A stretch of 48,873 bases of DNA, from positions 1 through 48,873 of the IMG/VR virus record IMGVR_UViG_3300009181_003407; one strand, 5' to 3'. The notes beneath the pieces were generated by a model that worked only from the letters and a program-made list of their open reading frames with translations, ran no database searches and was not told the origin of the DNA. This document shows positions 1 through 48,873 of this stretch, piece by piece (the stretch's first letter is position 1; each line of letters starts with the position of its first letter). The translations under genes and the position numbers were made by a program. This DNA comes from a virus.

Positions 1-360
1 TATCTATCCAAAATGTTGAATTACAAAAAACTTTTGGATGCTGAGAACTCTATTTCTAATAAGGAAGATTTTGTTCGTGCTTGTATTGAATGTGTTATCA
101 AGAAGGTTCCATGTGGGACTTACAATGTAACCAACACTGGTTATGTTACAACCAAACAAGTTATTGAGAAGATGAAAAACACAATCGCCAAAGATAAAGA
201 GTTTGAATTTTTTGATAATGACGACGACTTCTATAAGACCGCAGCAAAAACTCCTCGTTCTAATTGTGTGATGAGTAATAAAAAACTATTGGATACGGGA
301 ATTAAAATGAGGGATGTAAACGAAGCACTAGACTACTGTTTAAACAATTGGAATAAATAA
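1..360 (+). CDS. RmlD-like sugar-nucleotide reductase, C-terminal fragment
   Basis: The reading frame is open from the left edge, so only the C-terminal 119 or so residues are present and the ATG at 13 is probably internal. The visible part matches the end of NAD(P)-dependent dTDP-4-dehydrorhamnose reductase-like SDR proteins: a GTYNVTN strand, then a TPRSNCV segment, a KLLDTGI turn and a final helix ending in a C-L-N-N-W motif. Family members reduce 4-keto-6-deoxy sugar nucleotides in the cytoplasm. It lies one base upstream of a sugar C-methyltransferase and just before rmlB, which fits a dTDP-deoxysugar cassette. The cofactor site lies outside the window, so substrate and activity are inferred. 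Confidence 0.75.
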   Translation, partial: YLSKMLNYKKLLDAENSISNKEDFVRACIECVIKKVPCGTYNVTNTGYVTTKQVIEKMKNTIAKDKEFEFFDNDDDFYKTAAKTPRSNCVMSNKKLLDTGIKMRDVNEALDYCLNNWNK

Positions 361-361
361 T

Positions 362-1600
362 ATGAAATGTAGAGTCGCTAACGATGAATTGGTTGAACTG
401 TTTTCTCTTGGAAATTTGTTCATATCAGATTTTGTACAACAACAACCACCCGACGAGTATAAGAGTGAACTCAAGTTGATGTTCTCAAAAACATCTAAAC
501 TAGTTCAACTGGAACAAGCTGCTGATCCTGATAAAATGTACGGTCAGTATTGGTATAGATCAGGCACCAATCAAACCATGCGTAACCAACTTAAAAATGT
601 TGTGGACAGTTGTGTGTCTGTACATAAGCCAACCGAGCAACCGTTGTGGTTGGACATCGCATGTAATGACGGAACTCTATTGAGTTTTGTTCCTGACACC
701 TACGAAAAAATTGGTATCGATCCTGCTAATGAGTCTTATACAAAAGAGAGCAAGAAATTTGCAGATGAAATAGTACAAGACTATTTTACCAAAGAATCGT
801 TTGATAAAAGCACATTCAAAGGACGTAAGTGTGATATCGTCACATGTATCGCAATGTTTTATGACTTGCCAGATCCAGTATCATTTTTGAATGATGTGTA
901 TGAGGTTCTAAAAGACGACGGAATGTTCGTAATTCAAATGAGTTACACCCCATTGATGATCCAACAAATGGCGTTTGACAATATTTGTCATGAACATTTG
1001 ATGTATTATACTCTACATTCTTTGTCATATGTTCTTGAACAAACCCAATTCAAGATTGTCGATTGTGAACTAAACGATGTAAATGGTGGATCATTCAGAG
1101 TGTATCTACAAAAAACTGACGCATCAGTTACGTCATTTGCAAATGCTCCATACAGAGATGTTGCACAATATCGTGTAAATTCATTGTTTGAATATGAGAA
1201 TAAGATTGGTGCAAACACCATTGAGTTTTATCTGAATTTCTACGACAAGTTGCGTGAATTAAAAAATACGGTTCATGAGTTTGTTACGTTAAAAAAATCA
1301 CAAGGAGACAAAGTGTGGGTGTATGGAGCGTCTACCAAGGGAAACACTCTTCTACAATATTTCGGTTTGGACAACACCCTAATTGATGGTGCAGCTGAAA
1401 GAAGTCCATACAAGTTTGGATTGAAAACGGTGGGAACCAACATTCCGATCTACTCAGAAGAAGAAATGAGACAGGCTAAACCCAATTATCTATTGGTTCT
1501 TCCGTGGCATTTCATCGACGAATTCAAAAAACGTGAAGTTAAGTACCTACAAGATGGTGGTCACTTCATTGTTCCATGTCCAAAGTTTGAGGTGATATGA
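362..1600 (+). CDS. Sugar-nucleotide C-methyltransferase (class I SAM)
   Basis: The 412-aa protein has the layout of NDP-4-keto-6-deoxysugar C-methyltransferases. A short N-terminal region corresponds to the usual zinc-binding domain but keeps only one obvious cysteine (C3). A Rossmann methyltransferase follows with the SAM motif LDIACNDGTLL at 97-107, and an acidic residue after the next strand (GIDP). The C-terminal domain carries YGASTKGNTLLQYF near 320 and LLVLPWHF near 380, typical of the Methyltransf_14-type C-terminal domain. It probably adds a methyl branch to a 4-keto sugar in the dTDP-deoxysugar pathway with its neighbours. The stop overlaps the rmlB start by 4 nt. Loss of the zinc ligands suggests divergence; the exact sugar position is unknown. 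Confidence 0.82.
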   Translation: MKCRVANDELVELFSLGNLFISDFVQQQPPDEYKSELKLMFSKTSKLVQLEQAADPDKMYGQYWYRSGTNQTMRNQLKNVVDSCVSVHKPTEQPLWLDIACNDGTLLSFVPDTYEKIGIDPANESYTKESKKFADEIVQDYFTKESFDKSTFKGRKCDIVTCIAMFYDLPDPVSFLNDVYEVLKDDGMFVIQMSYTPLMIQQMAFDNICHEHLMYYTLHSLSYVLEQTQFKIVDCELNDVNGGSFRVYLQKTDASVTSFANAPYRDVAQYRVNSLFEYENKIGANTIEFYLNFYDKLRELKNTVHEFVTLKKSQGDKVWVYGASTKGNTLLQYFGLDNTLIDGAAERSPYKFGLKTVGTNIPIYSEEEMRQAKPNYLLVLPWHFIDEFKKREVKYLQDGGHFIVPCPKFEVI

Positions 1601-2553
1601 GAATATTAGTAACTGGAGGATGTGGATTCATAGGATCTCACTTTATAGAAGAGATTCTTAAACGTGATGATGTTGAACATGTTGTTAACATTGATTCAAT
1701 GACATATGCTGCTAATAAGAATCTTCCGTTTGAATTGGATTCTCGGTACAAATATTTCAACGTAGATATCAACAAAAAGTATTTTGTTTTGTTTATACTC
1801 AAAACCTTTCATGTGAATTACGTGGTTCATTTTGCTGCTGAAAGTCACGTGGACAACAGCATTAAAAACTCTGCCCCATTTATTCAAACAAATGTGGTCG
1901 GAACACACAATTTACTAGAATGCGTTCGTTCTATTGATCATTTCAAGAAGTTTATCCACGTGTCAACAGACGAAGTGTTTGGTAGTTTGGGTCCGAATGA
2001 TCCGCCATTCACAGTAAACTCTCCCTATAGACCCAATAGCCCTTATGCAGCCAGTAAGGCTGCTAGTGATTTGTTGGTAAGAAGTTACAATGTAACCCAT
2101 AAACTTCCTACGGTTATAACAAACTGTAGCAACAATTTTGGTTCACGACAGTATAAAGAGAAAATGATACCAACATGTATCAACCACTTTATGAAACGGT
2201 TGCCAGTGCCGGTATACGGCGATGGCAAAAATGTTCGTGACTGGATTTATGTTAAAGATCACGTCAATGCGTTGATCAACATTTTGGAAAAAGGAGAAAT
2301 TGGTGAACAGTATTTAATCGGAGGAGATCGTGAACTATCTAATCTGTTGTTGGTATATATTATCAAGCAATGTTATGAAGAGGTAACTGGCCAAACAGTT
2401 GATTATGACTTCATAAAGTTTGTTGGTGATAGAAAAGGTCATGATTTTAGATATGCTATTAATACTGAAGACTACACCAATAAACTTGGAAAGATTGAGT
2501 ATAACAACTTTACAGATGCAATCAAAGAGACTATAGTGTCATATACAACATGA
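1597..2553 (+). CDS. rmlB: dTDP-glucose 4,6-dehydratase
   Basis: This 318-aa extended SDR shows the RmlB signature: the NAD-binding GGCGFIG at 7-13, the AAESHVD segment near 80-86, the catalytic STDEV at 123-127 with the Thr-Asp-Glu trio, and Y150-xxx-K154 (YAASK). It converts dTDP-glucose to dTDP-4-keto-6-deoxyglucose in the cytoplasm, the branch point for rhamnose, fucose and branched deoxysugars. It is about 30 residues shorter than typical bacterial RmlB, mostly in the C-terminal half. A GAGGTGAT ribosome site precedes the start, which overlaps the upstream methyltransferase stop (ATGA). The adjacent RmlD-like and C-methyltransferase genes support a dedicated deoxysugar pathway. Confidence 0.92.
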
Positions 2554-3896
2554 GTGAATTTTTTGAAACGGAACAATCTGAGCTGGATAAGGAATACAAA
2601 CACAAGATTTTGGTATGGCCAAATATAACATACTCTGAAAATCTTGAGAAGGATTCTTATGTAATTGTATTGGCTAGTGTGATTCGAGCACTGCGATCTA
2701 TTCGTGATGATATCTTTTGGACTATAGTAACTCCTTCTCACACAAAATTGCTTCAATATGATAACACCGAACAAATTTACTATAAGTTCCCTAGCTATCC
2801 GAATACAATGCGTATTCATTTCAATGTTGATAAAGTATCTGAGCTTCTTGATATACATAATAAGGATTATGACATAATCTATTCACATCTTCCTGAACAT
2901 ACTCTTCAACTAGCAAATTATTTTTACAACAACGCTGGTATCAGACCAAAGTTTGTTGGATATTGCCATTGGTACGAGGTAGCTGAAAACACCGGATATC
3001 CAAAGGACGTGTTTGATTTGAACATTCTTGGAACTCTTGAGATGGAAGAGTGTGGAGTGAACTCTAGGTGGTTGAAAGAGTTGATTCTTGATAGAGCAGC
3101 GGACAATTTTAGTGCTGATGTTATCAACAAGCTTAATCGTATTATTCAACCTCACTATCTTCCTGCTGATAGTGATTTCAGTGACGATAAGACCATTGAT
3201 AAGAGCATTTTCTTCAATCATCGGCCCAACGATTATACAGGTTGGAATGATTTTGTCGCTGTAATGGATAAGTTATGGGCAAAACGGCAAGATTTCACTG
3301 TGTACGTTACGTTGGCAGAAGACTCTCGTCCTTACATCAAGAGAGTTGAACTTGAGAGAAACAAGTATTTTGATTTTATCAAACAGATGCATGTAGGTGT
3401 TGGATACTTCCAAACATATTCTGCGTGGTCCTTGAGTGTCACAGACGGCTTAACGAGGGGTTTGCCATATCTTCTTCCAAAGAAGTTGTGTTATCCTGAA
3501 ATGGTGGGTATTGATTATCCCTTGTTCTATGAAAATGAAACTGAGTTTCTGAACAAGTTAGAAGCTGCATTGGACAACAAGAATTTCAAATTGGATCATC
3601 GTAATGAACTAGAAGAAATTGCTGATAGTCTCAATATCAAGAACACTGTTTTGACTTGGTTTGATAATTGGAACATCTTTGATGACTACGAAATCATCAA
3701 ACGCAGCAAGGTATATGTTGATATTGTCAAGTATATTGAAAAGAATGTATCTGTAACAAAGAGAGAAATCCTTGACGACTTGGGGTGGGGACGACAGATT
3801 TCATTCACACCATATCGAAATGCTTTGAGAGAAGATCCTCGTATCATCTTGACTAAGGATCGATATATCTTCAAATCTACTGAGAAAACTCCCTAA
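2550..3896 (+). CDS. GT-B glycosyltransferase with winged-helix-like C-terminus
   Basis: The 448-aa protein has an N-terminal Rossmann-like half ([16 protein letters not shown]) and a second half ending in [16 protein letters not shown]. That places an acidic/Gly segment where GT4-type GT-B enzymes bind the nucleotide-sugar phosphate. Residues about 382-440 look like a different domain: helix, [11 protein letters not shown] helix, FTPYRNAL helix, then a two-strand wing ([11 protein letters not shown]), the pattern of a winged helix-turn-helix. The start overlaps rmlB by 4 nt and the end overlaps a convergent gene by 20 nt. A glycosyltransferase carrying a possible nucleic-acid-binding tail could modify DNA or be recruited to it; that is inference. 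The GT-B call is firm, the wHTH call moderate. Confidence 0.7.
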
Positions 3897-4170
3897 TAAC
3901 GGCGCAATTGTGAATAAACCTAATGTGAGATTGTTTTAGTACGGCAAAGAATACATTTATGTTTGCGGCAACAACGGTGGTCACAAGTATTCTGTACTGA
4001 GATTCACATTCGGTTTTTAATCGTAGTTTTTCGGATTTACGATCACACGAACACATATCACGATAGGTTTCTGCCAACACAACAAAATCTCTAAGATGTG
4101 GAATTGTGTTTGTTATAGCATCATTGTTTTTCAACAGGCTATAAAATTCTGTGAAGTTATTTACATTCAT
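3877..4170 (-). CDS. Hypothetical protein (97 aa), last gene of the minus-strand operon
   Basis: I do not recognise a family. The protein begins [13 protein letters not shown], is mostly helical in appearance, and carries C-S-C-D around residues 41-44 plus scattered cysteines without a clear metal-binding spacing. It overlaps the preceding membrane-protein gene by 4 nt (ATGA), which supports translation as the last gene of the operon. Its 3' end overlaps the end of the convergent glycosyltransferase gene by 20 nt. Function unknown. Confidence 0.5.
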
Positions 4171-4505
4171 AGTATTTTGTTTGATACCAAGAAGTATGTG
4201 ATCATTGATATCAAATACTCCACAAAAAACATATCAAGTGTGTCATGGAATAAACATGATGATAAGCATATCCAAAATCCTATACACCAAGGACAACTCA
4301 ATAGTTTTGTTAAAAAGCCAGGATGCTTTTTATACAACCACTTAGGGTATTCAATGGTAAAATCATGTGTTCTGTCTTCTTCAAAGTTGGGTATTTTGAA
4401 TAACTTTCTCAACCCGAATAGTTGCGCATAAGAAAGTACGGTTTCAGTATGAAACCAAATCAACAAACACACAACTGTGAAGCATATTGAATTTACGTCG
4501 TTCAT
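4167..4505 (-). CDS. Small membrane protein, DUF1360-like
   Basis: This 112-aa protein starts with a hydrophobic helix (residues about 5-20), has a charged middle, then the segment LLSCPWCIGFWICL and further hydrophobic helices near 75-110. The CPWCxGFW motif between membrane segments is characteristic of the DUF1360 family of small integral membrane proteins found in phages and bacteria. It overlaps its neighbours on both sides by 4 nt, so it is co-translated within the glycan operon. The role is unknown; a membrane location is likely. A place in glycan assembly is suggested only by position. Confidence 0.62.
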   Translation of the reverse strand: MNDVNSICFTVVCLLIWFHTETVLSYAQLFGLRKLFKIPNFEEDRTHDFTIEYPKWLYKKHPGFLTKLLSCPWCIGFWICLSSCLFHDTLDMFFVEYLISMITYFLVSNKIL

Positions 4506-5398
4506 TTTTTTAATACATATGAATGTTTTACTTGAAAGTCGTTAAGACACCCACGTAAATTCTGTTCTGCTATTGATTTGTAATCTTCTCTACCTGTTTT
4601 ATACGGAACAAACTCTTTGTACGGATTGTTTCTAAGTAGATAGTTTTCTGCCACTATCACGTTTTTCAAAATATACTGCTCTACATCTTCACCGTTGAGT
4701 TTCATGATTTGGGCAGCAAACATTACGTAGGTGTCATCTACTCCGTAAGGCCCCAAAATATCGGGAATGTCAGTATACTTCAACAAATTAGAACTAAACA
4801 GGTTGAACCATCCTCCGCCGAGTTTTATTTGTGGCGATTTGATAAGCGTTACTTCATCTAAAATTGTTTTTGTTCCATAATATGGATTGAATGATCGTTC
4901 ACTTCCATATGGGTTATCGATATAACGACTATTGACCAGATGATCCCATGTGGCATCCCAAATCTTTGGAATTTGTGGGGTTAGTATAAAGTATTTGTTC
5001 TTGACAGTCTTAGCACAATGAATCAAATAAGGAAGAGTGTAGTCTTGAAATACCAAGTCTGAGTCCAAATACACAAACGCATCGACGGTATCAGCATATT
5101 GACGAATACTGTTACGACGTTTGTCATTTATTCCTTTACATTTTCCTGTGTCATCTACATCAAACAGAGCTTGTTTACACCAATTTGTTTTAGTGACGTA
5201 GTTTTGAAGATTATTGAACTTCTCTACAAAAAACTCAATTGGAATCTTTGCATTATCCCAATCAACGGTGTTTACGTTCAGTGTAACATCAAGAATAACT
5301 TCATCGTCAGTTATTGGATATGAACTCAATACGCACAATTGACGTTCAAACTCGTCCAATTCGTGTGGAAGAAGGTGTGTAACTATTTGAATTTTCAT
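4502..5398 (-). CDS. GT-A fold glycosyltransferase (GT2-like)
   Basis: The 298-aa protein has a GT-A layout. An N-terminal nucleotide-binding region is followed by a DxD motif in YLDSDLVF (D112, D114) for metal and nucleotide-sugar binding. The acceptor region contains KLGGGWFNLFSS and GPYGVDDTYVMFAA, the latter resembling the catalytic-acid segment of GT2/GT7-type enzymes. It probably transfers a sugar from a nucleotide donor in the cytoplasm. It overlaps the glf-like gene upstream and the DUF1360-like gene downstream by 4 nt each. Donor and acceptor cannot be read from sequence; galactofuranose is plausible because a UDP-galactopyranose mutase gene is adjacent. Confidence 0.75.
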   Translation of the reverse strand: MKIQIVTHLLPHELDEFERQLCVLSSYPITDDEVILDVTLNVNTVDWDNAKIPIEFFVEKFNNLQNYVTKTNWCKQALFDVDDTGKCKGINDKRRNSIRQYADTVDAFVYLDSDLVFQDYTLPYLIHCAKTVKNKYFILTPQIPKIWDATWDHLVNSRYIDNPYGSERSFNPYYGTKTILDEVTLIKSPQIKLGGGWFNLFSSNLLKYTDIPDILGPYGVDDTYVMFAAQIMKLNGEDVEQYILKNVIVAENYLLRNNPYKEFVPYKTGREDYKSIAEQNLRGCLNDFQVKHSYVLKK

Positions 5399-6498
5399 GG
5401 TTTACCTATGAATTTTTTGAATTTATGAATTGCTGAGGAAATCACTTGGTGCATGTCGTAGTATCGGTATTCTGCGAGTCGTCCACCAAAAATGTATTTT
5501 GAGTCATCCGAGAAAAGAGATCTATATTGTTGGTAAAGATACGTGTTTTTTTCATCGTTGATCGGATAGTATTTTTCCTTACCACGTTCCCACGACTGAG
5601 GAAACTCTTTTGATATGACTGTAACATCTTGCTTTCCAAATTCAAAGTGTTTATGTTCGACGATGCGAGTATGAGGGACTGACTCTTCTGTGAAGTTCAT
5701 TATTGCACATCCCTGATAATCCTTTTTGTTAAGTATAGACTCTTCAAATCTCAAACTACGATATTCGAGTTCTCCGTACTTGTAATCACAAAATTCATCA
5801 AGAGCGCCGGTATACACCACCTTCTTTGCCACGTTGTCCCATGATTCTCTATTTTGCAAATAGTCTTCATTGAGAATCAGATCACAACCAACTTGCATGT
5901 TCTCCAACATCTTTGTGTAACCGCCGATTGGAACTCCCTGATAACAATCGAATAAGTAATTGTCGTCAAAGTTTGTTCTGATGGGAATTCTAGTTATGAT
6001 GCTTTTGGGCAACTCTCTTGGCTCTCTGCCCCACTGTTTTTTGGTGTATCCATAAAAAAACTTGTGGTAAATTTCCTCACCTACAGTTGATAGTAGATGT
6101 TCTTCCAAGTTTGATGGATTTTCTATTTTAATACGAACCGAGTCTAACTTTGCAACCGCTTCTTCGGGCGTATTACACCCAAACATCTGATGCATGGTTA
6201 ACAAGTTTATTGGAAATGAGTAGATCTTGTTTTGGTTATTTACTTTTACACGATTTGTGAAGTGGTTAAATTTTGCAAAACGATTTGCGTATTCCCAAAC
6301 TTCTGTGTTTGGCGTCCAGAAAATATGAGGGCCATATTTGTGAACATTGATGCCATGGACGTTTTCCGTGTAAGCATTTCCGGCATTATGTGAACGTTTG
6401 TCGATAATGAGACATTTTAGACCGTGTTCTGTTGCTTGTTGAGCAAAAACACTTCCAAATATACCACTACCTACTATTAGAAGATCATAGGAGTTCAT
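5395..6498 (-). CDS. glf: UDP-galactopyranose mutase
   Basis: This 367-aa flavoprotein matches bacterial UGM in length and motifs: FAD-binding GSGIFGS at 10-16, GNAYTE at 40-45, KYGPHIFWT at 54-62, YTKKQWG at 151-157, R174 in RIPIRT (the mobile-loop arginine position of the family), TRIVEHKHF near 277-285 (second diphosphate-binding Arg) and GRLAEYRYYDM near the C-terminus. It interconverts UDP-galactopyranose and UDP-galactofuranose with reduced FAD in the cytoplasm. It overlaps the preceding RmlD-like gene by 14 nt. A second, shorter UGM-like gene lies at 8242-9243 and lacks several of these residues, so this copy is the canonical one. Confidence 0.93.
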   Translation of the reverse strand: MNSYDLLIVGSGIFGSVFAQQATEHGLKCLIIDKRSHNAGNAYTENVHGINVHKYGPHIFWTPNTEVWEYANRFAKFNHFTNRVKVNNQNKIYSFPINLLTMHQMFGCNTPEEAVAKLDSVRIKIENPSNLEEHLLSTVGEEIYHKFFYGYTKKQWGREPRELPKSIITRIPIRTNFDDNYLFDCYQGVPIGGYTKMLENMQVGCDLILNEDYLQNRESWDNVAKKVVYTGALDEFCDYKYGELEYRSLRFEESILNKKDYQGCAIMNFTEESVPHTRIVEHKHFEFGKQDVTVISKEFPQSWERGKEKYYPINDEKNTYLYQQYRSLFSDDSKYIFGGRLAEYRYYDMHQVISSAIHKFKKFIGKP

Positions 6499-7285
6499 AT
6501 TTTGATAACTCGTTTATTTGTTTATTCAGGCCTTGAATTGTGTATTTTGACTGATGTATCGATTCTAGATTTCTAAAACAATCGTTTGATTGAACTGGAT
6601 TGATTTTTAATGTAACATTGAAATGTTTTGCGATACTTTCTATAAGTTCGTATTTAGAAACAGTATTTGGAGAGTGCAAATGTCTAACACCTTTCCAAAA
6701 GTCATTGTTTGTTATGATTTGATCTATTGTTTTAGCTAATTCCAAACACGTTAATCCGTTCCAGTAGTGGTTGGTGAAACCATTTACAGTTTTATTGTTC
6801 TGAGATTTGACCCACTCGCACAGTGACAATTTGTTTTTCAACTCTTCTCCGATAATTGAAGTTCTGATTATTGTTAACGAGTTGTTTTCTCCTAGAGATT
6901 TACTCTTTCCATATTCGTCTTCACAATCGTGTACATCTGTTTCTATGTATCTTCCTTTTTTCCCACTAAACACGCAATCTGTAGTTACATGAATTACTTG
7001 ACAGTTACTTTTTTCTTTGATTTTTGCCAACACATGAGGAAGCAAGCTGTTAACCTTCACCATTTCCACCAAACTTGATTTCCTCTGTTTGATTATACCA
7101 GCAGAGTTAATGATGATATCATGTTCATTTATTGAATTACGTTGAAAAAAATCGCAGATTTGACTTTCATCATCACAAAAATCCACATCGTTTCTGTCTG
7201 GACATATTGTTTCATATTTTGATTTGAATAGTTGTTTCAAATATGTTCCGAGCATGCCGGACGAACCTAGAATAAAAATTCGCAT
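6485..7285 (-). CDS. RmlD-like sugar-nucleotide reductase
   Basis: The 266-aa SDR has GSSGMLG at 7-13, NSAGIIKQ at 60-67, a NSLLP helix start at 79, TTDCVFSG at 101-108 and Y125-GKS-K129 (catalytic YxxxK). These are hallmarks of the dTDP-4-dehydrorhamnose reductase family, including CapF/WbjC-type enzymes acting on UDP-GlcNAc-derived 4-keto sugars. The upstream neighbour is a PF02719-type dehydratase. The pair resembles the CapE/CapF (WbjB/WbjC) steps towards an N-acetyl-6-deoxy-hexosamine such as UDP-L-FucNAc. It is separated from that gene by one base and overlaps glf by 14 nt. The substrate is inferred from pairing, not proven. Confidence 0.8.
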   Translation of the reverse strand: MRIFILGSSGMLGTYLKQLFKSKYETICPDRNDVDFCDDESQICDFFQRNSINEHDIIINSAGIIKQRKSSLVEMVKVNSLLPHVLAKIKEKSNCQVIHVTTDCVFSGKKGRYIETDVHDCEDEYGKSKSLGENNSLTIIRTSIIGEELKNKLSLCEWVKSQNNKTVNGFTNHYWNGLTCLELAKTIDQIITNNDFWKGVRHLHSPNTVSKYELIESIAKHFNVTLKINPVQSNDCFRNLESIHQSKYTIQGLNKQINELSKYELL

Positions 7286-7286
7286 A

Positions 7287-8225
7287 TTATGGCTTAAAAT
7301 AGTTGTGGATTTTCAAAAACTGGTCGAGGTCTTTCTTTGAAAGACAATTGTCTCTCGATGAGTATTCGTTGTTGGGAAAACTTGGTTTACAAAAAGTTTT
7401 TTCTTGGTGTAAGAGATAGATGTCATCTTTCCCTATAAACTCCATTCTTGGAATTTCCTCGCTTGATGCCATGATTTCATGAATCTTTTCACCACTTCTT
7501 GGTTTAGAAATGTTGAATTTTAATCCATACTTGTCCTTAAAGATATCAAATAGATCTGATATAAAGAAACTTTTAGCAACAGGAATCACATTTACATTCG
7601 TATACTTCAGTGACTTTTCCACAACTGATACTGCGTCTCCTATTGTTAGGAGAAATCTAGTCATCTCGGGATCATACAAAGTGATGGGTAGTTTATTGTT
7701 TAGACTATTCCATATCAATGGCAGTATACTTCCTGTGCTATTCACTATATTACCATAAATAGCCGTTGATAACAAAACGTTTGAAGTGCCGGATATAAAA
7801 GATTCTCCTGCCACGTACTTCATTGCACCGTAGATGGTTGTAGCCGATCTACTTTTATCACTGGAAATAAAACATGCCGATTCAAAACCATTGTCTTCAG
7901 CTATTTTTCTACTGTTGAATGCTCCTTTAACAATTACTTCTTCTGCTTCTTCATAATTGGTATGACATGCTTCAATTTGTTTTAGAGATGCTGCAAAAAT
8001 ACCTATATCGTTGTTTTTGGATGACCTCTTTAACAATTCATAATTTCTCACGTCACCTATTACACAATTTAGGTTTGGGTATTGTTTTTTTAAGAAGTAG
8101 TGTTTAGCTTCGTCGCGTGAATATATGGTTATTTGGTTGTCTGAATAGAAATGTTTTATTAACTCTTTTCCAAGATAACCCGCGCCACCGGTGATGAAGA
8201 TTTTTTTGTTTTTGATACTAGTCAT
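7287..8225 (-). CDS. Polysaccharide-biosynthesis SDR (PF02719-like, UDP-GlcNAc 4,6-dehydratase type)
   Basis: The 312-aa protein has the NAD(P)-binding GGAGYLG at 13-19, the SRDE segment at 36-39 typical of PF02719, FAASLKQIEACH near 77-88, SSDKSRS at 121-127 and Y132-GAM-K136. Relatives (CapE/FnlA/WbjB, PseB) dehydrate UDP-GlcNAc to a 4-keto-6-deoxy product, some with C5 epimerisation. At 312 residues it is slightly short for the family. It sits immediately upstream of an RmlD-like reductase, the usual partner. The inferred product is a UDP-linked 6-deoxy-HexNAc for the glycan encoded here. There is a 16-nt gap to the upstream UGM-like gene. Confidence 0.82.
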   Translation of the reverse strand: MTSIKNKKIFITGGAGYLGKELIKHFYSDNQITIYSRDEAKHYFLKKQYPNLNCVIGDVRNYELLKRSSKNNDIGIFAASLKQIEACHTNYEEAEEVIVKGAFNSRKIAEDNGFESACFISSDKSRSATTIYGAMKYVAGESFISGTSNVLLSTAIYGNIVNSTGSILPLIWNSLNNKLPITLYDPEMTRFLLTIGDAVSVVEKSLKYTNVNVIPVAKSFFISDLFDIFKDKYGLKFNISKPRSGEKIHEIMASSEEIPRMEFIGKDDIYLLHQEKTFCKPSFPNNEYSSRDNCLSKKDLDQFLKIHNYFKP

Positions 8226-8241
8226 TTTGTTTTATTCTCAA

Positions 8242-9243
8242 TCACAGAGTTACGTTTTTTATTTTGGACAATACCTGTCCAACTACCAAAGCCATATCCA
8301 AATACGCATATGTTGATAAAGTTCCTGTAAATATAACGTCTTTTTCTTGTTGTGCCAACTCTTTATACTTTTGATACATTTCTGGTCCGCCGTTAAAAGA
8401 CAACGGATAATATGGAATGTCATTGTCACCACAGGTAATAGGATATTCTTCTGTAATTACAGTAATTCCATTATGACCAGGCGTAAAATAACTATGATCG
8501 TATTTTCTGGTATACTGATTTTCGTGGGTATTTGAATTTTCTAAAAAGTGTGGCATTTTTTCACTGGTGACTTCGTGTTTGAACTTCAAAGATCTATAAG
8601 GAAGTTTGCCGAAACAGAACTTAAAGTATTCGTCTATTCGACCAGTATAAATTGTTAGATCTGCCGGATAATCTATCCAATCGTTTTTAGAGCAGTTAAG
8701 TTTGACTTCAATTCCATCAAGCATGTTTTCAAACATTGCAGTGTATCCTTTTTTTGGTATACACTGATGCTTTTGAGTTCCAAACCACGTAGGATCTTCT
8801 AGGTCGGACGTATTTGGGAGTTTGCTGATTATAGACTTTGGTAGATCTTCATATGGTATACCCCACTGTTTTTCAGAATAGTCTTTGTATATCAAATCAG
8901 CCAACTCTTCAAAAGTCAAATCTCGCCCCAATTCTTTTCTTGTTTTTTTACTATACGGAAGAGATATAGTGCCTAACTTTGTCTTGCCTTTTGGTTTGAC
9001 TTCAAATGGAATCCATTCCGTATAGTTGGATAGAAAGTTGAACGCTTCATCGTTGTTTGTGTGAAAGATATGAGGGCCGTAATTATGCAACATTACACCG
9101 TTAACATTACAATCATAACAATTACCGCCTATATGACTACGGTTCTCAAAAATAATTGTACGATAACCCTTTTCTTTTAAAATTGCAGCTGCTGTAACTC
9201 CAGCAAGTCCACATCCAACAATTTTTACTGTTTTCGTTTGCAT
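8242..9243 (-). CDS. UDP-galactopyranose mutase-like flavoprotein, divergent paralogue
   Basis: The 333-aa protein keeps the UGM FAD fold: GCGLAGV at 10-16, GGNCYD at 39-44, NYGPHIFHT at 54-62, YSEKQWG at 122-128 and YTRKYDHSYF near 244. It is about 34 residues shorter than the canonical copy at 5395-6498, mainly in the helical substrate domain. The mobile-loop arginine is absent: KLPNTS at 141-146 replaces RIPIRT. The C-terminal GRLxxYRYYDM becomes GTLSTYAYLDM. It may act on a different NDP-sugar or have lost mutase activity. It overlaps the upstream glycosyltransferase gene by 19 nt. The flavoprotein fold is confident; the substrate is open. Confidence 0.8.
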   Translation of the reverse strand: MQTKTVKIVGCGLAGVTAAAILKEKGYRTIIFENRSHIGGNCYDCNVNGVMLHNYGPHIFHTNNDEAFNFLSNYTEWIPFEVKPKGKTKLGTISLPYSKKTRKELGRDLTFEELADLIYKDYSEKQWGIPYEDLPKSIISKLPNTSDLEDPTWFGTQKHQCIPKKGYTAMFENMLDGIEVKLNCSKNDWIDYPADLTIYTGRIDEYFKFCFGKLPYRSLKFKHEVTSEKMPHFLENSNTHENQYTRKYDHSYFTPGHNGITVITEEYPITCGDNDIPYYPLSFNGGPEMYQKYKELAQQEKDVIFTGTLSTYAYLDMALVVGQVLSKIKNVTL

Positions 9244-10196
9244 AAATCGACTACCATATTTGCATAATGTCTATATGTATTGGGTTTTTCGTTTACGTAT
9301 TGATTTATTCCATTCTTATAGTCTTGGATGTATGATTTTATAGAGAAAATCATATGATCCACATTGTCAAATGACTCACACTCAGGTACAGTTTCATGCT
9401 TCTTAGCAAAGTCTTTCATTCCACTTATTCTATTGAGCATGAATATTTTTGAATTGCACATTGGAGCCTCACCACATCTAACTGTAAAATCCAAATAAAC
9501 CGGACCAACATTTTCGTGGAGAGTGACAATCGAACGATTATAACGACTTATACATTCTTCTGGACTGATATAACCGTTTTTGTTGTATGAAACATTTAGG
9601 CCGGAACTTTCAAGAACCTTGAGCATGTGTACTACGTTTGGTCTATTGTGAAGAGTTCCGAAGTAAGTGACATCTATATCTTTTGGGCTTGATTTTCTGA
9701 TAGTAGACTGAGCCAAGCAACATGGAAGATACATGTAATAGAAGTTGTCAGATAACTGATATGTGTCATTGGAAATCTTTTTGGAATCTTGAATTTTCTT
9801 CTTTAAATCAACAACATTTACATTTTCCGAACCATATTGAAGGTAGTTTGGCGAAAACCCCAATCTCAAATATTCATCAATTACGTCCGAATCATGCAAT
9901 ATGCTTCTCGAACACATGTAAAAGTTTGTGTTAGGATTGTTCTTTGCCAGACTTTCAACATCAATCAATGCCCATATGAACGCGTTTTTGATTCCATCAT
10001 ATGAAATTTTATCGAAATCGCCCGATTCTCCAAACAATATATCCATCTGTTTATTTTTTGGGATGTTATGACTCAAATGAGGTTTTATGTAGCTAAAATT
10101 TACATTAGGCACATTTGAAAATGCATCGATAAATCCAAGCGTTTTGTTTTTGTCATATGGACATCCATCTACATCGCCGGTTACTGAAATATTCAT
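9225..10196 (-). CDS. GT-B glycosyltransferase-like protein
   Basis: This 323-aa protein lacks a textbook signature but has a GT-B pattern. A DVTYFGTLHNRPNVVHMLKVL segment around 175-195 marks the start of the C-terminal Rossmann domain. It is followed by ECISRYNRSIVTLHEN and a conserved-looking RCGEAPMCN turn, where GT1/CgeB-type enzymes contact the donor. The C-terminal helix (residues about 280-320) is typical of the crossover helix. It overlaps the FkbM-like gene upstream by 4 nt and the UGM-like gene downstream by 19 nt. A glycosyltransferase is likely; donor and acceptor are unknown. Confidence 0.6.
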   Translation of the reverse strand: MNISVTGDVDGCPYDKNKTLGFIDAFSNVPNVNFSYIKPHLSHNIPKNKQMDILFGESGDFDKISYDGIKNAFIWALIDVESLAKNNPNTNFYMCSRSILHDSDVIDEYLRLGFSPNYLQYGSENVNVVDLKKKIQDSKKISNDTYQLSDNFYYMYLPCCLAQSTIRKSSPKDIDVTYFGTLHNRPNVVHMLKVLESSGLNVSYNKNGYISPEECISRYNRSIVTLHENVGPVYLDFTVRCGEAPMCNSKIFMLNRISGMKDFAKKHETVPECESFDNVDHMIFSIKSYIQDYKNGINQYVNEKPNTYRHYANMVVDLCKRKQ

Positions 10197-10936
10197 AGTA
10201 GTGATTTACGTTCAGATTCTATAAAAGAGTTGTATTTTTGTGATAGATAATATATCTCATTCAACGTATTTTTATTGGAACCTATTTTTTGTAATTTATC
10301 AACCATATCAACGTTGTGATACAAGTTTTCCACCGAATAGTCTGAAGTTGGAACCAACGACATTAAATCATTTCTAACAAAAATTGCATTGGCTGTGTGA
10401 CAAACAAGCGTGTAATTTTTTGAAACAGCAAGTTTGTTAACAGAAACTAGAGAACATCCCTGATCATACGTAACAAACTCATCTGTTTTACTAGAATTTG
10501 TCTCTATGATAATTACTTTGGGTAAAAATCGTTCTATTGATTCAAATACATAGTAGTCACATGAGTCGATATCAATTGACATCAACGCAAAGGTATCATT
10601 GTTAATTGTAAAAGATGATCGAAATAGAATGTTATCAATCGAGTTTGTGTCGTTTTTATCTGGAGATACAAAAGCATGTACAGATTCAACTCTATTGATC
10701 TTTTTTGAAATTTTTTCTAGTTCTTTAGCCTTGTGATGATCGCCCTCTATCAATATAGCTTTGAAATTTCTATTCTTCCACAAATTGTAAACGTTGCTAA
10801 GATACACACCATCCCACGCTCCAAACTCTACAACTATTCCCGAATCTATTTTCAGATCCTTGAAAAGTTGTTCAATGATTCCATCTTCACCGTTCTGGGT
10901 GTAAATGTTTTTTGCAAATTGTATATAGTGACTCAT
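10193..10936 (-). CDS. FkbM-like SAM-dependent methyltransferase
   Basis: The 247-aa protein opens with YTQNGEDGIIE at 12-22, the conserved 'SQxGEDxxL' start of FkbM-type methyltransferase domains. The SAM-binding loop VEFGAWDG follows at 36-43, then an acidic residue after strand 2 (LIEGD) and FALMSIDIDSCDYYVFE near 117-133 as motif IV. Family members O-methylate sugars or small molecules, often in glycan loci. It overlaps both neighbours by 4 nt. Methylation of a glycan residue is the natural guess from context; the acceptor is unknown. Confidence 0.7.
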   Translation of the reverse strand: MSHYIQFAKNIYTQNGEDGIIEQLFKDLKIDSGIVVEFGAWDGVYLSNVYNLWKNRNFKAILIEGDHHKAKELEKISKKINRVESVHAFVSPDKNDTNSIDNILFRSSFTINNDTFALMSIDIDSCDYYVFESIERFLPKVIIIETNSSKTDEFVTYDQGCSLVSVNKLAVSKNYTLVCHTANAIFVRNDLMSLVPTSDYSVENLYHNVDMVDKLQKIGSNKNTLNEIYYLSQKYNSFIESERKSLL

Positions 10937-11640
10937 ATTTTTATGTAATTTACCGAGGGTAGAACGAAAAACTTGGTTCTCATTTGATAATCATACCAAC
11001 TGTCGTTTGTGTTTCCACGTTGATGTGATGACATTATACATACTTGGTTGAAGTTAGTATTGATGTGACGAATCGACGCAGCAAGCATATGTGGACCCGA
11101 ATTCAAAGATACAAATGTTTTACAGCAGTTAATTAGATCAACATATTTTGTTAACGTATCTGCTTCTATTGTTTGAAATCCAAACGTATCAATCGGAGAA
11201 TGAGGATTGATTACTAGTTTTATGTTTGAATAAGTAGATTTGATATAGTTTACAACTTTTGGTAAATCATAACTGATTGATATGGATCCAAGATCAATCA
11301 ACGTATCTATGTTGGATATGTCGTTTTTTGGAGTGTAGTATATCTTTGGAAAGCTATTTTTGGGAGTGAGTCCGTGAACATATTCCCAGTTCTTTATGAA
11401 GTCGTGGTATCTATTCTCATATACACGGCCGGGAATGTCGCCTAAGGTCCAAGGTACGATTGATTGTCCTTTAACGTATGGATTTAGATCCCAAACCAGC
11501 GAACGTGTATGCGGACTTCTGAACGGGGCATCGTCTGTGAGAAAAACATCATGGCCTTGTTCGTGAAACATTTCGGGCAACGTAGAGAATTGAAGCGCGT
11601 CTCCTAATCCTCCAAAAAAAGATTTTATACCGTGTGTCAT
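10933..11640 (-). CDS. GT9-like (heptosyltransferase-like) glycosyltransferase
   Basis: The 235-aa protein begins with GGLGDALQFSTLPEM at 10-24, the glycine-rich loop plus helix found at the N-terminus of GT9/ADP-heptose:LPS-type GT-B enzymes. Near residue 190 it has FVSLNSGPHMLAASIR, matching the family's TxDSGxxHLAxA donor-site segment. At 235 aa it is much shorter than typical GT9 enzymes (about 320-350), so it is compact or has lost part of the linker. It overlaps the FkbM-like gene by 4 nt and follows the GalE-like gene by 7 nt. The GT-B fold is likely; heptose specificity should not be assumed. Confidence 0.6.
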   Translation of the reverse strand: MTHGIKSFFGGLGDALQFSTLPEMFHEQGHDVFLTDDAPFRSPHTRSLVWDLNPYVKGQSIVPWTLGDIPGRVYENRYHDFIKNWEYVHGLTPKNSFPKIYYTPKNDISNIDTLIDLGSISISYDLPKVVNYIKSTYSNIKLVINPHSPIDTFGFQTIEADTLTKYVDLINCCKTFVSLNSGPHMLAASIRHINTNFNQVCIMSSHQRGNTNDSWYDYQMRTKFFVLPSVNYIKI

Positions 11641-11647
11641 ATAGTTT

Positions 11648-12637
11648 TCATTTCCAATAACTGTATATTCCTTCCGTCAATTCATAACGCATTTTCTTCA
11701 CTTCACGCATTGGTTGAGTCAACGCCCAACGAAACATCTTATCTATCAGTATCTCTACATCCGTGGAGTCATTGAATCTCAATACTTCTTTAGCTTTAGA
11801 GTGATCACAATATGCGTGTTTAATCTCATGTCTGGCTTCGACGTGTTCTATCTGACCGTCATATCCATATTGTTTTGTTACCTTCTTGACGAGAGCGGCA
11901 ATGTCAAGTATTGTAAAGAATCTATCTGATCCAATGTTGAATACATCGTTGTCGTTTTGCGTGCATAGTCGATCAAATGCCGAAAGACAATACTCAACAT
12001 CTGAGAATGCTCTAGTTTGCAATCCATCTCCATAGATTGTCATTGGCTTGTCGTCAAGAGTCTTTCGAATGAATATGCCTATGACGTTCCTATAGTTGTC
12101 CCAGATGTTCTGATAGATGCCAAGGACATTATGAGGTCGAACTATGTTGTATCTCAATCCAAATTGTTCACTCGCTTGAACGATATCCATCTCTACAGCG
12201 AGTTTAGCGATTCCATATGGATCAGCTGGAGATGGGATCATCGACTCCGTGTATGGTGCTGGATTGTGTCCATACACAGCCATGCTCGACGTGAATATCA
12301 GTTTTGCATTATATCTGATGCATTCGTTTATCACGTTGATCGAGGTCAACAGGTTGTTTCTGTAGTTGAAATTACGAATGAATGGAGAAAGTCCTTCAGC
12401 CGCATAGGCGGCAAAGTGAAATACTACATCGGGCCGATGTTTCTCAAAGATACGAGATACCTCAGTTTGATTCTCCAAGTTGACTTCGTAGAACGTGAAC
12501 TTGGAGTCGTTTGGCAAGAAGTCAGCATATCCGCCGGAGAAGTCGTCGATCCCGGTGATGTCATGACCATTTGTCAAACACCGTCGTACATAGTTTGCGC
12601 CAATTAGTCCTGCGCAGCCTGTTATCAAGATCTTCAT
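11648..12637 (-). CDS. GalE-like NAD-dependent sugar epimerase/dehydratase
   Basis: The 329-aa extended SDR has GCAGLIG at 7-13, DDFSGG at 31-36, HFAAYAAE at 74-81, SSMAVYG at 117-123 and Y141-GIA-K145. A GDGLQTRAFSDVEY segment near 205 marks the substrate domain. This pattern fits UDP-glucose/GlcNAc 4-epimerases and close relatives. UDP-galactose from such an enzyme would feed the UDP-galactopyranose mutase in the same operon. By eye, base composition over this gene is more GC-rich than in neighbouring glycosyltransferase genes, which may indicate separate acquisition. It overlaps the upstream DUF5672-like gene by 4 nt. Exact substrate unproven. Confidence 0.82.
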   Translation of the reverse strand: MKILITGCAGLIGANYVRRCLTNGHDITGIDDFSGGYADFLPNDSKFTFYEVNLENQTEVSRIFEKHRPDVVFHFAAYAAEGLSPFIRNFNYRNNLLTSINVINECIRYNAKLIFTSSMAVYGHNPAPYTESMIPSPADPYGIAKLAVEMDIVQASEQFGLRYNIVRPHNVLGIYQNIWDNYRNVIGIFIRKTLDDKPMTIYGDGLQTRAFSDVEYCLSAFDRLCTQNDNDVFNIGSDRFFTILDIAALVKKVTKQYGYDGQIEHVEARHEIKHAYCDHSKAKEVLRFNDSTDVEILIDKMFRWALTQPMREVKKMRYELTEGIYSYWK

Positions 12638-13332
12638 GTGTTTTTTAGATTCATCATCTGATAAGTATTTGTGAAGTTCTTACCGTGCCATCCAAAGTGA
12701 CGAGTCAGATCAAATGTGATCTGTGACTTCCACGGAGTTCCAAGTTCTATACAAGGATTCTCATATGAAAAGCGACAGGCCACTTCAAATGGAGCAAACT
12801 TTATTCCTTGCTTTATAGCTTCATCATACTTTCGAGTGCATAAAAATGAGTCTTCTCCGATTCCACCACACGTTGAAAAGGTATTTGAGTAGTTCAAAAA
12901 CTTTCTGCTTCGAAGGGAGAATCCTCCGTTTCCGACTCTATTTTTATCAAAGACATCTCGTATCTCAGAAGAAATAGTCTGAAGATTTATCCAGTCGTTT
13001 TCATTTGGCCACGGAGCACCGATATAGTCGTAGTCTAAGAATTCGTCGGACCACATGTCAGCATTTACGATATGACCATCGTCTTGAATCAAGAGGATAT
13101 AGTCTGCGTCGGAATGCTGGCCGATTGATAACACGAAGTCGTTGTATTGATGCCAAGTAAGTTTATCGATTTTCTTACACTCGACGTTCTCGTCTTGCAA
13201 GTCGTCAGATGAAAACAAGATCGACCGGTTGAAGTCAAACATCCTTTGACAGTACCGTATCGCCTTCAATGACTGTACGGGATCGACGCAGTTGATGGAT
13301 ACAATGTCGATGTTAGATAGAGTTTTTTTCAT
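12634..13332 (-). CDS. DUF5672-like GT-A glycosyltransferase-related protein
   Basis: From the ATG at 13332 the protein is 232 aa. It carries LLIQDDGHIV (QDD at 83-85), DYIGAPWP at 102-109 and VGNGGFSLRS at 133-142, then an acidic GGIGEDSF segment. This order is typical of DUF5672 proteins, which look like GT-A glycosyltransferases. An in-frame GTG at 13395 would add 21 residues but would overlap the upstream gene by 38 nt, whereas neighbouring genes overlap by 4 nt or abut, so I prefer the ATG. The gene overlaps the GalE-like gene by 4 nt. The likely role is transfer of one sugar in the encoded glycan; donor unknown. Confidence 0.68.
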   Translation of the reverse strand: MKKTLSNIDIVSINCVDPVQSLKAIRYCQRMFDFNRSILFSSDDLQDENVECKKIDKLTWHQYNDFVLSIGQHSDADYILLIQDDGHIVNADMWSDEFLDYDYIGAPWPNENDWINLQTISSEIRDVFDKNRVGNGGFSLRSRKFLNYSNTFSTCGGIGEDSFLCTRKYDEAIKQGIKFAPFEVACRFSYENPCIELGTPWKSQITFDLTRHFGWHGKNFTNTYQMMNLKNT

Positions 13333-13357
13333 CGAATTGTTATGATGTCTGAAAATT

Positions 13358-14167
13358 TCATGGAAGATGTAAGTTTTGATTGTGTTTTGATCCACAGATT
13401 AAATCTCTGTGTCTTGATAGAAGAATTTTGCTGTTTTTGAAATTTGACATCAACAACCACTTCCTTGGTTTGTTATTTTCTCTTGTTCCACCCCAAGAAT
13501 CTTGAGATTCAAAATCTATCCAATAACATCCGGATTTATAACCTTTTTTAAAAGCTCTATAACACAGATCGTGATCGTCCATGTCTTGTGGAGAAAATTC
13601 TTCGTCAAAATAATCCAACTCTTGTAACACACTATGTTTCAACAACAACGGACCTCTATTAACTGAATCTCGTAGAGCAAATGTTTCACGGGTTATGTTG
13701 TTTCTATCAGCGTGATCGGTATGAAACAGAATGTCTGCCCAATCGTTTCCATGAAAGTCATCTTTGTTAACGTCTTTTGAATTTGAGTTTAATATCCAAT
13801 TGTGGGCGGTTCTAGATGTAACGGCAAAAACATCACTGAATGCTTGTATTGGCTTCAACATTCTGACATTCCATCCGTGTTCTTTAACTATCATGTCGTC
13901 TTGAACAATAATGATATGATCGCCCTCGCTGTTTCTTGCAGCAATGTTGTTTGATTTGGTTTCAAATACATTGGGTGCATAGAACTTCTTTATGTGTATT
14001 GAACGATTTGACGCAATGAAGTTGTCAAGAATGAGTTCCGATTTATCCGTACACCCATCAAGAACCACGACCAATTCATATGATCCAATAGTATTTGTTT
14101 TGATTGCTTCTAAAACTCTTTCTAAAAGAAACGCTTTGTTGTGTACAGTTAAATTTACGCTAGTCAT
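13358..14167 (-). CDS. Family 2 glycosyltransferase
   Basis: The 269-aa protein is a GT2-type GT-A enzyme: VNLTVHNKAF at the N-terminus, VVVLDGCTDKSE with D36 and D41 for nucleotide binding, NIAARNSEGDHIIIVQDD with the DxD-equivalent QDD at 89-91, then RGPLLLKHSVLQELDYFDEEF and DMDDHDLCYRAFKKGY, the last resembling the catalytic ED segment and acceptor loop. It would transfer a sugar from a nucleotide donor in the cytoplasm. It starts 5 nt after the upstream stop. Acceptor unknown. Confidence 0.82.
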   Translation of the reverse strand: MTSVNLTVHNKAFLLERVLEAIKTNTIGSYELVVVLDGCTDKSELILDNFIASNRSIHIKKFYAPNVFETKSNNIAARNSEGDHIIIVQDDMIVKEHGWNVRMLKPIQAFSDVFAVTSRTAHNWILNSNSKDVNKDDFHGNDWADILFHTDHADRNNITRETFALRDSVNRGPLLLKHSVLQELDYFDEEFSPQDMDDHDLCYRAFKKGYKSGCYWIDFESQDSWGGTRENNKPRKWLLMSNFKNSKILLSRHRDLICGSKHNQNLHLP

Positions 14168-14172
14168 AGTTG

Positions 14173-14847
14173 TTAGTCACACTCGTTTACGTTACATTTA
14201 ATATGATCACGAATGGCATTATGAAAATATGGTTTATCATGTTTAATGATTAAATTAGACAAAATACTTTGATCATATCTATGATCCACGTATTTTGGTA
14301 AGTTGGGTAGACCGCAAGTGTTTGGATCATCTGTTATGATTCTTTCATCTTTGCAATATTCAAACCATTCAGATAAAAAATCGATGGAGTGGTTATTGTT
14401 TTTTATTGCCAACACTCCCGCTTCACATTGCTTTGCATTCCAATATTTATCGTAATCACATCCCATGTAATGAAACGTATCACGTTTTGTATACATGTGA
14501 TTCGGATATCCTCCTAGTAGAAAGCACATAGATTTTGATGTAAGTTCCTTCTCTATGATTTCTAATGCATCTTTTGTAAAGGTGTCTGCACTGTCTATAT
14601 AAAACAAAATTTCATTGTTGCCTATTTTTTTCAGTGTTTCAAGTATGATGTACGGTTTCCAAAGACAAAATCCACTGCCTCTTTCTCTATCAAGGATTTT
14701 TGAATGTGTTCGATAAAAGTCGGTGGATTTTATTTCGTCGAATGTATACGGAAAACAGTTCAATCCCAATGTTTTTGCAAACTCATTGAGTTTTTGTTGT
14801 TGTGATGTATATTTGTAATTTGAAAATGTAACAAAATTAATGCTCAT
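14173..14847 (-). CDS. GT-A glycosyltransferase-like protein (capsule/GT8-GT32-like)
   Basis: The 224-aa protein has RGSGFCLWKPYIILETLKKI starting near 56, followed by ILFYIDSADTF with a DxxD at 85-88. Towards the end come CGLPNLPKYVDHRYDQSILSNL, where an HRxDQ motif marks the active-site loop. This combination recurs in capsule-locus glycosyltransferases with a GT-A fold. It overlaps the galactosyltransferase-like gene upstream by 4 nt and is followed by a GT2 gene after 5 nt. Metal-dependent sugar transfer in the cytoplasm is likely; specificity unknown. Confidence 0.65.
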   Translation of the reverse strand: MSINFVTFSNYKYTSQQQKLNEFAKTLGLNCFPYTFDEIKSTDFYRTHSKILDRERGSGFCLWKPYIILETLKKIGNNEILFYIDSADTFTKDALEIIEKELTSKSMCFLLGGYPNHMYTKRDTFHYMGCDYDKYWNAKQCEAGVLAIKNNNHSIDFLSEWFEYCKDERIITDDPNTCGLPNLPKYVDHRYDQSILSNLIIKHDKPYFHNAIRDHIKCNVNECD

Positions 14848-15848
14848 AGAGTAATATATTTCGAGATGTATTCCACTGAATTATAGTAATCGATCAACTG
14901 AGTTTTGGTAAACGATTGTAACGTGCCTAACAACTTATTGTTTTGAGAAAAGTATAGATTTTCTTTCGATGAATTATTTCCACGTTCATGTTCTAGATGA
15001 TAGACGATACGATTATCCAAATGTTCTACTTTACGATCTAGTTTAACAAATCTGTGATACCGTTCTAAATCCTCTGGACCATATGATATGAAGTATTCAT
15101 TTTCCCAACCATATTTCTTGTATGCATCGGTGTTAAAAAACTGACAATGGCCATACCAACTCAAAAATGATTTTTCCAGAAAGTCTGAATTTTCTAAGTT
15201 TTCAAGAGATTTTCCATTTTTTACACTATTACGGCCGTTATGGTTAACTCTGTGTTGACAATTACCATAACAATATGGATACACCAACTCTAGTTCATCT
15301 TTAATAATACGATTTCTAGCCGTTACATACGAATCAATTGGCAAAAGAACATCGATGTCATAGTTAACGGTTACAGTCGTTTTGACCATATTCAACATAT
15401 GGTTCAAGTATCTAGTTCTGTGGAATACTGGACCGTCGTTTTTTTCAAAAATGTAGGTGGCTTTACCATTTAACTTATCTCCAATCTGTGATTTTGAATC
15501 TGCTTCATAAATAATGATGTTGGTATCTAAGTTCTGAGTCAAATACTCAAACGTAGTGTAGAAGTTTTCCAATCGGTCGTTGCTATCAATTTTGATTGGA
15601 ATGATAAATGTTACATCTTTTAGATTTACTTTTCCACCGGTGGTAGAGTGTATCGTCGAAACAGATATTTCTCCGACGCTAGGTGTAGGTAAAACAGATA
15701 TTTCTTTCACGTCAAGTGTATTTTCTTGAAGTTTTTTAAGAAGAGCTGGATCGGCGTTTCGTCTCCACTGTTTTTCTGATTGAGATTCCATATTTTTTGA
15801 TAATATTTTTATATCACTATAAAGTTTGGTTATGTTGTACGATTTCAT
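14844..15848 (-). CDS. Galactosyltransferase-like GT-A enzyme (GT7 C-terminal type)
   Basis: I start it at the ATG at 15848, whose ATGA overlaps the upstream stop by 4 nt; an ATG four codons earlier (15860) is also in frame. The 334-aa protein has about 77 N-terminal residues of unknown role, then DVTFIIPIKID, a DxD in NYDIDVLLP (D164, D166), and GWENEYFISYGPEDLERYHR from 247. The last motif is the GWGxEDxD-like acceptor/catalytic segment of GT7-C/chondroitin-synthase-type galactosyl- and N-acetylgalactosaminyltransferases. Transfer of Gal or a related sugar is plausible. The N-terminal extension may be a partner-binding region. Confidence 0.72.
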   Translation of the reverse strand: MKSYNITKLYSDIKILSKNMESQSEKQWRRNADPALLKKLQENTLDVKEISVLPTPSVGEISVSTIHSTTGGKVNLKDVTFIIPIKIDSNDRLENFYTTFEYLTQNLDTNIIIYEADSKSQIGDKLNGKATYIFEKNDGPVFHRTRYLNHMLNMVKTTVTVNYDIDVLLPIDSYVTARNRIIKDELELVYPYCYGNCQHRVNHNGRNSVKNGKSLENLENSDFLEKSFLSWYGHCQFFNTDAYKKYGWENEYFISYGPEDLERYHRFVKLDRKVEHLDNRIVYHLEHERGNNSSKENLYFSQNNKLLGTLQSFTKTQLIDYYNSVEYISKYITL

Positions 15849-16660
15849 ATAATAATCCAATTGGGTTGATATAAATCTTTGGTATCTAAGGATTTAAGTT
15901 GCTCTCTAAACCAAGTGGATGGCGCTACGATTTTTTTGTTTTTTGAAAGATTCAACCAACTTCCCCACCAACCAAAAGAACTGTTTGATAGAATGTGATG
16001 ATCACACAACGTCATTATACATAGATCTACATATTGGTTTTGAGTCTCTGATATGAAGAAATTTTTACTGCCAGAGAACGTTGTTTTTGCCCAAGGAATG
16101 TCATCAGTCAAAACAACAAAATTGTACGATTTATCACTGAAGTGAGATGACAATGCGTTTCCATAATACTGATTTGAACATACTCCGTGCCATGTGTATT
16201 GTAGATAATCTCCACGTCTAACGTGTACTGACACCACCTCATTGTCTTTTTTGGAAGATAAAAAGTTTGACGATTCATCTACAATATCTTGTTTGAATTT
16301 GAATTCAGATCGTATTTGATCTTCGATGTGATCAAAATACTTGTTGGTTTGAAAATACCCACGAATCTTTACATCATCGCCGGTGTGAAAGAACTTTTCT
16401 TGAAAATGATACTCATCTGCCGCTTCATATATGGTTTTGGAGGGTGACGTTGAGTGTTTCGCTGAAAGATCAAAACACTTATCAATAGTAAGCTTTTGAG
16501 AGTATTGTTCTATTGCATTTTCTCTCCAAGATAGATTATCTCCGAGATTGTAATCAATTCCATATTCCAACCCTTGTTTTGTTGCAATGCCCAACAATGC
16601 TGCATATTGAAACATTTGGTTTCCCAATCTACCGTGTGGTCCTATATCACATGTAATCAT
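15845..16660 (-). CDS. Alpha-1,2-fucosyltransferase-like (GT11)
   Basis: The 271-aa protein carries all three visible GT11 signatures: GRLGNQMFQYA at 10-20, HVRRGDY at 146-152 (GDP-fucose binding HxRRxD motif) and SNSSFGWWGSWL at 225-236. Length fits bacterial GT11 enzymes (about 270-300 aa). It would transfer L-fucose from GDP-fucose to a galactose in alpha-1,2 linkage on a cytoplasmic glycan precursor. No GDP-fucose synthesis genes are visible here, so GDP-fucose would come from the host or from elsewhere in the genome. It overlaps both neighbours by 4 nt. Confidence 0.9.
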   Translation of the reverse strand: MITCDIGPHGRLGNQMFQYAALLGIATKQGLEYGIDYNLGDNLSWRENAIEQYSQKLTIDKCFDLSAKHSTSPSKTIYEAADEYHFQEKFFHTGDDVKIRGYFQTNKYFDHIEDQIRSEFKFKQDIVDESSNFLSSKKDNEVVSVHVRRGDYLQYTWHGVCSNQYYGNALSSHFSDKSYNFVVLTDDIPWAKTTFSGSKNFFISETQNQYVDLCIMTLCDHHILSNSSFGWWGSWLNLSKNKKIVAPSTWFREQLKSLDTKDLYQPNWIII

Positions 16661-17313
16661 TTTTTCCTAATGTTGTCGTCAACGTTAAAATCTTTTGTGT
16701 ATCGTTGGTTATCACTACGTTGTTTCTCTATAGTTTTTTCGTGATATAACGATAGTTCTTCTTGTGCAGGTAACTTTGCAAAACTCTTCATTCCAATAAT
16801 GGTTTCGTGCAATTTTCTCTCCCATTTGATATGGGATAGATTTTTGTAAATGCGAGACTGATAATCAGGCCAGTTTACATGATTACGTTCATTGACTCTC
16901 CATCCCCATGTTTTAATATCCAGTGGAGTTATTCCAACAAAGTTATTTGCCCTGGAAACCCAAAACATCTCGGTTGCAGAGTTTGATTCTAGAATGGATT
17001 TTAGATTATCAAGTAGAACCTCGTTGGGAAGTTCATCTGCGTCAATTTGAAAGATGTATTTTCCTTTACAATAAGAGTTTCCGTAGTTTTTATGTTCTCC
17101 GTAGTTTTTGTCGAGATGATGAGCAACCAATTTAACACCAACAACTGATTGATATTCATGTAATACGTCCGCTGTATCTTTGTCATCAGAGTAATCATCC
17201 AATATCACAATCTCATTACCATCGTTGTATTTTGTAAGAAGATTCAACAAACGACGGAGTTGTTTTCCCTCGTTATGACATGTTACTAAAAATGATATGA
17301 ACGGATCACTCAT
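16657..17313 (-). CDS. Family 2 glycosyltransferase (WaaE/KdtX-like)
   Basis: The 218-aa GT-A protein shows ISFLVTCHNEGKQL at the N-terminus, EIVILDDYSDDKD near 34-46, KYIFQIDADELP with the DxD D91-A-D93, and a W-rich acceptor region (TWGWRVNERNHVNWPDYQSRIY). The architecture is like LPS-core GT2 enzymes of the WaaE/KdtX kind, though shorter. It probably adds one hexose to an LPS-like or other acceptor. It overlaps the GT11 gene and the upstream GT4 gene by 4 nt each. Confidence 0.8.
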   Translation of the reverse strand: MSDPFISFLVTCHNEGKQLRRLLNLLTKYNDGNEIVILDDYSDDKDTADVLHEYQSVVGVKLVAHHLDKNYGEHKNYGNSYCKGKYIFQIDADELPNEVLLDNLKSILESNSATEMFWVSRANNFVGITPLDIKTWGWRVNERNHVNWPDYQSRIYKNLSHIKWERKLHETIIGMKSFAKLPAQEELSLYHEKTIEKQRSDNQRYTKDFNVDDNIRKK

Positions 17314-18620
17314 ACAGATAAACTTGGAACATTTGATTTCTTTAGTTGTGGAATAACAATAGGAGATTCAACGGCAAACTCAGGAACATACGTGTCGAGA
17401 ATTCCGTGGAGAACTTTGTCCATTGATTCCAAAGAAAAGTCTTTTGAGTTCTTTTCAGCAAGTTCAATTGACTTGTCTTTTGACTTCTGAGTCATACCAA
17501 AAAACGCTCGTTTTAGTTTATCTTCTGCGAGTCCGTTTGATACTACGAACCAAGCAGAGTCTTTGATCAACCATTGGTTTACTGATGCCGGATTTAGTTG
17601 TTCAAGTTTACCTTGAAAAAGGTTATCTGGAACTGACGACAAAAAGTCCAACTGACCACTCCAGTTTGGTGCAAGAACGGGTTTTCCACTCAAAGATGCA
17701 AGTAGTAGTGGGTGACCAAATCCTTCACCGTGCGTGAACGATATGTGACACTTGACTTTTTCATGGTTATAGAGTGCGTTCATTTCTACATCATTCAATT
17801 CACCGTGAACCAAATATACCTTTGGCAAATCTCCTTGTACCATTGTTTCTACAACTTTGATTCGTTTGAGAGTTTCGCTGAGATCTATTTTTGAGAAATT
17901 TGTCCCACTCGTCTTTAAAATCAAACACGGTTTTTGATCGCGATCCTTAAATGTTTCTAGAAATGTCTTGATTAGGTTTCCAATGTCTTTTCTATCGTGA
18001 AACGCACCCGCACTTGTCCACTGACCAACAAACAAGAACCCAAACGTCTCAGGAATGGTTGACATAATCTTTTCGATTGACTCAACCTTCTCGTCTGTAC
18101 GTTTATATACGTTGGTATTAGCACCCCAGAAACATACTTCCATTGGTTTTTCTGAACGTAGTGGTTCTTTTCTTCCGCTACCGTCTTTGTATTCTCGGGT
18201 ATAATCCGCCTCAGCAAACACCTTTTTTGAATGTTTTGAGGTGACGATATTCATGTTCATACGGTTCAATCCTTCAATCCACTCACCCGCTGCAGCTGTG
18301 GTTTCAATTCCTGCCGTCATACCAATATTGTACTTACCGATTGGATTGAATTCGTTTGGAATGGAGATTTGAATAAACACATCTGGTTGTCTATTAAGTG
18401 GTTCTCGAAGTGTCTTTTCAAACAACACCTTGTTCATTGGATCTGATGGATCCAATTCTTCATTGGTACGCTTGATTACGTTTCCGCCCCACTTTGTTGC
18501 GGCGATTCGCACATCAAACTTGTCATATCGAATAACGCTTTTGACAACTTCTTTTGACCAATCTCCGTATCCACTACGACTAAAGACTGGAGCTTGTATA
18601 ACACACAATGGTTTGCTCAT
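17310..18620 (-). CDS. GT4-type GT-B glycosyltransferase
   Basis: Starting at the ATG at 18620 (two bases after the dUTPase stop) gives 436 aa; an earlier in-frame start would run into dut. The N-terminal domain contains APVFSRSGYGDWS, the glycine loop of GT4 enzymes, and IGMTAGIETTAAAGEW. The C-terminal domain has FLFVGQWTSAGAFHDRKDI, then CHISFTHGEGFGHPLLLASLSGKPVLAPNWSGQLDF, the EGFGxPxxEAxxxGxPV-type donor site with E followed by GFG. About 35 C-terminal residues rich in Pro/Val/Ser follow the fold. It overlaps the GT2 gene by 4 nt. Donor and acceptor unknown. Confidence 0.83.
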   Translation of the reverse strand: MSKPLCVIQAPVFSRSGYGDWSKEVVKSVIRYDKFDVRIAATKWGGNVIKRTNEELDPSDPMNKVLFEKTLREPLNRQPDVFIQISIPNEFNPIGKYNIGMTAGIETTAAAGEWIEGLNRMNMNIVTSKHSKKVFAEADYTREYKDGSGRKEPLRSEKPMEVCFWGANTNVYKRTDEKVESIEKIMSTIPETFGFLFVGQWTSAGAFHDRKDIGNLIKTFLETFKDRDQKPCLILKTSGTNFSKIDLSETLKRIKVVETMVQGDLPKVYLVHGELNDVEMNALYNHEKVKCHISFTHGEGFGHPLLLASLSGKPVLAPNWSGQLDFLSSVPDNLFQGKLEQLNPASVNQWLIKDSAWFVVSNGLAEDKLKRAFFGMTQKSKDKSIELAEKNSKDFSLESMDKVLHGILDTYVPEFAVESPIVIPQLKKSNVPSLSV

Positions 18621-18621
18621 A

Positions 18622-19212
18622 TTATTTGTTGAAAAGTTTATTGTCTCTATCACGAATTGCTTCTGAATATTTTTGACCTACCTGAAATTCTGTTTCTTTT
18701 TGTTTTATTAGATCTTCGATAGTTTTACGTGAAGGATTGGAATTGTTTGATGGAACAGCGTTATCAACAACCTTTTTGTTGTCGCTGCTTCCAAATCCAT
18801 TCGTACCACGTTGTGTATCAGTCAAATCATCAACTACACTGAATCCGTTGACGACTGTTGCACACGATTCAAATATGATTTGTGCGACAGCTGTTTCCTT
18901 GCCATCTTTAATTATAGGAAGTAAGATTGGAGTATCACTTAGGTTGATAAGTGCTACCAGAATCTCTCCACGATAATCACTGTCAATGACACCGGCTAGT
19001 ACGTCTATTCCATGTTTTACAGCAAGTCCACTACGTGGAGCAACTCTACCATAGAATCCCTCAGGAATTGCAATTGCAACATCTGTTTTGAATGATTTAC
19101 GTTCGCCGGGCTTTAATTCGTATGACTCCGTGGTGTACAAGTCATAACCAGCAGCACCAGAACTGCCTTTGGTTGGAATCACTGCTTTTTCAGATAATTT
19201 TTTGATGTTCAT
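18622..19212 (-). CDS. dut: dUTPase with C-terminal extension
   Basis: The trimeric dUTPase motifs are all present: AAGYDLY (20-26), APRSGLA (58-64), DVLAGVIDSDYRGE (70-83), AVAQIIFE (108-115) and RGTNGFGS (135-142). It hydrolyses dUTP to dUMP and pyrophosphate, keeping uracil out of phage DNA and supplying dTTP synthesis. The protein is 196 aa, about 50 longer than usual, because residues 143-196 form a polar tail after motif V: a Ser/Asn linker, then a charged helix. It is embedded between glycosyltransferase genes, overlapping the upstream one by 4 nt. Confidence 0.93.
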   Translation of the reverse strand: MNIKKLSEKAVIPTKGSSGAAGYDLYTTESYELKPGERKSFKTDVAIAIPEGFYGRVAPRSGLAVKHGIDVLAGVIDSDYRGEILVALINLSDTPILLPIIKDGKETAVAQIIFESCATVVNGFSVVDDLTDTQRGTNGFGSSDNKKVVDNAVPSNNSNPSRKTIEDLIKQKETEFQVGQKYSEAIRDRDNKLFNK

Positions 19213-20192
19213 ACTAATTTCTTATTTACCTCTTCTTGAATTTTGTTGATATCCACAGGTCGGAATGGAACTCCAATTTGATTTTCTGGCTGTACTTGGT
19301 TTACATACTCATCGGTATTATGAATACTGAACGAAGATACAGGAACAAAGTTTTCAATGGTAAAGTCCATTGCTTTAATCAATTGATCACACATGTTACG
19401 TGCATTCAATCCACCTTCATTTAGTGCCCATCTGCGTCCTTCAACACCACACTTCTCACGGGTTTCAGAACCCGCAAGATACCAATACATGAGTGCATCA
19501 GCAACATCTGATGTGTATAACATATCGTCAAAAATATATGGAGTTTCAACACTCCCATGCATGTCGATTGCCGAAGGCCAAACGGGTTTTGCCCACGCAC
19601 CATGCGTTTTGTATCTACCACAGTTGTTAGAACCAAACTCACGGGTAAATTCTACGGGGTTTCCTTCGTCATCTAGTTGACCGATTTGATCTTGAAGACC
19701 ACCCGTAACATTTGTAATAACAGGAGTGCCAGCCATGATAGATTCAGCAATACTAAGTCCAAATCCTTCATTACTAGAAATACTAATGGTAACATCTGCC
19801 AAATTGTACATGAGATTCATTTCATCTGGAGTGATTTTCTTTTGGGAAAAATACACCGCATAATCTCTACAAATTGCTTCTTTAACTGCAAGCAAATCTG
19901 TACCATGACCGTGTTGACCAATGATTTCTGTATGCAAAATCAAACAGCATCGTTCTGATTTTGCTTTTGGTAGACTATCACAGAATAGTTTAAATGCGAG
20001 AATCAGGTTTGATACTTGTTTTCGTTTTGTGTTTCTACTATTGAAAAACACAGCATAATCATATGTCTTTCCATTATAGAAACGTTTCTTACCCTCACTC
20101 AACGCTTTGTCATTCTCTGGTAGAGGTTTAAATACGTTTTCGTTGATTCCGTGTGGTACGTAATGTAATAGTGTTTTTCCTTTTACTGACAT
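19209..20192 (-). CDS. GT4 glycosyltransferase, C-terminal (donor) domain as separate ORF
   Basis: This 327-aa ORF begins in what would be the linker of a GT4 enzyme: LLHYVPHGINENVFKPL at 8-24 is the usual interdomain 'PxGxDxxxF' motif. It contains the donor domain with FNSRNTKRKQ and SISSNEGFGLSIAESIMAGTPVI. The N-terminal acceptor domain is in the upstream ORF (20183-20725). The two overlap by 10 nt in different frames. The downstream ORF has its own AGAAGGA-type ribosome site (20198-20204) 5 nt before ATG, so it can be translated by itself. It is either a genuinely split enzyme or the result of a single frameshift. The last 40 residues (after the fold) are polar. Confidence 0.8.
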   Translation of the reverse strand: MSVKGKTLLHYVPHGINENVFKPLPENDKALSEGKKRFYNGKTYDYAVFFNSRNTKRKQVSNLILAFKLFCDSLPKAKSERCCLILHTEIIGQHGHGTDLLAVKEAICRDYAVYFSQKKITPDEMNLMYNLADVTISISSNEGFGLSIAESIMAGTPVITNVTGGLQDQIGQLDDEGNPVEFTREFGSNNCGRYKTHGAWAKPVWPSAIDMHGSVETPYIFDDMLYTSDVADALMYWYLAGSETREKCGVEGRRWALNEGGLNARNMCDQLIKAMDFTIENFVPVSSFSIHNTDEYVNQVQPENQIGVPFRPVDINKIQEEVNKKLV

Positions 20193-20725
20193 AGATTTCC
20201 TTCTTTATCGAGATCTCCATTAACGGTTGTACAATTTTCTGGTCCGAGAACCCACTTGTTGATGTTGTAGGTCTGTTTGCTGATACTAAACAATGAGTCA
20301 CAACTTTGATAAAACGGTTTGTTCCACATTGGATATGGAAGATCGTCCCAAATGTTTAAATATGTGATGGGAGTCTTCTTTCTGATTTCCCGTTCGAGAG
20401 CATACAACCACTTCCAATATCTTGGATCAGTGAAATGCATGATTGCATCAGGCTTTTCTTTGGCCATGACTGAAAACAACAAATCTTCGCTGCCATAACC
20501 CTTTGTTGCATAAACCATCACGTATGCGTCTTGCACACCTGTTTGTTTTCTGGCTTGATCGTTGAGATCAAATACTTTTCCTGCATCTGGATGTTCTCTC
20601 GCACCACCAATTTGAACCCAATCATAATGATGCACCGACCCCATTACAAGTTCCCTTGACATGGTTGATACACCGCTGTGCATTCTAAGATCGTCGCTTA
20701 ATAGTAGTATCTTTTTCTTTGCCAT
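20183..20725 (-). CDS. GT4 glycosyltransferase, N-terminal (acceptor) domain as separate ORF
   Basis: The 180-aa protein looks like the N-terminal Rossmann half of a GT4 enzyme: KKILLLSDDLRMHSGVSTM (glycine/serine loop), IMHFTDPRYWKWL, ITYLNIWDDLPYP and a final DSLFSISKQTYNINKWVLG strand-helix. It ends after residue 180 with the phrase GDLDKEGNLCQ, and the donor domain continues in a different frame from an ATG that overlaps this stop. Alone it would lack the nucleotide-sugar site, so activity should require the partner chain. It follows the RHH-like gene closely (2 nt). Confidence 0.78.
   Translation of the reverse strand: MAKKKILLLSDDLRMHSGVSTMSRELVMGSVHHYDWVQIGGAREHPDAGKVFDLNDQARKQTGVQDAYVMVYATKGYGSEDLLFSVMAKEKPDAIMHFTDPRYWKWLYALEREIRKKTPITYLNIWDDLPYPMWNKPFYQSCDSLFSISKQTYNINKWVLGPENCTTVNGDLDKEGNLCQ
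20196..20204 (-). promoter_or_regulatory. Strong ribosome binding site for the second half of the split GT4
   Basis: On the minus strand, AGAAGGA (20198-20204) lies 5 nt upstream of the ATG at 20192 and within the coding end of the first-half ORF. It is one of the better Shine-Dalgarno matches in the window. The arrangement (RBS inside the upstream gene, 10-nt overlap) is typical of translational coupling and argues that the second half is a real start, not only a frameshift product. Confidence 0.65.
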
Positions 20726-20727
20726 AA

Positions 20728-20985
20728 TTAGGAAGACTGTTCGGTTGTAGTTGACGGTAGAATAGTTGCCTGACTTTCTTCAGACAGTACCGGCACCCGA
20801 TAGTTGTAGATTTGATCTCTAAATGAAGAATCCTTGGTAAACAAATGCAATGATCTGTTTACCAAGTCTTGTAGATGGAACTTCTTAACTTGAGATAGTT
20901 GTTTGAATTGTTCGTAGGCCTCTTTATCGACCTTAACACTAGTAAATGCTTTTGATGACATAACGTTCATCATATATATGCGCAT
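20728..20985 (-). CDS. Ribbon-helix-helix-like DNA-binding protein
   Basis: The 85-aa maximal ORF contains SKAFTSVKVDKEAYEQFKQLSQVKKFHLQDLVNRSL: one beta-strand with alternating residues followed by two helices, the pattern of CopG/Arc-type repressors. A polar tail follows (residues 60-85). Three in-frame ATGs (20985, 20970, 20961) are possible; the fold begins just after the 20961 one, giving 77 aa. A perfect 14-bp palindrome overlaps the upstream ATG, which would allow autoregulation. It sits between the nuclease gene and the split glycosyltransferase. A regulatory role is inferred. Confidence 0.6.
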   Translation of the reverse strand: MRIYMMNVMSSKAFTSVKVDKEAYEQFKQLSQVKKFHLQDLVNRSLHLFTKDSSFRDQIYNYRVPVLSEESQATILPSTTTEQSS

Positions 20986-20988
20986 ATA
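20975..20988. promoter_or_regulatory. 14-bp perfect palindrome, candidate operator
   Basis: TATATGCGCATATA is its own reverse complement and spans the first possible start codon of the RHH-like gene. Dimeric RHH repressors usually bind short palindromic or repeated sites near their own promoter. AT-rich palindromes also occur by chance, so this is a candidate only. Confidence 0.3.
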
Positions 20989-21007
20989 CGGTGTTTGATT
21001 TTTTTAA

Positions 21008-21904
21008 TTAGTCTTTATCTGCCTTCGCATCACAATTCTTTTTGTAGTGACTACAATACTTACAATGTTTTTTGTTTTTGCCTGGAACTTTCGGATAACT
21101 TCCAGTTTCATTGTATTGACCTTCTTTTGTAAAACACTCATCGATAAACTGAGTGAAGTTCACAACTGATTTAGAAATGAACTGTTTTCCATGAGACGGT
21201 TCAAAAATTTGAATACGGTTCTGTGGAAAATTGCTGTTCTCAAACAGTTTTCGCTTGAGGATGTAAAACTCGACATCAATCTTATCAAGCGGAACTTCAA
21301 ACTTCTTTGAATAAAATGCCTTATACAAAAGCAACTGAGAATACTTGCTCTCATCTTCTTTCATGTAACTATTCCATCCACTGGAACTGGTCTTGAAATC
21401 CCAAATCTTGTATCTACCAGTTGTTTTATCTTTCAGAATAAGATCAACGTATGCAATGAAATCAATATTGTTCTTGATTGTAAGTTCGATGGGAACTTCG
21501 ACGCCAATGAATTCGTATTTGCGACTCGGAAAATGTTTGAGTCTATTGGCAGAACTCATGAACGTGTTAAGAATATCTTCTCCGTCGAAAGAAAACTCTT
21601 TGAATTCATCTTCTGTGTATTGAAGGATCTCTTTGTTTTCATCTAGAATTTTCTTGAAATCCACACGGAATTCAGCGTTTAGATTGATTTCATCAGCTTT
21701 CTCAACGCCCTCAGTGTAAAGGGTTTTGATATAATTCTGAAGTGTGTTGTGTATGGCTGTACCGAAACAGGTGTTTAAACTAGCTTCGTAAACACGCAAA
21801 CCTTTCAAATAGTTCAAGTACCAACTATGTGGACATTTGAACCAACCAGAATATTGGGAAAAACTGACCCTCTTTTTGTTTTTTTCTTCTATTTTATCAG
21901 ACAT
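21008..21904 (-). CDS. PD-(D/E)XK nuclease, Cas4/RecB-like with Fe-S cysteines
   Basis: The 298-aa protein has the RecB/Cas4-family layout: SFSQYSGWFKCP with C24, GTAIHNTLQ with H52, D154 in AYVDLIL, D169-F-K171 in IWDFKTSS, and Q190-LLL-Y194 as the QxxxY motif. Three C-terminal cysteines (C281, C284, C291) with C24 match the four-cysteine Fe-S cluster of Cas4 and AddB. It should be a 5'-3' or end-processing DNA exonuclease for phage recombination or host-DNA breakdown. It is the first gene of the minus-strand operon and diverges from a FecR-like gene across 48 nt. No cas genes are nearby, so I do not call it CRISPR-associated. Confidence 0.82.
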   Translation of the reverse strand: MSDKIEEKNKKRVSFSQYSGWFKCPHSWYLNYLKGLRVYEASLNTCFGTAIHNTLQNYIKTLYTEGVEKADEINLNAEFRVDFKKILDENKEILQYTEDEFKEFSFDGEDILNTFMSSANRLKHFPSRKYEFIGVEVPIELTIKNNIDFIAYVDLILKDKTTGRYKIWDFKTSSSGWNSYMKEDESKYSQLLLYKAFYSKKFEVPLDKIDVEFYILKRKLFENSNFPQNRIQIFEPSHGKQFISKSVVNFTQFIDECFTKEGQYNETGSYPKVPGKNKKHCKYCSHYKKNCDAKADKD

Positions 21905-21952
21905 ATTTATACTGTACCACAGTCAAATCGTAAAGTCTACTACTTATATCCA

Positions 21953-22711
21953 ATGAAAACCATAATACTTACATTTCTTTTCACTCTCAACATCATGGCA
22001 CAGGGAGTGTTTTTTGTAGAAAAACAAAACGGAACCGTTTCTCTTGAGAACGTCGTAAACAATGTTTTGTCAACCAATGCCCCAACGGTAGGACAGACAT
22101 ATTCAATAAACAAACAAAACTATGCGGTTAAAACTGGAACAAACTCAGAGGTGACCGTGTTTCTTTCAAATGACATATATATCAAAGCAAAAGAATCCAC
22201 ACATTTGACTTTTGATAATTTTGATCAAACCATATCCAACATTGATAGTCTGCCAGCAAAAGTTCAATATTCATCATATGTAAGTTCTCTGTCTTTGATT
22301 GAAGGTGAATTGGAGGTAGTATCTCAACAAAAAGATGGTGCCGACGCTTTGGCTACTATCAACACCACATTGGTTTCTGTGATGCTCACTAAAGGCAAGT
22401 ACGTAATAAGCGCAGATGACCGCACAACAGTGATTGTTGTTCTGGATGGATCAGTATTGGTTTTGGACAATTCTTCCAAGAAAAAGGAAACAGTGAAGGC
22501 CAAACACACCGCTGTCATTGTTCCCGCTCCTAAGTTTCAAGGTCGTGGTGTAGACACCTCATTCAAGAGAGGTAATATTTTTACAATAAAAGAAACATCA
22601 AATGCGGATGCTGAATCCTATCTATTGGGTGTGAACTCAATCGAGGAATCTGCCATTCAATTTAGATTTATTGTGGTGGATAAAACAGTCAGGGGAGTTA
22701 GAATAAATTGA
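21953..22711 (+). CDS. Secreted FecR-domain-like protein
   Basis: The ATG at 21953 gives a 252-aa protein whose first 17 residues are a typical Sec signal peptide (MKTIILTFLFTLNIMAQ). The ORF is open further upstream, but that extension has no secretion signal and overlaps the divergent gene. The rest is beta-rich, with strand pairs like VKTGTNSEVTVFLSNDIYIKAKESTHLTF and VSVMLTKGKYVISADDRTTVIVVLDGSV, the pattern of FecR/periplasmic ferric-dicitrate-sensor domains (repeated strand-G-E/T turns). It would be exported to the periplasm or surface. A secreted FecR-like protein beside DNA polymerase is unusual; a host-derived envelope-modifying or virion role is possible. Unknown function. Confidence 0.65.
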   Translation: MKTIILTFLFTLNIMAQGVFFVEKQNGTVSLENVVNNVLSTNAPTVGQTYSINKQNYAVKTGTNSEVTVFLSNDIYIKAKESTHLTFDNFDQTISNIDSLPAKVQYSSYVSSLSLIEGELEVVSQQKDGADALATINTTLVSVMLTKGKYVISADDRTTVIVVLDGSVLVLDNSSKKKETVKAKHTAVIVPAPKFQGRGVDTSFKRGNIFTIKETSNADAESYLLGVNSIEESAIQFRFIVVDKTVRGVRIN

Positions 22712-22742
22712 CAAGTGATACGGTGTGGACTAGCCTGATAGA

Positions 22743-22970
22743 ATGACGTTAGAACAGCTACATTCTTTAAATGAAGATGAAACCGCAATGTTGTGGTATG
22801 TCATCAACAAGGTTAATCCTATACTTTCCACGGTTGAATTGGATCCGCCACTGTTCCCATCAATCAATAAACAACGGTTGATGGATCGTGTATCAACAGC
22901 AGAATCGTTGATCAAAGAAGAACATAGACCCATTTATGATGGATTGAAATCCAAGATGGGTATGAATTAA
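22743..22970 (+). CDS. Small hypothetical protein (75 aa) upstream of DNA polymerase
   Basis: The 75-aa acidic, helical protein begins MTLEQLHSLNEDE. It has a proline-rich loop (ELDPPLFPS) between two helical parts. It sits 5 nt before the DNA polymerase start and 31 nt after the FecR-like gene, so it is probably co-transcribed with polymerase. No family recognised; a polymerase-accessory role is only positional. Confidence 0.6.
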   Translation: MTLEQLHSLNEDETAMLWYVINKVNPILSTVELDPPLFPSINKQRLMDRVSTAESLIKEEHRPIYDGLKSKMGMN

Positions 22971-22975
22971 AAGTT

Positions 22976-25642
22976 ATGTATCAAAACATTTATATCGACA
23001 AAAAGAATGAAATCGTCCACCTATGGGATGATGAAAAGGGGTATCTTCAATTTAAGATGCCAAAGTATGCGTATCGTAAGAAGGCTGGTGGACGATATCG
23101 TTCGGTTTGGGGCGATGAATTGGAAAAGGTAACATTTTTCAATCGTAATGATCCGAGTATTTTTGAAGGAGATGTTCCCACTGAAACTCGCGTGTTGATT
23201 GATGCTTATGAAGATAGCGATGAACCGTCTAAAGGACATCGTATATTGTTTTTCGACATTGAGGTAAGTACCGAAGGAGGATTTCCAAATATCGAAGAAG
23301 GTGACAAAGAAATCACTGCTATTGCTTTGTATGACAACATCTCAAAGAAGTATTTGGCATACATTCTAGACAAAGAAGGCAAGCTTCAAGACTCTGAGAC
23401 GGAAGAGACGGTAATTTTGAGTTTTCAAGATGAAGAAACTCTAATTGGACATTTCATGACCAAGTGGGAAGAGATTCAACCAACCATCATCACGGGGTGG
23501 AATGTTGATGGCTTCGACATTCCTTATTTGTACAATCGAATCAAGCGAGTGATGGGTAGTTCATTTGCCAAGAGATTGAGTCCGATTCAAGAATGTTACT
23601 ATAACACATTCTCTAAAAGAATAGTAATTGCCGGTGTATCGAGCATGGACTATTTGACACTGTATCAGAAGTTCAGTGGAAAGAATGAACCGAGTTACGC
23701 TCTTGGTGCTATTGGTAAAAAAGTAGTCAAGATGGAAAAGATTAGCTACAGAGGTAGTTTGAATGATCTATATAAAGAAGACATTCAGAAGTATATTGAC
23801 TACAACTTGAATGACGTTAAGATTGTTGTTGCCATTGACAAGAAAGTTCAGTTTATTGATTTGGCACGACGTATTTGTCATACGGGACATGTTGGTTATG
23901 AACAGTTTGGAACTTCATCTAGATATCTTGAAGGCGCAATTCTAATGTATTTGCGTAGACACGGACGTGTTGCTCCAAATAAACCTATTGAAGGACGTGA
24001 GGAATATGAACAAAGATTGGAAGACAATGAAGAAGGATTTGAGGGAGCATACGTTAAAGATCCTATTCCTGGCCGTTACGAGTGGGTGTACGATTTGGAT
24101 CTTACATCGATGTATCCAAATATCATCATCTCACTTAACATTTCTCCTGAGACTAAAGTAGGTGTTATTGGTCGCATTGAATATGATGACTGTTACATTG
24201 ACGAAAGAAAATTGGAACTCACTGAAAGTCACAACAATTTGAGCGATTCGGCTAAAAAAGACACTTCATTGGAACAATACATCGATCAACGTTTGTATAG
24301 TTACAACGCTCGCATGTTTTCTCAAGGAAAAGTCAACAAGTATTTTGTCGGTTCCACTGCTTATACACACAAAGAGTTGTCGAGTCTATTGATTGATTCT
24401 AATATGAGTATAGCAAGCAACGGAGCTATTTACAGACTTTCAAGCGAAGATGGTAAAGAGGGTACAATTCCAAGTATTCTTATCAAGTGGTTCAATGAAC
24501 GTAAAGAAATGCGTAAGTTGGCAACCAAGTATCATGAAGAAGGAGACATTGAAAAGTATGAGTTTTTCGATCAACGTCAGAAAGTGCAGAAGATTTTGCT
24601 CAACTCCATTTATGGATGTTTGGGTCTTCCGGTGTTTCGATTCTATGATAAGGACAATGCAGAGGCAGTTACTTTGACGGGTGTTGATATCATTAAAACT
24701 GCGAGTAAATCGGTCAATCAGTATTATAAGTCGGTAATAAAAGATGGCGTTAACACAGACTATGTTATCTATGTGGACACCGATTCGTGTTTTGCTAGTG
24801 CATTGCCTATCATTCAGAAGACTATGCCTGATCTTGATACCAACGATGAAAAGAAGATGACCGAGGCTATTTTGAAAGTATGTGGTGAAACTCAGTCGTA
24901 TGTGAACACAATGTTCACAATCATGGCAAAACGAATGTTTAATGTTGAACGACATCGTTTTGATGCAAAACAGGAAGTTATTGCTAAGACAAGTTTTTGG
25001 CTTGCTAAGAAACGTTATTGTCAGTTAATCATCAACAAGGGCGGACTTGTATGTGATGAATTAGAAGTCAAAGGAATCGACGTGGTTAGAACATCGTTTC
25101 CTGCCAAGTTCAGAACGTTCATGGGATCATTTTTGATTGATATCCTAAAGAAGGTTGATAGGACGGTGATTGACAAGAACATTTTGGATTTTAAAGCATC
25201 CATGAAAGATTTGAGTGTGGTTGATATTGCAAAGAACACCAGTGTCAAGTTTCATAGTGGAGACAAAAAGAAAGACTATAATCCAAAGAAGCGTCAACCG
25301 TTTCAAATGATTGGAGGAGCACCTGCACAAGTAAAGGCAGCTTTAGGGTACAATGACTTGTTGGATCAGTTTGATCTTACCAAGATTATTCCTCCAATTT
25401 TTCATGGACAAAAAATCAAGTGGGTTTATGTAAAACGAAACGAGTATGGAATTGAATGTATTGCTTTGAAAGCAGACGGAACAGATCCAGATAAGATTCT
25501 ACAGTTTATTGAGAAATACATCGACAGAGAAGCATTGTATGAACATGAGTTGAAGAGCAAATTGATTGATTTCTATGATGTTTTGAAGTGGGATTATCCA
25601 AGTGAAAATACCGCAGCTGCGTCGGAATTCTTTGATTTCTAA
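22976..25642 (+). CDS. 43: Family B DNA polymerase (T4 gp43-like)
   Basis: The 888-aa protein has both proofreading and polymerase motifs. Exo I is FFDIEVSTEGG (D94, E96), Exo II is GWNVDGFDIPYL near 174-186, and Exo III is YIDYNLNDVKIV near 275-290 with its aspartates. Motif A is DLDLTSMYPNII near 372, motif B is KILLNSIYGCLG near 539 and motif C is YVDTDS near 599. Length and N-terminal pattern match T4-type replicative polymerases. It replicates the phage genome with the clamp and clamp loader encoded at 30-31.7 kb. Unlike T4, a 4.3-kb glycan cassette separates it from the clamp genes. Confidence 0.97.
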   Translation: MYQNIYIDKKNEIVHLWDDEKGYLQFKMPKYAYRKKAGGRYRSVWGDELEKVTFFNRNDPSIFEGDVPTETRVLIDAYEDSDEPSKGHRILFFDIEVSTEGGFPNIEEGDKEITAIALYDNISKKYLAYILDKEGKLQDSETEETVILSFQDEETLIGHFMTKWEEIQPTIITGWNVDGFDIPYLYNRIKRVMGSSFAKRLSPIQECYYNTFSKRIVIAGVSSMDYLTLYQKFSGKNEPSYALGAIGKKVVKMEKISYRGSLNDLYKEDIQKYIDYNLNDVKIVVAIDKKVQFIDLARRICHTGHVGYEQFGTSSRYLEGAILMYLRRHGRVAPNKPIEGREEYEQRLEDNEEGFEGAYVKDPIPGRYEWVYDLDLTSMYPNIIISLNISPETKVGVIGRIEYDDCYIDERKLELTESHNNLSDSAKKDTSLEQYIDQRLYSYNARMFSQGKVNKYFVGSTAYTHKELSSLLIDSNMSIASNGAIYRLSSEDGKEGTIPSILIKWFNERKEMRKLATKYHEEGDIEKYEFFDQRQKVQKILLNSIYGCLGLPVFRFYDKDNAEAVTLTGVDIIKTASKSVNQYYKSVIKDGVNTDYVIYVDTDSCFASALPIIQKTMPDLDTNDEKKMTEAILKVCGETQSYVNTMFTIMAKRMFNVERHRFDAKQEVIAKTSFWLAKKRYCQLIINKGGLVCDELEVKGIDVVRTSFPAKFRTFMGSFLIDILKKVDRTVIDKNILDFKASMKDLSVVDIAKNTSVKFHSGDKKKDYNPKKRQPFQMIGGAPAQVKAALGYNDLLDQFDLTKIIPPIFHGQKIKWVYVKRNEYGIECIALKADGTDPDKILQFIEKYIDREALYEHELKSKLIDFYDVLKWDYPSENTAAASEFFDF

Positions 25643-25692
25643 TTTTCACGTGATTTCAATTTTTACAAAATAAGTTACACTATTTAAATCAG

Positions 25693-26640
25693 ATGCAAAC
25701 AAAAAGATTACAGCCAACATCGTGGAATATAACGACTGATGCTGTAAAAGAAGTTCAACCTGAGTCATTTAAACAAGTACAATCAATTAATGATTTCACG
25801 TTTATAATTCAAGGACCATATAATGTCGCTCATTTATCGATGTTGGATGATCTCAAAAAAGAAGGAAAAATTGTTTTGTCGTGTTACATGACCGATTTGG
25901 ATAAAATCAAAGATCCAAGTGTGTATGACATGATACTATTAAATGATATTATAGACACAGACGTAGATAAAATTTATAACTATCATAACGTATATCACCA
26001 AACTAGAACTACCAAGAGAGCATTGTGTTCTATAAACACTGAGTATGCTGTAAAGTTTAGGTCTGATTCGTACTATTCTGGAATACCTTATGTAACTGAT
26101 TGCATACGAAAAAACTCGGAAAAGTTATCTTGTATAACTATAGCCACCAATCCGGTGTGGCCATATCAGTTTTGTGATCATATAATGGCAGGAAAAACTA
26201 AAGATTTGAGAGATGCATTTGAAACGGCTGAGTCTATAATTCTAAATCAAGATTTTATATATGATGGAATTGATACTAGATTGTGTCCCGAAGTGTTACT
26301 TTTTGTATCGTGGTTTAAAAGCAAGAAAATAAAAGGCGATGAATTTGCATTTAATTATTGGATTGAATCTGATTCTAATTTAGATCCTAGAATGACGACC
26401 ACAAATGGCAGAATAAACGTTGCGGTATATCAAAACTATATTGAGAATATAGTAAATAACATAAACATGTTAGACATCTGTAAAATGGAACCATTTTTTA
26501 TTAAAAGTAATACTTTGGGAAAAACTTTTGACAAAGCTATCGATGTGATGTCAAGTAACAATGTTAATGATATGAATTCCTATATAAAAATATTTAGTTC
26601 TCATTACGGTGGATTTTTTCGTAAATCTCCAACTCTTTAA
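25693..26640 (+). CDS. WavE-like LPS glycosyltransferase
   Basis: The 315-aa protein matches the WavE pattern: FTFIIQGPYN near 31-40 (the family's initial QGP motif), KIVLSCYMTDLDKIKDPSVYDMIL, then NVYHQTRTTKRALCSINTEYAVKFRSDSYYSG. In that last stretch, NxxHQ and KxRSD correspond to the nucleotide-binding region. WavE proteins belong to LPS core synthesis in Vibrio. Composition is visibly more AT-rich than the polymerase gene upstream. It is the first gene of the second glycan cassette, 50 nt after the polymerase stop. Specificity unknown. Confidence 0.72.
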   Translation: MQTKRLQPTSWNITTDAVKEVQPESFKQVQSINDFTFIIQGPYNVAHLSMLDDLKKEGKIVLSCYMTDLDKIKDPSVYDMILLNDIIDTDVDKIYNYHNVYHQTRTTKRALCSINTEYAVKFRSDSYYSGIPYVTDCIRKNSEKLSCITIATNPVWPYQFCDHIMAGKTKDLRDAFETAESIILNQDFIYDGIDTRLCPEVLLFVSWFKSKKIKGDEFAFNYWIESDSNLDPRMTTTNGRINVAVYQNYIENIVNNINMLDICKMEPFFIKSNTLGKTFDKAIDVMSSNNVNDMNSYIKIFSSHYGGFFRKSPTL

Positions 26641-26652
26641 ATACAATAAATT

Positions 26653-26679
26653 ATGACTAAAAAAGTTATTGAGGTATGA
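26653..26679 (+). other. 8-codon mini-ORF overlapping the next start
   Basis: ATG-ACT-AAA-AAA-GTT-ATT-GAG-GTA-TGA encodes MTKKVIEV and ends with a TGA that overlaps the ATG of the next gene (ATGA). The next gene's GAGG lies only one base before its start, too close to work well, so termination-reinitiation is conceivable. Chance occurrence is equally possible. Confidence 0.2.
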
Positions 26680-27488
26680 AAATTGCTATATTGTTATCCG
26701 GTAGAACTGATAATTTTGAATCTGCGTATCAAACAAATATAAATACGTTGATACTACCTTTAATTAACGCTGGATATACTGTTGATATGTTCGCATCTAT
26801 ATGGGATGGACCATCAACCAAACTTTTGATTGACGTGTACGGTCCGTATTTGCGAGTTGTAGATGTAGAGAGTTTTACACCGTATACCTCTGCGGTTATG
26901 GAACCAATCAAAGAATATTCTCGACTTGCAAAACAATATGGGTTGGGAGAACAAAATCCTGATAATCAAATTTATTGGATGTACAAAATAAATCGTGCAT
27001 TCAAAATTATGGAATTGTACGAAGAAAAAAATGGAAATTACGATTTGTACATTCGAAATCGACCTGATGTATCACTATCACGGCCTATAGATTTATCTCT
27101 CATTGACCAAATCAACGATAAAACAATTGTGACACATGTGGATCAAATTGTTCATTTTATAGATGGTCAGAGAAGAAATGTACGTGTAGATGAAGTAGTT
27201 TCAGGTGGATACCTATATGGTTGTGCAAATGGATGGGTTGATGATAATTTTTGTCTTGCCAAAAAGGATGTGTTTAGGTTATATTGTGGATTATATCAAA
27301 ACATAGTTGAGTTAACAACTAAATACGAGTCTGCTATAGTGCACATAATTCTGCAAAAAGAATTTGAACGACTTGGAATAAAAACAGTTAAACCAAATTC
27401 TACACTTCAATTTTTTAGACCAGACGGTGGTTGGGAATATTTTGCATATATGTTCGATACGTTCGATCCAGTAAAAAATACATGGTGA
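26676..27488 (+). CDS. Glycosyltransferase-like protein
   Basis: The 270-aa protein starts MKIAILLSGRTDNF and contains VDMFASIWDGPS, QIYWMYKINRAFKIMELYEEKNG, then YDLYIRNRPDVSL, where an R-x-RxD motif ends the nucleotide-binding strand. It closes with a F-R-P-D-G-G-W segment. The combination 'SGRxx...DxFxxxW...MyKixxa...YDxxiRxRpD' is seen in phage and LPS-locus glycosyltransferase-like proteins. It follows the WavE-like gene and precedes a HAD-nucleotidyltransferase fusion. Sugar transfer is likely; substrate unknown. Confidence 0.62.
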   Translation: MKIAILLSGRTDNFESAYQTNINTLILPLINAGYTVDMFASIWDGPSTKLLIDVYGPYLRVVDVESFTPYTSAVMEPIKEYSRLAKQYGLGEQNPDNQIYWMYKINRAFKIMELYEEKNGNYDLYIRNRPDVSLSRPIDLSLIDQINDKTIVTHVDQIVHFIDGQRRNVRVDEVVSGGYLYGCANGWVDDNFCLAKKDVFRLYCGLYQNIVELTTKYESAIVHIILQKEFERLGIKTVKPNSTLQFFRPDGGWEYFAYMFDTFDPVKNTW

Positions 27489-27515
27489 TTGTGAATTTCA
27501 GTGTAGACTACATTT

Positions 27516-28886
27516 ATGATTAAACTAATAGTATTTGATCTTGACGGGGTGTTGGTGGAAACCAAAGAATTACATTTTCACGCATTAAATCGAGCGTTGA
27601 TATCTGTAGACCCAAAGTATGTTATAACAGAAAAAGAACATCTTTCCAAGTATGACGGTATGAGTACCCGCAAAAAGTTAAAATTGCTTACCAAGGAAAA
27701 AGGTTTATCATCTGAATACTACGACAAAATTTGGGAAGACAAACAACATTACACTTTTGAATTGTTGAAAGAGTTAAAAACAGATTACAGAATATCTGAA
27801 ATTCTTAGTAGACTTAAAAAAGACAAGTACATTGTTTCGGTTGCAAGTAATAGTATTAGAGATACTGTAAAAATAACTTTGTTAAGGTTGGGATTTCTTG
27901 AGTATGTTGATTTCTTTTTATCAAATCAAGATGTAAAAAACCCAAAACCAAATCCGGAAATCTATCTTAAATCGATGATCGAAGCAGGAGTATCACCGAA
28001 AGAAACGATGATTATTGAAGATAGTGTGATAGGAAGACACTCCGCGAATGAAAGTGGAGGATATCTATATGGAATAAATAATCCAAAAGAAGTAGTTTAT
28101 GAAAACATAATAAACTATGTAAACAGCATCAATATGAATTACAAAAAGCCCAAATGGCAAGGAGGAAAAATGAATGTTTTAATACCAATGGCAGGCGCAG
28201 GTAGTAGATTTGAAAAAGCAGGATACACGTTTCCAAAACCTCTGATTGAGGTCCGTGGAAAGCCAATGATTCAATGGGTCGTTGACAATTTAAATATTGA
28301 AGCCAAATACATCTTCATAGTACAGAAGAGTCATTTTGAAAAGTATAATCTCAAAGACACACTATCTAATTTTTGTCCGAATAGTGAAATTATACAGATC
28401 GATGGAATCACAGAAGGAGCTGCATGTACAACGCTTCTAGCAAAACAATATGTTGACAACAACGAACCGTTGATTATAGCTAACAGTGATCAATTTTTAG
28501 AATGGAATAGTGATGAGTATATGTATAGCTGTTCTACTAGTAATATTGACGCGAACATACTTACATTCAAAGCAACTCACCCAAAATGGAGTTTTGTCAA
28601 ATTGAATGAAATGGGGCATGTGACAGAAGTAGCAGAAAAACGTCCTATAAGTGACGTGGCAACCGCAGGCATATACTATTGGAGGCGTGGAAGCGATTAC
28701 GTAAAGTATGCCGAACAGATGATTGAAAAAAACATTAGAGTGAACAATGAATTTTATGTTGCACCTGTGTTCAATGAAGCTATTGGTGATGGCAAGAAGA
28801 TTAGTACGTTTAACATTGAAAAGATGTGGGGACTTGGAACTCCGGAAGACTTGGAACATTTTTTAAAAAATTATGAAAAACACTGA
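27516..28886 (+). CDS. HAD phosphatase / sugar nucleotidyltransferase fusion
   Basis: The 456-aa protein joins two enzymes. Residues 1-215 are a beta-phosphoglucomutase-type HAD hydrolase: FDLDGVL with D8 and D10, VASNS near 108-112, KNPKPNP and IIEDS near 167-170. Residues 219-450 are a nucleotidyltransferase: PMAGAGSRF (224-232), FPKPLIEVRGKPM with K241, and NSDQ (323-326). Together they could dephosphorylate and activate a sugar-phosphate or polyol-phosphate for glycan assembly. A perfect AAGGAGG ribosome site (28159-28165) precedes the in-frame M219, so the second domain may also be made alone. It overlaps the methyltransferase gene by 14 nt. Confidence 0.8.
   Translation: MIKLIVFDLDGVLVETKELHFHALNRALISVDPKYVITEKEHLSKYDGMSTRKKLKLLTKEKGLSSEYYDKIWEDKQHYTFELLKELKTDYRISEILSRLKKDKYIVSVASNSIRDTVKITLLRLGFLEYVDFFLSNQDVKNPKPNPEIYLKSMIEAGVSPKETMIIEDSVIGRHSANESGGYLYGINNPKEVVYENIINYVNSINMNYKKPKWQGGKMNVLIPMAGAGSRFEKAGYTFPKPLIEVRGKPMIQWVVDNLNIEAKYIFIVQKSHFEKYNLKDTLSNFCPNSEIIQIDGITEGAACTTLLAKQYVDNNEPLIIANSDQFLEWNSDEYMYSCSTSNIDANILTFKATHPKWSFVKLNEMGHVTEVAEKRPISDVATAGIYYWRRGSDYVKYAEQMIEKNIRVNNEFYVAPVFNEAIGDGKKISTFNIEKMWGLGTPEDLEHFLKNYEKH
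28159..28172 (+). promoter_or_regulatory. Internal Shine-Dalgarno and start inside the HAD-nucleotidyltransferase gene
   Basis: AAGGAGG at 28159-28165 is followed 4 nt later by an in-frame ATG at 28170, exactly at the junction of the two domains. It encodes Q-G-G-K-M in the fusion. Few starts in this window have such a full Shine-Dalgarno, so internal initiation of a 238-aa nucleotidyltransferase is plausible. Confidence 0.5.
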
Positions 28887-29499
28887 ATATCATTCCAATT
28901 GGCAAAGCAATCGTATTAAATTTTTGGTCGATACTTATGGGCCGGGATTTTTTGAAAACAAAAAAATACTAGAACTTGGTTCTTACAATGGATATATTGG
29001 AAATTATTTTAGAGAAATATATGGAGCCAAGGTTTTTAGTGTTGAAGGTCGGGCTGACAACTCTAAACAGATCAAGGAAAATTATCCTGAACTATCTGTA
29101 ATAACATACGATCTTGATACGCCCGATTGGGCATTTTCAAAATTTGATATAATAATAAATTTTGGATTATTCTATCATTTACATAATCACCATAAATCAC
29201 ATTTGGTTAATTGTATAAAAAATTGTACAATAATGTTTTTTGAAACTGTAACATTTGATAGTGATGTAAATGAACTATTCTTTAGAAGAGAAGACGGATT
29301 TGATCAATCATTGAGCTATTATGGTGGAACACCAAGTACATCATTTGTTGAGAATATATTTAATGAACAACAATGTAAATTTCAAAAAATTGTTGATGGT
29401 AAATTAAATGGTGATGGTCACACATATGATTGGCCCGATTTGAATTCAAAAGTATACATAGACAATGCAAGACGGTTTTGGATTGTGAATAATCCATGA
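28873..29499 (+). CDS. Class I SAM-dependent methyltransferase
   Basis: The 208-aa protein has the SAM loop ILELGSYNGYIG near 33-44, VFSVEGRADN with the acidic ribose-binding residue near 58, and IIINFGLFYHL near 94-104 (motif IV region plus a histidine-rich HNHHKSH stretch). It overlaps the fusion gene by 14 nt and the GDPD-like gene by 4 nt. It probably methylates a glycan or glycan precursor made by this cassette. Confidence 0.75.
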   Translation: MKNTEYHSNWQSNRIKFLVDTYGPGFFENKKILELGSYNGYIGNYFREIYGAKVFSVEGRADNSKQIKENYPELSVITYDLDTPDWAFSKFDIIINFGLFYHLHNHHKSHLVNCIKNCTIMFFETVTFDSDVNELFFRREDGFDQSLSYYGGTPSTSFVENIFNEQQCKFQKIVDGKLNGDGHTYDWPDLNSKVYIDNARRFWIVNNP

Positions 29500-29945
29500 A
29501 ATTAATATCTCATAGAGGCAATTTAAACGGTCCTAATTCATCCAAAGAAAATCATCCTTCATATATCAATGATGCACTAAAATCGGGATATGACGTTGAA
29601 ATCGATGTGTGGTTCGTTGAAGATCTATATTGGTTGGGTCACGATTTTCCTCAATATTCTATAATCAACTACGATAGGTTTCTACTGAATCCACGACTTT
29701 GGGTTCATGCCAAGAATCCACAAGCTTATTATAACCTGTTACAGGACAGTGCTATAAACGTTTTCTGGCATACTACAGAAGATTTTGTTCTCACAAGCAA
29801 AGGAGATCTATGGACGTATCCAAAGAAGCAATTGTTTCCCGGCAGCATATGTGTGATGCCTGAAATGGGATGGTTAGGAGACGTGGATCAGTGTAAAGCC
29901 GTTTGTACGGATTTCGTTCACGAATGGGAATCTCACTATAAATAA
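29496..29945 (+). CDS. Short GDPD/PI-PLC-like phosphodiesterase domain protein
   Basis: The 149-aa protein has SHRGN (H6, R7), an EN pair, YDVEIDVW near 33-40, WLGHD near 47-51 and LWVHAKN near 69-75. These are the active-site elements of the glycerophosphodiester phosphodiesterase TIM barrel, but the protein is much shorter than a full GDPD (about 240 aa) and covers only the front half of the barrel. Such short forms occur in capsule loci and may cleave or form phosphodiester links in the glycan. It overlaps the methyltransferase gene by 4 nt. A T4-like late promoter motif overlaps its stop. Confidence 0.65.
   Translation: MKLISHRGNLNGPNSSKENHPSYINDALKSGYDVEIDVWFVEDLYWLGHDFPQYSIINYDRFLLNPRLWVHAKNPQAYYNLLQDSAINVFWHTTEDFVLTSKGDLWTYPKKQLFPGSICVMPEMGWLGDVDQCKAVCTDFVHEWESHYK
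29937..29944 (+). promoter_or_regulatory. TATAAATA, T4-late-promoter-like element
   Basis: TATAAATA is the exact T4 late-promoter -10 consensus, positioned 52 nt upstream of the sliding-clamp start and overlapping the stop codon of the GDPD-like gene. In T4 such promoters need gp55, gp33 and the clamp itself. A late promoter in front of the clamp gene would be self-reinforcing. It is a single 8-mer in an AT-rich genome. Confidence 0.35.
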
Positions 29946-29996
29946 TAGACAACGTGTATCTTACGTTGTATACTACAGAAAGTAAAAGTTACGATT

Positions 29997-30740
29997 ATGA
30001 CAAAGACAAATCTACAAAAATTCATTACCAAGTATTCCCTCAAGGGAACCATTAACGCAGTCAAGTGGGGCGTAGCCTCCGCTGATAAGACATTGAATGT
30101 CAAAGCAATCACAGAAGACAAAACTCTTCTTGTTGATATTGTTTGGAACAATTTTGTTGACATTGACAAGGACATTGAAATCGGCGTGTATGAGACAGAC
30201 AAGTTGGAAAAGATGTTGAAGGCTCTATCCGAGGAAATTACAGTTGAAGTCAATGATGTTGATGGAAAGATTACATCTCTAGGATTGTCCGACAAAAACA
30301 CTGAGATTCAGTTTATGACAGCTGAATTGTCTGTTATTCCCAAGTCCTCTTCGTTGAAGAAGACTCCTCCATATGAGGTTGAAATCGAATTGACCAAGGA
30401 TTTCACATCCAAGTTCAAGAGCGCAAAGGATGCTTTGTCTGATGAAGAGAAGCTTACCTTTTTGATGGGAAAGAAGTCCAAGAAGATTCAAATGGTGTTG
30501 GGCTACTCTTCTATCAACAGCAATCGTATCACGTTGGATGTTCCTGCTCTAGACGGCAAGGATTCAATCAAAACCGAATTGAGTTTCAATGCCAACTATT
30601 TCAAGTCAATTTTGGATGCTAATGGAGACTGTGAAAACGCTGTTCTTCATGTCGCAGAGTCTGGACTGGCCTCAGTTCAGTTTGTTTGTGGTGATTTCAC
30701 TGCTACATATCACATGACCAAGATTCAGTCTGCTGACTAA
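29997..30740 (+). CDS. 45: DNA polymerase sliding clamp (T4 gp45-like)
   Basis: The 247-aa protein has the two-domain clamp pattern of gp45 (T4 homologue 228 aa): an N-terminal beta-alpha-beta region with VASADKTLNVKAITEDKTLLVDI, then a second half with SFNANYFKSILDAN and a final strand pair FVCGDFTATYHMTKIQSAD. It lies 6 nt before the clamp-loader gene, as in T4 gene order 45-44. As a ring trimer it tethers the polymerase and, in T4, also activates late transcription. Gene composition is GC-richer than the adjacent glycan cassette, consistent with the core genome. Confidence 0.88.
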   Translation: MTKTNLQKFITKYSLKGTINAVKWGVASADKTLNVKAITEDKTLLVDIVWNNFVDIDKDIEIGVYETDKLEKMLKALSEEITVEVNDVDGKITSLGLSDKNTEIQFMTAELSVIPKSSSLKKTPPYEVEIELTKDFTSKFKSAKDALSDEEKLTFLMGKKSKKIQMVLGYSSINSNRITLDVPALDGKDSIKTELSFNANYFKSILDANGDCENAVLHVAESGLASVQFVCGDFTATYHMTKIQSAD

Positions 30741-30746
30741 TATACT

Positions 30747-31712
30747 ATGACCGATCTATTTGAAGAGGAAGTGAGAGATGAACAACCTGTTCATAGTTTG
30801 TGGGTTGAGAAGTATCGTCCATCGGGGTTGGATAAGTATATTGGCAACGAACAACTTAAACAGACAGTAGACACGTTTCTTGAAAAGAACGACATTCCAC
30901 ATTTGTTGTTGTATGGTGGTGCTGGAACAGGAAAAACTACTTTGGCAAAGTTAATCACCAAGAACATCAACTGTGATGTTATTTACATCAACGCATCAGA
31001 TGAAACGGGCGTTGACAATATTAGAAATCGTCTAAAGACGTTTGCGTCGTCTGCTGGATTTAAACCGCTTAAGGTTGTGATTCTTGACGAGGGAGACTAT
31101 CTGTCTTCTGCTTCTCAGGCGTGTCTTCGTAACCTTATGGAGACGTTTTCAGCGTTTACTAGGTTCATTATTACTTGCAATTACTATGAGAAGATCATTC
31201 CGGCATTGATTTCACGATGTCAGGTTTATCAAATCAATCCTATTTCAAAGAAAGAGGTTGCGGTTCATTTGACCAAGATTCTTGATACTGAGAAGGTGAG
31301 TTACACACCCGATGACATTGGATATATTGTTAACACGTATTATCCTGACATTCGTAAGGTGATCAATTTTTCTCAACAGAGCGTTGTGAATGGAAAGATC
31401 AAGATTGCTAAAGAAAATGCTGCAAAAACTGATATTCATGAAAAGTTGATTTTTCAACTCAAGAATGGAATTGGAAAACCTTCGGCGTTCAACGAGATCC
31501 GACAATTTATTGCTGACGCTGACATCAATCAGTTTGATGAGTATTTTGAGTTGTTGTATAACAAGGTGGATGAATATGCTCCCGGAAAACAAGTGATTGC
31601 TACGGTTATTATTGCTGAGTATATGTATCAGAGTGCATTGGTGGTTGGTGCTTTGAAAGAAGTATCGTTCATGGCATGTATCAGTAAACTGTTGACGGAT
31701 CTACGTAAATGA
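30747..31712 (+). CDS. 44: Clamp loader AAA+ ATPase subunit (T4 gp44-like)
   Basis: The 321-aa AAA+ protein has Walker A GGAGTGKTT at 57-65, Walker B VVILDEGD at 110-117, sensor 1 at N145 in ITCNYYEKI and the SRC motif at 156-158 (arginine finger). It opens and loads the sliding clamp at primer-template junctions with ATP. The ERIKYRP-like WVEKYRPSGLDKYIG near 19-33 is a clamp-loader hallmark. The stop overlaps the next small gene by 4 nt. A clear small subunit (gp62) is not visible next to it. Confidence 0.93.
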   Translation: MTDLFEEEVRDEQPVHSLWVEKYRPSGLDKYIGNEQLKQTVDTFLEKNDIPHLLLYGGAGTGKTTLAKLITKNINCDVIYINASDETGVDNIRNRLKTFASSAGFKPLKVVILDEGDYLSSASQACLRNLMETFSAFTRFIITCNYYEKIIPALISRCQVYQINPISKKEVAVHLTKILDTEKVSYTPDDIGYIVNTYYPDIRKVINFSQQSVVNGKIKIAKENAAKTDIHEKLIFQLKNGIGKPSAFNEIRQFIADADINQFDEYFELLYNKVDEYAPGKQVIATVIIAEYMYQSALVVGALKEVSFMACISKLLTDLRK

Positions 31713-31894
31713 AGACTATAGATAAAATCAAAAAACAATATGAAAAACGCAAGTGGTTCAATCGTATTGAAAATGGGTTTTACAAAAAAGAGTATGTGAT
31801 TTACGCTAATTACTATCCATACACTGAAGACGATGAAGTTCTTAGTTTTGCAAAAAGTATGGGGATTAAAATAAATGTAAAAGTTCTTGGGTGA
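31709..31894 (+). CDS. Small hypothetical protein (61 aa), paralogue of the 32274 gene
   Basis: The basic 61-aa protein overlaps the clamp-loader stop by 4 nt. Its core, KRKWFN...YVIYANYYP...KSMGIKINVKV, aligns with the 68-aa protein at 32274-32480 (KKEWFK...IIVDVHYYP...GKYPEIQYEVKAV), suggesting a duplicated small beta-rich fold. Unknown function; its position next to replisome genes hints at a DNA-metabolism role. Confidence 0.6.
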   Translation: MKTIDKIKKQYEKRKWFNRIENGFYKKEYVIYANYYPYTEDDEVLSFAKSMGIKINVKVLG

Positions 31895-31909
31895 TTATGT
31901 ATATGTGTT

Positions 31910-32281
31910 ATGGTTGAAATACACGTTGATGAAGCTTATGCGTTTGATATTCTGAGTATTTACGATGTGAAAATTCGTAACTGTAAAGATCCGTTTAAGG
32001 TTGATATAAGCAAAGATGCATACAAAAAGCTCTATGTCGATTTGGCAAAGAGTATTGGGTCTGCTAGAATGATTGACATTATCCAATCAGACGAGTATAA
32101 ACATTTGCGTTATGCAAATGAGAAGACATTCTATTTGGTGGACACAATTCGTGCTAGTGATGAAGTGTCTATTGGGAAAGACATTGATAATACAAACATG
32201 GATCGGTTCTTTTGTAAGAAGAAACTGCAAGAGAAATTTTTTGATGGAAAACTAATTGAGGTAAAAACACAATATGAATAA
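31910..32281 (+). CDS. Conserved-type hypothetical protein (123 aa) after the clamp loader
   Basis: The protein begins MVEIHVDEAYAFDILSIYDVKI, a phrase I associate with uncharacterised phage proteins, and continues as a mainly helical acidic protein with YANEKTFYLVDTIR near 67-80. It sits where T4 has gp62 (clamp loader small subunit) but I cannot align it to gp62. It is flanked by two paralogous small genes and overlaps the second by 8 nt. Unknown function. Confidence 0.6.
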   Translation: MVEIHVDEAYAFDILSIYDVKIRNCKDPFKVDISKDAYKKLYVDLAKSIGSARMIDIIQSDEYKHLRYANEKTFYLVDTIRASDEVSIGKDIDNTNMDRFFCKKKLQEKFFDGKLIEVKTQYE

Positions 32282-32480
32282 AAGAGCGATACTAAAACAA
32301 CTGTGGGATACTTGGGCAAAAAAAGAATGGTTCAAGTATGCCAATTATGAAAACGAACAATCCAACAAGATTATTGTTGACGTACACTACTATCCTACAC
32401 TAGAAATGCCACAGTTTCGTATTTTTATGGGAAAATATCCAGAAATTCAATATGAAGTTAAGGCTGTAAAACAAGACTGA
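32274..32480 (+). CDS. Small hypothetical protein (68 aa), paralogue of the 31709 gene
   Basis: The protein shares the pattern W-x-K-K-x-W-F ... I-x-V-x-x-x-Y-Y-P ... Y-x-V-K with the 61-aa protein two genes upstream. It starts within the end of the preceding gene (8-nt overlap) and ends 17 nt before a large glycosyltransferase. Likely an ancient tandem duplication around the 123-aa gene. No function can be assigned. Confidence 0.58.
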   Translation: MNKRAILKQLWDTWAKKEWFKYANYENEQSNKIIVDVHYYPTLEMPQFRIFMGKYPEIQYEVKAVKQD

Positions 32481-32497
32481 TGTTATGATTATATCGT

Positions 32498-35400
32498 ATG
32501 ATGACTAATAATTTCGATATCCTTCCAACAATCGTTAGAAAAATATACTCACCGGCAGTTGTAAATGATCGTCTAATATACAAACACGACAAGATTGTGT
32601 TTGTCGGTATTGCCGGAACGTGCGGATATTCTATTCTAGCAAAAGACACGGTTTTGTCTCTTAGAAAAGAAGGATATTTGGTAAACTATCTGCCATACGG
32701 AAATGAAAACGTCGAACATGACAAAGGGTTTTATGATGAAATCTATACAGATCAATTTGACGAGGCTGAATCGACGTGTTATATCATCAATACCCCTCCT
32801 TTTATATTTGAAACACTCTATCGAGATTTTTTATCTGAAAGAGTAAAAAACAAAGCCGTATATGGATTTCCACTATGGGAGTCTGAATATGTGCATCCCG
32901 ATTATATTCGTCAAATAAACCAGTATTGTACTGGACTTATTGTTTGTTCGGAATGGAATAAGACAACATTTCTTGAATGTGGGGTGACAAGAAACATTGA
33001 ATTGAAAAAATATAACCCTAGATTGCCAGAAAAACTGACGGATAGATTGGAGTCTATAAAGTTTGTAGAAAGTAATTCGGTGTTATATGGTAAAACTAAT
33101 TGTTTACAGTCATCGTTAAATTACTATAGCATCGGGCAATGGACGCAGCGAAAAGGAGTGACAGAAACGATAGAATATTTTTGTGAATCATTTCAGTCGA
33201 ACGAAAACGTTGCACTGATACTAAAAACGAATTACCTTCATCATAACGAATTCGACATTAACATCTGTCATGATAGAATCAAATCTATTGTAGCCAAATA
33301 TCCAAACTGTCCACCGATATATTTGATAACCAAACAGTTATCAAATACAGAATTGTACAACATACACTCTGCTGGCGATGTATATCTTTCAATGACGAAA
33401 TCTGAAGGAATAGGATTGGGCGCATTAGCTGCTGCAAACTATAAAAAACAAGTAATCATTACAGGATATGGTGCACAAAAAGAGTATCTGAATCAATTTG
33501 AAGGCATTCATTTTGTGGAGTATAAACTGCATCCTGCTGAAGACGATTTGAACTTCGGTATGGATCTTGACAATCAGTTTTGGTCACATCCAGATAAAGA
33601 TAGTGCTATCACAGCCATAAAAACTACGTACAAAAGTCGTGTGGAGAAAAAAGAAGTCGCAAGCATGAACAACATTGTATATTTGGGTAGAGGTTGGTAC
33701 GCAAAAGAAAAAAATGAAAACGGATTGGTCTACAGGTGGACTAGCATTGCGTCTGAAATTTTTGTTGTCAACAAAGATGGATGGGAAACACTCAATATTA
33801 CGACCACAAATCAATACACAGATAAAGTGATTGTATTTTTGGTAAAACGAAAGAACAAACATGAATATGAATCTGTCCACGAACAACAATACAGCATAGG
33901 ACAATTGGTTAATGTTACCATTTCTCTTGATAACGTCGAAGAAATAAAGATTGTAAGTGATTGCTTTTGTCCATCCGAAGTAAATCTAAGCGAAGACAAG
34001 AGAAAATTGTCATTGTACATCAACGAGTTTGTATTTGGTCGTAATGAAAATTCGTATGTTCACCAATTGAGGGATATTAAAGATGTGCCGCTTGACATCA
34101 TAAGCCCTAAAATCTTGGTGGACAAAACGGATGCCTACTTTCAAATGCATAACACAACGCCATTTGAAGCCACGGTTAATAATGTAACGGTGTTGATCAC
34201 ATGTCACGGTGACAGAGTAAACTTCGGAAAGCGAGCATACTCGTCGGTGTTGGAATCTGGTATAAAAAACGTGGTACTTGTAGTATCAGGAAACAATCAA
34301 GAATACATTGATTGGGCAGTCAGTCTAAATGATGAACAGAAAAAGTCTGTGGTCATTATCAACGAAGACAAATCTAATAATCTATGTTGGATTGAGGGAT
34401 TACGTGTTATTAACACCAAGTGGTCTATCATACTACACGACGATGATATTCTAACCAAAAACATCACCGATGAACTTTCATACTTGAATGAAACACACTC
34501 ATTTGGAATATGGAATGGTGTAGTAGAAATAACACCGTCCGACCAAATTGAAGAAAATAAAACCATAGATTTGTGTGTGCGCAGAGGAACATATTCTACA
34601 AAGGTGGTTCGCGATCTCATTCAGAAATATCCTCTGACTATTTCCCCTATTCACGGTGTATTTCCTACTAAGAAATTGATTGACTGTTTATCAAAATGGG
34701 AAACTGAATTTGGAAACAATACTGAATTCTACAAACGACCTACGTTCGTGGTAGGAAACGATATATTCATATGGTTGTATTTTACCGAAAACAAAAGCGA
34801 TATATGTTTTATAACACCGACCGTATGTTCCAAATGTGTAGCGCATATAGAAAGTGCAACTATTGTTGATTTGAATTCAGAAAAGTCATTCAAACAGATA
34901 TACTCCAAGGTAAAAGACTTCTACATCAAGAAGACTATTACTAACGGAATGATTTTGTATTTGCCTGATCTGAGTAAAAAACATTTGATGTGTTTAGATA
35001 ATTTTAGAGACTACCACATGTCACAATACAATGTGCCTGTAGTAGTATACTCCGACACTGAACTTGATATTCCATCAAAATATAACGTCAAGTTTGTAAA
35101 GATCGATAAAATTCCATATATGAACGCCGGAATTCATGAGAGATCAAACAAGTATTCGTTCTGGTCATTTGTAGATGGACTCAAAATTGCAAGAGATTTG
35201 GGATGGAACTACTTTTTTGGATATGAGTGGGACTGTAAAGTAGGAAGTGATTATTGGTATGATACACTGTGGCAAGAACATCTATCATGGCCATATGATC
35301 CGATTGTAACAGGCACACCTGTAATGAAATGTCCATCACTATGTTCTGGAAACATGATGATGGGAACTACAGATTATCGATACAACTACGCAAAACAGTG

Positions 35401-35740
35401 CAAAGTAGATATGTTAGTCGAAGATATATCGGATTTTGCAATCTATACTAATGGAGCATTGACATTCTATAACACTGATAAAACAATTGGGTATTTTTCA
35501 TCCGAAGTGAACGGTTTGATTACTGACAAATCAAATCATGTAAACCAAACAGGACCGTGGGATTATTGTCTTGGTGTTAGAATCATGAAAGATTTAAAAG
35601 AAAATGCATTCAAACACGTTGGGTGGTTACCATCTTCATATTCAGGATGCAGTGACAACTTCTATAGTCAAGATCAAAGAAACTATATGTTGAAATCCAA
35701 AATGAAGGTGGCAATTCATCAATACAAGTATTCAGACTAA
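32498..35740 (+). CDS. Three-domain glycosyltransferase (GT-B + GT-A + GT-A-like)
   Basis: The 1080-aa protein has at least four parts. Residues about 25-390 are a GT4-type GT-B enzyme (VFVGIAGTCGYS loop; IGQWTQRKG; VYLSMTKSEGIGLGALAAA). Residues about 400-530 are beta-rich with no known motif. Residues about 560-830 are a GT2-type domain (VTVLITCHGDRVNF, WSIILHDDDILT with DDD). Residues about 835-1080 are another GT-A-like domain (YFFGYEWDCKV, GPWDYCLG). One chain could add two or three sugars in sequence. It follows the small replisome-linked genes by 17 nt and precedes more glycan genes. Domain functions are inferred from motifs. Confidence 0.78.
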   Translation: MMTNNFDILPTIVRKIYSPAVVNDRLIYKHDKIVFVGIAGTCGYSILAKDTVLSLRKEGYLVNYLPYGNENVEHDKGFYDEIYTDQFDEAESTCYIINTPPFIFETLYRDFLSERVKNKAVYGFPLWESEYVHPDYIRQINQYCTGLIVCSEWNKTTFLECGVTRNIELKKYNPRLPEKLTDRLESIKFVESNSVLYGKTNCLQSSLNYYSIGQWTQRKGVTETIEYFCESFQSNENVALILKTNYLHHNEFDINICHDRIKSIVAKYPNCPPIYLITKQLSNTELYNIHSAGDVYLSMTKSEGIGLGALAAANYKKQVIITGYGAQKEYLNQFEGIHFVEYKLHPAEDDLNFGMDLDNQFWSHPDKDSAITAIKTTYKSRVEKKEVASMNNIVYLGRGWYAKEKNENGLVYRWTSIASEIFVVNKDGWETLNITTTNQYTDKVIVFLVKRKNKHEYESVHEQQYSIGQLVNVTISLDNVEEIKIVSDCFCPSEVNLSEDKRKLSLYINEFVFGRNENSYVHQLRDIKDVPLDIISPKILVDKTDAYFQMHNTTPFEATVNNVTVLITCHGDRVNFGKRAYSSVLESGIKNVVLVVSGNNQEYIDWAVSLNDEQKKSVVIINEDKSNNLCWIEGLRVINTKWSIILHDDDILTKNITDELSYLNETHSFGIWNGVVEITPSDQIEENKTIDLCVRRGTYSTKVVRDLIQKYPLTISPIHGVFPTKKLIDCLSKWETEFGNNTEFYKRPTFVVGNDIFIWLYFTENKSDICFITPTVCSKCVAHIESATIVDLNSEKSFKQIYSKVKDFYIKKTITNGMILYLPDLSKKHLMCLDNFRDYHMSQYNVPVVVYSDTELDIPSKYNVKFVKIDKIPYMNAGIHERSNKYSFWSFVDGLKIARDLGWNYFFGYEWDCKVGSDYWYDTLWQEHLSWPYDPIVTGTPVMKCPSLCSGNMMMGTTDYRYNYAKQCKVDMLVEDISDFAIYTNGALTFYNTDKTIGYFSSEVNGLITDKSNHVNQTGPWDYCLGVRIMKDLKENAFKHVGWLPSSYSGCSDNFYSQDQRNYMLKSKMKVAIHQYKYSD

Positions 35741-35742
35741 AT

Positions 35743-36390
35743 ATGAACATCTATACATTTTATGAAAACTTGACTCCTGTCAACCATGAGAATAAATTGC
35801 TTCTGGAGCTTTGGAAAAAGAGTTGGACATATAATGGATGGAATCCAATCGTGTTGAGTTTGGAAGATTCTAAGAAAAATCCAAGATATCAACAGTTTTA
35901 TGACATTTGTAATACATTTCCAACCATCAACCAAAAACAATATGAAATGATATGTTACCTCCGATGGCTTGCAATGGAGAATAAAAGAGGATGGTGTACC
36001 GATTATGATGTAATTAATTACTCGTTCAAACCTATAAGTTTTGGAGAACAAACGGTATCAGCAACAGGTAGCATGGGTGGATCTACCATTTATGGAAACG
36101 AACATTTCTACAAAAATGTTGTAGAAACAATCACAAGTTATGTTCCCGACGAAACGGATGGATTTGAATCAGATGGAGTTTTTACGCCTCATGTATCGGA
36201 TTTGTACATAATGGACAAAAAGTTCAAAGCCGAAACTGTGTGTTTGGTGGAACATCGATACAATACATCGGGATATGAGACCTCTCCATTGGTACATTAT
36301 GCTAATTCGTATATAAACCGAAGTGGAACAACAAGACTGAAAGCTATATTCAAAGACCAACGAAGTAATATTTTTTATGAATCAAATTGA
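35743..36390 (+). CDS. GT-A glycosyltransferase-like (GT32/DXD sugar-binding type)
   Basis: The 215-aa protein has SWTYNGWNPIVLS near 28-40 and YEMICYLRWLAMENKRGWCTDYDVINYSF near 67-95. The RWLA...GxxxDxDV combination is the donor-binding segment of the Gly_transf_sug/GT32-like group, with D-Y-D as DxD. It starts two bases after the 1080-aa gene and overlaps the propeller gene by 14 nt. Sugar transfer is likely; specificity unknown. Confidence 0.65.
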   Translation: MNIYTFYENLTPVNHENKLLLELWKKSWTYNGWNPIVLSLEDSKKNPRYQQFYDICNTFPTINQKQYEMICYLRWLAMENKRGWCTDYDVINYSFKPISFGEQTVSATGSMGGSTIYGNEHFYKNVVETITSYVPDETDGFESDGVFTPHVSDLYIMDKKFKAETVCLVEHRYNTSGYETSPLVHYANSYINRSGTTRLKAIFKDQRSNIFYESN

Positions 36391-37744
36391 AAAAACGGAA
36401 AGATACACTCTGTTTAACGAACACATCTTTGATTTATTTGGTTTTTTCGAACTGGAACAAGATCAGAACGGAACAAAGTTCAGATGGACAGAAGGAGTAT
36501 TCAAAGTAAAACCACAAGTAGTGGTAAAGAATGTATGTATTCATTTCATAAGTTTGTTTAACAGTCCTTTTGTTGTCTTCGTTGAGAACGAAACAAAAAA
36601 CATAAAGACGGAACTATTTGTAGAGGCAGGAAAAGAATACGTGTTGAGTATTCCTGTTGTGGATAAGCCAACAATTTCTTTTTATACTCAATTTCACGTT
36701 CCAAACATAAACGGTGATACTCGTGATCTAGCCGTCCGTGTTAAAAACTTGTTTCCGTCCACACTTGATATAGATAACGTTGAGTTTGTAGATGTAAAAG
36801 ATATCGAATCAATAAAAATTAAAGAAACCGATGACTGGGAGTCTAGAAAAGTTCATTTCATGGAGATCGAGGTTTCAAAACAGAAACCTGACGTTGAGAT
36901 AGTTCCGTTCAATTATACAGATCGTAATTTTCAGTTCAATTCATGTATATTCCAATTCAATCAAAAGACTTACATACTCACTCGCAACTTTGTAAAATTG
37001 TTACGTAATGTTTCAGTGAATAAATTGCGTCTTTATGAATTTGAGACTATGAAAGAAATTGATTTAATCATAAACTCAACTTATGAAGATGAACAATATG
37101 AAGATCCTCGAGCATTTGTTCATAATAATCGGGTGTATGTAAGTTGTGCAAATCATATTTATGGAGATAGATCCTTGATTCATCAGAAGATATTAGTTTT
37201 TGATGAAAACTTCAAACATGTTGATATTATTTCAATACGATATGGAAAAAACGGAAAATCGATATTAGAAAACATCGGTGTAGAAAAAAATTGGACATTC
37301 TTTGTACAAGACGATAAACTAATGTGTATATACAAAATATCTCCACACACGGTTTTGCATCTTGATTGGGATGGAGATGTAATTTGTGAATACAAAACCC
37401 ATTTTGATGTAAAGTCTAAATGGATTTGCGGAGAGTGTAGAGGCGGAACAAATCCTATACTGAAGGATGGCCTTTATCATTCTTTTTTCCATAGTAGTGT
37501 TCCGTGGAAACGTGCTCGTAGACGTTATGTAATGGGTAAATACTCGTTTGAACCTATTGCGCCGTATCGAATTGTAAACATATCAAATGAACCTATATTG
37601 TGGGGAAATGAATCAGATCAAATGATTTTTCCAAATCATAACCCACTCGTCATATTTCCATGTGGATCTATCATTGATGATCAGAATAGGTTTGTTGTCA
37701 GTTTTGGTTTGAATGATGAGAAAACGGGCATTATAAAACTATGA
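36377..37744 (+). CDS. GH130-like beta-propeller protein
   Basis: The 455-aa protein has an N-terminal beta domain (1-170), then a five-bladed propeller pattern with YEDPRAF (EDPR 242-245), VEKNWTFF (EKNW 303-306) and CRGGTNPIL (355-359) plus HNPLVIFPCG near the end. These are GH130 mannoside-phosphorylase landmarks (EDPR, EKNW). GH130 enzymes phosphorolyse or hydrolyse beta-mannosidic links, so it may trim a glycan or, running in reverse, build one. The N-terminal extension is unusual. It overlaps its neighbours by 14 and 4 nt. The fold assignment is fairly good, the activity open. Confidence 0.66.
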   Translation: MNQIEKTERYTLFNEHIFDLFGFFELEQDQNGTKFRWTEGVFKVKPQVVVKNVCIHFISLFNSPFVVFVENETKNIKTELFVEAGKEYVLSIPVVDKPTISFYTQFHVPNINGDTRDLAVRVKNLFPSTLDIDNVEFVDVKDIESIKIKETDDWESRKVHFMEIEVSKQKPDVEIVPFNYTDRNFQFNSCIFQFNQKTYILTRNFVKLLRNVSVNKLRLYEFETMKEIDLIINSTYEDEQYEDPRAFVHNNRVYVSCANHIYGDRSLIHQKILVFDENFKHVDIISIRYGKNGKSILENIGVEKNWTFFVQDDKLMCIYKISPHTVLHLDWDGDVICEYKTHFDVKSKWICGECRGGTNPILKDGLYHSFFHSSVPWKRARRRYVMGKYSFEPIAPYRIVNISNEPILWGNESDQMIFPNHNPLVIFPCGSIIDDQNRFVVSFGLNDEKTGIIKL

Positions 37745-38430
37745 AATTTGAAAATCTAAAAAGACAAGTATTGTTTGTGGTGTTGACGTGTGAAAAATAT
37801 GACACGCGAATCAATACATACAGAGACACTATTGGTGAGTTTGTAGATTGTATCTTTGCATCGGACCACGAAGATGTACATCGCAACATCATAAAAACAT
37901 CAGAAAAAAAAGACTATACAAGCGCTGAAGAAAAACAAATCAACATCACAAATATGTTGATTACACTTAGGTCCAATTGTGGGAAATATCTGTTAGATAC
38001 TTACAATTGGATCTTTTTTTGTGATTGTGACACGTTTGTTGATTTATTAACTTTTGAAAAATCCATGCCTTCACTAGATGAAAGATTTGTGTATGGACTT
38101 ATCATAAACAAAACGATATCAATTGAAAACCCAATATTCACAGATCCGCATGTTCCTAATAACTTTGAATATTTATCCGGAGGAGGTGGGTTTTTGGTAC
38201 ATTCAAATATCATACGTAAACTTGTTCCATTCAAAAATTACCAAACTGGATCAGCGGATGTGTCAATGAGTCTAAACTTGTACCACAACCAAATTCAAAT
38301 CAAACAATACGAACTCAGTGTACAACATTTGAATTGCATGGATGCAATAAAAGCTACCGGGTCGCCAATACTAGAAATAAACAGTGCAATGCGACACTTA
38401 AACCAAAAAATAAATGTTGAAAGAATATAA
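37741..38430 (+). CDS. GT31/Fringe-like glycosyltransferase
   Basis: The 229-aa protein has VLFVVLTCEKYDTRI near 10-24, IFFCDCDTFVDL with DxD at D95-D97, and FEYLSGGGGFLVHSN near 142-156. The LSGGGGF/LxGGAG segment after DDT/DCDTF is the Fringe/GT31 signature. It would be a metal-dependent beta-1,3-type sugar transferase by family analogy. It starts with a 4-nt overlap (ATGA) with the propeller gene and ends 5 nt before a GT25 gene. Confidence 0.75.
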   Translation: MKFENLKRQVLFVVLTCEKYDTRINTYRDTIGEFVDCIFASDHEDVHRNIIKTSEKKDYTSAEEKQINITNMLITLRSNCGKYLLDTYNWIFFCDCDTFVDLLTFEKSMPSLDERFVYGLIINKTISIENPIFTDPHVPNNFEYLSGGGGFLVHSNIIRKLVPFKNYQTGSADVSMSLNLYHNQIQIKQYELSVQHLNCMDAIKATGSPILEINSAMRHLNQKINVERI

Positions 38431-38435
38431 AAAAC

Positions 38436-39104
38436 ATGACTAAATTACCAAAAATGTTTTGTCTCACATTAAAAGAGACCCATGTTCGTAGACAATACGC
38501 TGAAGATCATTTCAAACAACATGGTTTGGACGTGACTTTTTTTGAAGGAATTCACGGAAAACAATTTGGACTTAATACAGTAATTCCTTATATGGATGAT
38601 CAACCCGAATGGAAATTGGGCGATGGACCTCAATATTACATTACACAAGGACACGTGGGTTGTATTCTATCACATTATATGTTATGGAAAACTATTAGTT
38701 ATTTGCCAGATGACGAGTATCTTATATTTGAAGATGATGTGGTTCTATGTGACAACTTTAAAGAGAAGTTACTTGATTACAAATCACGATTGCCTGACGA
38801 TTGGCAGTATGTGTTTGTAGGACATTGTTGTCTTGTGGACGAATCATGTAGATATAAGCAGGCTGATAATATTTATACAACATCACATCCTCCTATGTGT
38901 ACACATGCGTATATGATTAAAAAGGAGTCAACAAAAGTATTGATTGAAACAAACAGTATAGCATGGTCACATATTGATATTCAGATACAAAAACGAACAT
39001 TGTGGGATCGGAAATTAAAGTATTATGTATGTTTACCAGCTCTCGCCGAACAAATCTCTATCAATTGGCCAACCGATCCAAACTTTAAATCACTGACATC
39101 ATGA
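38436..39104 (+). CDS. GT25-family LPS-type glycosyltransferase
   Basis: The 222-aa protein shows the GT25 pattern: MFCLTLKETHVRRQYAEDHF, FFEGIHGK, QGHVGCILSHYMLW at 71-84, IFEDDVVL with EDD at 99-101, and HPPMCTHAYMIKKES. GT25 enzymes add galactose or glucose to lipooligosaccharide. It is the last gene of the plus-strand glycan block and converges with the gene at 39151; a hairpin sits between them. Confidence 0.85.
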   Translation: MTKLPKMFCLTLKETHVRRQYAEDHFKQHGLDVTFFEGIHGKQFGLNTVIPYMDDQPEWKLGDGPQYYITQGHVGCILSHYMLWKTISYLPDDEYLIFEDDVVLCDNFKEKLLDYKSRLPDDWQYVFVGHCCLVDESCRYKQADNIYTTSHPPMCTHAYMIKKESTKVLIETNSIAWSHIDIQIQKRTLWDRKLKYYVCLPALAEQISINWPTDPNFKSLTS

Positions 39105-39129
39105 TAAATCCGATATTCTGAAGTGCAAT

Positions 39130-39159
39130 AGTTTATGATTGTTGTAATTGTCATAAACT
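39130..39159. terminator. Hairpin between convergent genes
   Basis: AGTTTATGA (39130-39138) and TCATAAACT (39151-39159) are exact inverted repeats with a 12-nt loop. The hairpin lies between the GT25 stop and the stop of the opposing gene, whose TGA it includes. There is no U-run on either strand, so it is not a textbook intrinsic terminator; it could be a bidirectional RNA 3'-end stabiliser. Confidence 0.4.
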
Positions 39160-39822
39160 GATGGGGAAAAATGGAGAATAAAAAATTGGAGAATGAAGAT
39201 GTGTGCTTTTGCCTGGTATAGACGTTGCAACTTTTCGACTTTTTGATCTGAGTTCTATAAACGTACAATAATCCCAACAACCATTGGGTGTTAAATGTAT
39301 GTTTTTAAACCACACATCACGATCTTCACGCAATGTCCGTCTTGAACATGCAAATGTGCCGGTTGTAGAATTGGTATACTTCCAATGGCTATTATCCGTC
39401 ATGAATAACGTAGTTACTTCGCCAAGAGACGTGATTTCTGGGTTTTTATGAGGATGTTGATTATATTTGTCTGGATGATCGTACAAAGTAACATATTCAG
39501 AATGTTGTAAACCCTCATGAATCAGTATATCCGATTTTTCCAAATGAAAATAGTCGTCTTCCACCAGATATAATTCTTCATCGTCGGAGAAATTGTCTAT
39601 GCAAAAATTGATTTTGTCTATCATCCATTGTTGTCTTCCTCTAACTTTGTTTTCTAAGTATTTTGGGTTGAACGACTGTATAAACCGTGTTAAACCGTCA
39701 CTTAAACCGTCACCGAGAACGTATATGTTGTGACTTTTAAACGAGGAAAACAAATTTTCACATACTTTTTCTTTCGAAAACTTAGAATTTGTATTTTCAC
39801 AAATAGATAATATAATATTCAT
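39151..39822 (-). CDS. GT-A glycosyltransferase-like protein
   Basis: The 223-aa protein has YVLGDGLSDGLTRFI near 34-48, ELYLVEDDYFHLEKS with EDD as DxD-equivalent near 87-89, and GTFACSRRTLRED near 154-166, typical of a GT-A acceptor loop. Its N-terminal strands (MNIILSICENTNS) also fit. It is a single minus-strand gene facing the plus-strand glycan block, with a possible T4-late-like promoter about 105 nt upstream. Sugar specificity unknown. Confidence 0.6.
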   Translation of the reverse strand: MNIILSICENTNSKFSKEKVCENLFSSFKSHNIYVLGDGLSDGLTRFIQSFNPKYLENKVRGRQQWMIDKINFCIDNFSDDEELYLVEDDYFHLEKSDILIHEGLQHSEYVTLYDHPDKYNQHPHKNPEITSLGEVTTLFMTDNSHWKYTNSTTGTFACSRRTLREDRDVWFKNIHLTPNGCWDYCTFIELRSKSRKVATSIPGKSTHLHSPIFYSPFFPISL

Positions 39823-39939
39823 ATTAAATAAATACGGTGTATATCTCGTAAAATAAAAGTATTTGGGGTTTTGCCGATATTTAACGTGCGGGTATGAAAA
39901 AAATCATCTATTTCGGTATATATGGGATATTTATAGGCT
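39823..39939. other. Divergent intergenic region with uORF and hairpin
   Basis: These 117 AT-rich bases separate a minus-strand glycosyltransferase from the plus-strand ArdC-like gene. They contain a minus-strand TATAAATA (39928-39935), an 18-codon plus-strand mini-ORF (39894-39950) and the left arm of a hairpin around the ArdC start. Promoters for both directions should lie here; none is certain. Confidence 0.5.
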
Positions 39940-39950
39940 ATGACCTATAA
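39894..39950 (+). other. 18-codon upstream ORF overlapping the ArdC-like start
   Basis: ATG at 39894 opens an 18-residue hydrophobic peptide (MKKIIYFGIYGIFIGYDL) whose TAA at 39948-39950 lies 11 nt inside the next coding sequence, in another frame. Its translation would melt the hairpin that holds the ArdC start. A weak purine stretch (GCGGGT) precedes it. Candidate leader peptide only. Confidence 0.25.
39928..39935 (-). promoter_or_regulatory. TATAAATA on the minus strand, T4-late-like
   Basis: The exact T4 late -10 octamer reads on the minus strand about 105 nt upstream of the start at 39822. It also overlaps the left arm of the hairpin near the ArdC-like start, so it may be incidental. 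Confidence 0.25.
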
Positions 39951-39951
39951 A
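39930..39951 (+). promoter_or_regulatory. Hairpin with the ArdC-like start codon in its loop
   Basis: TTTATAGG (39930-39937) and CCTATAAA (39944-39951) are perfect 8-bp inverted repeats; the 6-nt loop CTATGA holds the ATG at 39940. In mRNA this would sequester the start region, and no clear Shine-Dalgarno precedes it. Translational control is plausible, especially with the overlapping upstream mini-ORF. Confidence 0.4.
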
Positions 39952-41769
39952 GACTTCTTCAAAGAAAATAACATGAGTCAGGTATCTGTTGGAGGAATGG
40001 CATCCATGTCAGGACATACCGGCACATATGCGTCTCCAGATGTTACACAGAATCCCGGTTCGTTTCCTGCCGACAGTTCCAAGGTAAACATCGTTTCACC
40101 TGTGGATCAAGACGTTAAATCCAAGATTGACCCAGAACAATACAAGAAAGATGTTGACGCAGTTAAACAAAAAGTATCTCCAGACGATATTATTCAAGGT
40201 ATGGAGTATGAAATGAAAAAACAGATTTACAAGAACAAGATGTCTGCAAAGGAAACTGTAGTCAAAAACTTGAAAGTAAACCCACGTCATTATCGTGATC
40301 TTGGAATGTTGGGTATGACTCCTGACATGATGAATGAGTCTTATGAACCACTTTTGCTTGAAGAAGAAGATCTAAATGAGAAGTTGAATCTTCGGGCTGA
40401 CCGGGCGAACAATAAAATTGTAGTAATATCTACATTGGAAAATACGAGAGAAGCAGGAAATGAAACGTATCGTAATAAAGATGCGTTAAAAGGAAATGGT
40501 TTTAGATGGGATTCAACCATTACTGCGTGGACTATTGATGCTAATAAATTTGACGTAGCAACATCGGTTATTCGATACATCAATTCGGGATACAAGTGGG
40601 ATGTAAAAAAGAATACATGGATCGAACCATCGGGTGATTCCAAATTAGAAGATTTGATTCAAAAGATAGAAGATCTTCCTGATTTTGTGATAGGCGATGC
40701 TAATATCAGTAAAAATCAACAACTTGCAATTAAGATTGACGGGTTTATTAAACAACTTGCTGATGCTGTACACGGTGCATCTACTAGTGGTCAGGTTGCA
40801 GAATATTTAAGATTTAGTAAAAGATTTAGAAAGTATAGTTTAAACAACTCATTGTTGATTTTCATTCAAAAACCAAATTCAACTCATGTTGCTGGATTCA
40901 ATGCGTGGAAAAAGATGGGAGTAACAGTAAAAAAAGGCGCAACTGCAATTTATATTTACGCTCCCATCACTAAGAAGGAAGATGATGTTAAGTCTGGAGA
41001 TCAAGGACTTGACACTGAAATTACAAAGAGAAATTCAATGTATTTCAGAGCCGTTCCGGTTTTTGATATTAGTGACACAGACGCAGAAGAAAAAGGTATT
41101 AACGCACAGAAGCCAGAATGGCACGATCCAAATACTCCAAGTGAAGTTGCGGATAAAATACTTGAATGTGCATTGGAATTTTGTAAAGACAAAGGTATCA
41201 AGATTACCCACTCCGATGCAAAGGGCGGAGAAATGGGATGGGCAATGGGAGACCACATCAATTTGACAAGCAATATTGCAGGTGTCAATAAACTTGCTAC
41301 ATTAATACATGAAATTGCTCACTCACTATTACACTTTAAAGGTAGTTCTGTATTTTTTGGTGATGAATATACTCTTAAGTTGACAAGACCTCAAGCAGAA
41401 CTTCAAGCTGAATCAATTTCATATACAGTATTGAAGAACTATGATCTTCCAGTGACACATCAAGCAACATATCTTGCTTTATGGCACGCTGATAAAGATG
41501 CGGTCATCAAGAACATGACTATTATCAAGAAGGTAGCTAATTTTATTATCGATGGTATTGATGCTGTTGTTAATGATAAACAAAAAGAACAACCAATGAA
41601 CGAAAATTCAGACCAAAATCAGGCAATCAATCAAATTTTGAAAGATCTTCAAGATCAATCCAAAAACAAAGAGCGAACACAACAAAAATACGGTAACTTT
41701 GAAGCAATTAAAAAGTTGATGGAAGAAAAGTGGGAAGAAAAGAGAAAGAAACGTCATTATGGATTCTAA
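39940..41769 (+). CDS. Candidate head-packaged ArdC-like antirestriction / HEIAH metallopeptidase protein
   Basis: The 609-aa protein is modular. Residues 1-9 (MTYKDFFKE) resemble the T4 capsid-targeting peptide. Residues 80-130 resemble DUF5661 (IIQGMEYEMKK...AKETVVKNLKVNPRHY). Residues 148-230 are an unknown module with NGFRWD...WTID. Residues 260-380 match the ArdC N-terminal ssDNA-binding/antirestriction domain (YSLNNSLLIFIQ, AWKKMGVTVKKGATAIYIYAP, PVFDISDTD). Residues 400-540 are a zinc peptidase with HEIAH at 457-461 and QAELQAESISY at 485-495 as the third-ligand helix. The tail is charged. Co-injection and protection of incoming DNA is inferred. The targeting-like peptide supports the 39940 start over the ATG at 39973. 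Confidence 0.8.
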   Translation: MTYKDFFKENNMSQVSVGGMASMSGHTGTYASPDVTQNPGSFPADSSKVNIVSPVDQDVKSKIDPEQYKKDVDAVKQKVSPDDIIQGMEYEMKKQIYKNKMSAKETVVKNLKVNPRHYRDLGMLGMTPDMMNESYEPLLLEEEDLNEKLNLRADRANNKIVVISTLENTREAGNETYRNKDALKGNGFRWDSTITAWTIDANKFDVATSVIRYINSGYKWDVKKNTWIEPSGDSKLEDLIQKIEDLPDFVIGDANISKNQQLAIKIDGFIKQLADAVHGASTSGQVAEYLRFSKRFRKYSLNNSLLIFIQKPNSTHVAGFNAWKKMGVTVKKGATAIYIYAPITKKEDDVKSGDQGLDTEITKRNSMYFRAVPVFDISDTDAEEKGINAQKPEWHDPNTPSEVADKILECALEFCKDKGIKITHSDAKGGEMGWAMGDHINLTSNIAGVNKLATLIHEIAHSLLHFKGSSVFFGDEYTLKLTRPQAELQAESISYTVLKNYDLPVTHQATYLALWHADKDAVIKNMTIIKKVANFIIDGIDAVVNDKQKEQPMNENSDQNQAINQILKDLQDQSKNKERTQQKYGNFEAIKKLMEEKWEEKRKKRHYGF

Positions 41770-41959
41770 CTTAAAAGGCGATTGGTATATTGTTGGATCC
41801 CAAAAAACAATGCAAGATCCATTGATTGGTCATCCAGCTATGAAAGGTCGTAGATGGCAAATTGATTATGCATATCCTTCAAATGGATATGATAAAATGA
41901 AACAAGCTGAAAAAGAAGCCTCAAAGTACAAAAACGAGAACAATCCTAACACAATATGA
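41759..41959 (+). CDS. Small hypothetical protein (66 aa)
   Basis: The polar 66-aa protein begins MDSNLKGDWYIVGSQ and ends in a lysine/asparagine-rich helix (KMKQAEKEASKYKNENN). It overlaps the ArdC-like gene by 11 nt and the following gene by 4 nt, so it is likely translated. No family recognised. Confidence 0.55.
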   Translation: MDSNLKGDWYIVGSQKTMQDPLIGHPAMKGRRWQIDYAYPSNGYDKMKQAEKEASKYKNENNPNTI

Positions 41960-42627
41960 AGTATACTGACTTTTTCATACATGAAGTAGCTTCGGGTGAA
42001 CCTGTCAAATTGACAGGTGGTGTGGGTGATGCAACTGCGCCATCTCAAGTTGATCCAACTGAATTGGCTATGGGTGTTACCGTTGAAATGGAACACACAA
42101 CCGATCCTGATGTTGCAACCGAAATCGCTTTGGACCATCTAACTGAGGTTCCAAACTATTATTCACAATTGAAAAAGGCAGGACTTGCAAAAGAACTCGA
42201 TGCATGTGGCAATCCGTCTGGCCTCGGAGATCCAAGTCATCCTATTAACGACAAACCACGATTGGGTACAGTTGCAACTGCCACCGCAGGCAATAACATA
42301 GTGAAGTTTGACAAAACACCCAATGGGTCGATTGATGGTAGACGCGATGATCCTCCTATTGTCAACAAAGATACAACCGTTGATATTGAGATTCCAGACG
42401 AAGAGAAACAATCTCTTACTCAACTTTTTAAAGAATCGTTGCTGTCTGAAAAAAACGTTCCTACCAATAAACCACTGTGGTCACGTGCTAAATCAGCAGC
42501 ACGTAGTAAATTCAAAGTGTATCCGAGTGCATATGCAAATGGTTGGGCGGTTCAATGGTATAAGAAACATGGTGGTGGTTGGAGAAAAACCAAGAAAAAA
42601 CATAAGAAAAAACATAAGAAAAAATGA
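41956..42627 (+). CDS. DUF5661-type candidate packaged protein with basic tail
   Basis: The 223-aa protein opens MKYTDFFIHE, matching the T4 internal-protein leader MKTYQEFIAE at M1, K2, F7, I8 and E10 and ending in the (L/I)xE prohead-protease pattern. Residues 32-75 are a DUF5661-like domain (DPTELAMGVTVEMEH...ATEIALDHLTEVPNYY). A GLGDPSHPIN motif at 89-98 recurs in the lysozyme gene. Residues 172-209 form a compact basic module (PLWSRAKSAARSKFKVYPSAYANGW...GGGW), and the protein ends in KKKHKKKHKKK. The basic tail suggests DNA contact in the head. It overlaps both neighbours by 4 nt. A packaging role is inferred. Confidence 0.7.
   Translation: MKYTDFFIHEVASGEPVKLTGGVGDATAPSQVDPTELAMGVTVEMEHTTDPDVATEIALDHLTEVPNYYSQLKKAGLAKELDACGNPSGLGDPSHPINDKPRLGTVATATAGNNIVKFDKTPNGSIDGRRDDPPIVNKDTTVDIEIPDEEKQSLTQLFKESLLSEKNVPTNKPLWSRAKSAARSKFKVYPSAYANGWAVQWYKKHGGGWRKTKKKHKKKHKKK
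42592..42627 (+). repeat. Three 12-nt tandem repeats encoding the Lys/His tail
   Basis: AAGAAAAAACAT occurs twice (42592-42603, 42604-42615), followed by AAGAAAAAATGA (42616-42627), the last merging into the stop and the ATG of the next gene. The array encodes KKKH units and could vary in length by slippage. Confidence 0.7.
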
Positions 42628-43658
42628 TCAAACTAGCTGACATAGCAAAATCAATACTCAAAGAAGGTGGTAAGTTGTTTGGTCCTGATGCCGACAGAGT
42701 TACCACAGATGAAATGTATAGTGTTTTTGATGAGATCAAACATAAGTTGGTAAAGAAGTTTACCCGATTTAATTTGTCAATTAAACTTGCATCACGTGCT
42801 GATCATGGAGATGTGGACATTATCGTGTTGTCAAAACAAGGACAAAAAACCAAAGATACGGTGTTGTCAACTCTACAAAACAACATTGTAAAAGACGAAA
42901 ACAACGTTCTCCGTATCGATTCAAACGGAAACATCTTTTCCATTTTATATATTCCAGATAAGTTGGACAAACATGTTCACGTTGATTTTATCAGTGCGGC
43001 TGATGAAGCTGATTTTGAAACCAAAGAAAACTATTTGGCGTACAATGATTTTTCAGGAATGGTGGGTGTCATGTCACGCAAACTCCATTTCAAATATGGG
43101 ACTGAGGGATTTTTCAAGATCTTCACCGACAACAAGAATCAAAACCATGACATTTTGATTACCAAAAACCTACGTGACGGATTGAAGATATTGGGCTTTC
43201 GTAATGTGGATACCAATTTCTCTAATATTCGCAGCGAAGATGACATCATTGAATTTATCAAAACATCACCGTTGTTTGACGTTCGTCAGTTTACGACCGA
43301 TCTGAATCACGGCGATTTGAAGAAAATGAGAAGCGCACGTAAAAGTGCTCAATATATTCGTGATGAACTAATCAAGAGCAATCAACATCGTACTATTGAA
43401 GATGAGGATCACTTTTTCAAACAATTGAATCCACAGAAATACGAGGAAGTGGAACTTGAAAAAAAGAAAATCAACGCCCCCATCATCAATAACGTAAAGT
43501 ACACGGGAGATTGGATCATAAAGACGTTCAATTTGAAGCCAGGCCCCGTTATAGGACGTATTAAAGACTTTTTGACACAAACATACGGCGATCAACTTGA
43601 AATCGTTTCTGACGAACAGGTGATTGCATCCGTTAAACAATATTTATCTAAAGTATGA
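42624..43658 (+). CDS. Polymerase-beta-fold nucleotidyltransferase-like protein
   Basis: The 344-aa protein has LASRADHGDVDIIVLS near 55-70, where G62, D63 and D65 resemble the acidic motif of pol-beta nucleotidyltransferases, and HVHVDFISA with D121 as a third acidic residue. The C-terminal helices with FNLKPGPVIGRIKDFL near 304-319 resemble the tail of CCA-adding/poly(A)-polymerase-type enzymes. The N-terminus MIKLADIAKSILKE ends in an LxE pattern like a prohead-protease site. Genes on both sides share head-protein-like modules. It may modify host tRNA, RNA or protein with nucleotides after injection; that is inference. It overlaps neighbours by 4 nt. Confidence 0.65.
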   Translation: MIKLADIAKSILKEGGKLFGPDADRVTTDEMYSVFDEIKHKLVKKFTRFNLSIKLASRADHGDVDIIVLSKQGQKTKDTVLSTLQNNIVKDENNVLRIDSNGNIFSILYIPDKLDKHVHVDFISAADEADFETKENYLAYNDFSGMVGVMSRKLHFKYGTEGFFKIFTDNKNQNHDILITKNLRDGLKILGFRNVDTNFSNIRSEDDIIEFIKTSPLFDVRQFTTDLNHGDLKKMRSARKSAQYIRDELIKSNQHRTIEDEDHFFKQLNPQKYEEVELEKKKINAPIINNVKYTGDWIIKTFNLKPGPVIGRIKDFLTQTYGDQLEIVSDEQVIASVKQYLSKV

Positions 43659-45520
43659 CTCAAGTTACAAAAAAACAATGGTCGGACAGTCAATCAACGG
43701 GATTTGGCGATACAGATCATCCAATCAATCATGATACTAAACATGTTCATCCTCTTATAACAACTTCTATGAAAGAAAATGCAGAAATGGCTTTGAGTGA
43801 CCTTACCAAGATCGTCAAATACAGTCAAGAACTTCAATCAATGTTTTCGGTCAACGACAACCTCGAAGATTGGGTAAAGGCAAAGTTGAATTATGCGGGT
43901 GATTATGTTTCAGCCGTGAAAGATTACTTGAAGTTCTATCAAAGTGAGAGGCAATTGGGATCCGATGACAAATCGATCAATGAAAAGTGGTCGATGCATT
44001 ATAAGAAGAGTATCAGTTGTGACAACCCAAAAGGATTTAGTCAAAAAGCACATTGTAGAGCACGTAAATTGAGACAGTCGGGTCATGACACCAAGAGCAA
44101 GCCTGTAAAGGAATTGTACAAAGAGGTAATGAAGGATTTGATTGAAGAAGTCAATAGTAGCATGGCTATGGGTACTTTGAAACAACTCAACAGTGATGCT
44201 CAAGAACTTCAATCAATGTTGAAACCAGAAACTCAATTGGAAGATTGGGTAAAATATAAACTTAACATAGCAGGAGAATATTTGGATGATGTATATCATT
44301 ATTTAAATCAATTTGGCCCTGACGGCAGTGAATTAGAAGAGGGATTCAAAGACATTGCTCTAGCCGCTGCACTTGCTGCAGGCACGTTTTTTCCTGGATC
44401 CAAAGCAGTTGCAGGTGAACCAGTAAACCCCGCTGCCGTTGCCAAATCAAATAGTTCAAAAACAGAATTGGATCAATCATTTATTGATTATATCAAGTCG
44501 GCTGAAAATGCTGGTAAGACTGGTTATGATAAACAAAAGAAATTGTGGTTTTCTCACAAAAGTTTTGAAGGAGGTAGTGATACCATTGGATATGGACACA
44601 AAATTCAAACAGGAGAAGATTTTAGTAAAGGTATAACAGATTCACAAGCAGACGATCTATTGAAAAAGGACTTGGAGAAAGCAAAAGAACAAGTCTATAA
44701 AGAAATTGGAAGTCGTCAGTTAAACAAGAAACAATTGGAAATGTTTGTTGATTTCGTTTTCAATATGGGCACTCTCAAAAAGTTTCCAAAGTTTACACTT
44801 GCTGCGTTGAAAAATGATGAGTCAGGAATTAAATCTCAATACAAGAGATTTGCTGGAGGAAAAGAGTTAAAAGGTCGTAATGCTGCTTTTCTTGGGAGAT
44901 TTTTGTCTGAGACTCTAAACGAACTGGATTATGAAGGTGGAGTTGGAATGCATGAATTTATGATGTTTTACGCTAAAGCATCACAAGATCAATGTGACCA
45001 ATTAGAAGGGTGTATGAAAAATCAAGATATTCAATGTGTAAAAAATCTAATCACCAAAGTCACTAGCATGACAATGGATAAAATTCAAGAAGGATTTTAT
45101 GCGGGATCTAAAAATTACTGGATCAGTCCATCTGGAAAAATGATTGATATTGACAAAGAAAAGTTTCCGTTGAGCGACCATGCAACTTGGGCAGTAGTAA
45201 ATGTATTGGCGGAAGCTGATGCCGTATACGCAAATGCCAAAGGCAAAGATGTTAAATGGGTATATCAAAATTATTCCGGACAAACATCTGTGTATACTAC
45301 GATGGTTGGTTATGGATATGTTCGATGTGTTGTAATGACCACAGGTCGTAGCGTGGCATTAGATTTTGCAGACCACACAGATGAGTGGAGAAAGTATCTT
45401 AGTAAATCTCAAGCATCTGCTGTAATCAAGTACGCAATAAATAAGGAGTATAAAGTAATCGTGGATATGACAAATACTGTTTTGTATGAACCACCAACGG
45501 AACCACCAACTGAGGATTGA
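43655..45520 (+). CDS. Multidomain GH24-type lysozyme protein
   Basis: The 621-aa protein contains a GdxxHPIN motif at 18-25 shared with the DUF5661-type protein, two copies of a ~48-aa repeat (45-95 and 171-218; SQELQSM/AQELQSM, LEDWVKxKLNxAGxY), and a basic Cys module (SCDNPKGFSQKAHCRARKLRQSG, 120-142). It has a hydrophobic stretch 233-250 and a GH24 lysozyme at about 273-415 with E283, EGGSDTIGYGHK at 305-316 and a FNMGTLKKF loop. A C-terminal domain (475-600, KNYWISPSGKMIDI) follows. Its size and modules favour a virion-associated lysozyme over a simple endolysin. It overlaps the previous gene by 4 nt. Confidence 0.78.
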   Translation: MTQVTKKQWSDSQSTGFGDTDHPINHDTKHVHPLITTSMKENAEMALSDLTKIVKYSQELQSMFSVNDNLEDWVKAKLNYAGDYVSAVKDYLKFYQSERQLGSDDKSINEKWSMHYKKSISCDNPKGFSQKAHCRARKLRQSGHDTKSKPVKELYKEVMKDLIEEVNSSMAMGTLKQLNSDAQELQSMLKPETQLEDWVKYKLNIAGEYLDDVYHYLNQFGPDGSELEEGFKDIALAAALAAGTFFPGSKAVAGEPVNPAAVAKSNSSKTELDQSFIDYIKSAENAGKTGYDKQKKLWFSHKSFEGGSDTIGYGHKIQTGEDFSKGITDSQADDLLKKDLEKAKEQVYKEIGSRQLNKKQLEMFVDFVFNMGTLKKFPKFTLAALKNDESGIKSQYKRFAGGKELKGRNAAFLGRFLSETLNELDYEGGVGMHEFMMFYAKASQDQCDQLEGCMKNQDIQCVKNLITKVTSMTMDKIQEGFYAGSKNYWISPSGKMIDIDKEKFPLSDHATWAVVNVLAEADAVYANAKGKDVKWVYQNYSGQTSVYTTMVGYGYVRCVVMTTGRSVALDFADHTDEWRKYLSKSQASAVIKYAINKEYKVIVDMTNTVLYEPPTEPPTED

Positions 45521-45522
45521 TT

Positions 45523-45849
45523 ATGGATTTTTCTACACAAAACATGCCAGCATTTCAGAATTTTATGAGTCACGGCACCGAAATTGCTGCTTCTCAAAAT
45601 GATCCTATTTATCAAATGTTGGTTCGTAGGAAAAAGAACGGAGAAGATACACAACTTCCTCCCACTCAAGAATTTCCACAAGAAGATATTGATGCTCTTT
45701 CTGATTTCTGTCAGAAGAATGGTATATTCGGATTCAATTTTGGAAGAATGAATCCAAAAGCAGCACTTATGATGTTGAAAAGTAAAATGGGAGTACCCAT
45801 GCACAACGAAGTATCAGTTCAACAGACACGACAGTTGATCAAAGGTTAA
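45523..45849 (+). CDS. Hypothetical protein (108 aa)
   Basis: Start chosen at the ATG 2 nt after the lysozyme stop (MDFSTQNMPAFQNFM). The protein contains DIDALSDFCQKNGIFGFNFGRMNPKAALMMLKSKMG near 64-90, a well-folded-looking helical/Gly segment. It lies between lysozyme and a basic protein and is probably co-expressed with them. No family recognised. Confidence 0.6.
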   Translation: MDFSTQNMPAFQNFMSHGTEIAASQNDPIYQMLVRRKKNGEDTQLPPTQEFPQEDIDALSDFCQKNGIFGFNFGRMNPKAALMMLKSKMGVPMHNEVSVQQTRQLIKG

Positions 45850-45850
45850 T

Positions 45851-46399
45851 ATGGAAGACGAACTACTAAAGAAGACAGAACAGTTGGACGAAGATTTGTC
45901 CCAATGGTTCAGCAAAACCAATCCAAAAGGAAATTGGAAGGCTTTTAATACGTCCGGAAAGTCTGTTGGTGCGTGTGGATCACGTAAAGAAGGTCAACCA
46001 TATGCTGCTTGTTTGGGAAACAAATACGCAGCTCGATTGAGATCCAAGGGTGGTAAGAAAGCAATAGGAAATTGGGTTCGTAGAAAACTGGCAGCCCAAA
46101 GAAAATCTGGACATGGAAAAAAAGGCGGAGGGGCGAGTGGAAGAAAGCCAGTACGTGTTAGTTACAAAGAATCTCTCAGAGAAGTGTTTGCGGTTCAAAA
46201 TACAAATGCATTGAAACAAGATTTGATTCAATTTCTAAAAGGAGAATTTGAAAAGAGAAATTTAAAATCGACGCATACTGGTATTAGTACCACTGAGTAT
46301 AAGCCCAACGATTGGTATGAAGATATTGCGGACAATGTTATCAATCGTATAGTTCAATATTTTGCGGTTACAAAAAGTCAAACTGAAAGAAATTTATGA
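45851..46399 (+). CDS. Basic Lys/Arg/Gly-rich phage protein
   Basis: The 182-aa protein has an acidic N-terminus, then a strongly basic module at 30-100 containing SVGACGSRKEGQPYAACLGNKYAARLRSKGGKKAIGNWVRRKLAAQRKSGHGKKGGGASGRKP. This module recalls those in the neighbouring DUF5661 and lysozyme proteins, and a VSYKESLREVF segment follows. The C-terminal half is an unrelated helical domain. The charge pattern suggests nucleic-acid binding or a head-internal role. It begins one base after the previous stop and overlaps the lipoprotein gene by 4 nt. Confidence 0.6.
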   Translation: MEDELLKKTEQLDEDLSQWFSKTNPKGNWKAFNTSGKSVGACGSRKEGQPYAACLGNKYAARLRSKGGKKAIGNWVRRKLAAQRKSGHGKKGGGASGRKPVRVSYKESLREVFAVQNTNALKQDLIQFLKGEFEKRNLKSTHTGISTTEYKPNDWYEDIADNVINRIVQYFAVTKSQTERNL

Positions 46400-47349
46400 A
46401 AATACAAAAAACAGTTACGGTGTTATCACTATCGTTTTTACTACTAATGTCTGGATGTACTACTTGGTGGCAGAAAAAGAATGAAAGTACAAGCAAAGTA
46501 GAGGTTGTAAAACAAGAAGTTCAAAAAGCCAAAGACGCTTTGAACGAAAACAACAAAGACAAAGTAAAAGAAGTTCAATCCACTGCATCTGGTGTGGATT
46601 ATGCTCTTTCAAAAGTTACAAATGCACAACCGGCGGTGGTTGTTGCAAAAGAACTAAACGATAGAACTGTAAGTCTTGTAGGCGTTCCTAACATTGATGA
46701 AATTAACAAGATGAAACAGATAGTAGATAGTTTAACATCTGCCGTTAAAGAAGAACAAATACGTGGTCGCAGGATGTTATCTGATAAAGACAAAGAGATA
46801 AATCAAATTCAAGAAGAACGAGATCAACTCAAACAAGACCTTCAAGACAAAAACAAAGAACTTCAAAAAACAGCTGAAGATGTTGCAAAGAAATCAGATG
46901 AGTATAAAGAAACTGTCGATAAGGTCAACGGGTTTTTTGGGTTGGGTGCAATCTTTTACGGAGTCAAACGATTTGTCACTACGTGTCTAATTTTCATTTT
47001 GGTATTTGGATTGATATTTTTGATTCTTCGTATTTTGTCTAATACTAATCCTATTGCCAAAGCAGCGTTCATGGTATTTGATATGATTGGAGGCGCGGTG
47101 ATTCACGCAGTCAAATCTATAATGCCAAACTCTTTGGGTGTTGCAAAAATTGTGGATCAATCACACTTGGACCTGTACAAAAATACACTGTCTAAAATTG
47201 TTGATTCGATTCAAGATCTCAAATCAAAAACAGAAGTCAGCAACAAGTCATACACTTTGGACGAACTTCTTGATATGTTGTCTAAGAACATGAATGATGT
47301 AGATAAAAACGTTATTGATGAACTCAAGAAAGATCTTCGCTGGAAGTAA
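46396..47349 (+). CDS. Lipoprotein with coiled coil and membrane segment (spanin-like topology)
   Basis: The 317-aa protein has an N-terminal signal peptide ending in lipobox LMSGC (17-21), so C21 should be lipidated and the N-terminus placed in the outer or inner membrane. A long charged coiled coil spans roughly 113-175. A single membrane helix (about 193-213, TCLIFILVFGLIFLILRIL) and an amphipathic helix (222-245) follow, with about 70 polar residues to the end. Lipid anchor, periplasmic coiled coil and TM resemble a unimolecular spanin, but the large C-terminal part and size are unusual. It lies about 0.9 kb after the lysozyme gene. A lysis role is a hypothesis. Confidence 0.6.
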   Translation: MKIQKTVTVLSLSFLLLMSGCTTWWQKKNESTSKVEVVKQEVQKAKDALNENNKDKVKEVQSTASGVDYALSKVTNAQPAVVVAKELNDRTVSLVGVPNIDEINKMKQIVDSLTSAVKEEQIRGRRMLSDKDKEINQIQEERDQLKQDLQDKNKELQKTAEDVAKKSDEYKETVDKVNGFFGLGAIFYGVKRFVTTCLIFILVFGLIFLILRILSNTNPIAKAAFMVFDMIGGAVIHAVKSIMPNSLGVAKIVDQSHLDLYKNTLSKIVDSIQDLKSKTEVSNKSYTLDELLDMLSKNMNDVDKNVIDELKKDLRWK

Positions 47350-47391
47350 ATAAAGTTGTTACATTAAACTCCTGATGATAAGGTGATATGA

Positions 47392-47451
47392 ATGGAACGT
47401 ACGCAAAATATATTAACGTTCATTTTACCAGACTCATTAGTTATTCTCTGA
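47392..47451 (+). other. 19-codon mini-ORF before the 47453 gene
   Basis: AAGGTG (47380-47385) precedes an ATG at 47392 opening a 19-residue hydrophobic peptide (MERTQNILTFILPDSLVIL) that stops one base before the next ATG. It could be a leader peptide or chance. The surrounding 103-bp gap shows no other clear signal. Confidence 0.2.
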
Positions 47452-47452
47452 T

Positions 47453-47755
47453 ATGAAATATTACATTATTGATAAACAAGTAAGCAATAAACCGGCGGTA
47501 TTTAATTCTGTGCCGGATCTAGTAACCACGCTTGAACGTGTGGTTCAATATAAGTTCAAACTGAATAGAACACAGTATATGCAAAATCTCATTGATTTGG
47601 GATATGGAGCAGATGATTCTATTGGCCGCACATTTACGGAGTCGATGGCAGAATACGTTGAAATTGGAGTGATCAAGAATAATGGATCGTGTGTCAGATG
47701 TAATATTCATGAGGCAGCACATCACGCCAAATACATCAACGAGATGGGTCACTGA
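47453..47755 (+). CDS. Hypothetical protein (100 aa)
   Basis: The protein begins MKYYIIDKQVSNKPAVFNSV and ends with VRCNIHEAAHHAKYINEMGH, where a C-x-x-x-H cluster (C, then HEAAHH) might bind metal. The middle is helical. It is 2 nt before the helicase start, so the two are probably one transcript. No family recognised. Confidence 0.55.
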   Translation: MKYYIIDKQVSNKPAVFNSVPDLVTTLERVVQYKFKLNRTQYMQNLIDLGYGADDSIGRTFTESMAEYVEIGVIKNNGSCVRCNIHEAAHHAKYINEMGH

Positions 47756-47757
47756 CA

Positions 47758-48873
47758 ATGGTCAACCTCAATATTCAGTGGAAAGATGCCTTTGAACATA
47801 AGATTGGCGATAAAGTTATGTGGAGACGAGAGTGGTTAATACCCACTGAATATCGCAATCCCTTTTTTGTCTATTGGAAGACCAACGGATTCAAATTGAA
47901 AGACCGTGGTTATGGCGTGTACAAAAAAGATCTAGACTGGTATTTGACGGAGACCAAACCTTCCGTAAAAGAGTTCAAAGAATTTGGTGTACAGACACCA
48001 ACTCCGAAACAAATCGAAAAGGAAATTGAACTTCGTGAATACAAAGTAAAGAACGAAAACGGATTGCGTCCATGGCAGGTGACAAGCGTTTCGAAACTAT
48101 GTTCTGTAATCAAGAAATGGGGATGTGCAATTGATGGAAGCGATGTGGGCGTTGGTAAAACCTACGTCGCATGCGGAGTTGCCCGTGAATTGGACATGGA
48201 CATATTGATTGTGTGTCCAAAAGCGGTTATGGAGAGCTGGAGACGTGTTGTAGCCAATCATTTCAAGATGAAAGGCAAGTTGATTGGCATCATCAACTAT
48301 GAACGATTGAGAATAGGCAGATCTGATTCAATGATCGCGTCATATGTTAAGAATCGAAAGACACACATTGAAGAGTTTCGATGGAAAATTCCCAAGTCTA
48401 CATTGATTGTGTGGGATGAAAGTCAAAAGTTGAAAGGATCCAAGACTCAAAACAGTGAAGTGTGTCTAAATGCTCTGGAAGAAGGATACAAGATGTTGTT
48501 TTGTAGTGCTACTAATGCTACAAATCCATTGGAACTTCGTACTGTAGGTATGGCGCTTAAGTTGTTTGAAAACAACAAACAGTATTACAATTGGTTGTAT
48601 GCTCATGGTGTAAGCAAAGGTAGATTTGGAATGCAGTTCAACGGAAATCCAGATGTGTTAAAGAAACTACACAAGGATATTTTTGTGGATAGAGGATTTC
48701 GTCTTACTAGAGATACCATTCCTAACTTTCCTGAGAGTCAGATTATTGCTGAATGTTATGACATGGAAGAAGATGCTCAGAAAAAAATCAATTCCATTTA
48801 CCAAGAAATGGAAAGTGAACTGGCTAAACTTAGCAGTAAGATAAAGAAAGAAAAAAAAGATGGGGTCAGTGAA
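47758..48873 (+). CDS. SF2/SNF2-like helicase, N-terminal part (runs off the window)
   Basis: From the ATG at 47758 the frame stays open to the right edge (372 codons). After about 95 residues of a leading domain come LRPWQ (103-107, Q-motif-like), Walker A SDVGVGKTY (128-136), ILIVCPKAVMESWRRV (motif Ia), NYERL (180-184), DESQ (220-223, DEAH-box variant) and FCSATN (motif III). This is helicase lobe 1 of an SF2/SNF2-type DNA translocase, like T4 UvsW in role but with SNF2-like motifs. It probably remodels forks or branched DNA in recombination. The C-terminal lobe is outside the window. Confidence 0.85.
   Translation, partial: MVNLNIQWKDAFEHKIGDKVMWRREWLIPTEYRNPFFVYWKTNGFKLKDRGYGVYKKDLDWYLTETKPSVKEFKEFGVQTPTPKQIEKEIELREYKVKNENGLRPWQVTSVSKLCSVIKKWGCAIDGSDVGVGKTYVACGVARELDMDILIVCPKAVMESWRRVVANHFKMKGKLIGIINYERLRIGRSDSMIASYVKNRKTHIEEFRWKIPKSTLIVWDESQKLKGSKTQNSEVCLNALEEGYKMLFCSATNATNPLELRTVGMALKLFENNKQYYNWLYAHGVSKGRFGMQFNGNPDVLKKLHKDIFVDRGFRLTRDTIPNFPESQIIAECYDMEEDAQKKINSIYQEMESELAKLSSKIKKEKKDGVSE

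Follow-up and report, generated by a model that had tools for sequence, protein, structure and literature searches.

Three genes in the window, the 48,873-nt stretch of DNA from a large T4-related phage analysed here, begin with short peptides that are probably capsid-targeting leaders of the kind found on T4 internal proteins, joined here to new cargos. Comparison with related sequences backed this reading, which had been proposed in an initial annotation: leaders stayed constant while cargos changed, leader genes occurred in runs, gp21-type proteases were found, and a promoter-like motif was associated with leader genes. By themselves, the three N-termini are weak evidence, and significance is gained solely via the relatives. 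The genes, named by their start positions, and their features are listed in Table 1.

Table 1. Candidate leaders, cargos and neighbouring features in the window
Feature	Position	Strand	Description
Late-promoter-like motif	39928..39935	+	TATTTATA; 4 nt 5′ of the 39940 start codon; putative promoter
39940 gene	39940-41769	+	Starts MTYKDFFKE
Leader 1	39940..39966	+	MTYKDFFKE; gap-free alignment to T4 (K)TYQEFIAE; Y3/F6 correspond to T4 targeting residues Y4/F7
39940 backbone	39967..40341	+	Residues 10-134, to MMNES; conserved in alignment; kept in insert-free G002
39940 insert	40342..41592	+	ArdC-N and zincin-type metallopeptidase (HEIAHSLLHF), between MMNES and PMNEN
39940 basic C-terminal segment and stop codon	41593..41769	+	Conserved in alignment
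41956 gene	41956-42627	+	Starts MKYTDFFIHE
Leader 2	41956..41985	+	MKYTDFFIHE; IHE matches the (L/I)xE site
41956 cargo	41986..42627	+	DUF5661, internal LLSE segment, DUF5872-like basic tail
42624 gene	42624-43658	+	Starts MIKLADIAKSILKE
Leader 3	42624..42665	+	MIKLADIAKSILKE; L4/I7 in T4 targeting register; LKE a possible processing site
42624 cargo	42666..43658	+	Pol X-like nucleotidyltransferase (phrog_24943 and structure model)
Lysozyme gene	43655..45520	+	Phage lysozyme domain (PF00959, 1.3e-13) and GFSQKAHC-type basic module; no N-terminal leader

Candidate leaders in the window

In T4 (NC_000866), the leader MKTYQEFIAE is carried by IPII and IPIII, and MKTFKEFTST by IPI; residues 4 and 7 are the main determinants of targeting, and residues 8 and 10 those of processing (PMC9026906). 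Leaders of this type are 10-19 residues long. All three annotated starts were found in place, with SILKE at residues 10-14 of the 42624 protein. The T4-like 4/7 spacing of targeting residues was seen as Y3/F6 in 39940 and 41956 and as L4/I7 in 42624. The claimed (L/I)xE cut site held for 41956 (IHE) and 42624 (LKE) and failed for 39940 (FKE), and the motif was lost in some orthologues of the former two. Relatives carried MNYKDFYPE (the G002 orthologue, ending in FYPE) or MKYKDFFINE in place of the 41956 leader; the G003 orthologue of 42624 had no glutamate (ILSGG) and its G063 homologue no leader.

The claimed resemblance to the T4 leader exceeded chance only for 39940, which ranked first among the 56 window genes by alignment score (0.03 expected), and was unremarkable for 41956, with 3.4 genes expected at its score. 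Because only 1 of the 7 genes in the window module fitted the general leader pattern h..hh.E (p = 0.16, not significant), an argument for significance from the window alone was dropped.

Cargo domains

The cargos named in the initial annotation were borne out for all three genes. The 39940 insert matched ArdC-N (PF08401, E = 2e-10) and phrog_7245 (6e-20); its zincin motif was visible by eye, with a peptidase Pfam match under the cut-off. In the alignment of 39940 orthologues, MTYKDFFKE was identical in four lineages (the window, G002, G003 and G006), and the insert was present in G003, diverged in G006 and missing as a block in G002, where the leader and both flanks were kept. Repeated MNE borders flank the ArdC/peptidase part, which might be released by cutting on both sides. 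A PDB sequence search with 39940 gave no matches.

The 41956 cargo matched DUF5661 (PF18905, E = 1.8e-10), and its DUF5872-like tail scored slightly short of the Pfam cut-off (PF19197, 1.2e-5); the G006 orthologue had other basic modules in place of the tail. The 42624 protein matched a phage DNA polymerase family (phrog_24943, 3e-12). Its low-confidence AlphaFold model resembled Pol beta/lambda (Foldseek E 3e-6, TM only about 0.3), with residues 1-16 at pLDDT <50, and a PDB sequence search with its profile gave no matches. A lysozyme gene like that downstream of 42624 also closes the leader run of G063.

Leader runs in related contigs

A search for further proteins with such leaders revealed runs in two relatives. 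With a leader pattern set before the test, 10 of the 25 genes in a run of about 20 kb in G063 (13-35 kb) had the pattern (p = 8.9e-10; 0.72 expected); outside the run, it occurred in 1 of 107 genes. Five of these ten formed a tandem MKYTDYYKHLLxE set, and one further leader preceded a T7-type kinase. The second run, in G062, comprised 6 of 15 genes (p = 2.4e-6). In G003 and G006, xYKDFF leaders were common to neighbouring unrelated genes. Among 1,235 N-termini, the leader pattern was enriched approximately threefold with the first hydrophobic residue at positions 3-7. Since Pfam gave no family for the G063 cargos 13142, 14155 and 19434, the label of 13142 and 19434 as putatively ADP-ribosyltransferase (ART)-like comes from reading their sequences. 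Leader-like starts were also found in Microcystis phage Mel-JY01 (MIKLKSLLQE at 60276 and MIKLMSLVTE at 62056) and Prochlorococcus phage P-TIM68 (MKTYKEFIQDIQE at 118770 and MKSFTSFFTE at 141186).

Genes that start with the T4 IPI sequence MKTFKEF and continue with [hydrophobic]-x-E were found in at least 120 IMG/VR stretches, compared with no matches for a scrambled leader. About 28 unrelated cargo clusters stood behind this leader among 84 proteins, and in L213 an ART-PolyVal domain followed MKTFKEFIKE; the same leader type thus occurred on unrelated cargos both here and in the G063 and G062 arrays. Several matches of a YKDFF scan were set aside as chance or uninformative, namely a 133-aa M[SN]YKDFFQEPENRK family, 14-residue ORFs, and nitronate monooxygenase-like proteins in L177 and L198.

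Late-promoter-like motif

Within 25 nt upstream of the start, TATTTAT[AT] was present in 18 of 44 leader genes and 31 of 637 others in G002, G006, G062 and G063, a 13-fold enrichment (Fisher 3e-11); a control motif had no association with leader genes. The T4-style TATAAATA was rejected as the late promoter, being nearly missing upstream of genes of the clade, where TATTTATA is the enriched form.

Prohead protease and putative capsid cleavage site

A gp21-like protease, which the initial annotation had proposed looking for, was found in relatives and not in the window-clade contigs searched. Profile searches of these contigs with PF03420 and PF07068 gave no head genes above the cut-off, because the contigs appear to be without the head region; a scan that set out from the right end of G002 led to G062 and to baseplate genes, without coming to the head region. 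PF03420 proteases were present in Mel-JY01, the closest named phage, in 9 of 22 tail-tube relatives and, above the cut-off, in 12 of 32 leader contigs. In Mel-type capsid proteins, I-x-E was conserved at the position where T4 gp23 is cut.

Proposed mechanism and alternatives

We infer packaging, cleavage, injection and cargo roles as follows. The leader proteins would be made late, during head assembly. Through its hydrophobic register (residues about 3/6/7 or 4/7/8), the leader would attach to the prohead core and carry the protein inside. At least some of the proteins would be cut behind the glutamate by a gp21-type protease. Once mature, the ArdC/peptidase, the DUF5661 basic protein and the Pol X-like nucleotidyltransferase would be delivered to the cell along with the DNA and there protect, repair or establish the phage genome. 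In a broader form, for which the chances seem about even, large T4-related environmental phages would possess an open-ended, tag-based arsenal of at least ten late-expressed proteins per genome, which an exchangeable short leader brings to the head for joint injection; its members would include a kinase, ART-like proteins, CCA/poly(A)-type and Pol X-like nucleotidyltransferases, ArdC/peptidase and a Zeta-toxin-like kinase.

Coincidence is already disfavoured and very improbable. Short hydrophobic N-termini with a final glutamate are frequent, the three window peptides could be mutually unrelated, the window module by itself is not significant, and some matches elsewhere, such as the nitronate monooxygenase-like protein in L177, are plainly due to chance; however, this explanation has to contend with the G063 array obtained with a pre-set pattern, the empty scrambled-leader control, and a 39940 leader unchanged despite cargo loss in G002. 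It is also improbable, to a slightly lesser degree, that the proteins act inside the cell as effectors or late enzymes, with N-termini that are alike through a common translation-start or transcription context and not through targeting. TATTTAT[AT] often lies 3-8 nt upstream of the start codon, and the start region is therefore possibly under DNA-level constraint, but the element also precedes non-leader genes and is missing from 26 of the 44 leader genes, and what is constrained is an amino-acid register, filled by leaders as varied as YKDFF, YTDYYKHLL, IKLKNLL and TFKEF.

The most serious competitor, itself unlikely, is that the leaders serve assembly in general, as amphipathic-helix tags that bind scaffold, tail or chaperone and with which proteins enter the virion without necessarily being cut or injected. 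Leader-like N-termini do occur next to the tail tube gene (G002 11719 and G003 28167) and among other tail-region genes, so general virion targeting is possible, and the cleavage residues are not strictly kept among orthologues. The cargo of many leader genes is nevertheless an enzyme or a DNA-binding protein, not a structural domain, and the leaders of T4 IPI and IPIII, to which these are similar, are known to be removed (PMC9026906). Targeting of the capsid in the T4 manner is the reading we prefer.

Comparison with known systems

Since the same type of tag stands on many unrelated enzymes in the relatives, it could predict phage-injected proteins. If it is general beyond the T-even phages, sequence alone would suffice to list what freshwater and marine T4-related phages inject, the question of what a phage delivers within minutes of infection would become directly testable, and short tags would be available for trials of loading selected proteins into phage heads. 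Among the cargos there are hints of functions in host takeover and genome protection that are not seen in T4.

As in IPI, IPII, IPIII and Alt of T4 (Straboviridae), the leader is short and N-terminal, with hydrophobic or aromatic residues in a 4/7/8/10 register. The leader is the sole common part of T-even internal proteins (PMC3012670, PMC12373910); here too it is constant and the cargo variable, and the MKTFKEF start of T4 IPI recurs across IMG/VR. In place of small restriction inhibitors, large enzymes of several domains are among the cargos here (ArdC/peptidase, Pol X-like, T7-type kinase, CCA/poly(A)-type nucleotidyltransferase and ART); clade-specific leaders (YKDFF, YTDYYKHLL and IKLKNLL) and long arrays are further differences, and packaging is predicted here. 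In giant phages phiKZ and SPN3US, ejected head proteins have propeptides cut after x-x-E by the prohead protease, with a suggested targeting role (PMC5694885); these mostly exceed 100 residues, unlike the T4-like leaders of 9-14 residues found here. Polyvalent proteins, in the parts of Iyer et al. 2017 (PMC5512222) consulted, unite ArdC-N and a metallopeptidase in one protein and are proposed to be injected with DNA. The 39940 protein likewise joins both domains, and L213 has its ART-PolyVal domain behind a T4-type leader. Such a leader on ArdC-N proteins is not described in those parts of that work, and it would provide a candidate delivery route.

Leaders and cargos of the window genes

The initial annotation had assigned T4-like leaders (short N-terminal peptides resembling the capsid-targeting sequence of T4 internal proteins) and effector-type cargos to the genes at 39940, 41956 and 42624, and the window sequence and domain searches bore out these descriptions. 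In T4 IPIII, residues 1-10 are enough for packaging, with targeting governed by residues 4 and 7 and processing by residues 8 and 10 (PMC9026906); the targeting spacing was kept in all three window leaders and the processing motif in only two of them. The T4 leaders in the reference record were MKTYQEFIAE (IPII and IPIII) and MKTFKEFTST (IPI). MTYKDFFKE of 39940 ranked top of the 56 window N-termini in comparison with the T4 leader (0.03 expected by shuffling), and MKYTDFFIHE of 41956 was unremarkable among them. A general pattern, hydrophobic-x-x-hydrophobic-hydrophobic-x-E within residues 2-18, defined before counting, was found in 1 of 7 genes of the window module, which was not significant. 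Given this count and the result for MKYTDFFIHE, the window by itself is no proof of the leader idea.

The window, a 48.9-kb viral fragment, encodes a T4-type family B DNA polymerase and a clamp loader; the nearest named phage in the DNA polymerase comparison was Microcystis phage Mel-JY01 (44% identity). Genes were compared with relative contigs G001, G002, G003 and G006, and with G062 and G063, reached via the right end of G002. G001 was about 99% identical to the window across the module, and G002 78% identical over 41956 and 42624. All proteins compared in the G062-G002 overlap were identical, implying one genome of about 268 kb or more and hence that this clade would be a jumbo phage lineage. 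Collagen-like repeats were observed at the left contig ends of the clade, adjoining the unrecovered head region.

The window, G002, G003 and G006 share the same residues 1-9 in the 39940 family. Alignment showed that the G002 protein (186 residues) keeps the leader, adjoining backbone and basic C-terminus without the entire ArdC/peptidase insert, the borders of which are possible sites of cassette exchange or cleavage. In the 41956 family, leader and DUF5661 were constant and the basic tail modules of G006 differed. In the 42624 family, the nucleotidyltransferase core was constant and the N-terminus variable (MIKLADIAKSILKE, MIKLSEIAREILSGG; a distant G021 homologue has MIKLKKLLTEGG), the leader being absent from the G063 homologue. 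DUF5872-like basic modules, possibly DNA-binding tails, recurred both on leader-bearing proteins and close to head genes. One G006 protein has a leader-like segment at its C-terminal end; C-terminal processing also occurs in T4 Alt (PMC9026906).

Coordinates and sequences of features (G, relative contigs; L259, locus from the IMG/VR leader scans)
Feature	Location	Sequence or remark
ArdC/peptidase insert of 39940	window 40330-41600	borders MMNES and PMNEN (repeated MNES, MNEN); cleanly absent in G002
39940-family protein	G002 84404-84964	
DUF5872-like basic modules	window 42460-42621; L259 851-1684; G017 10182; G021 120089; G024 34612	VYPSAYANGWAVxWYKK
Protein with leader-like C-terminal end	G006 87040-87945	IKLTDILKDILKDQ
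TATTTAT[AT]	window 39928-39935	also at gene starts in G002, G006, G062, G063
Five successive gene starts	G063 run	MKYIDYYKHLLIE, MKYTDYYNHLVTE, MNYTEYYKHLMNE, MKYTDYYKHLLFE, MKYTDFYTNLLNE
Poly(A)/CCA-type nucleotidyltransferase with HD domain	later in G063 run	MISLKELLMEG
T7-type protein kinase	later in G063 run	MQYSDFYNYLINE
Adjacent leader-bearing paralogues, 796 and 944 residues	G063 14155-19425	domain YSWCVSRS...FYFVKD
Zeta-toxin-like kinase	G062 stretch	MRYRDFFEE
Long gene run, minus strand	window 4502-20725	several homologues of Mel-JY01 genes annotated as glycosyltransferases
Further sugar-related genes	window 1597-2553; 32498-35740	

Leader arrays and distribution

G063 carried a 20-kb run of co-oriented genes, in which the pre-set pattern occurred in 10 of 25 genes (0.72 expected, p=8.9e-10) versus 1 of 107 in the remainder of the contig; one G062 stretch had it in 6 of 15 genes (p=2.4e-6). 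Two of the five successive G063 leader genes were paralogues. When its first hydrophobic residue fell at positions 3-7, the pattern was enriched about 3-fold in a set of 1,235 N-termini taken from these phages and related ones, a count in which orthologues are non-independent. Scanning the first of the adjacent long G063 paralogues gave no Pfam or PHROG match.

Searched as a DNA pattern, MKTFKEF[hydrophobic]xE matched at least 120 IMG/VR stretches and a scrambled peptide of equal degeneracy none. Cargos of the MKTFKEF type from fetched loci (84 proteins of at least 40 residues) fell into 28 clusters mutually without detectable similarity; ART-PolyVal (1e-23), a lytic transglycosylase fold and DUF6321 basic proteins were among them. 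In Prochlorococcus phage P-TIM68, which is in culture, the starts MKTYKEFIQDIQE and MKSFTSFFTE occur and a prohead protease is annotated.

Proposed timing and cleavage

TATTTAT[AT] lay within 25 nt of the start in 18 of 44 leader genes versus 31 of 637 others (p=3e-11); a control motif showed no enrichment at leader genes in the same comparison. Since the motif also precedes the tail tube gene and a large tail gene, it suggests late expression of the leader genes, and late effector-type enzymes make most sense if packaged. On the sense strand, TATTTAT[AT] stood 3-8 nt ahead of many start codons, and the T4-type TATAAATA was nearly absent; should TATTTAT[AT] be a late promoter, many of the late transcripts would be leaderless.

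PF03420 (gp21, the T4 prohead protease) was present in Mel-JY01 and in 9 of the 22 tail-tube relatives; of 32 contigs bearing leaders, 12 had it above cut-off, and many of these contigs are fragments. T4 gp23 is cut after residue 65 (PMC5694885), at L-T-E. Capsid proteins of Mel-JY01 and relatives had I-S-E, I-E-E or I-D-E at this position and that of P-TIM68 had L-M-E, so these phages probably have a protease with the T4 specificity.

Most likely, leader proteins would be synthesised late and carried by the leader into the prohead core, some leaders at least would be cleaved, and the proteins would then be injected together with the DNA; we infer the packaging, cleavage and injection steps.

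Comparison with known systems

None of the open-access papers retrieved described these leaders. A constant leader on variable internal proteins is an established principle in T-even phages (PMC3012670, PMC12373910) and, as suggested previously, may be general among T4-like phages (PMC9026906). New in the present data are leaders specific to the clade, their arrays, large enzymes as cargos and the scale seen across environmental phages.
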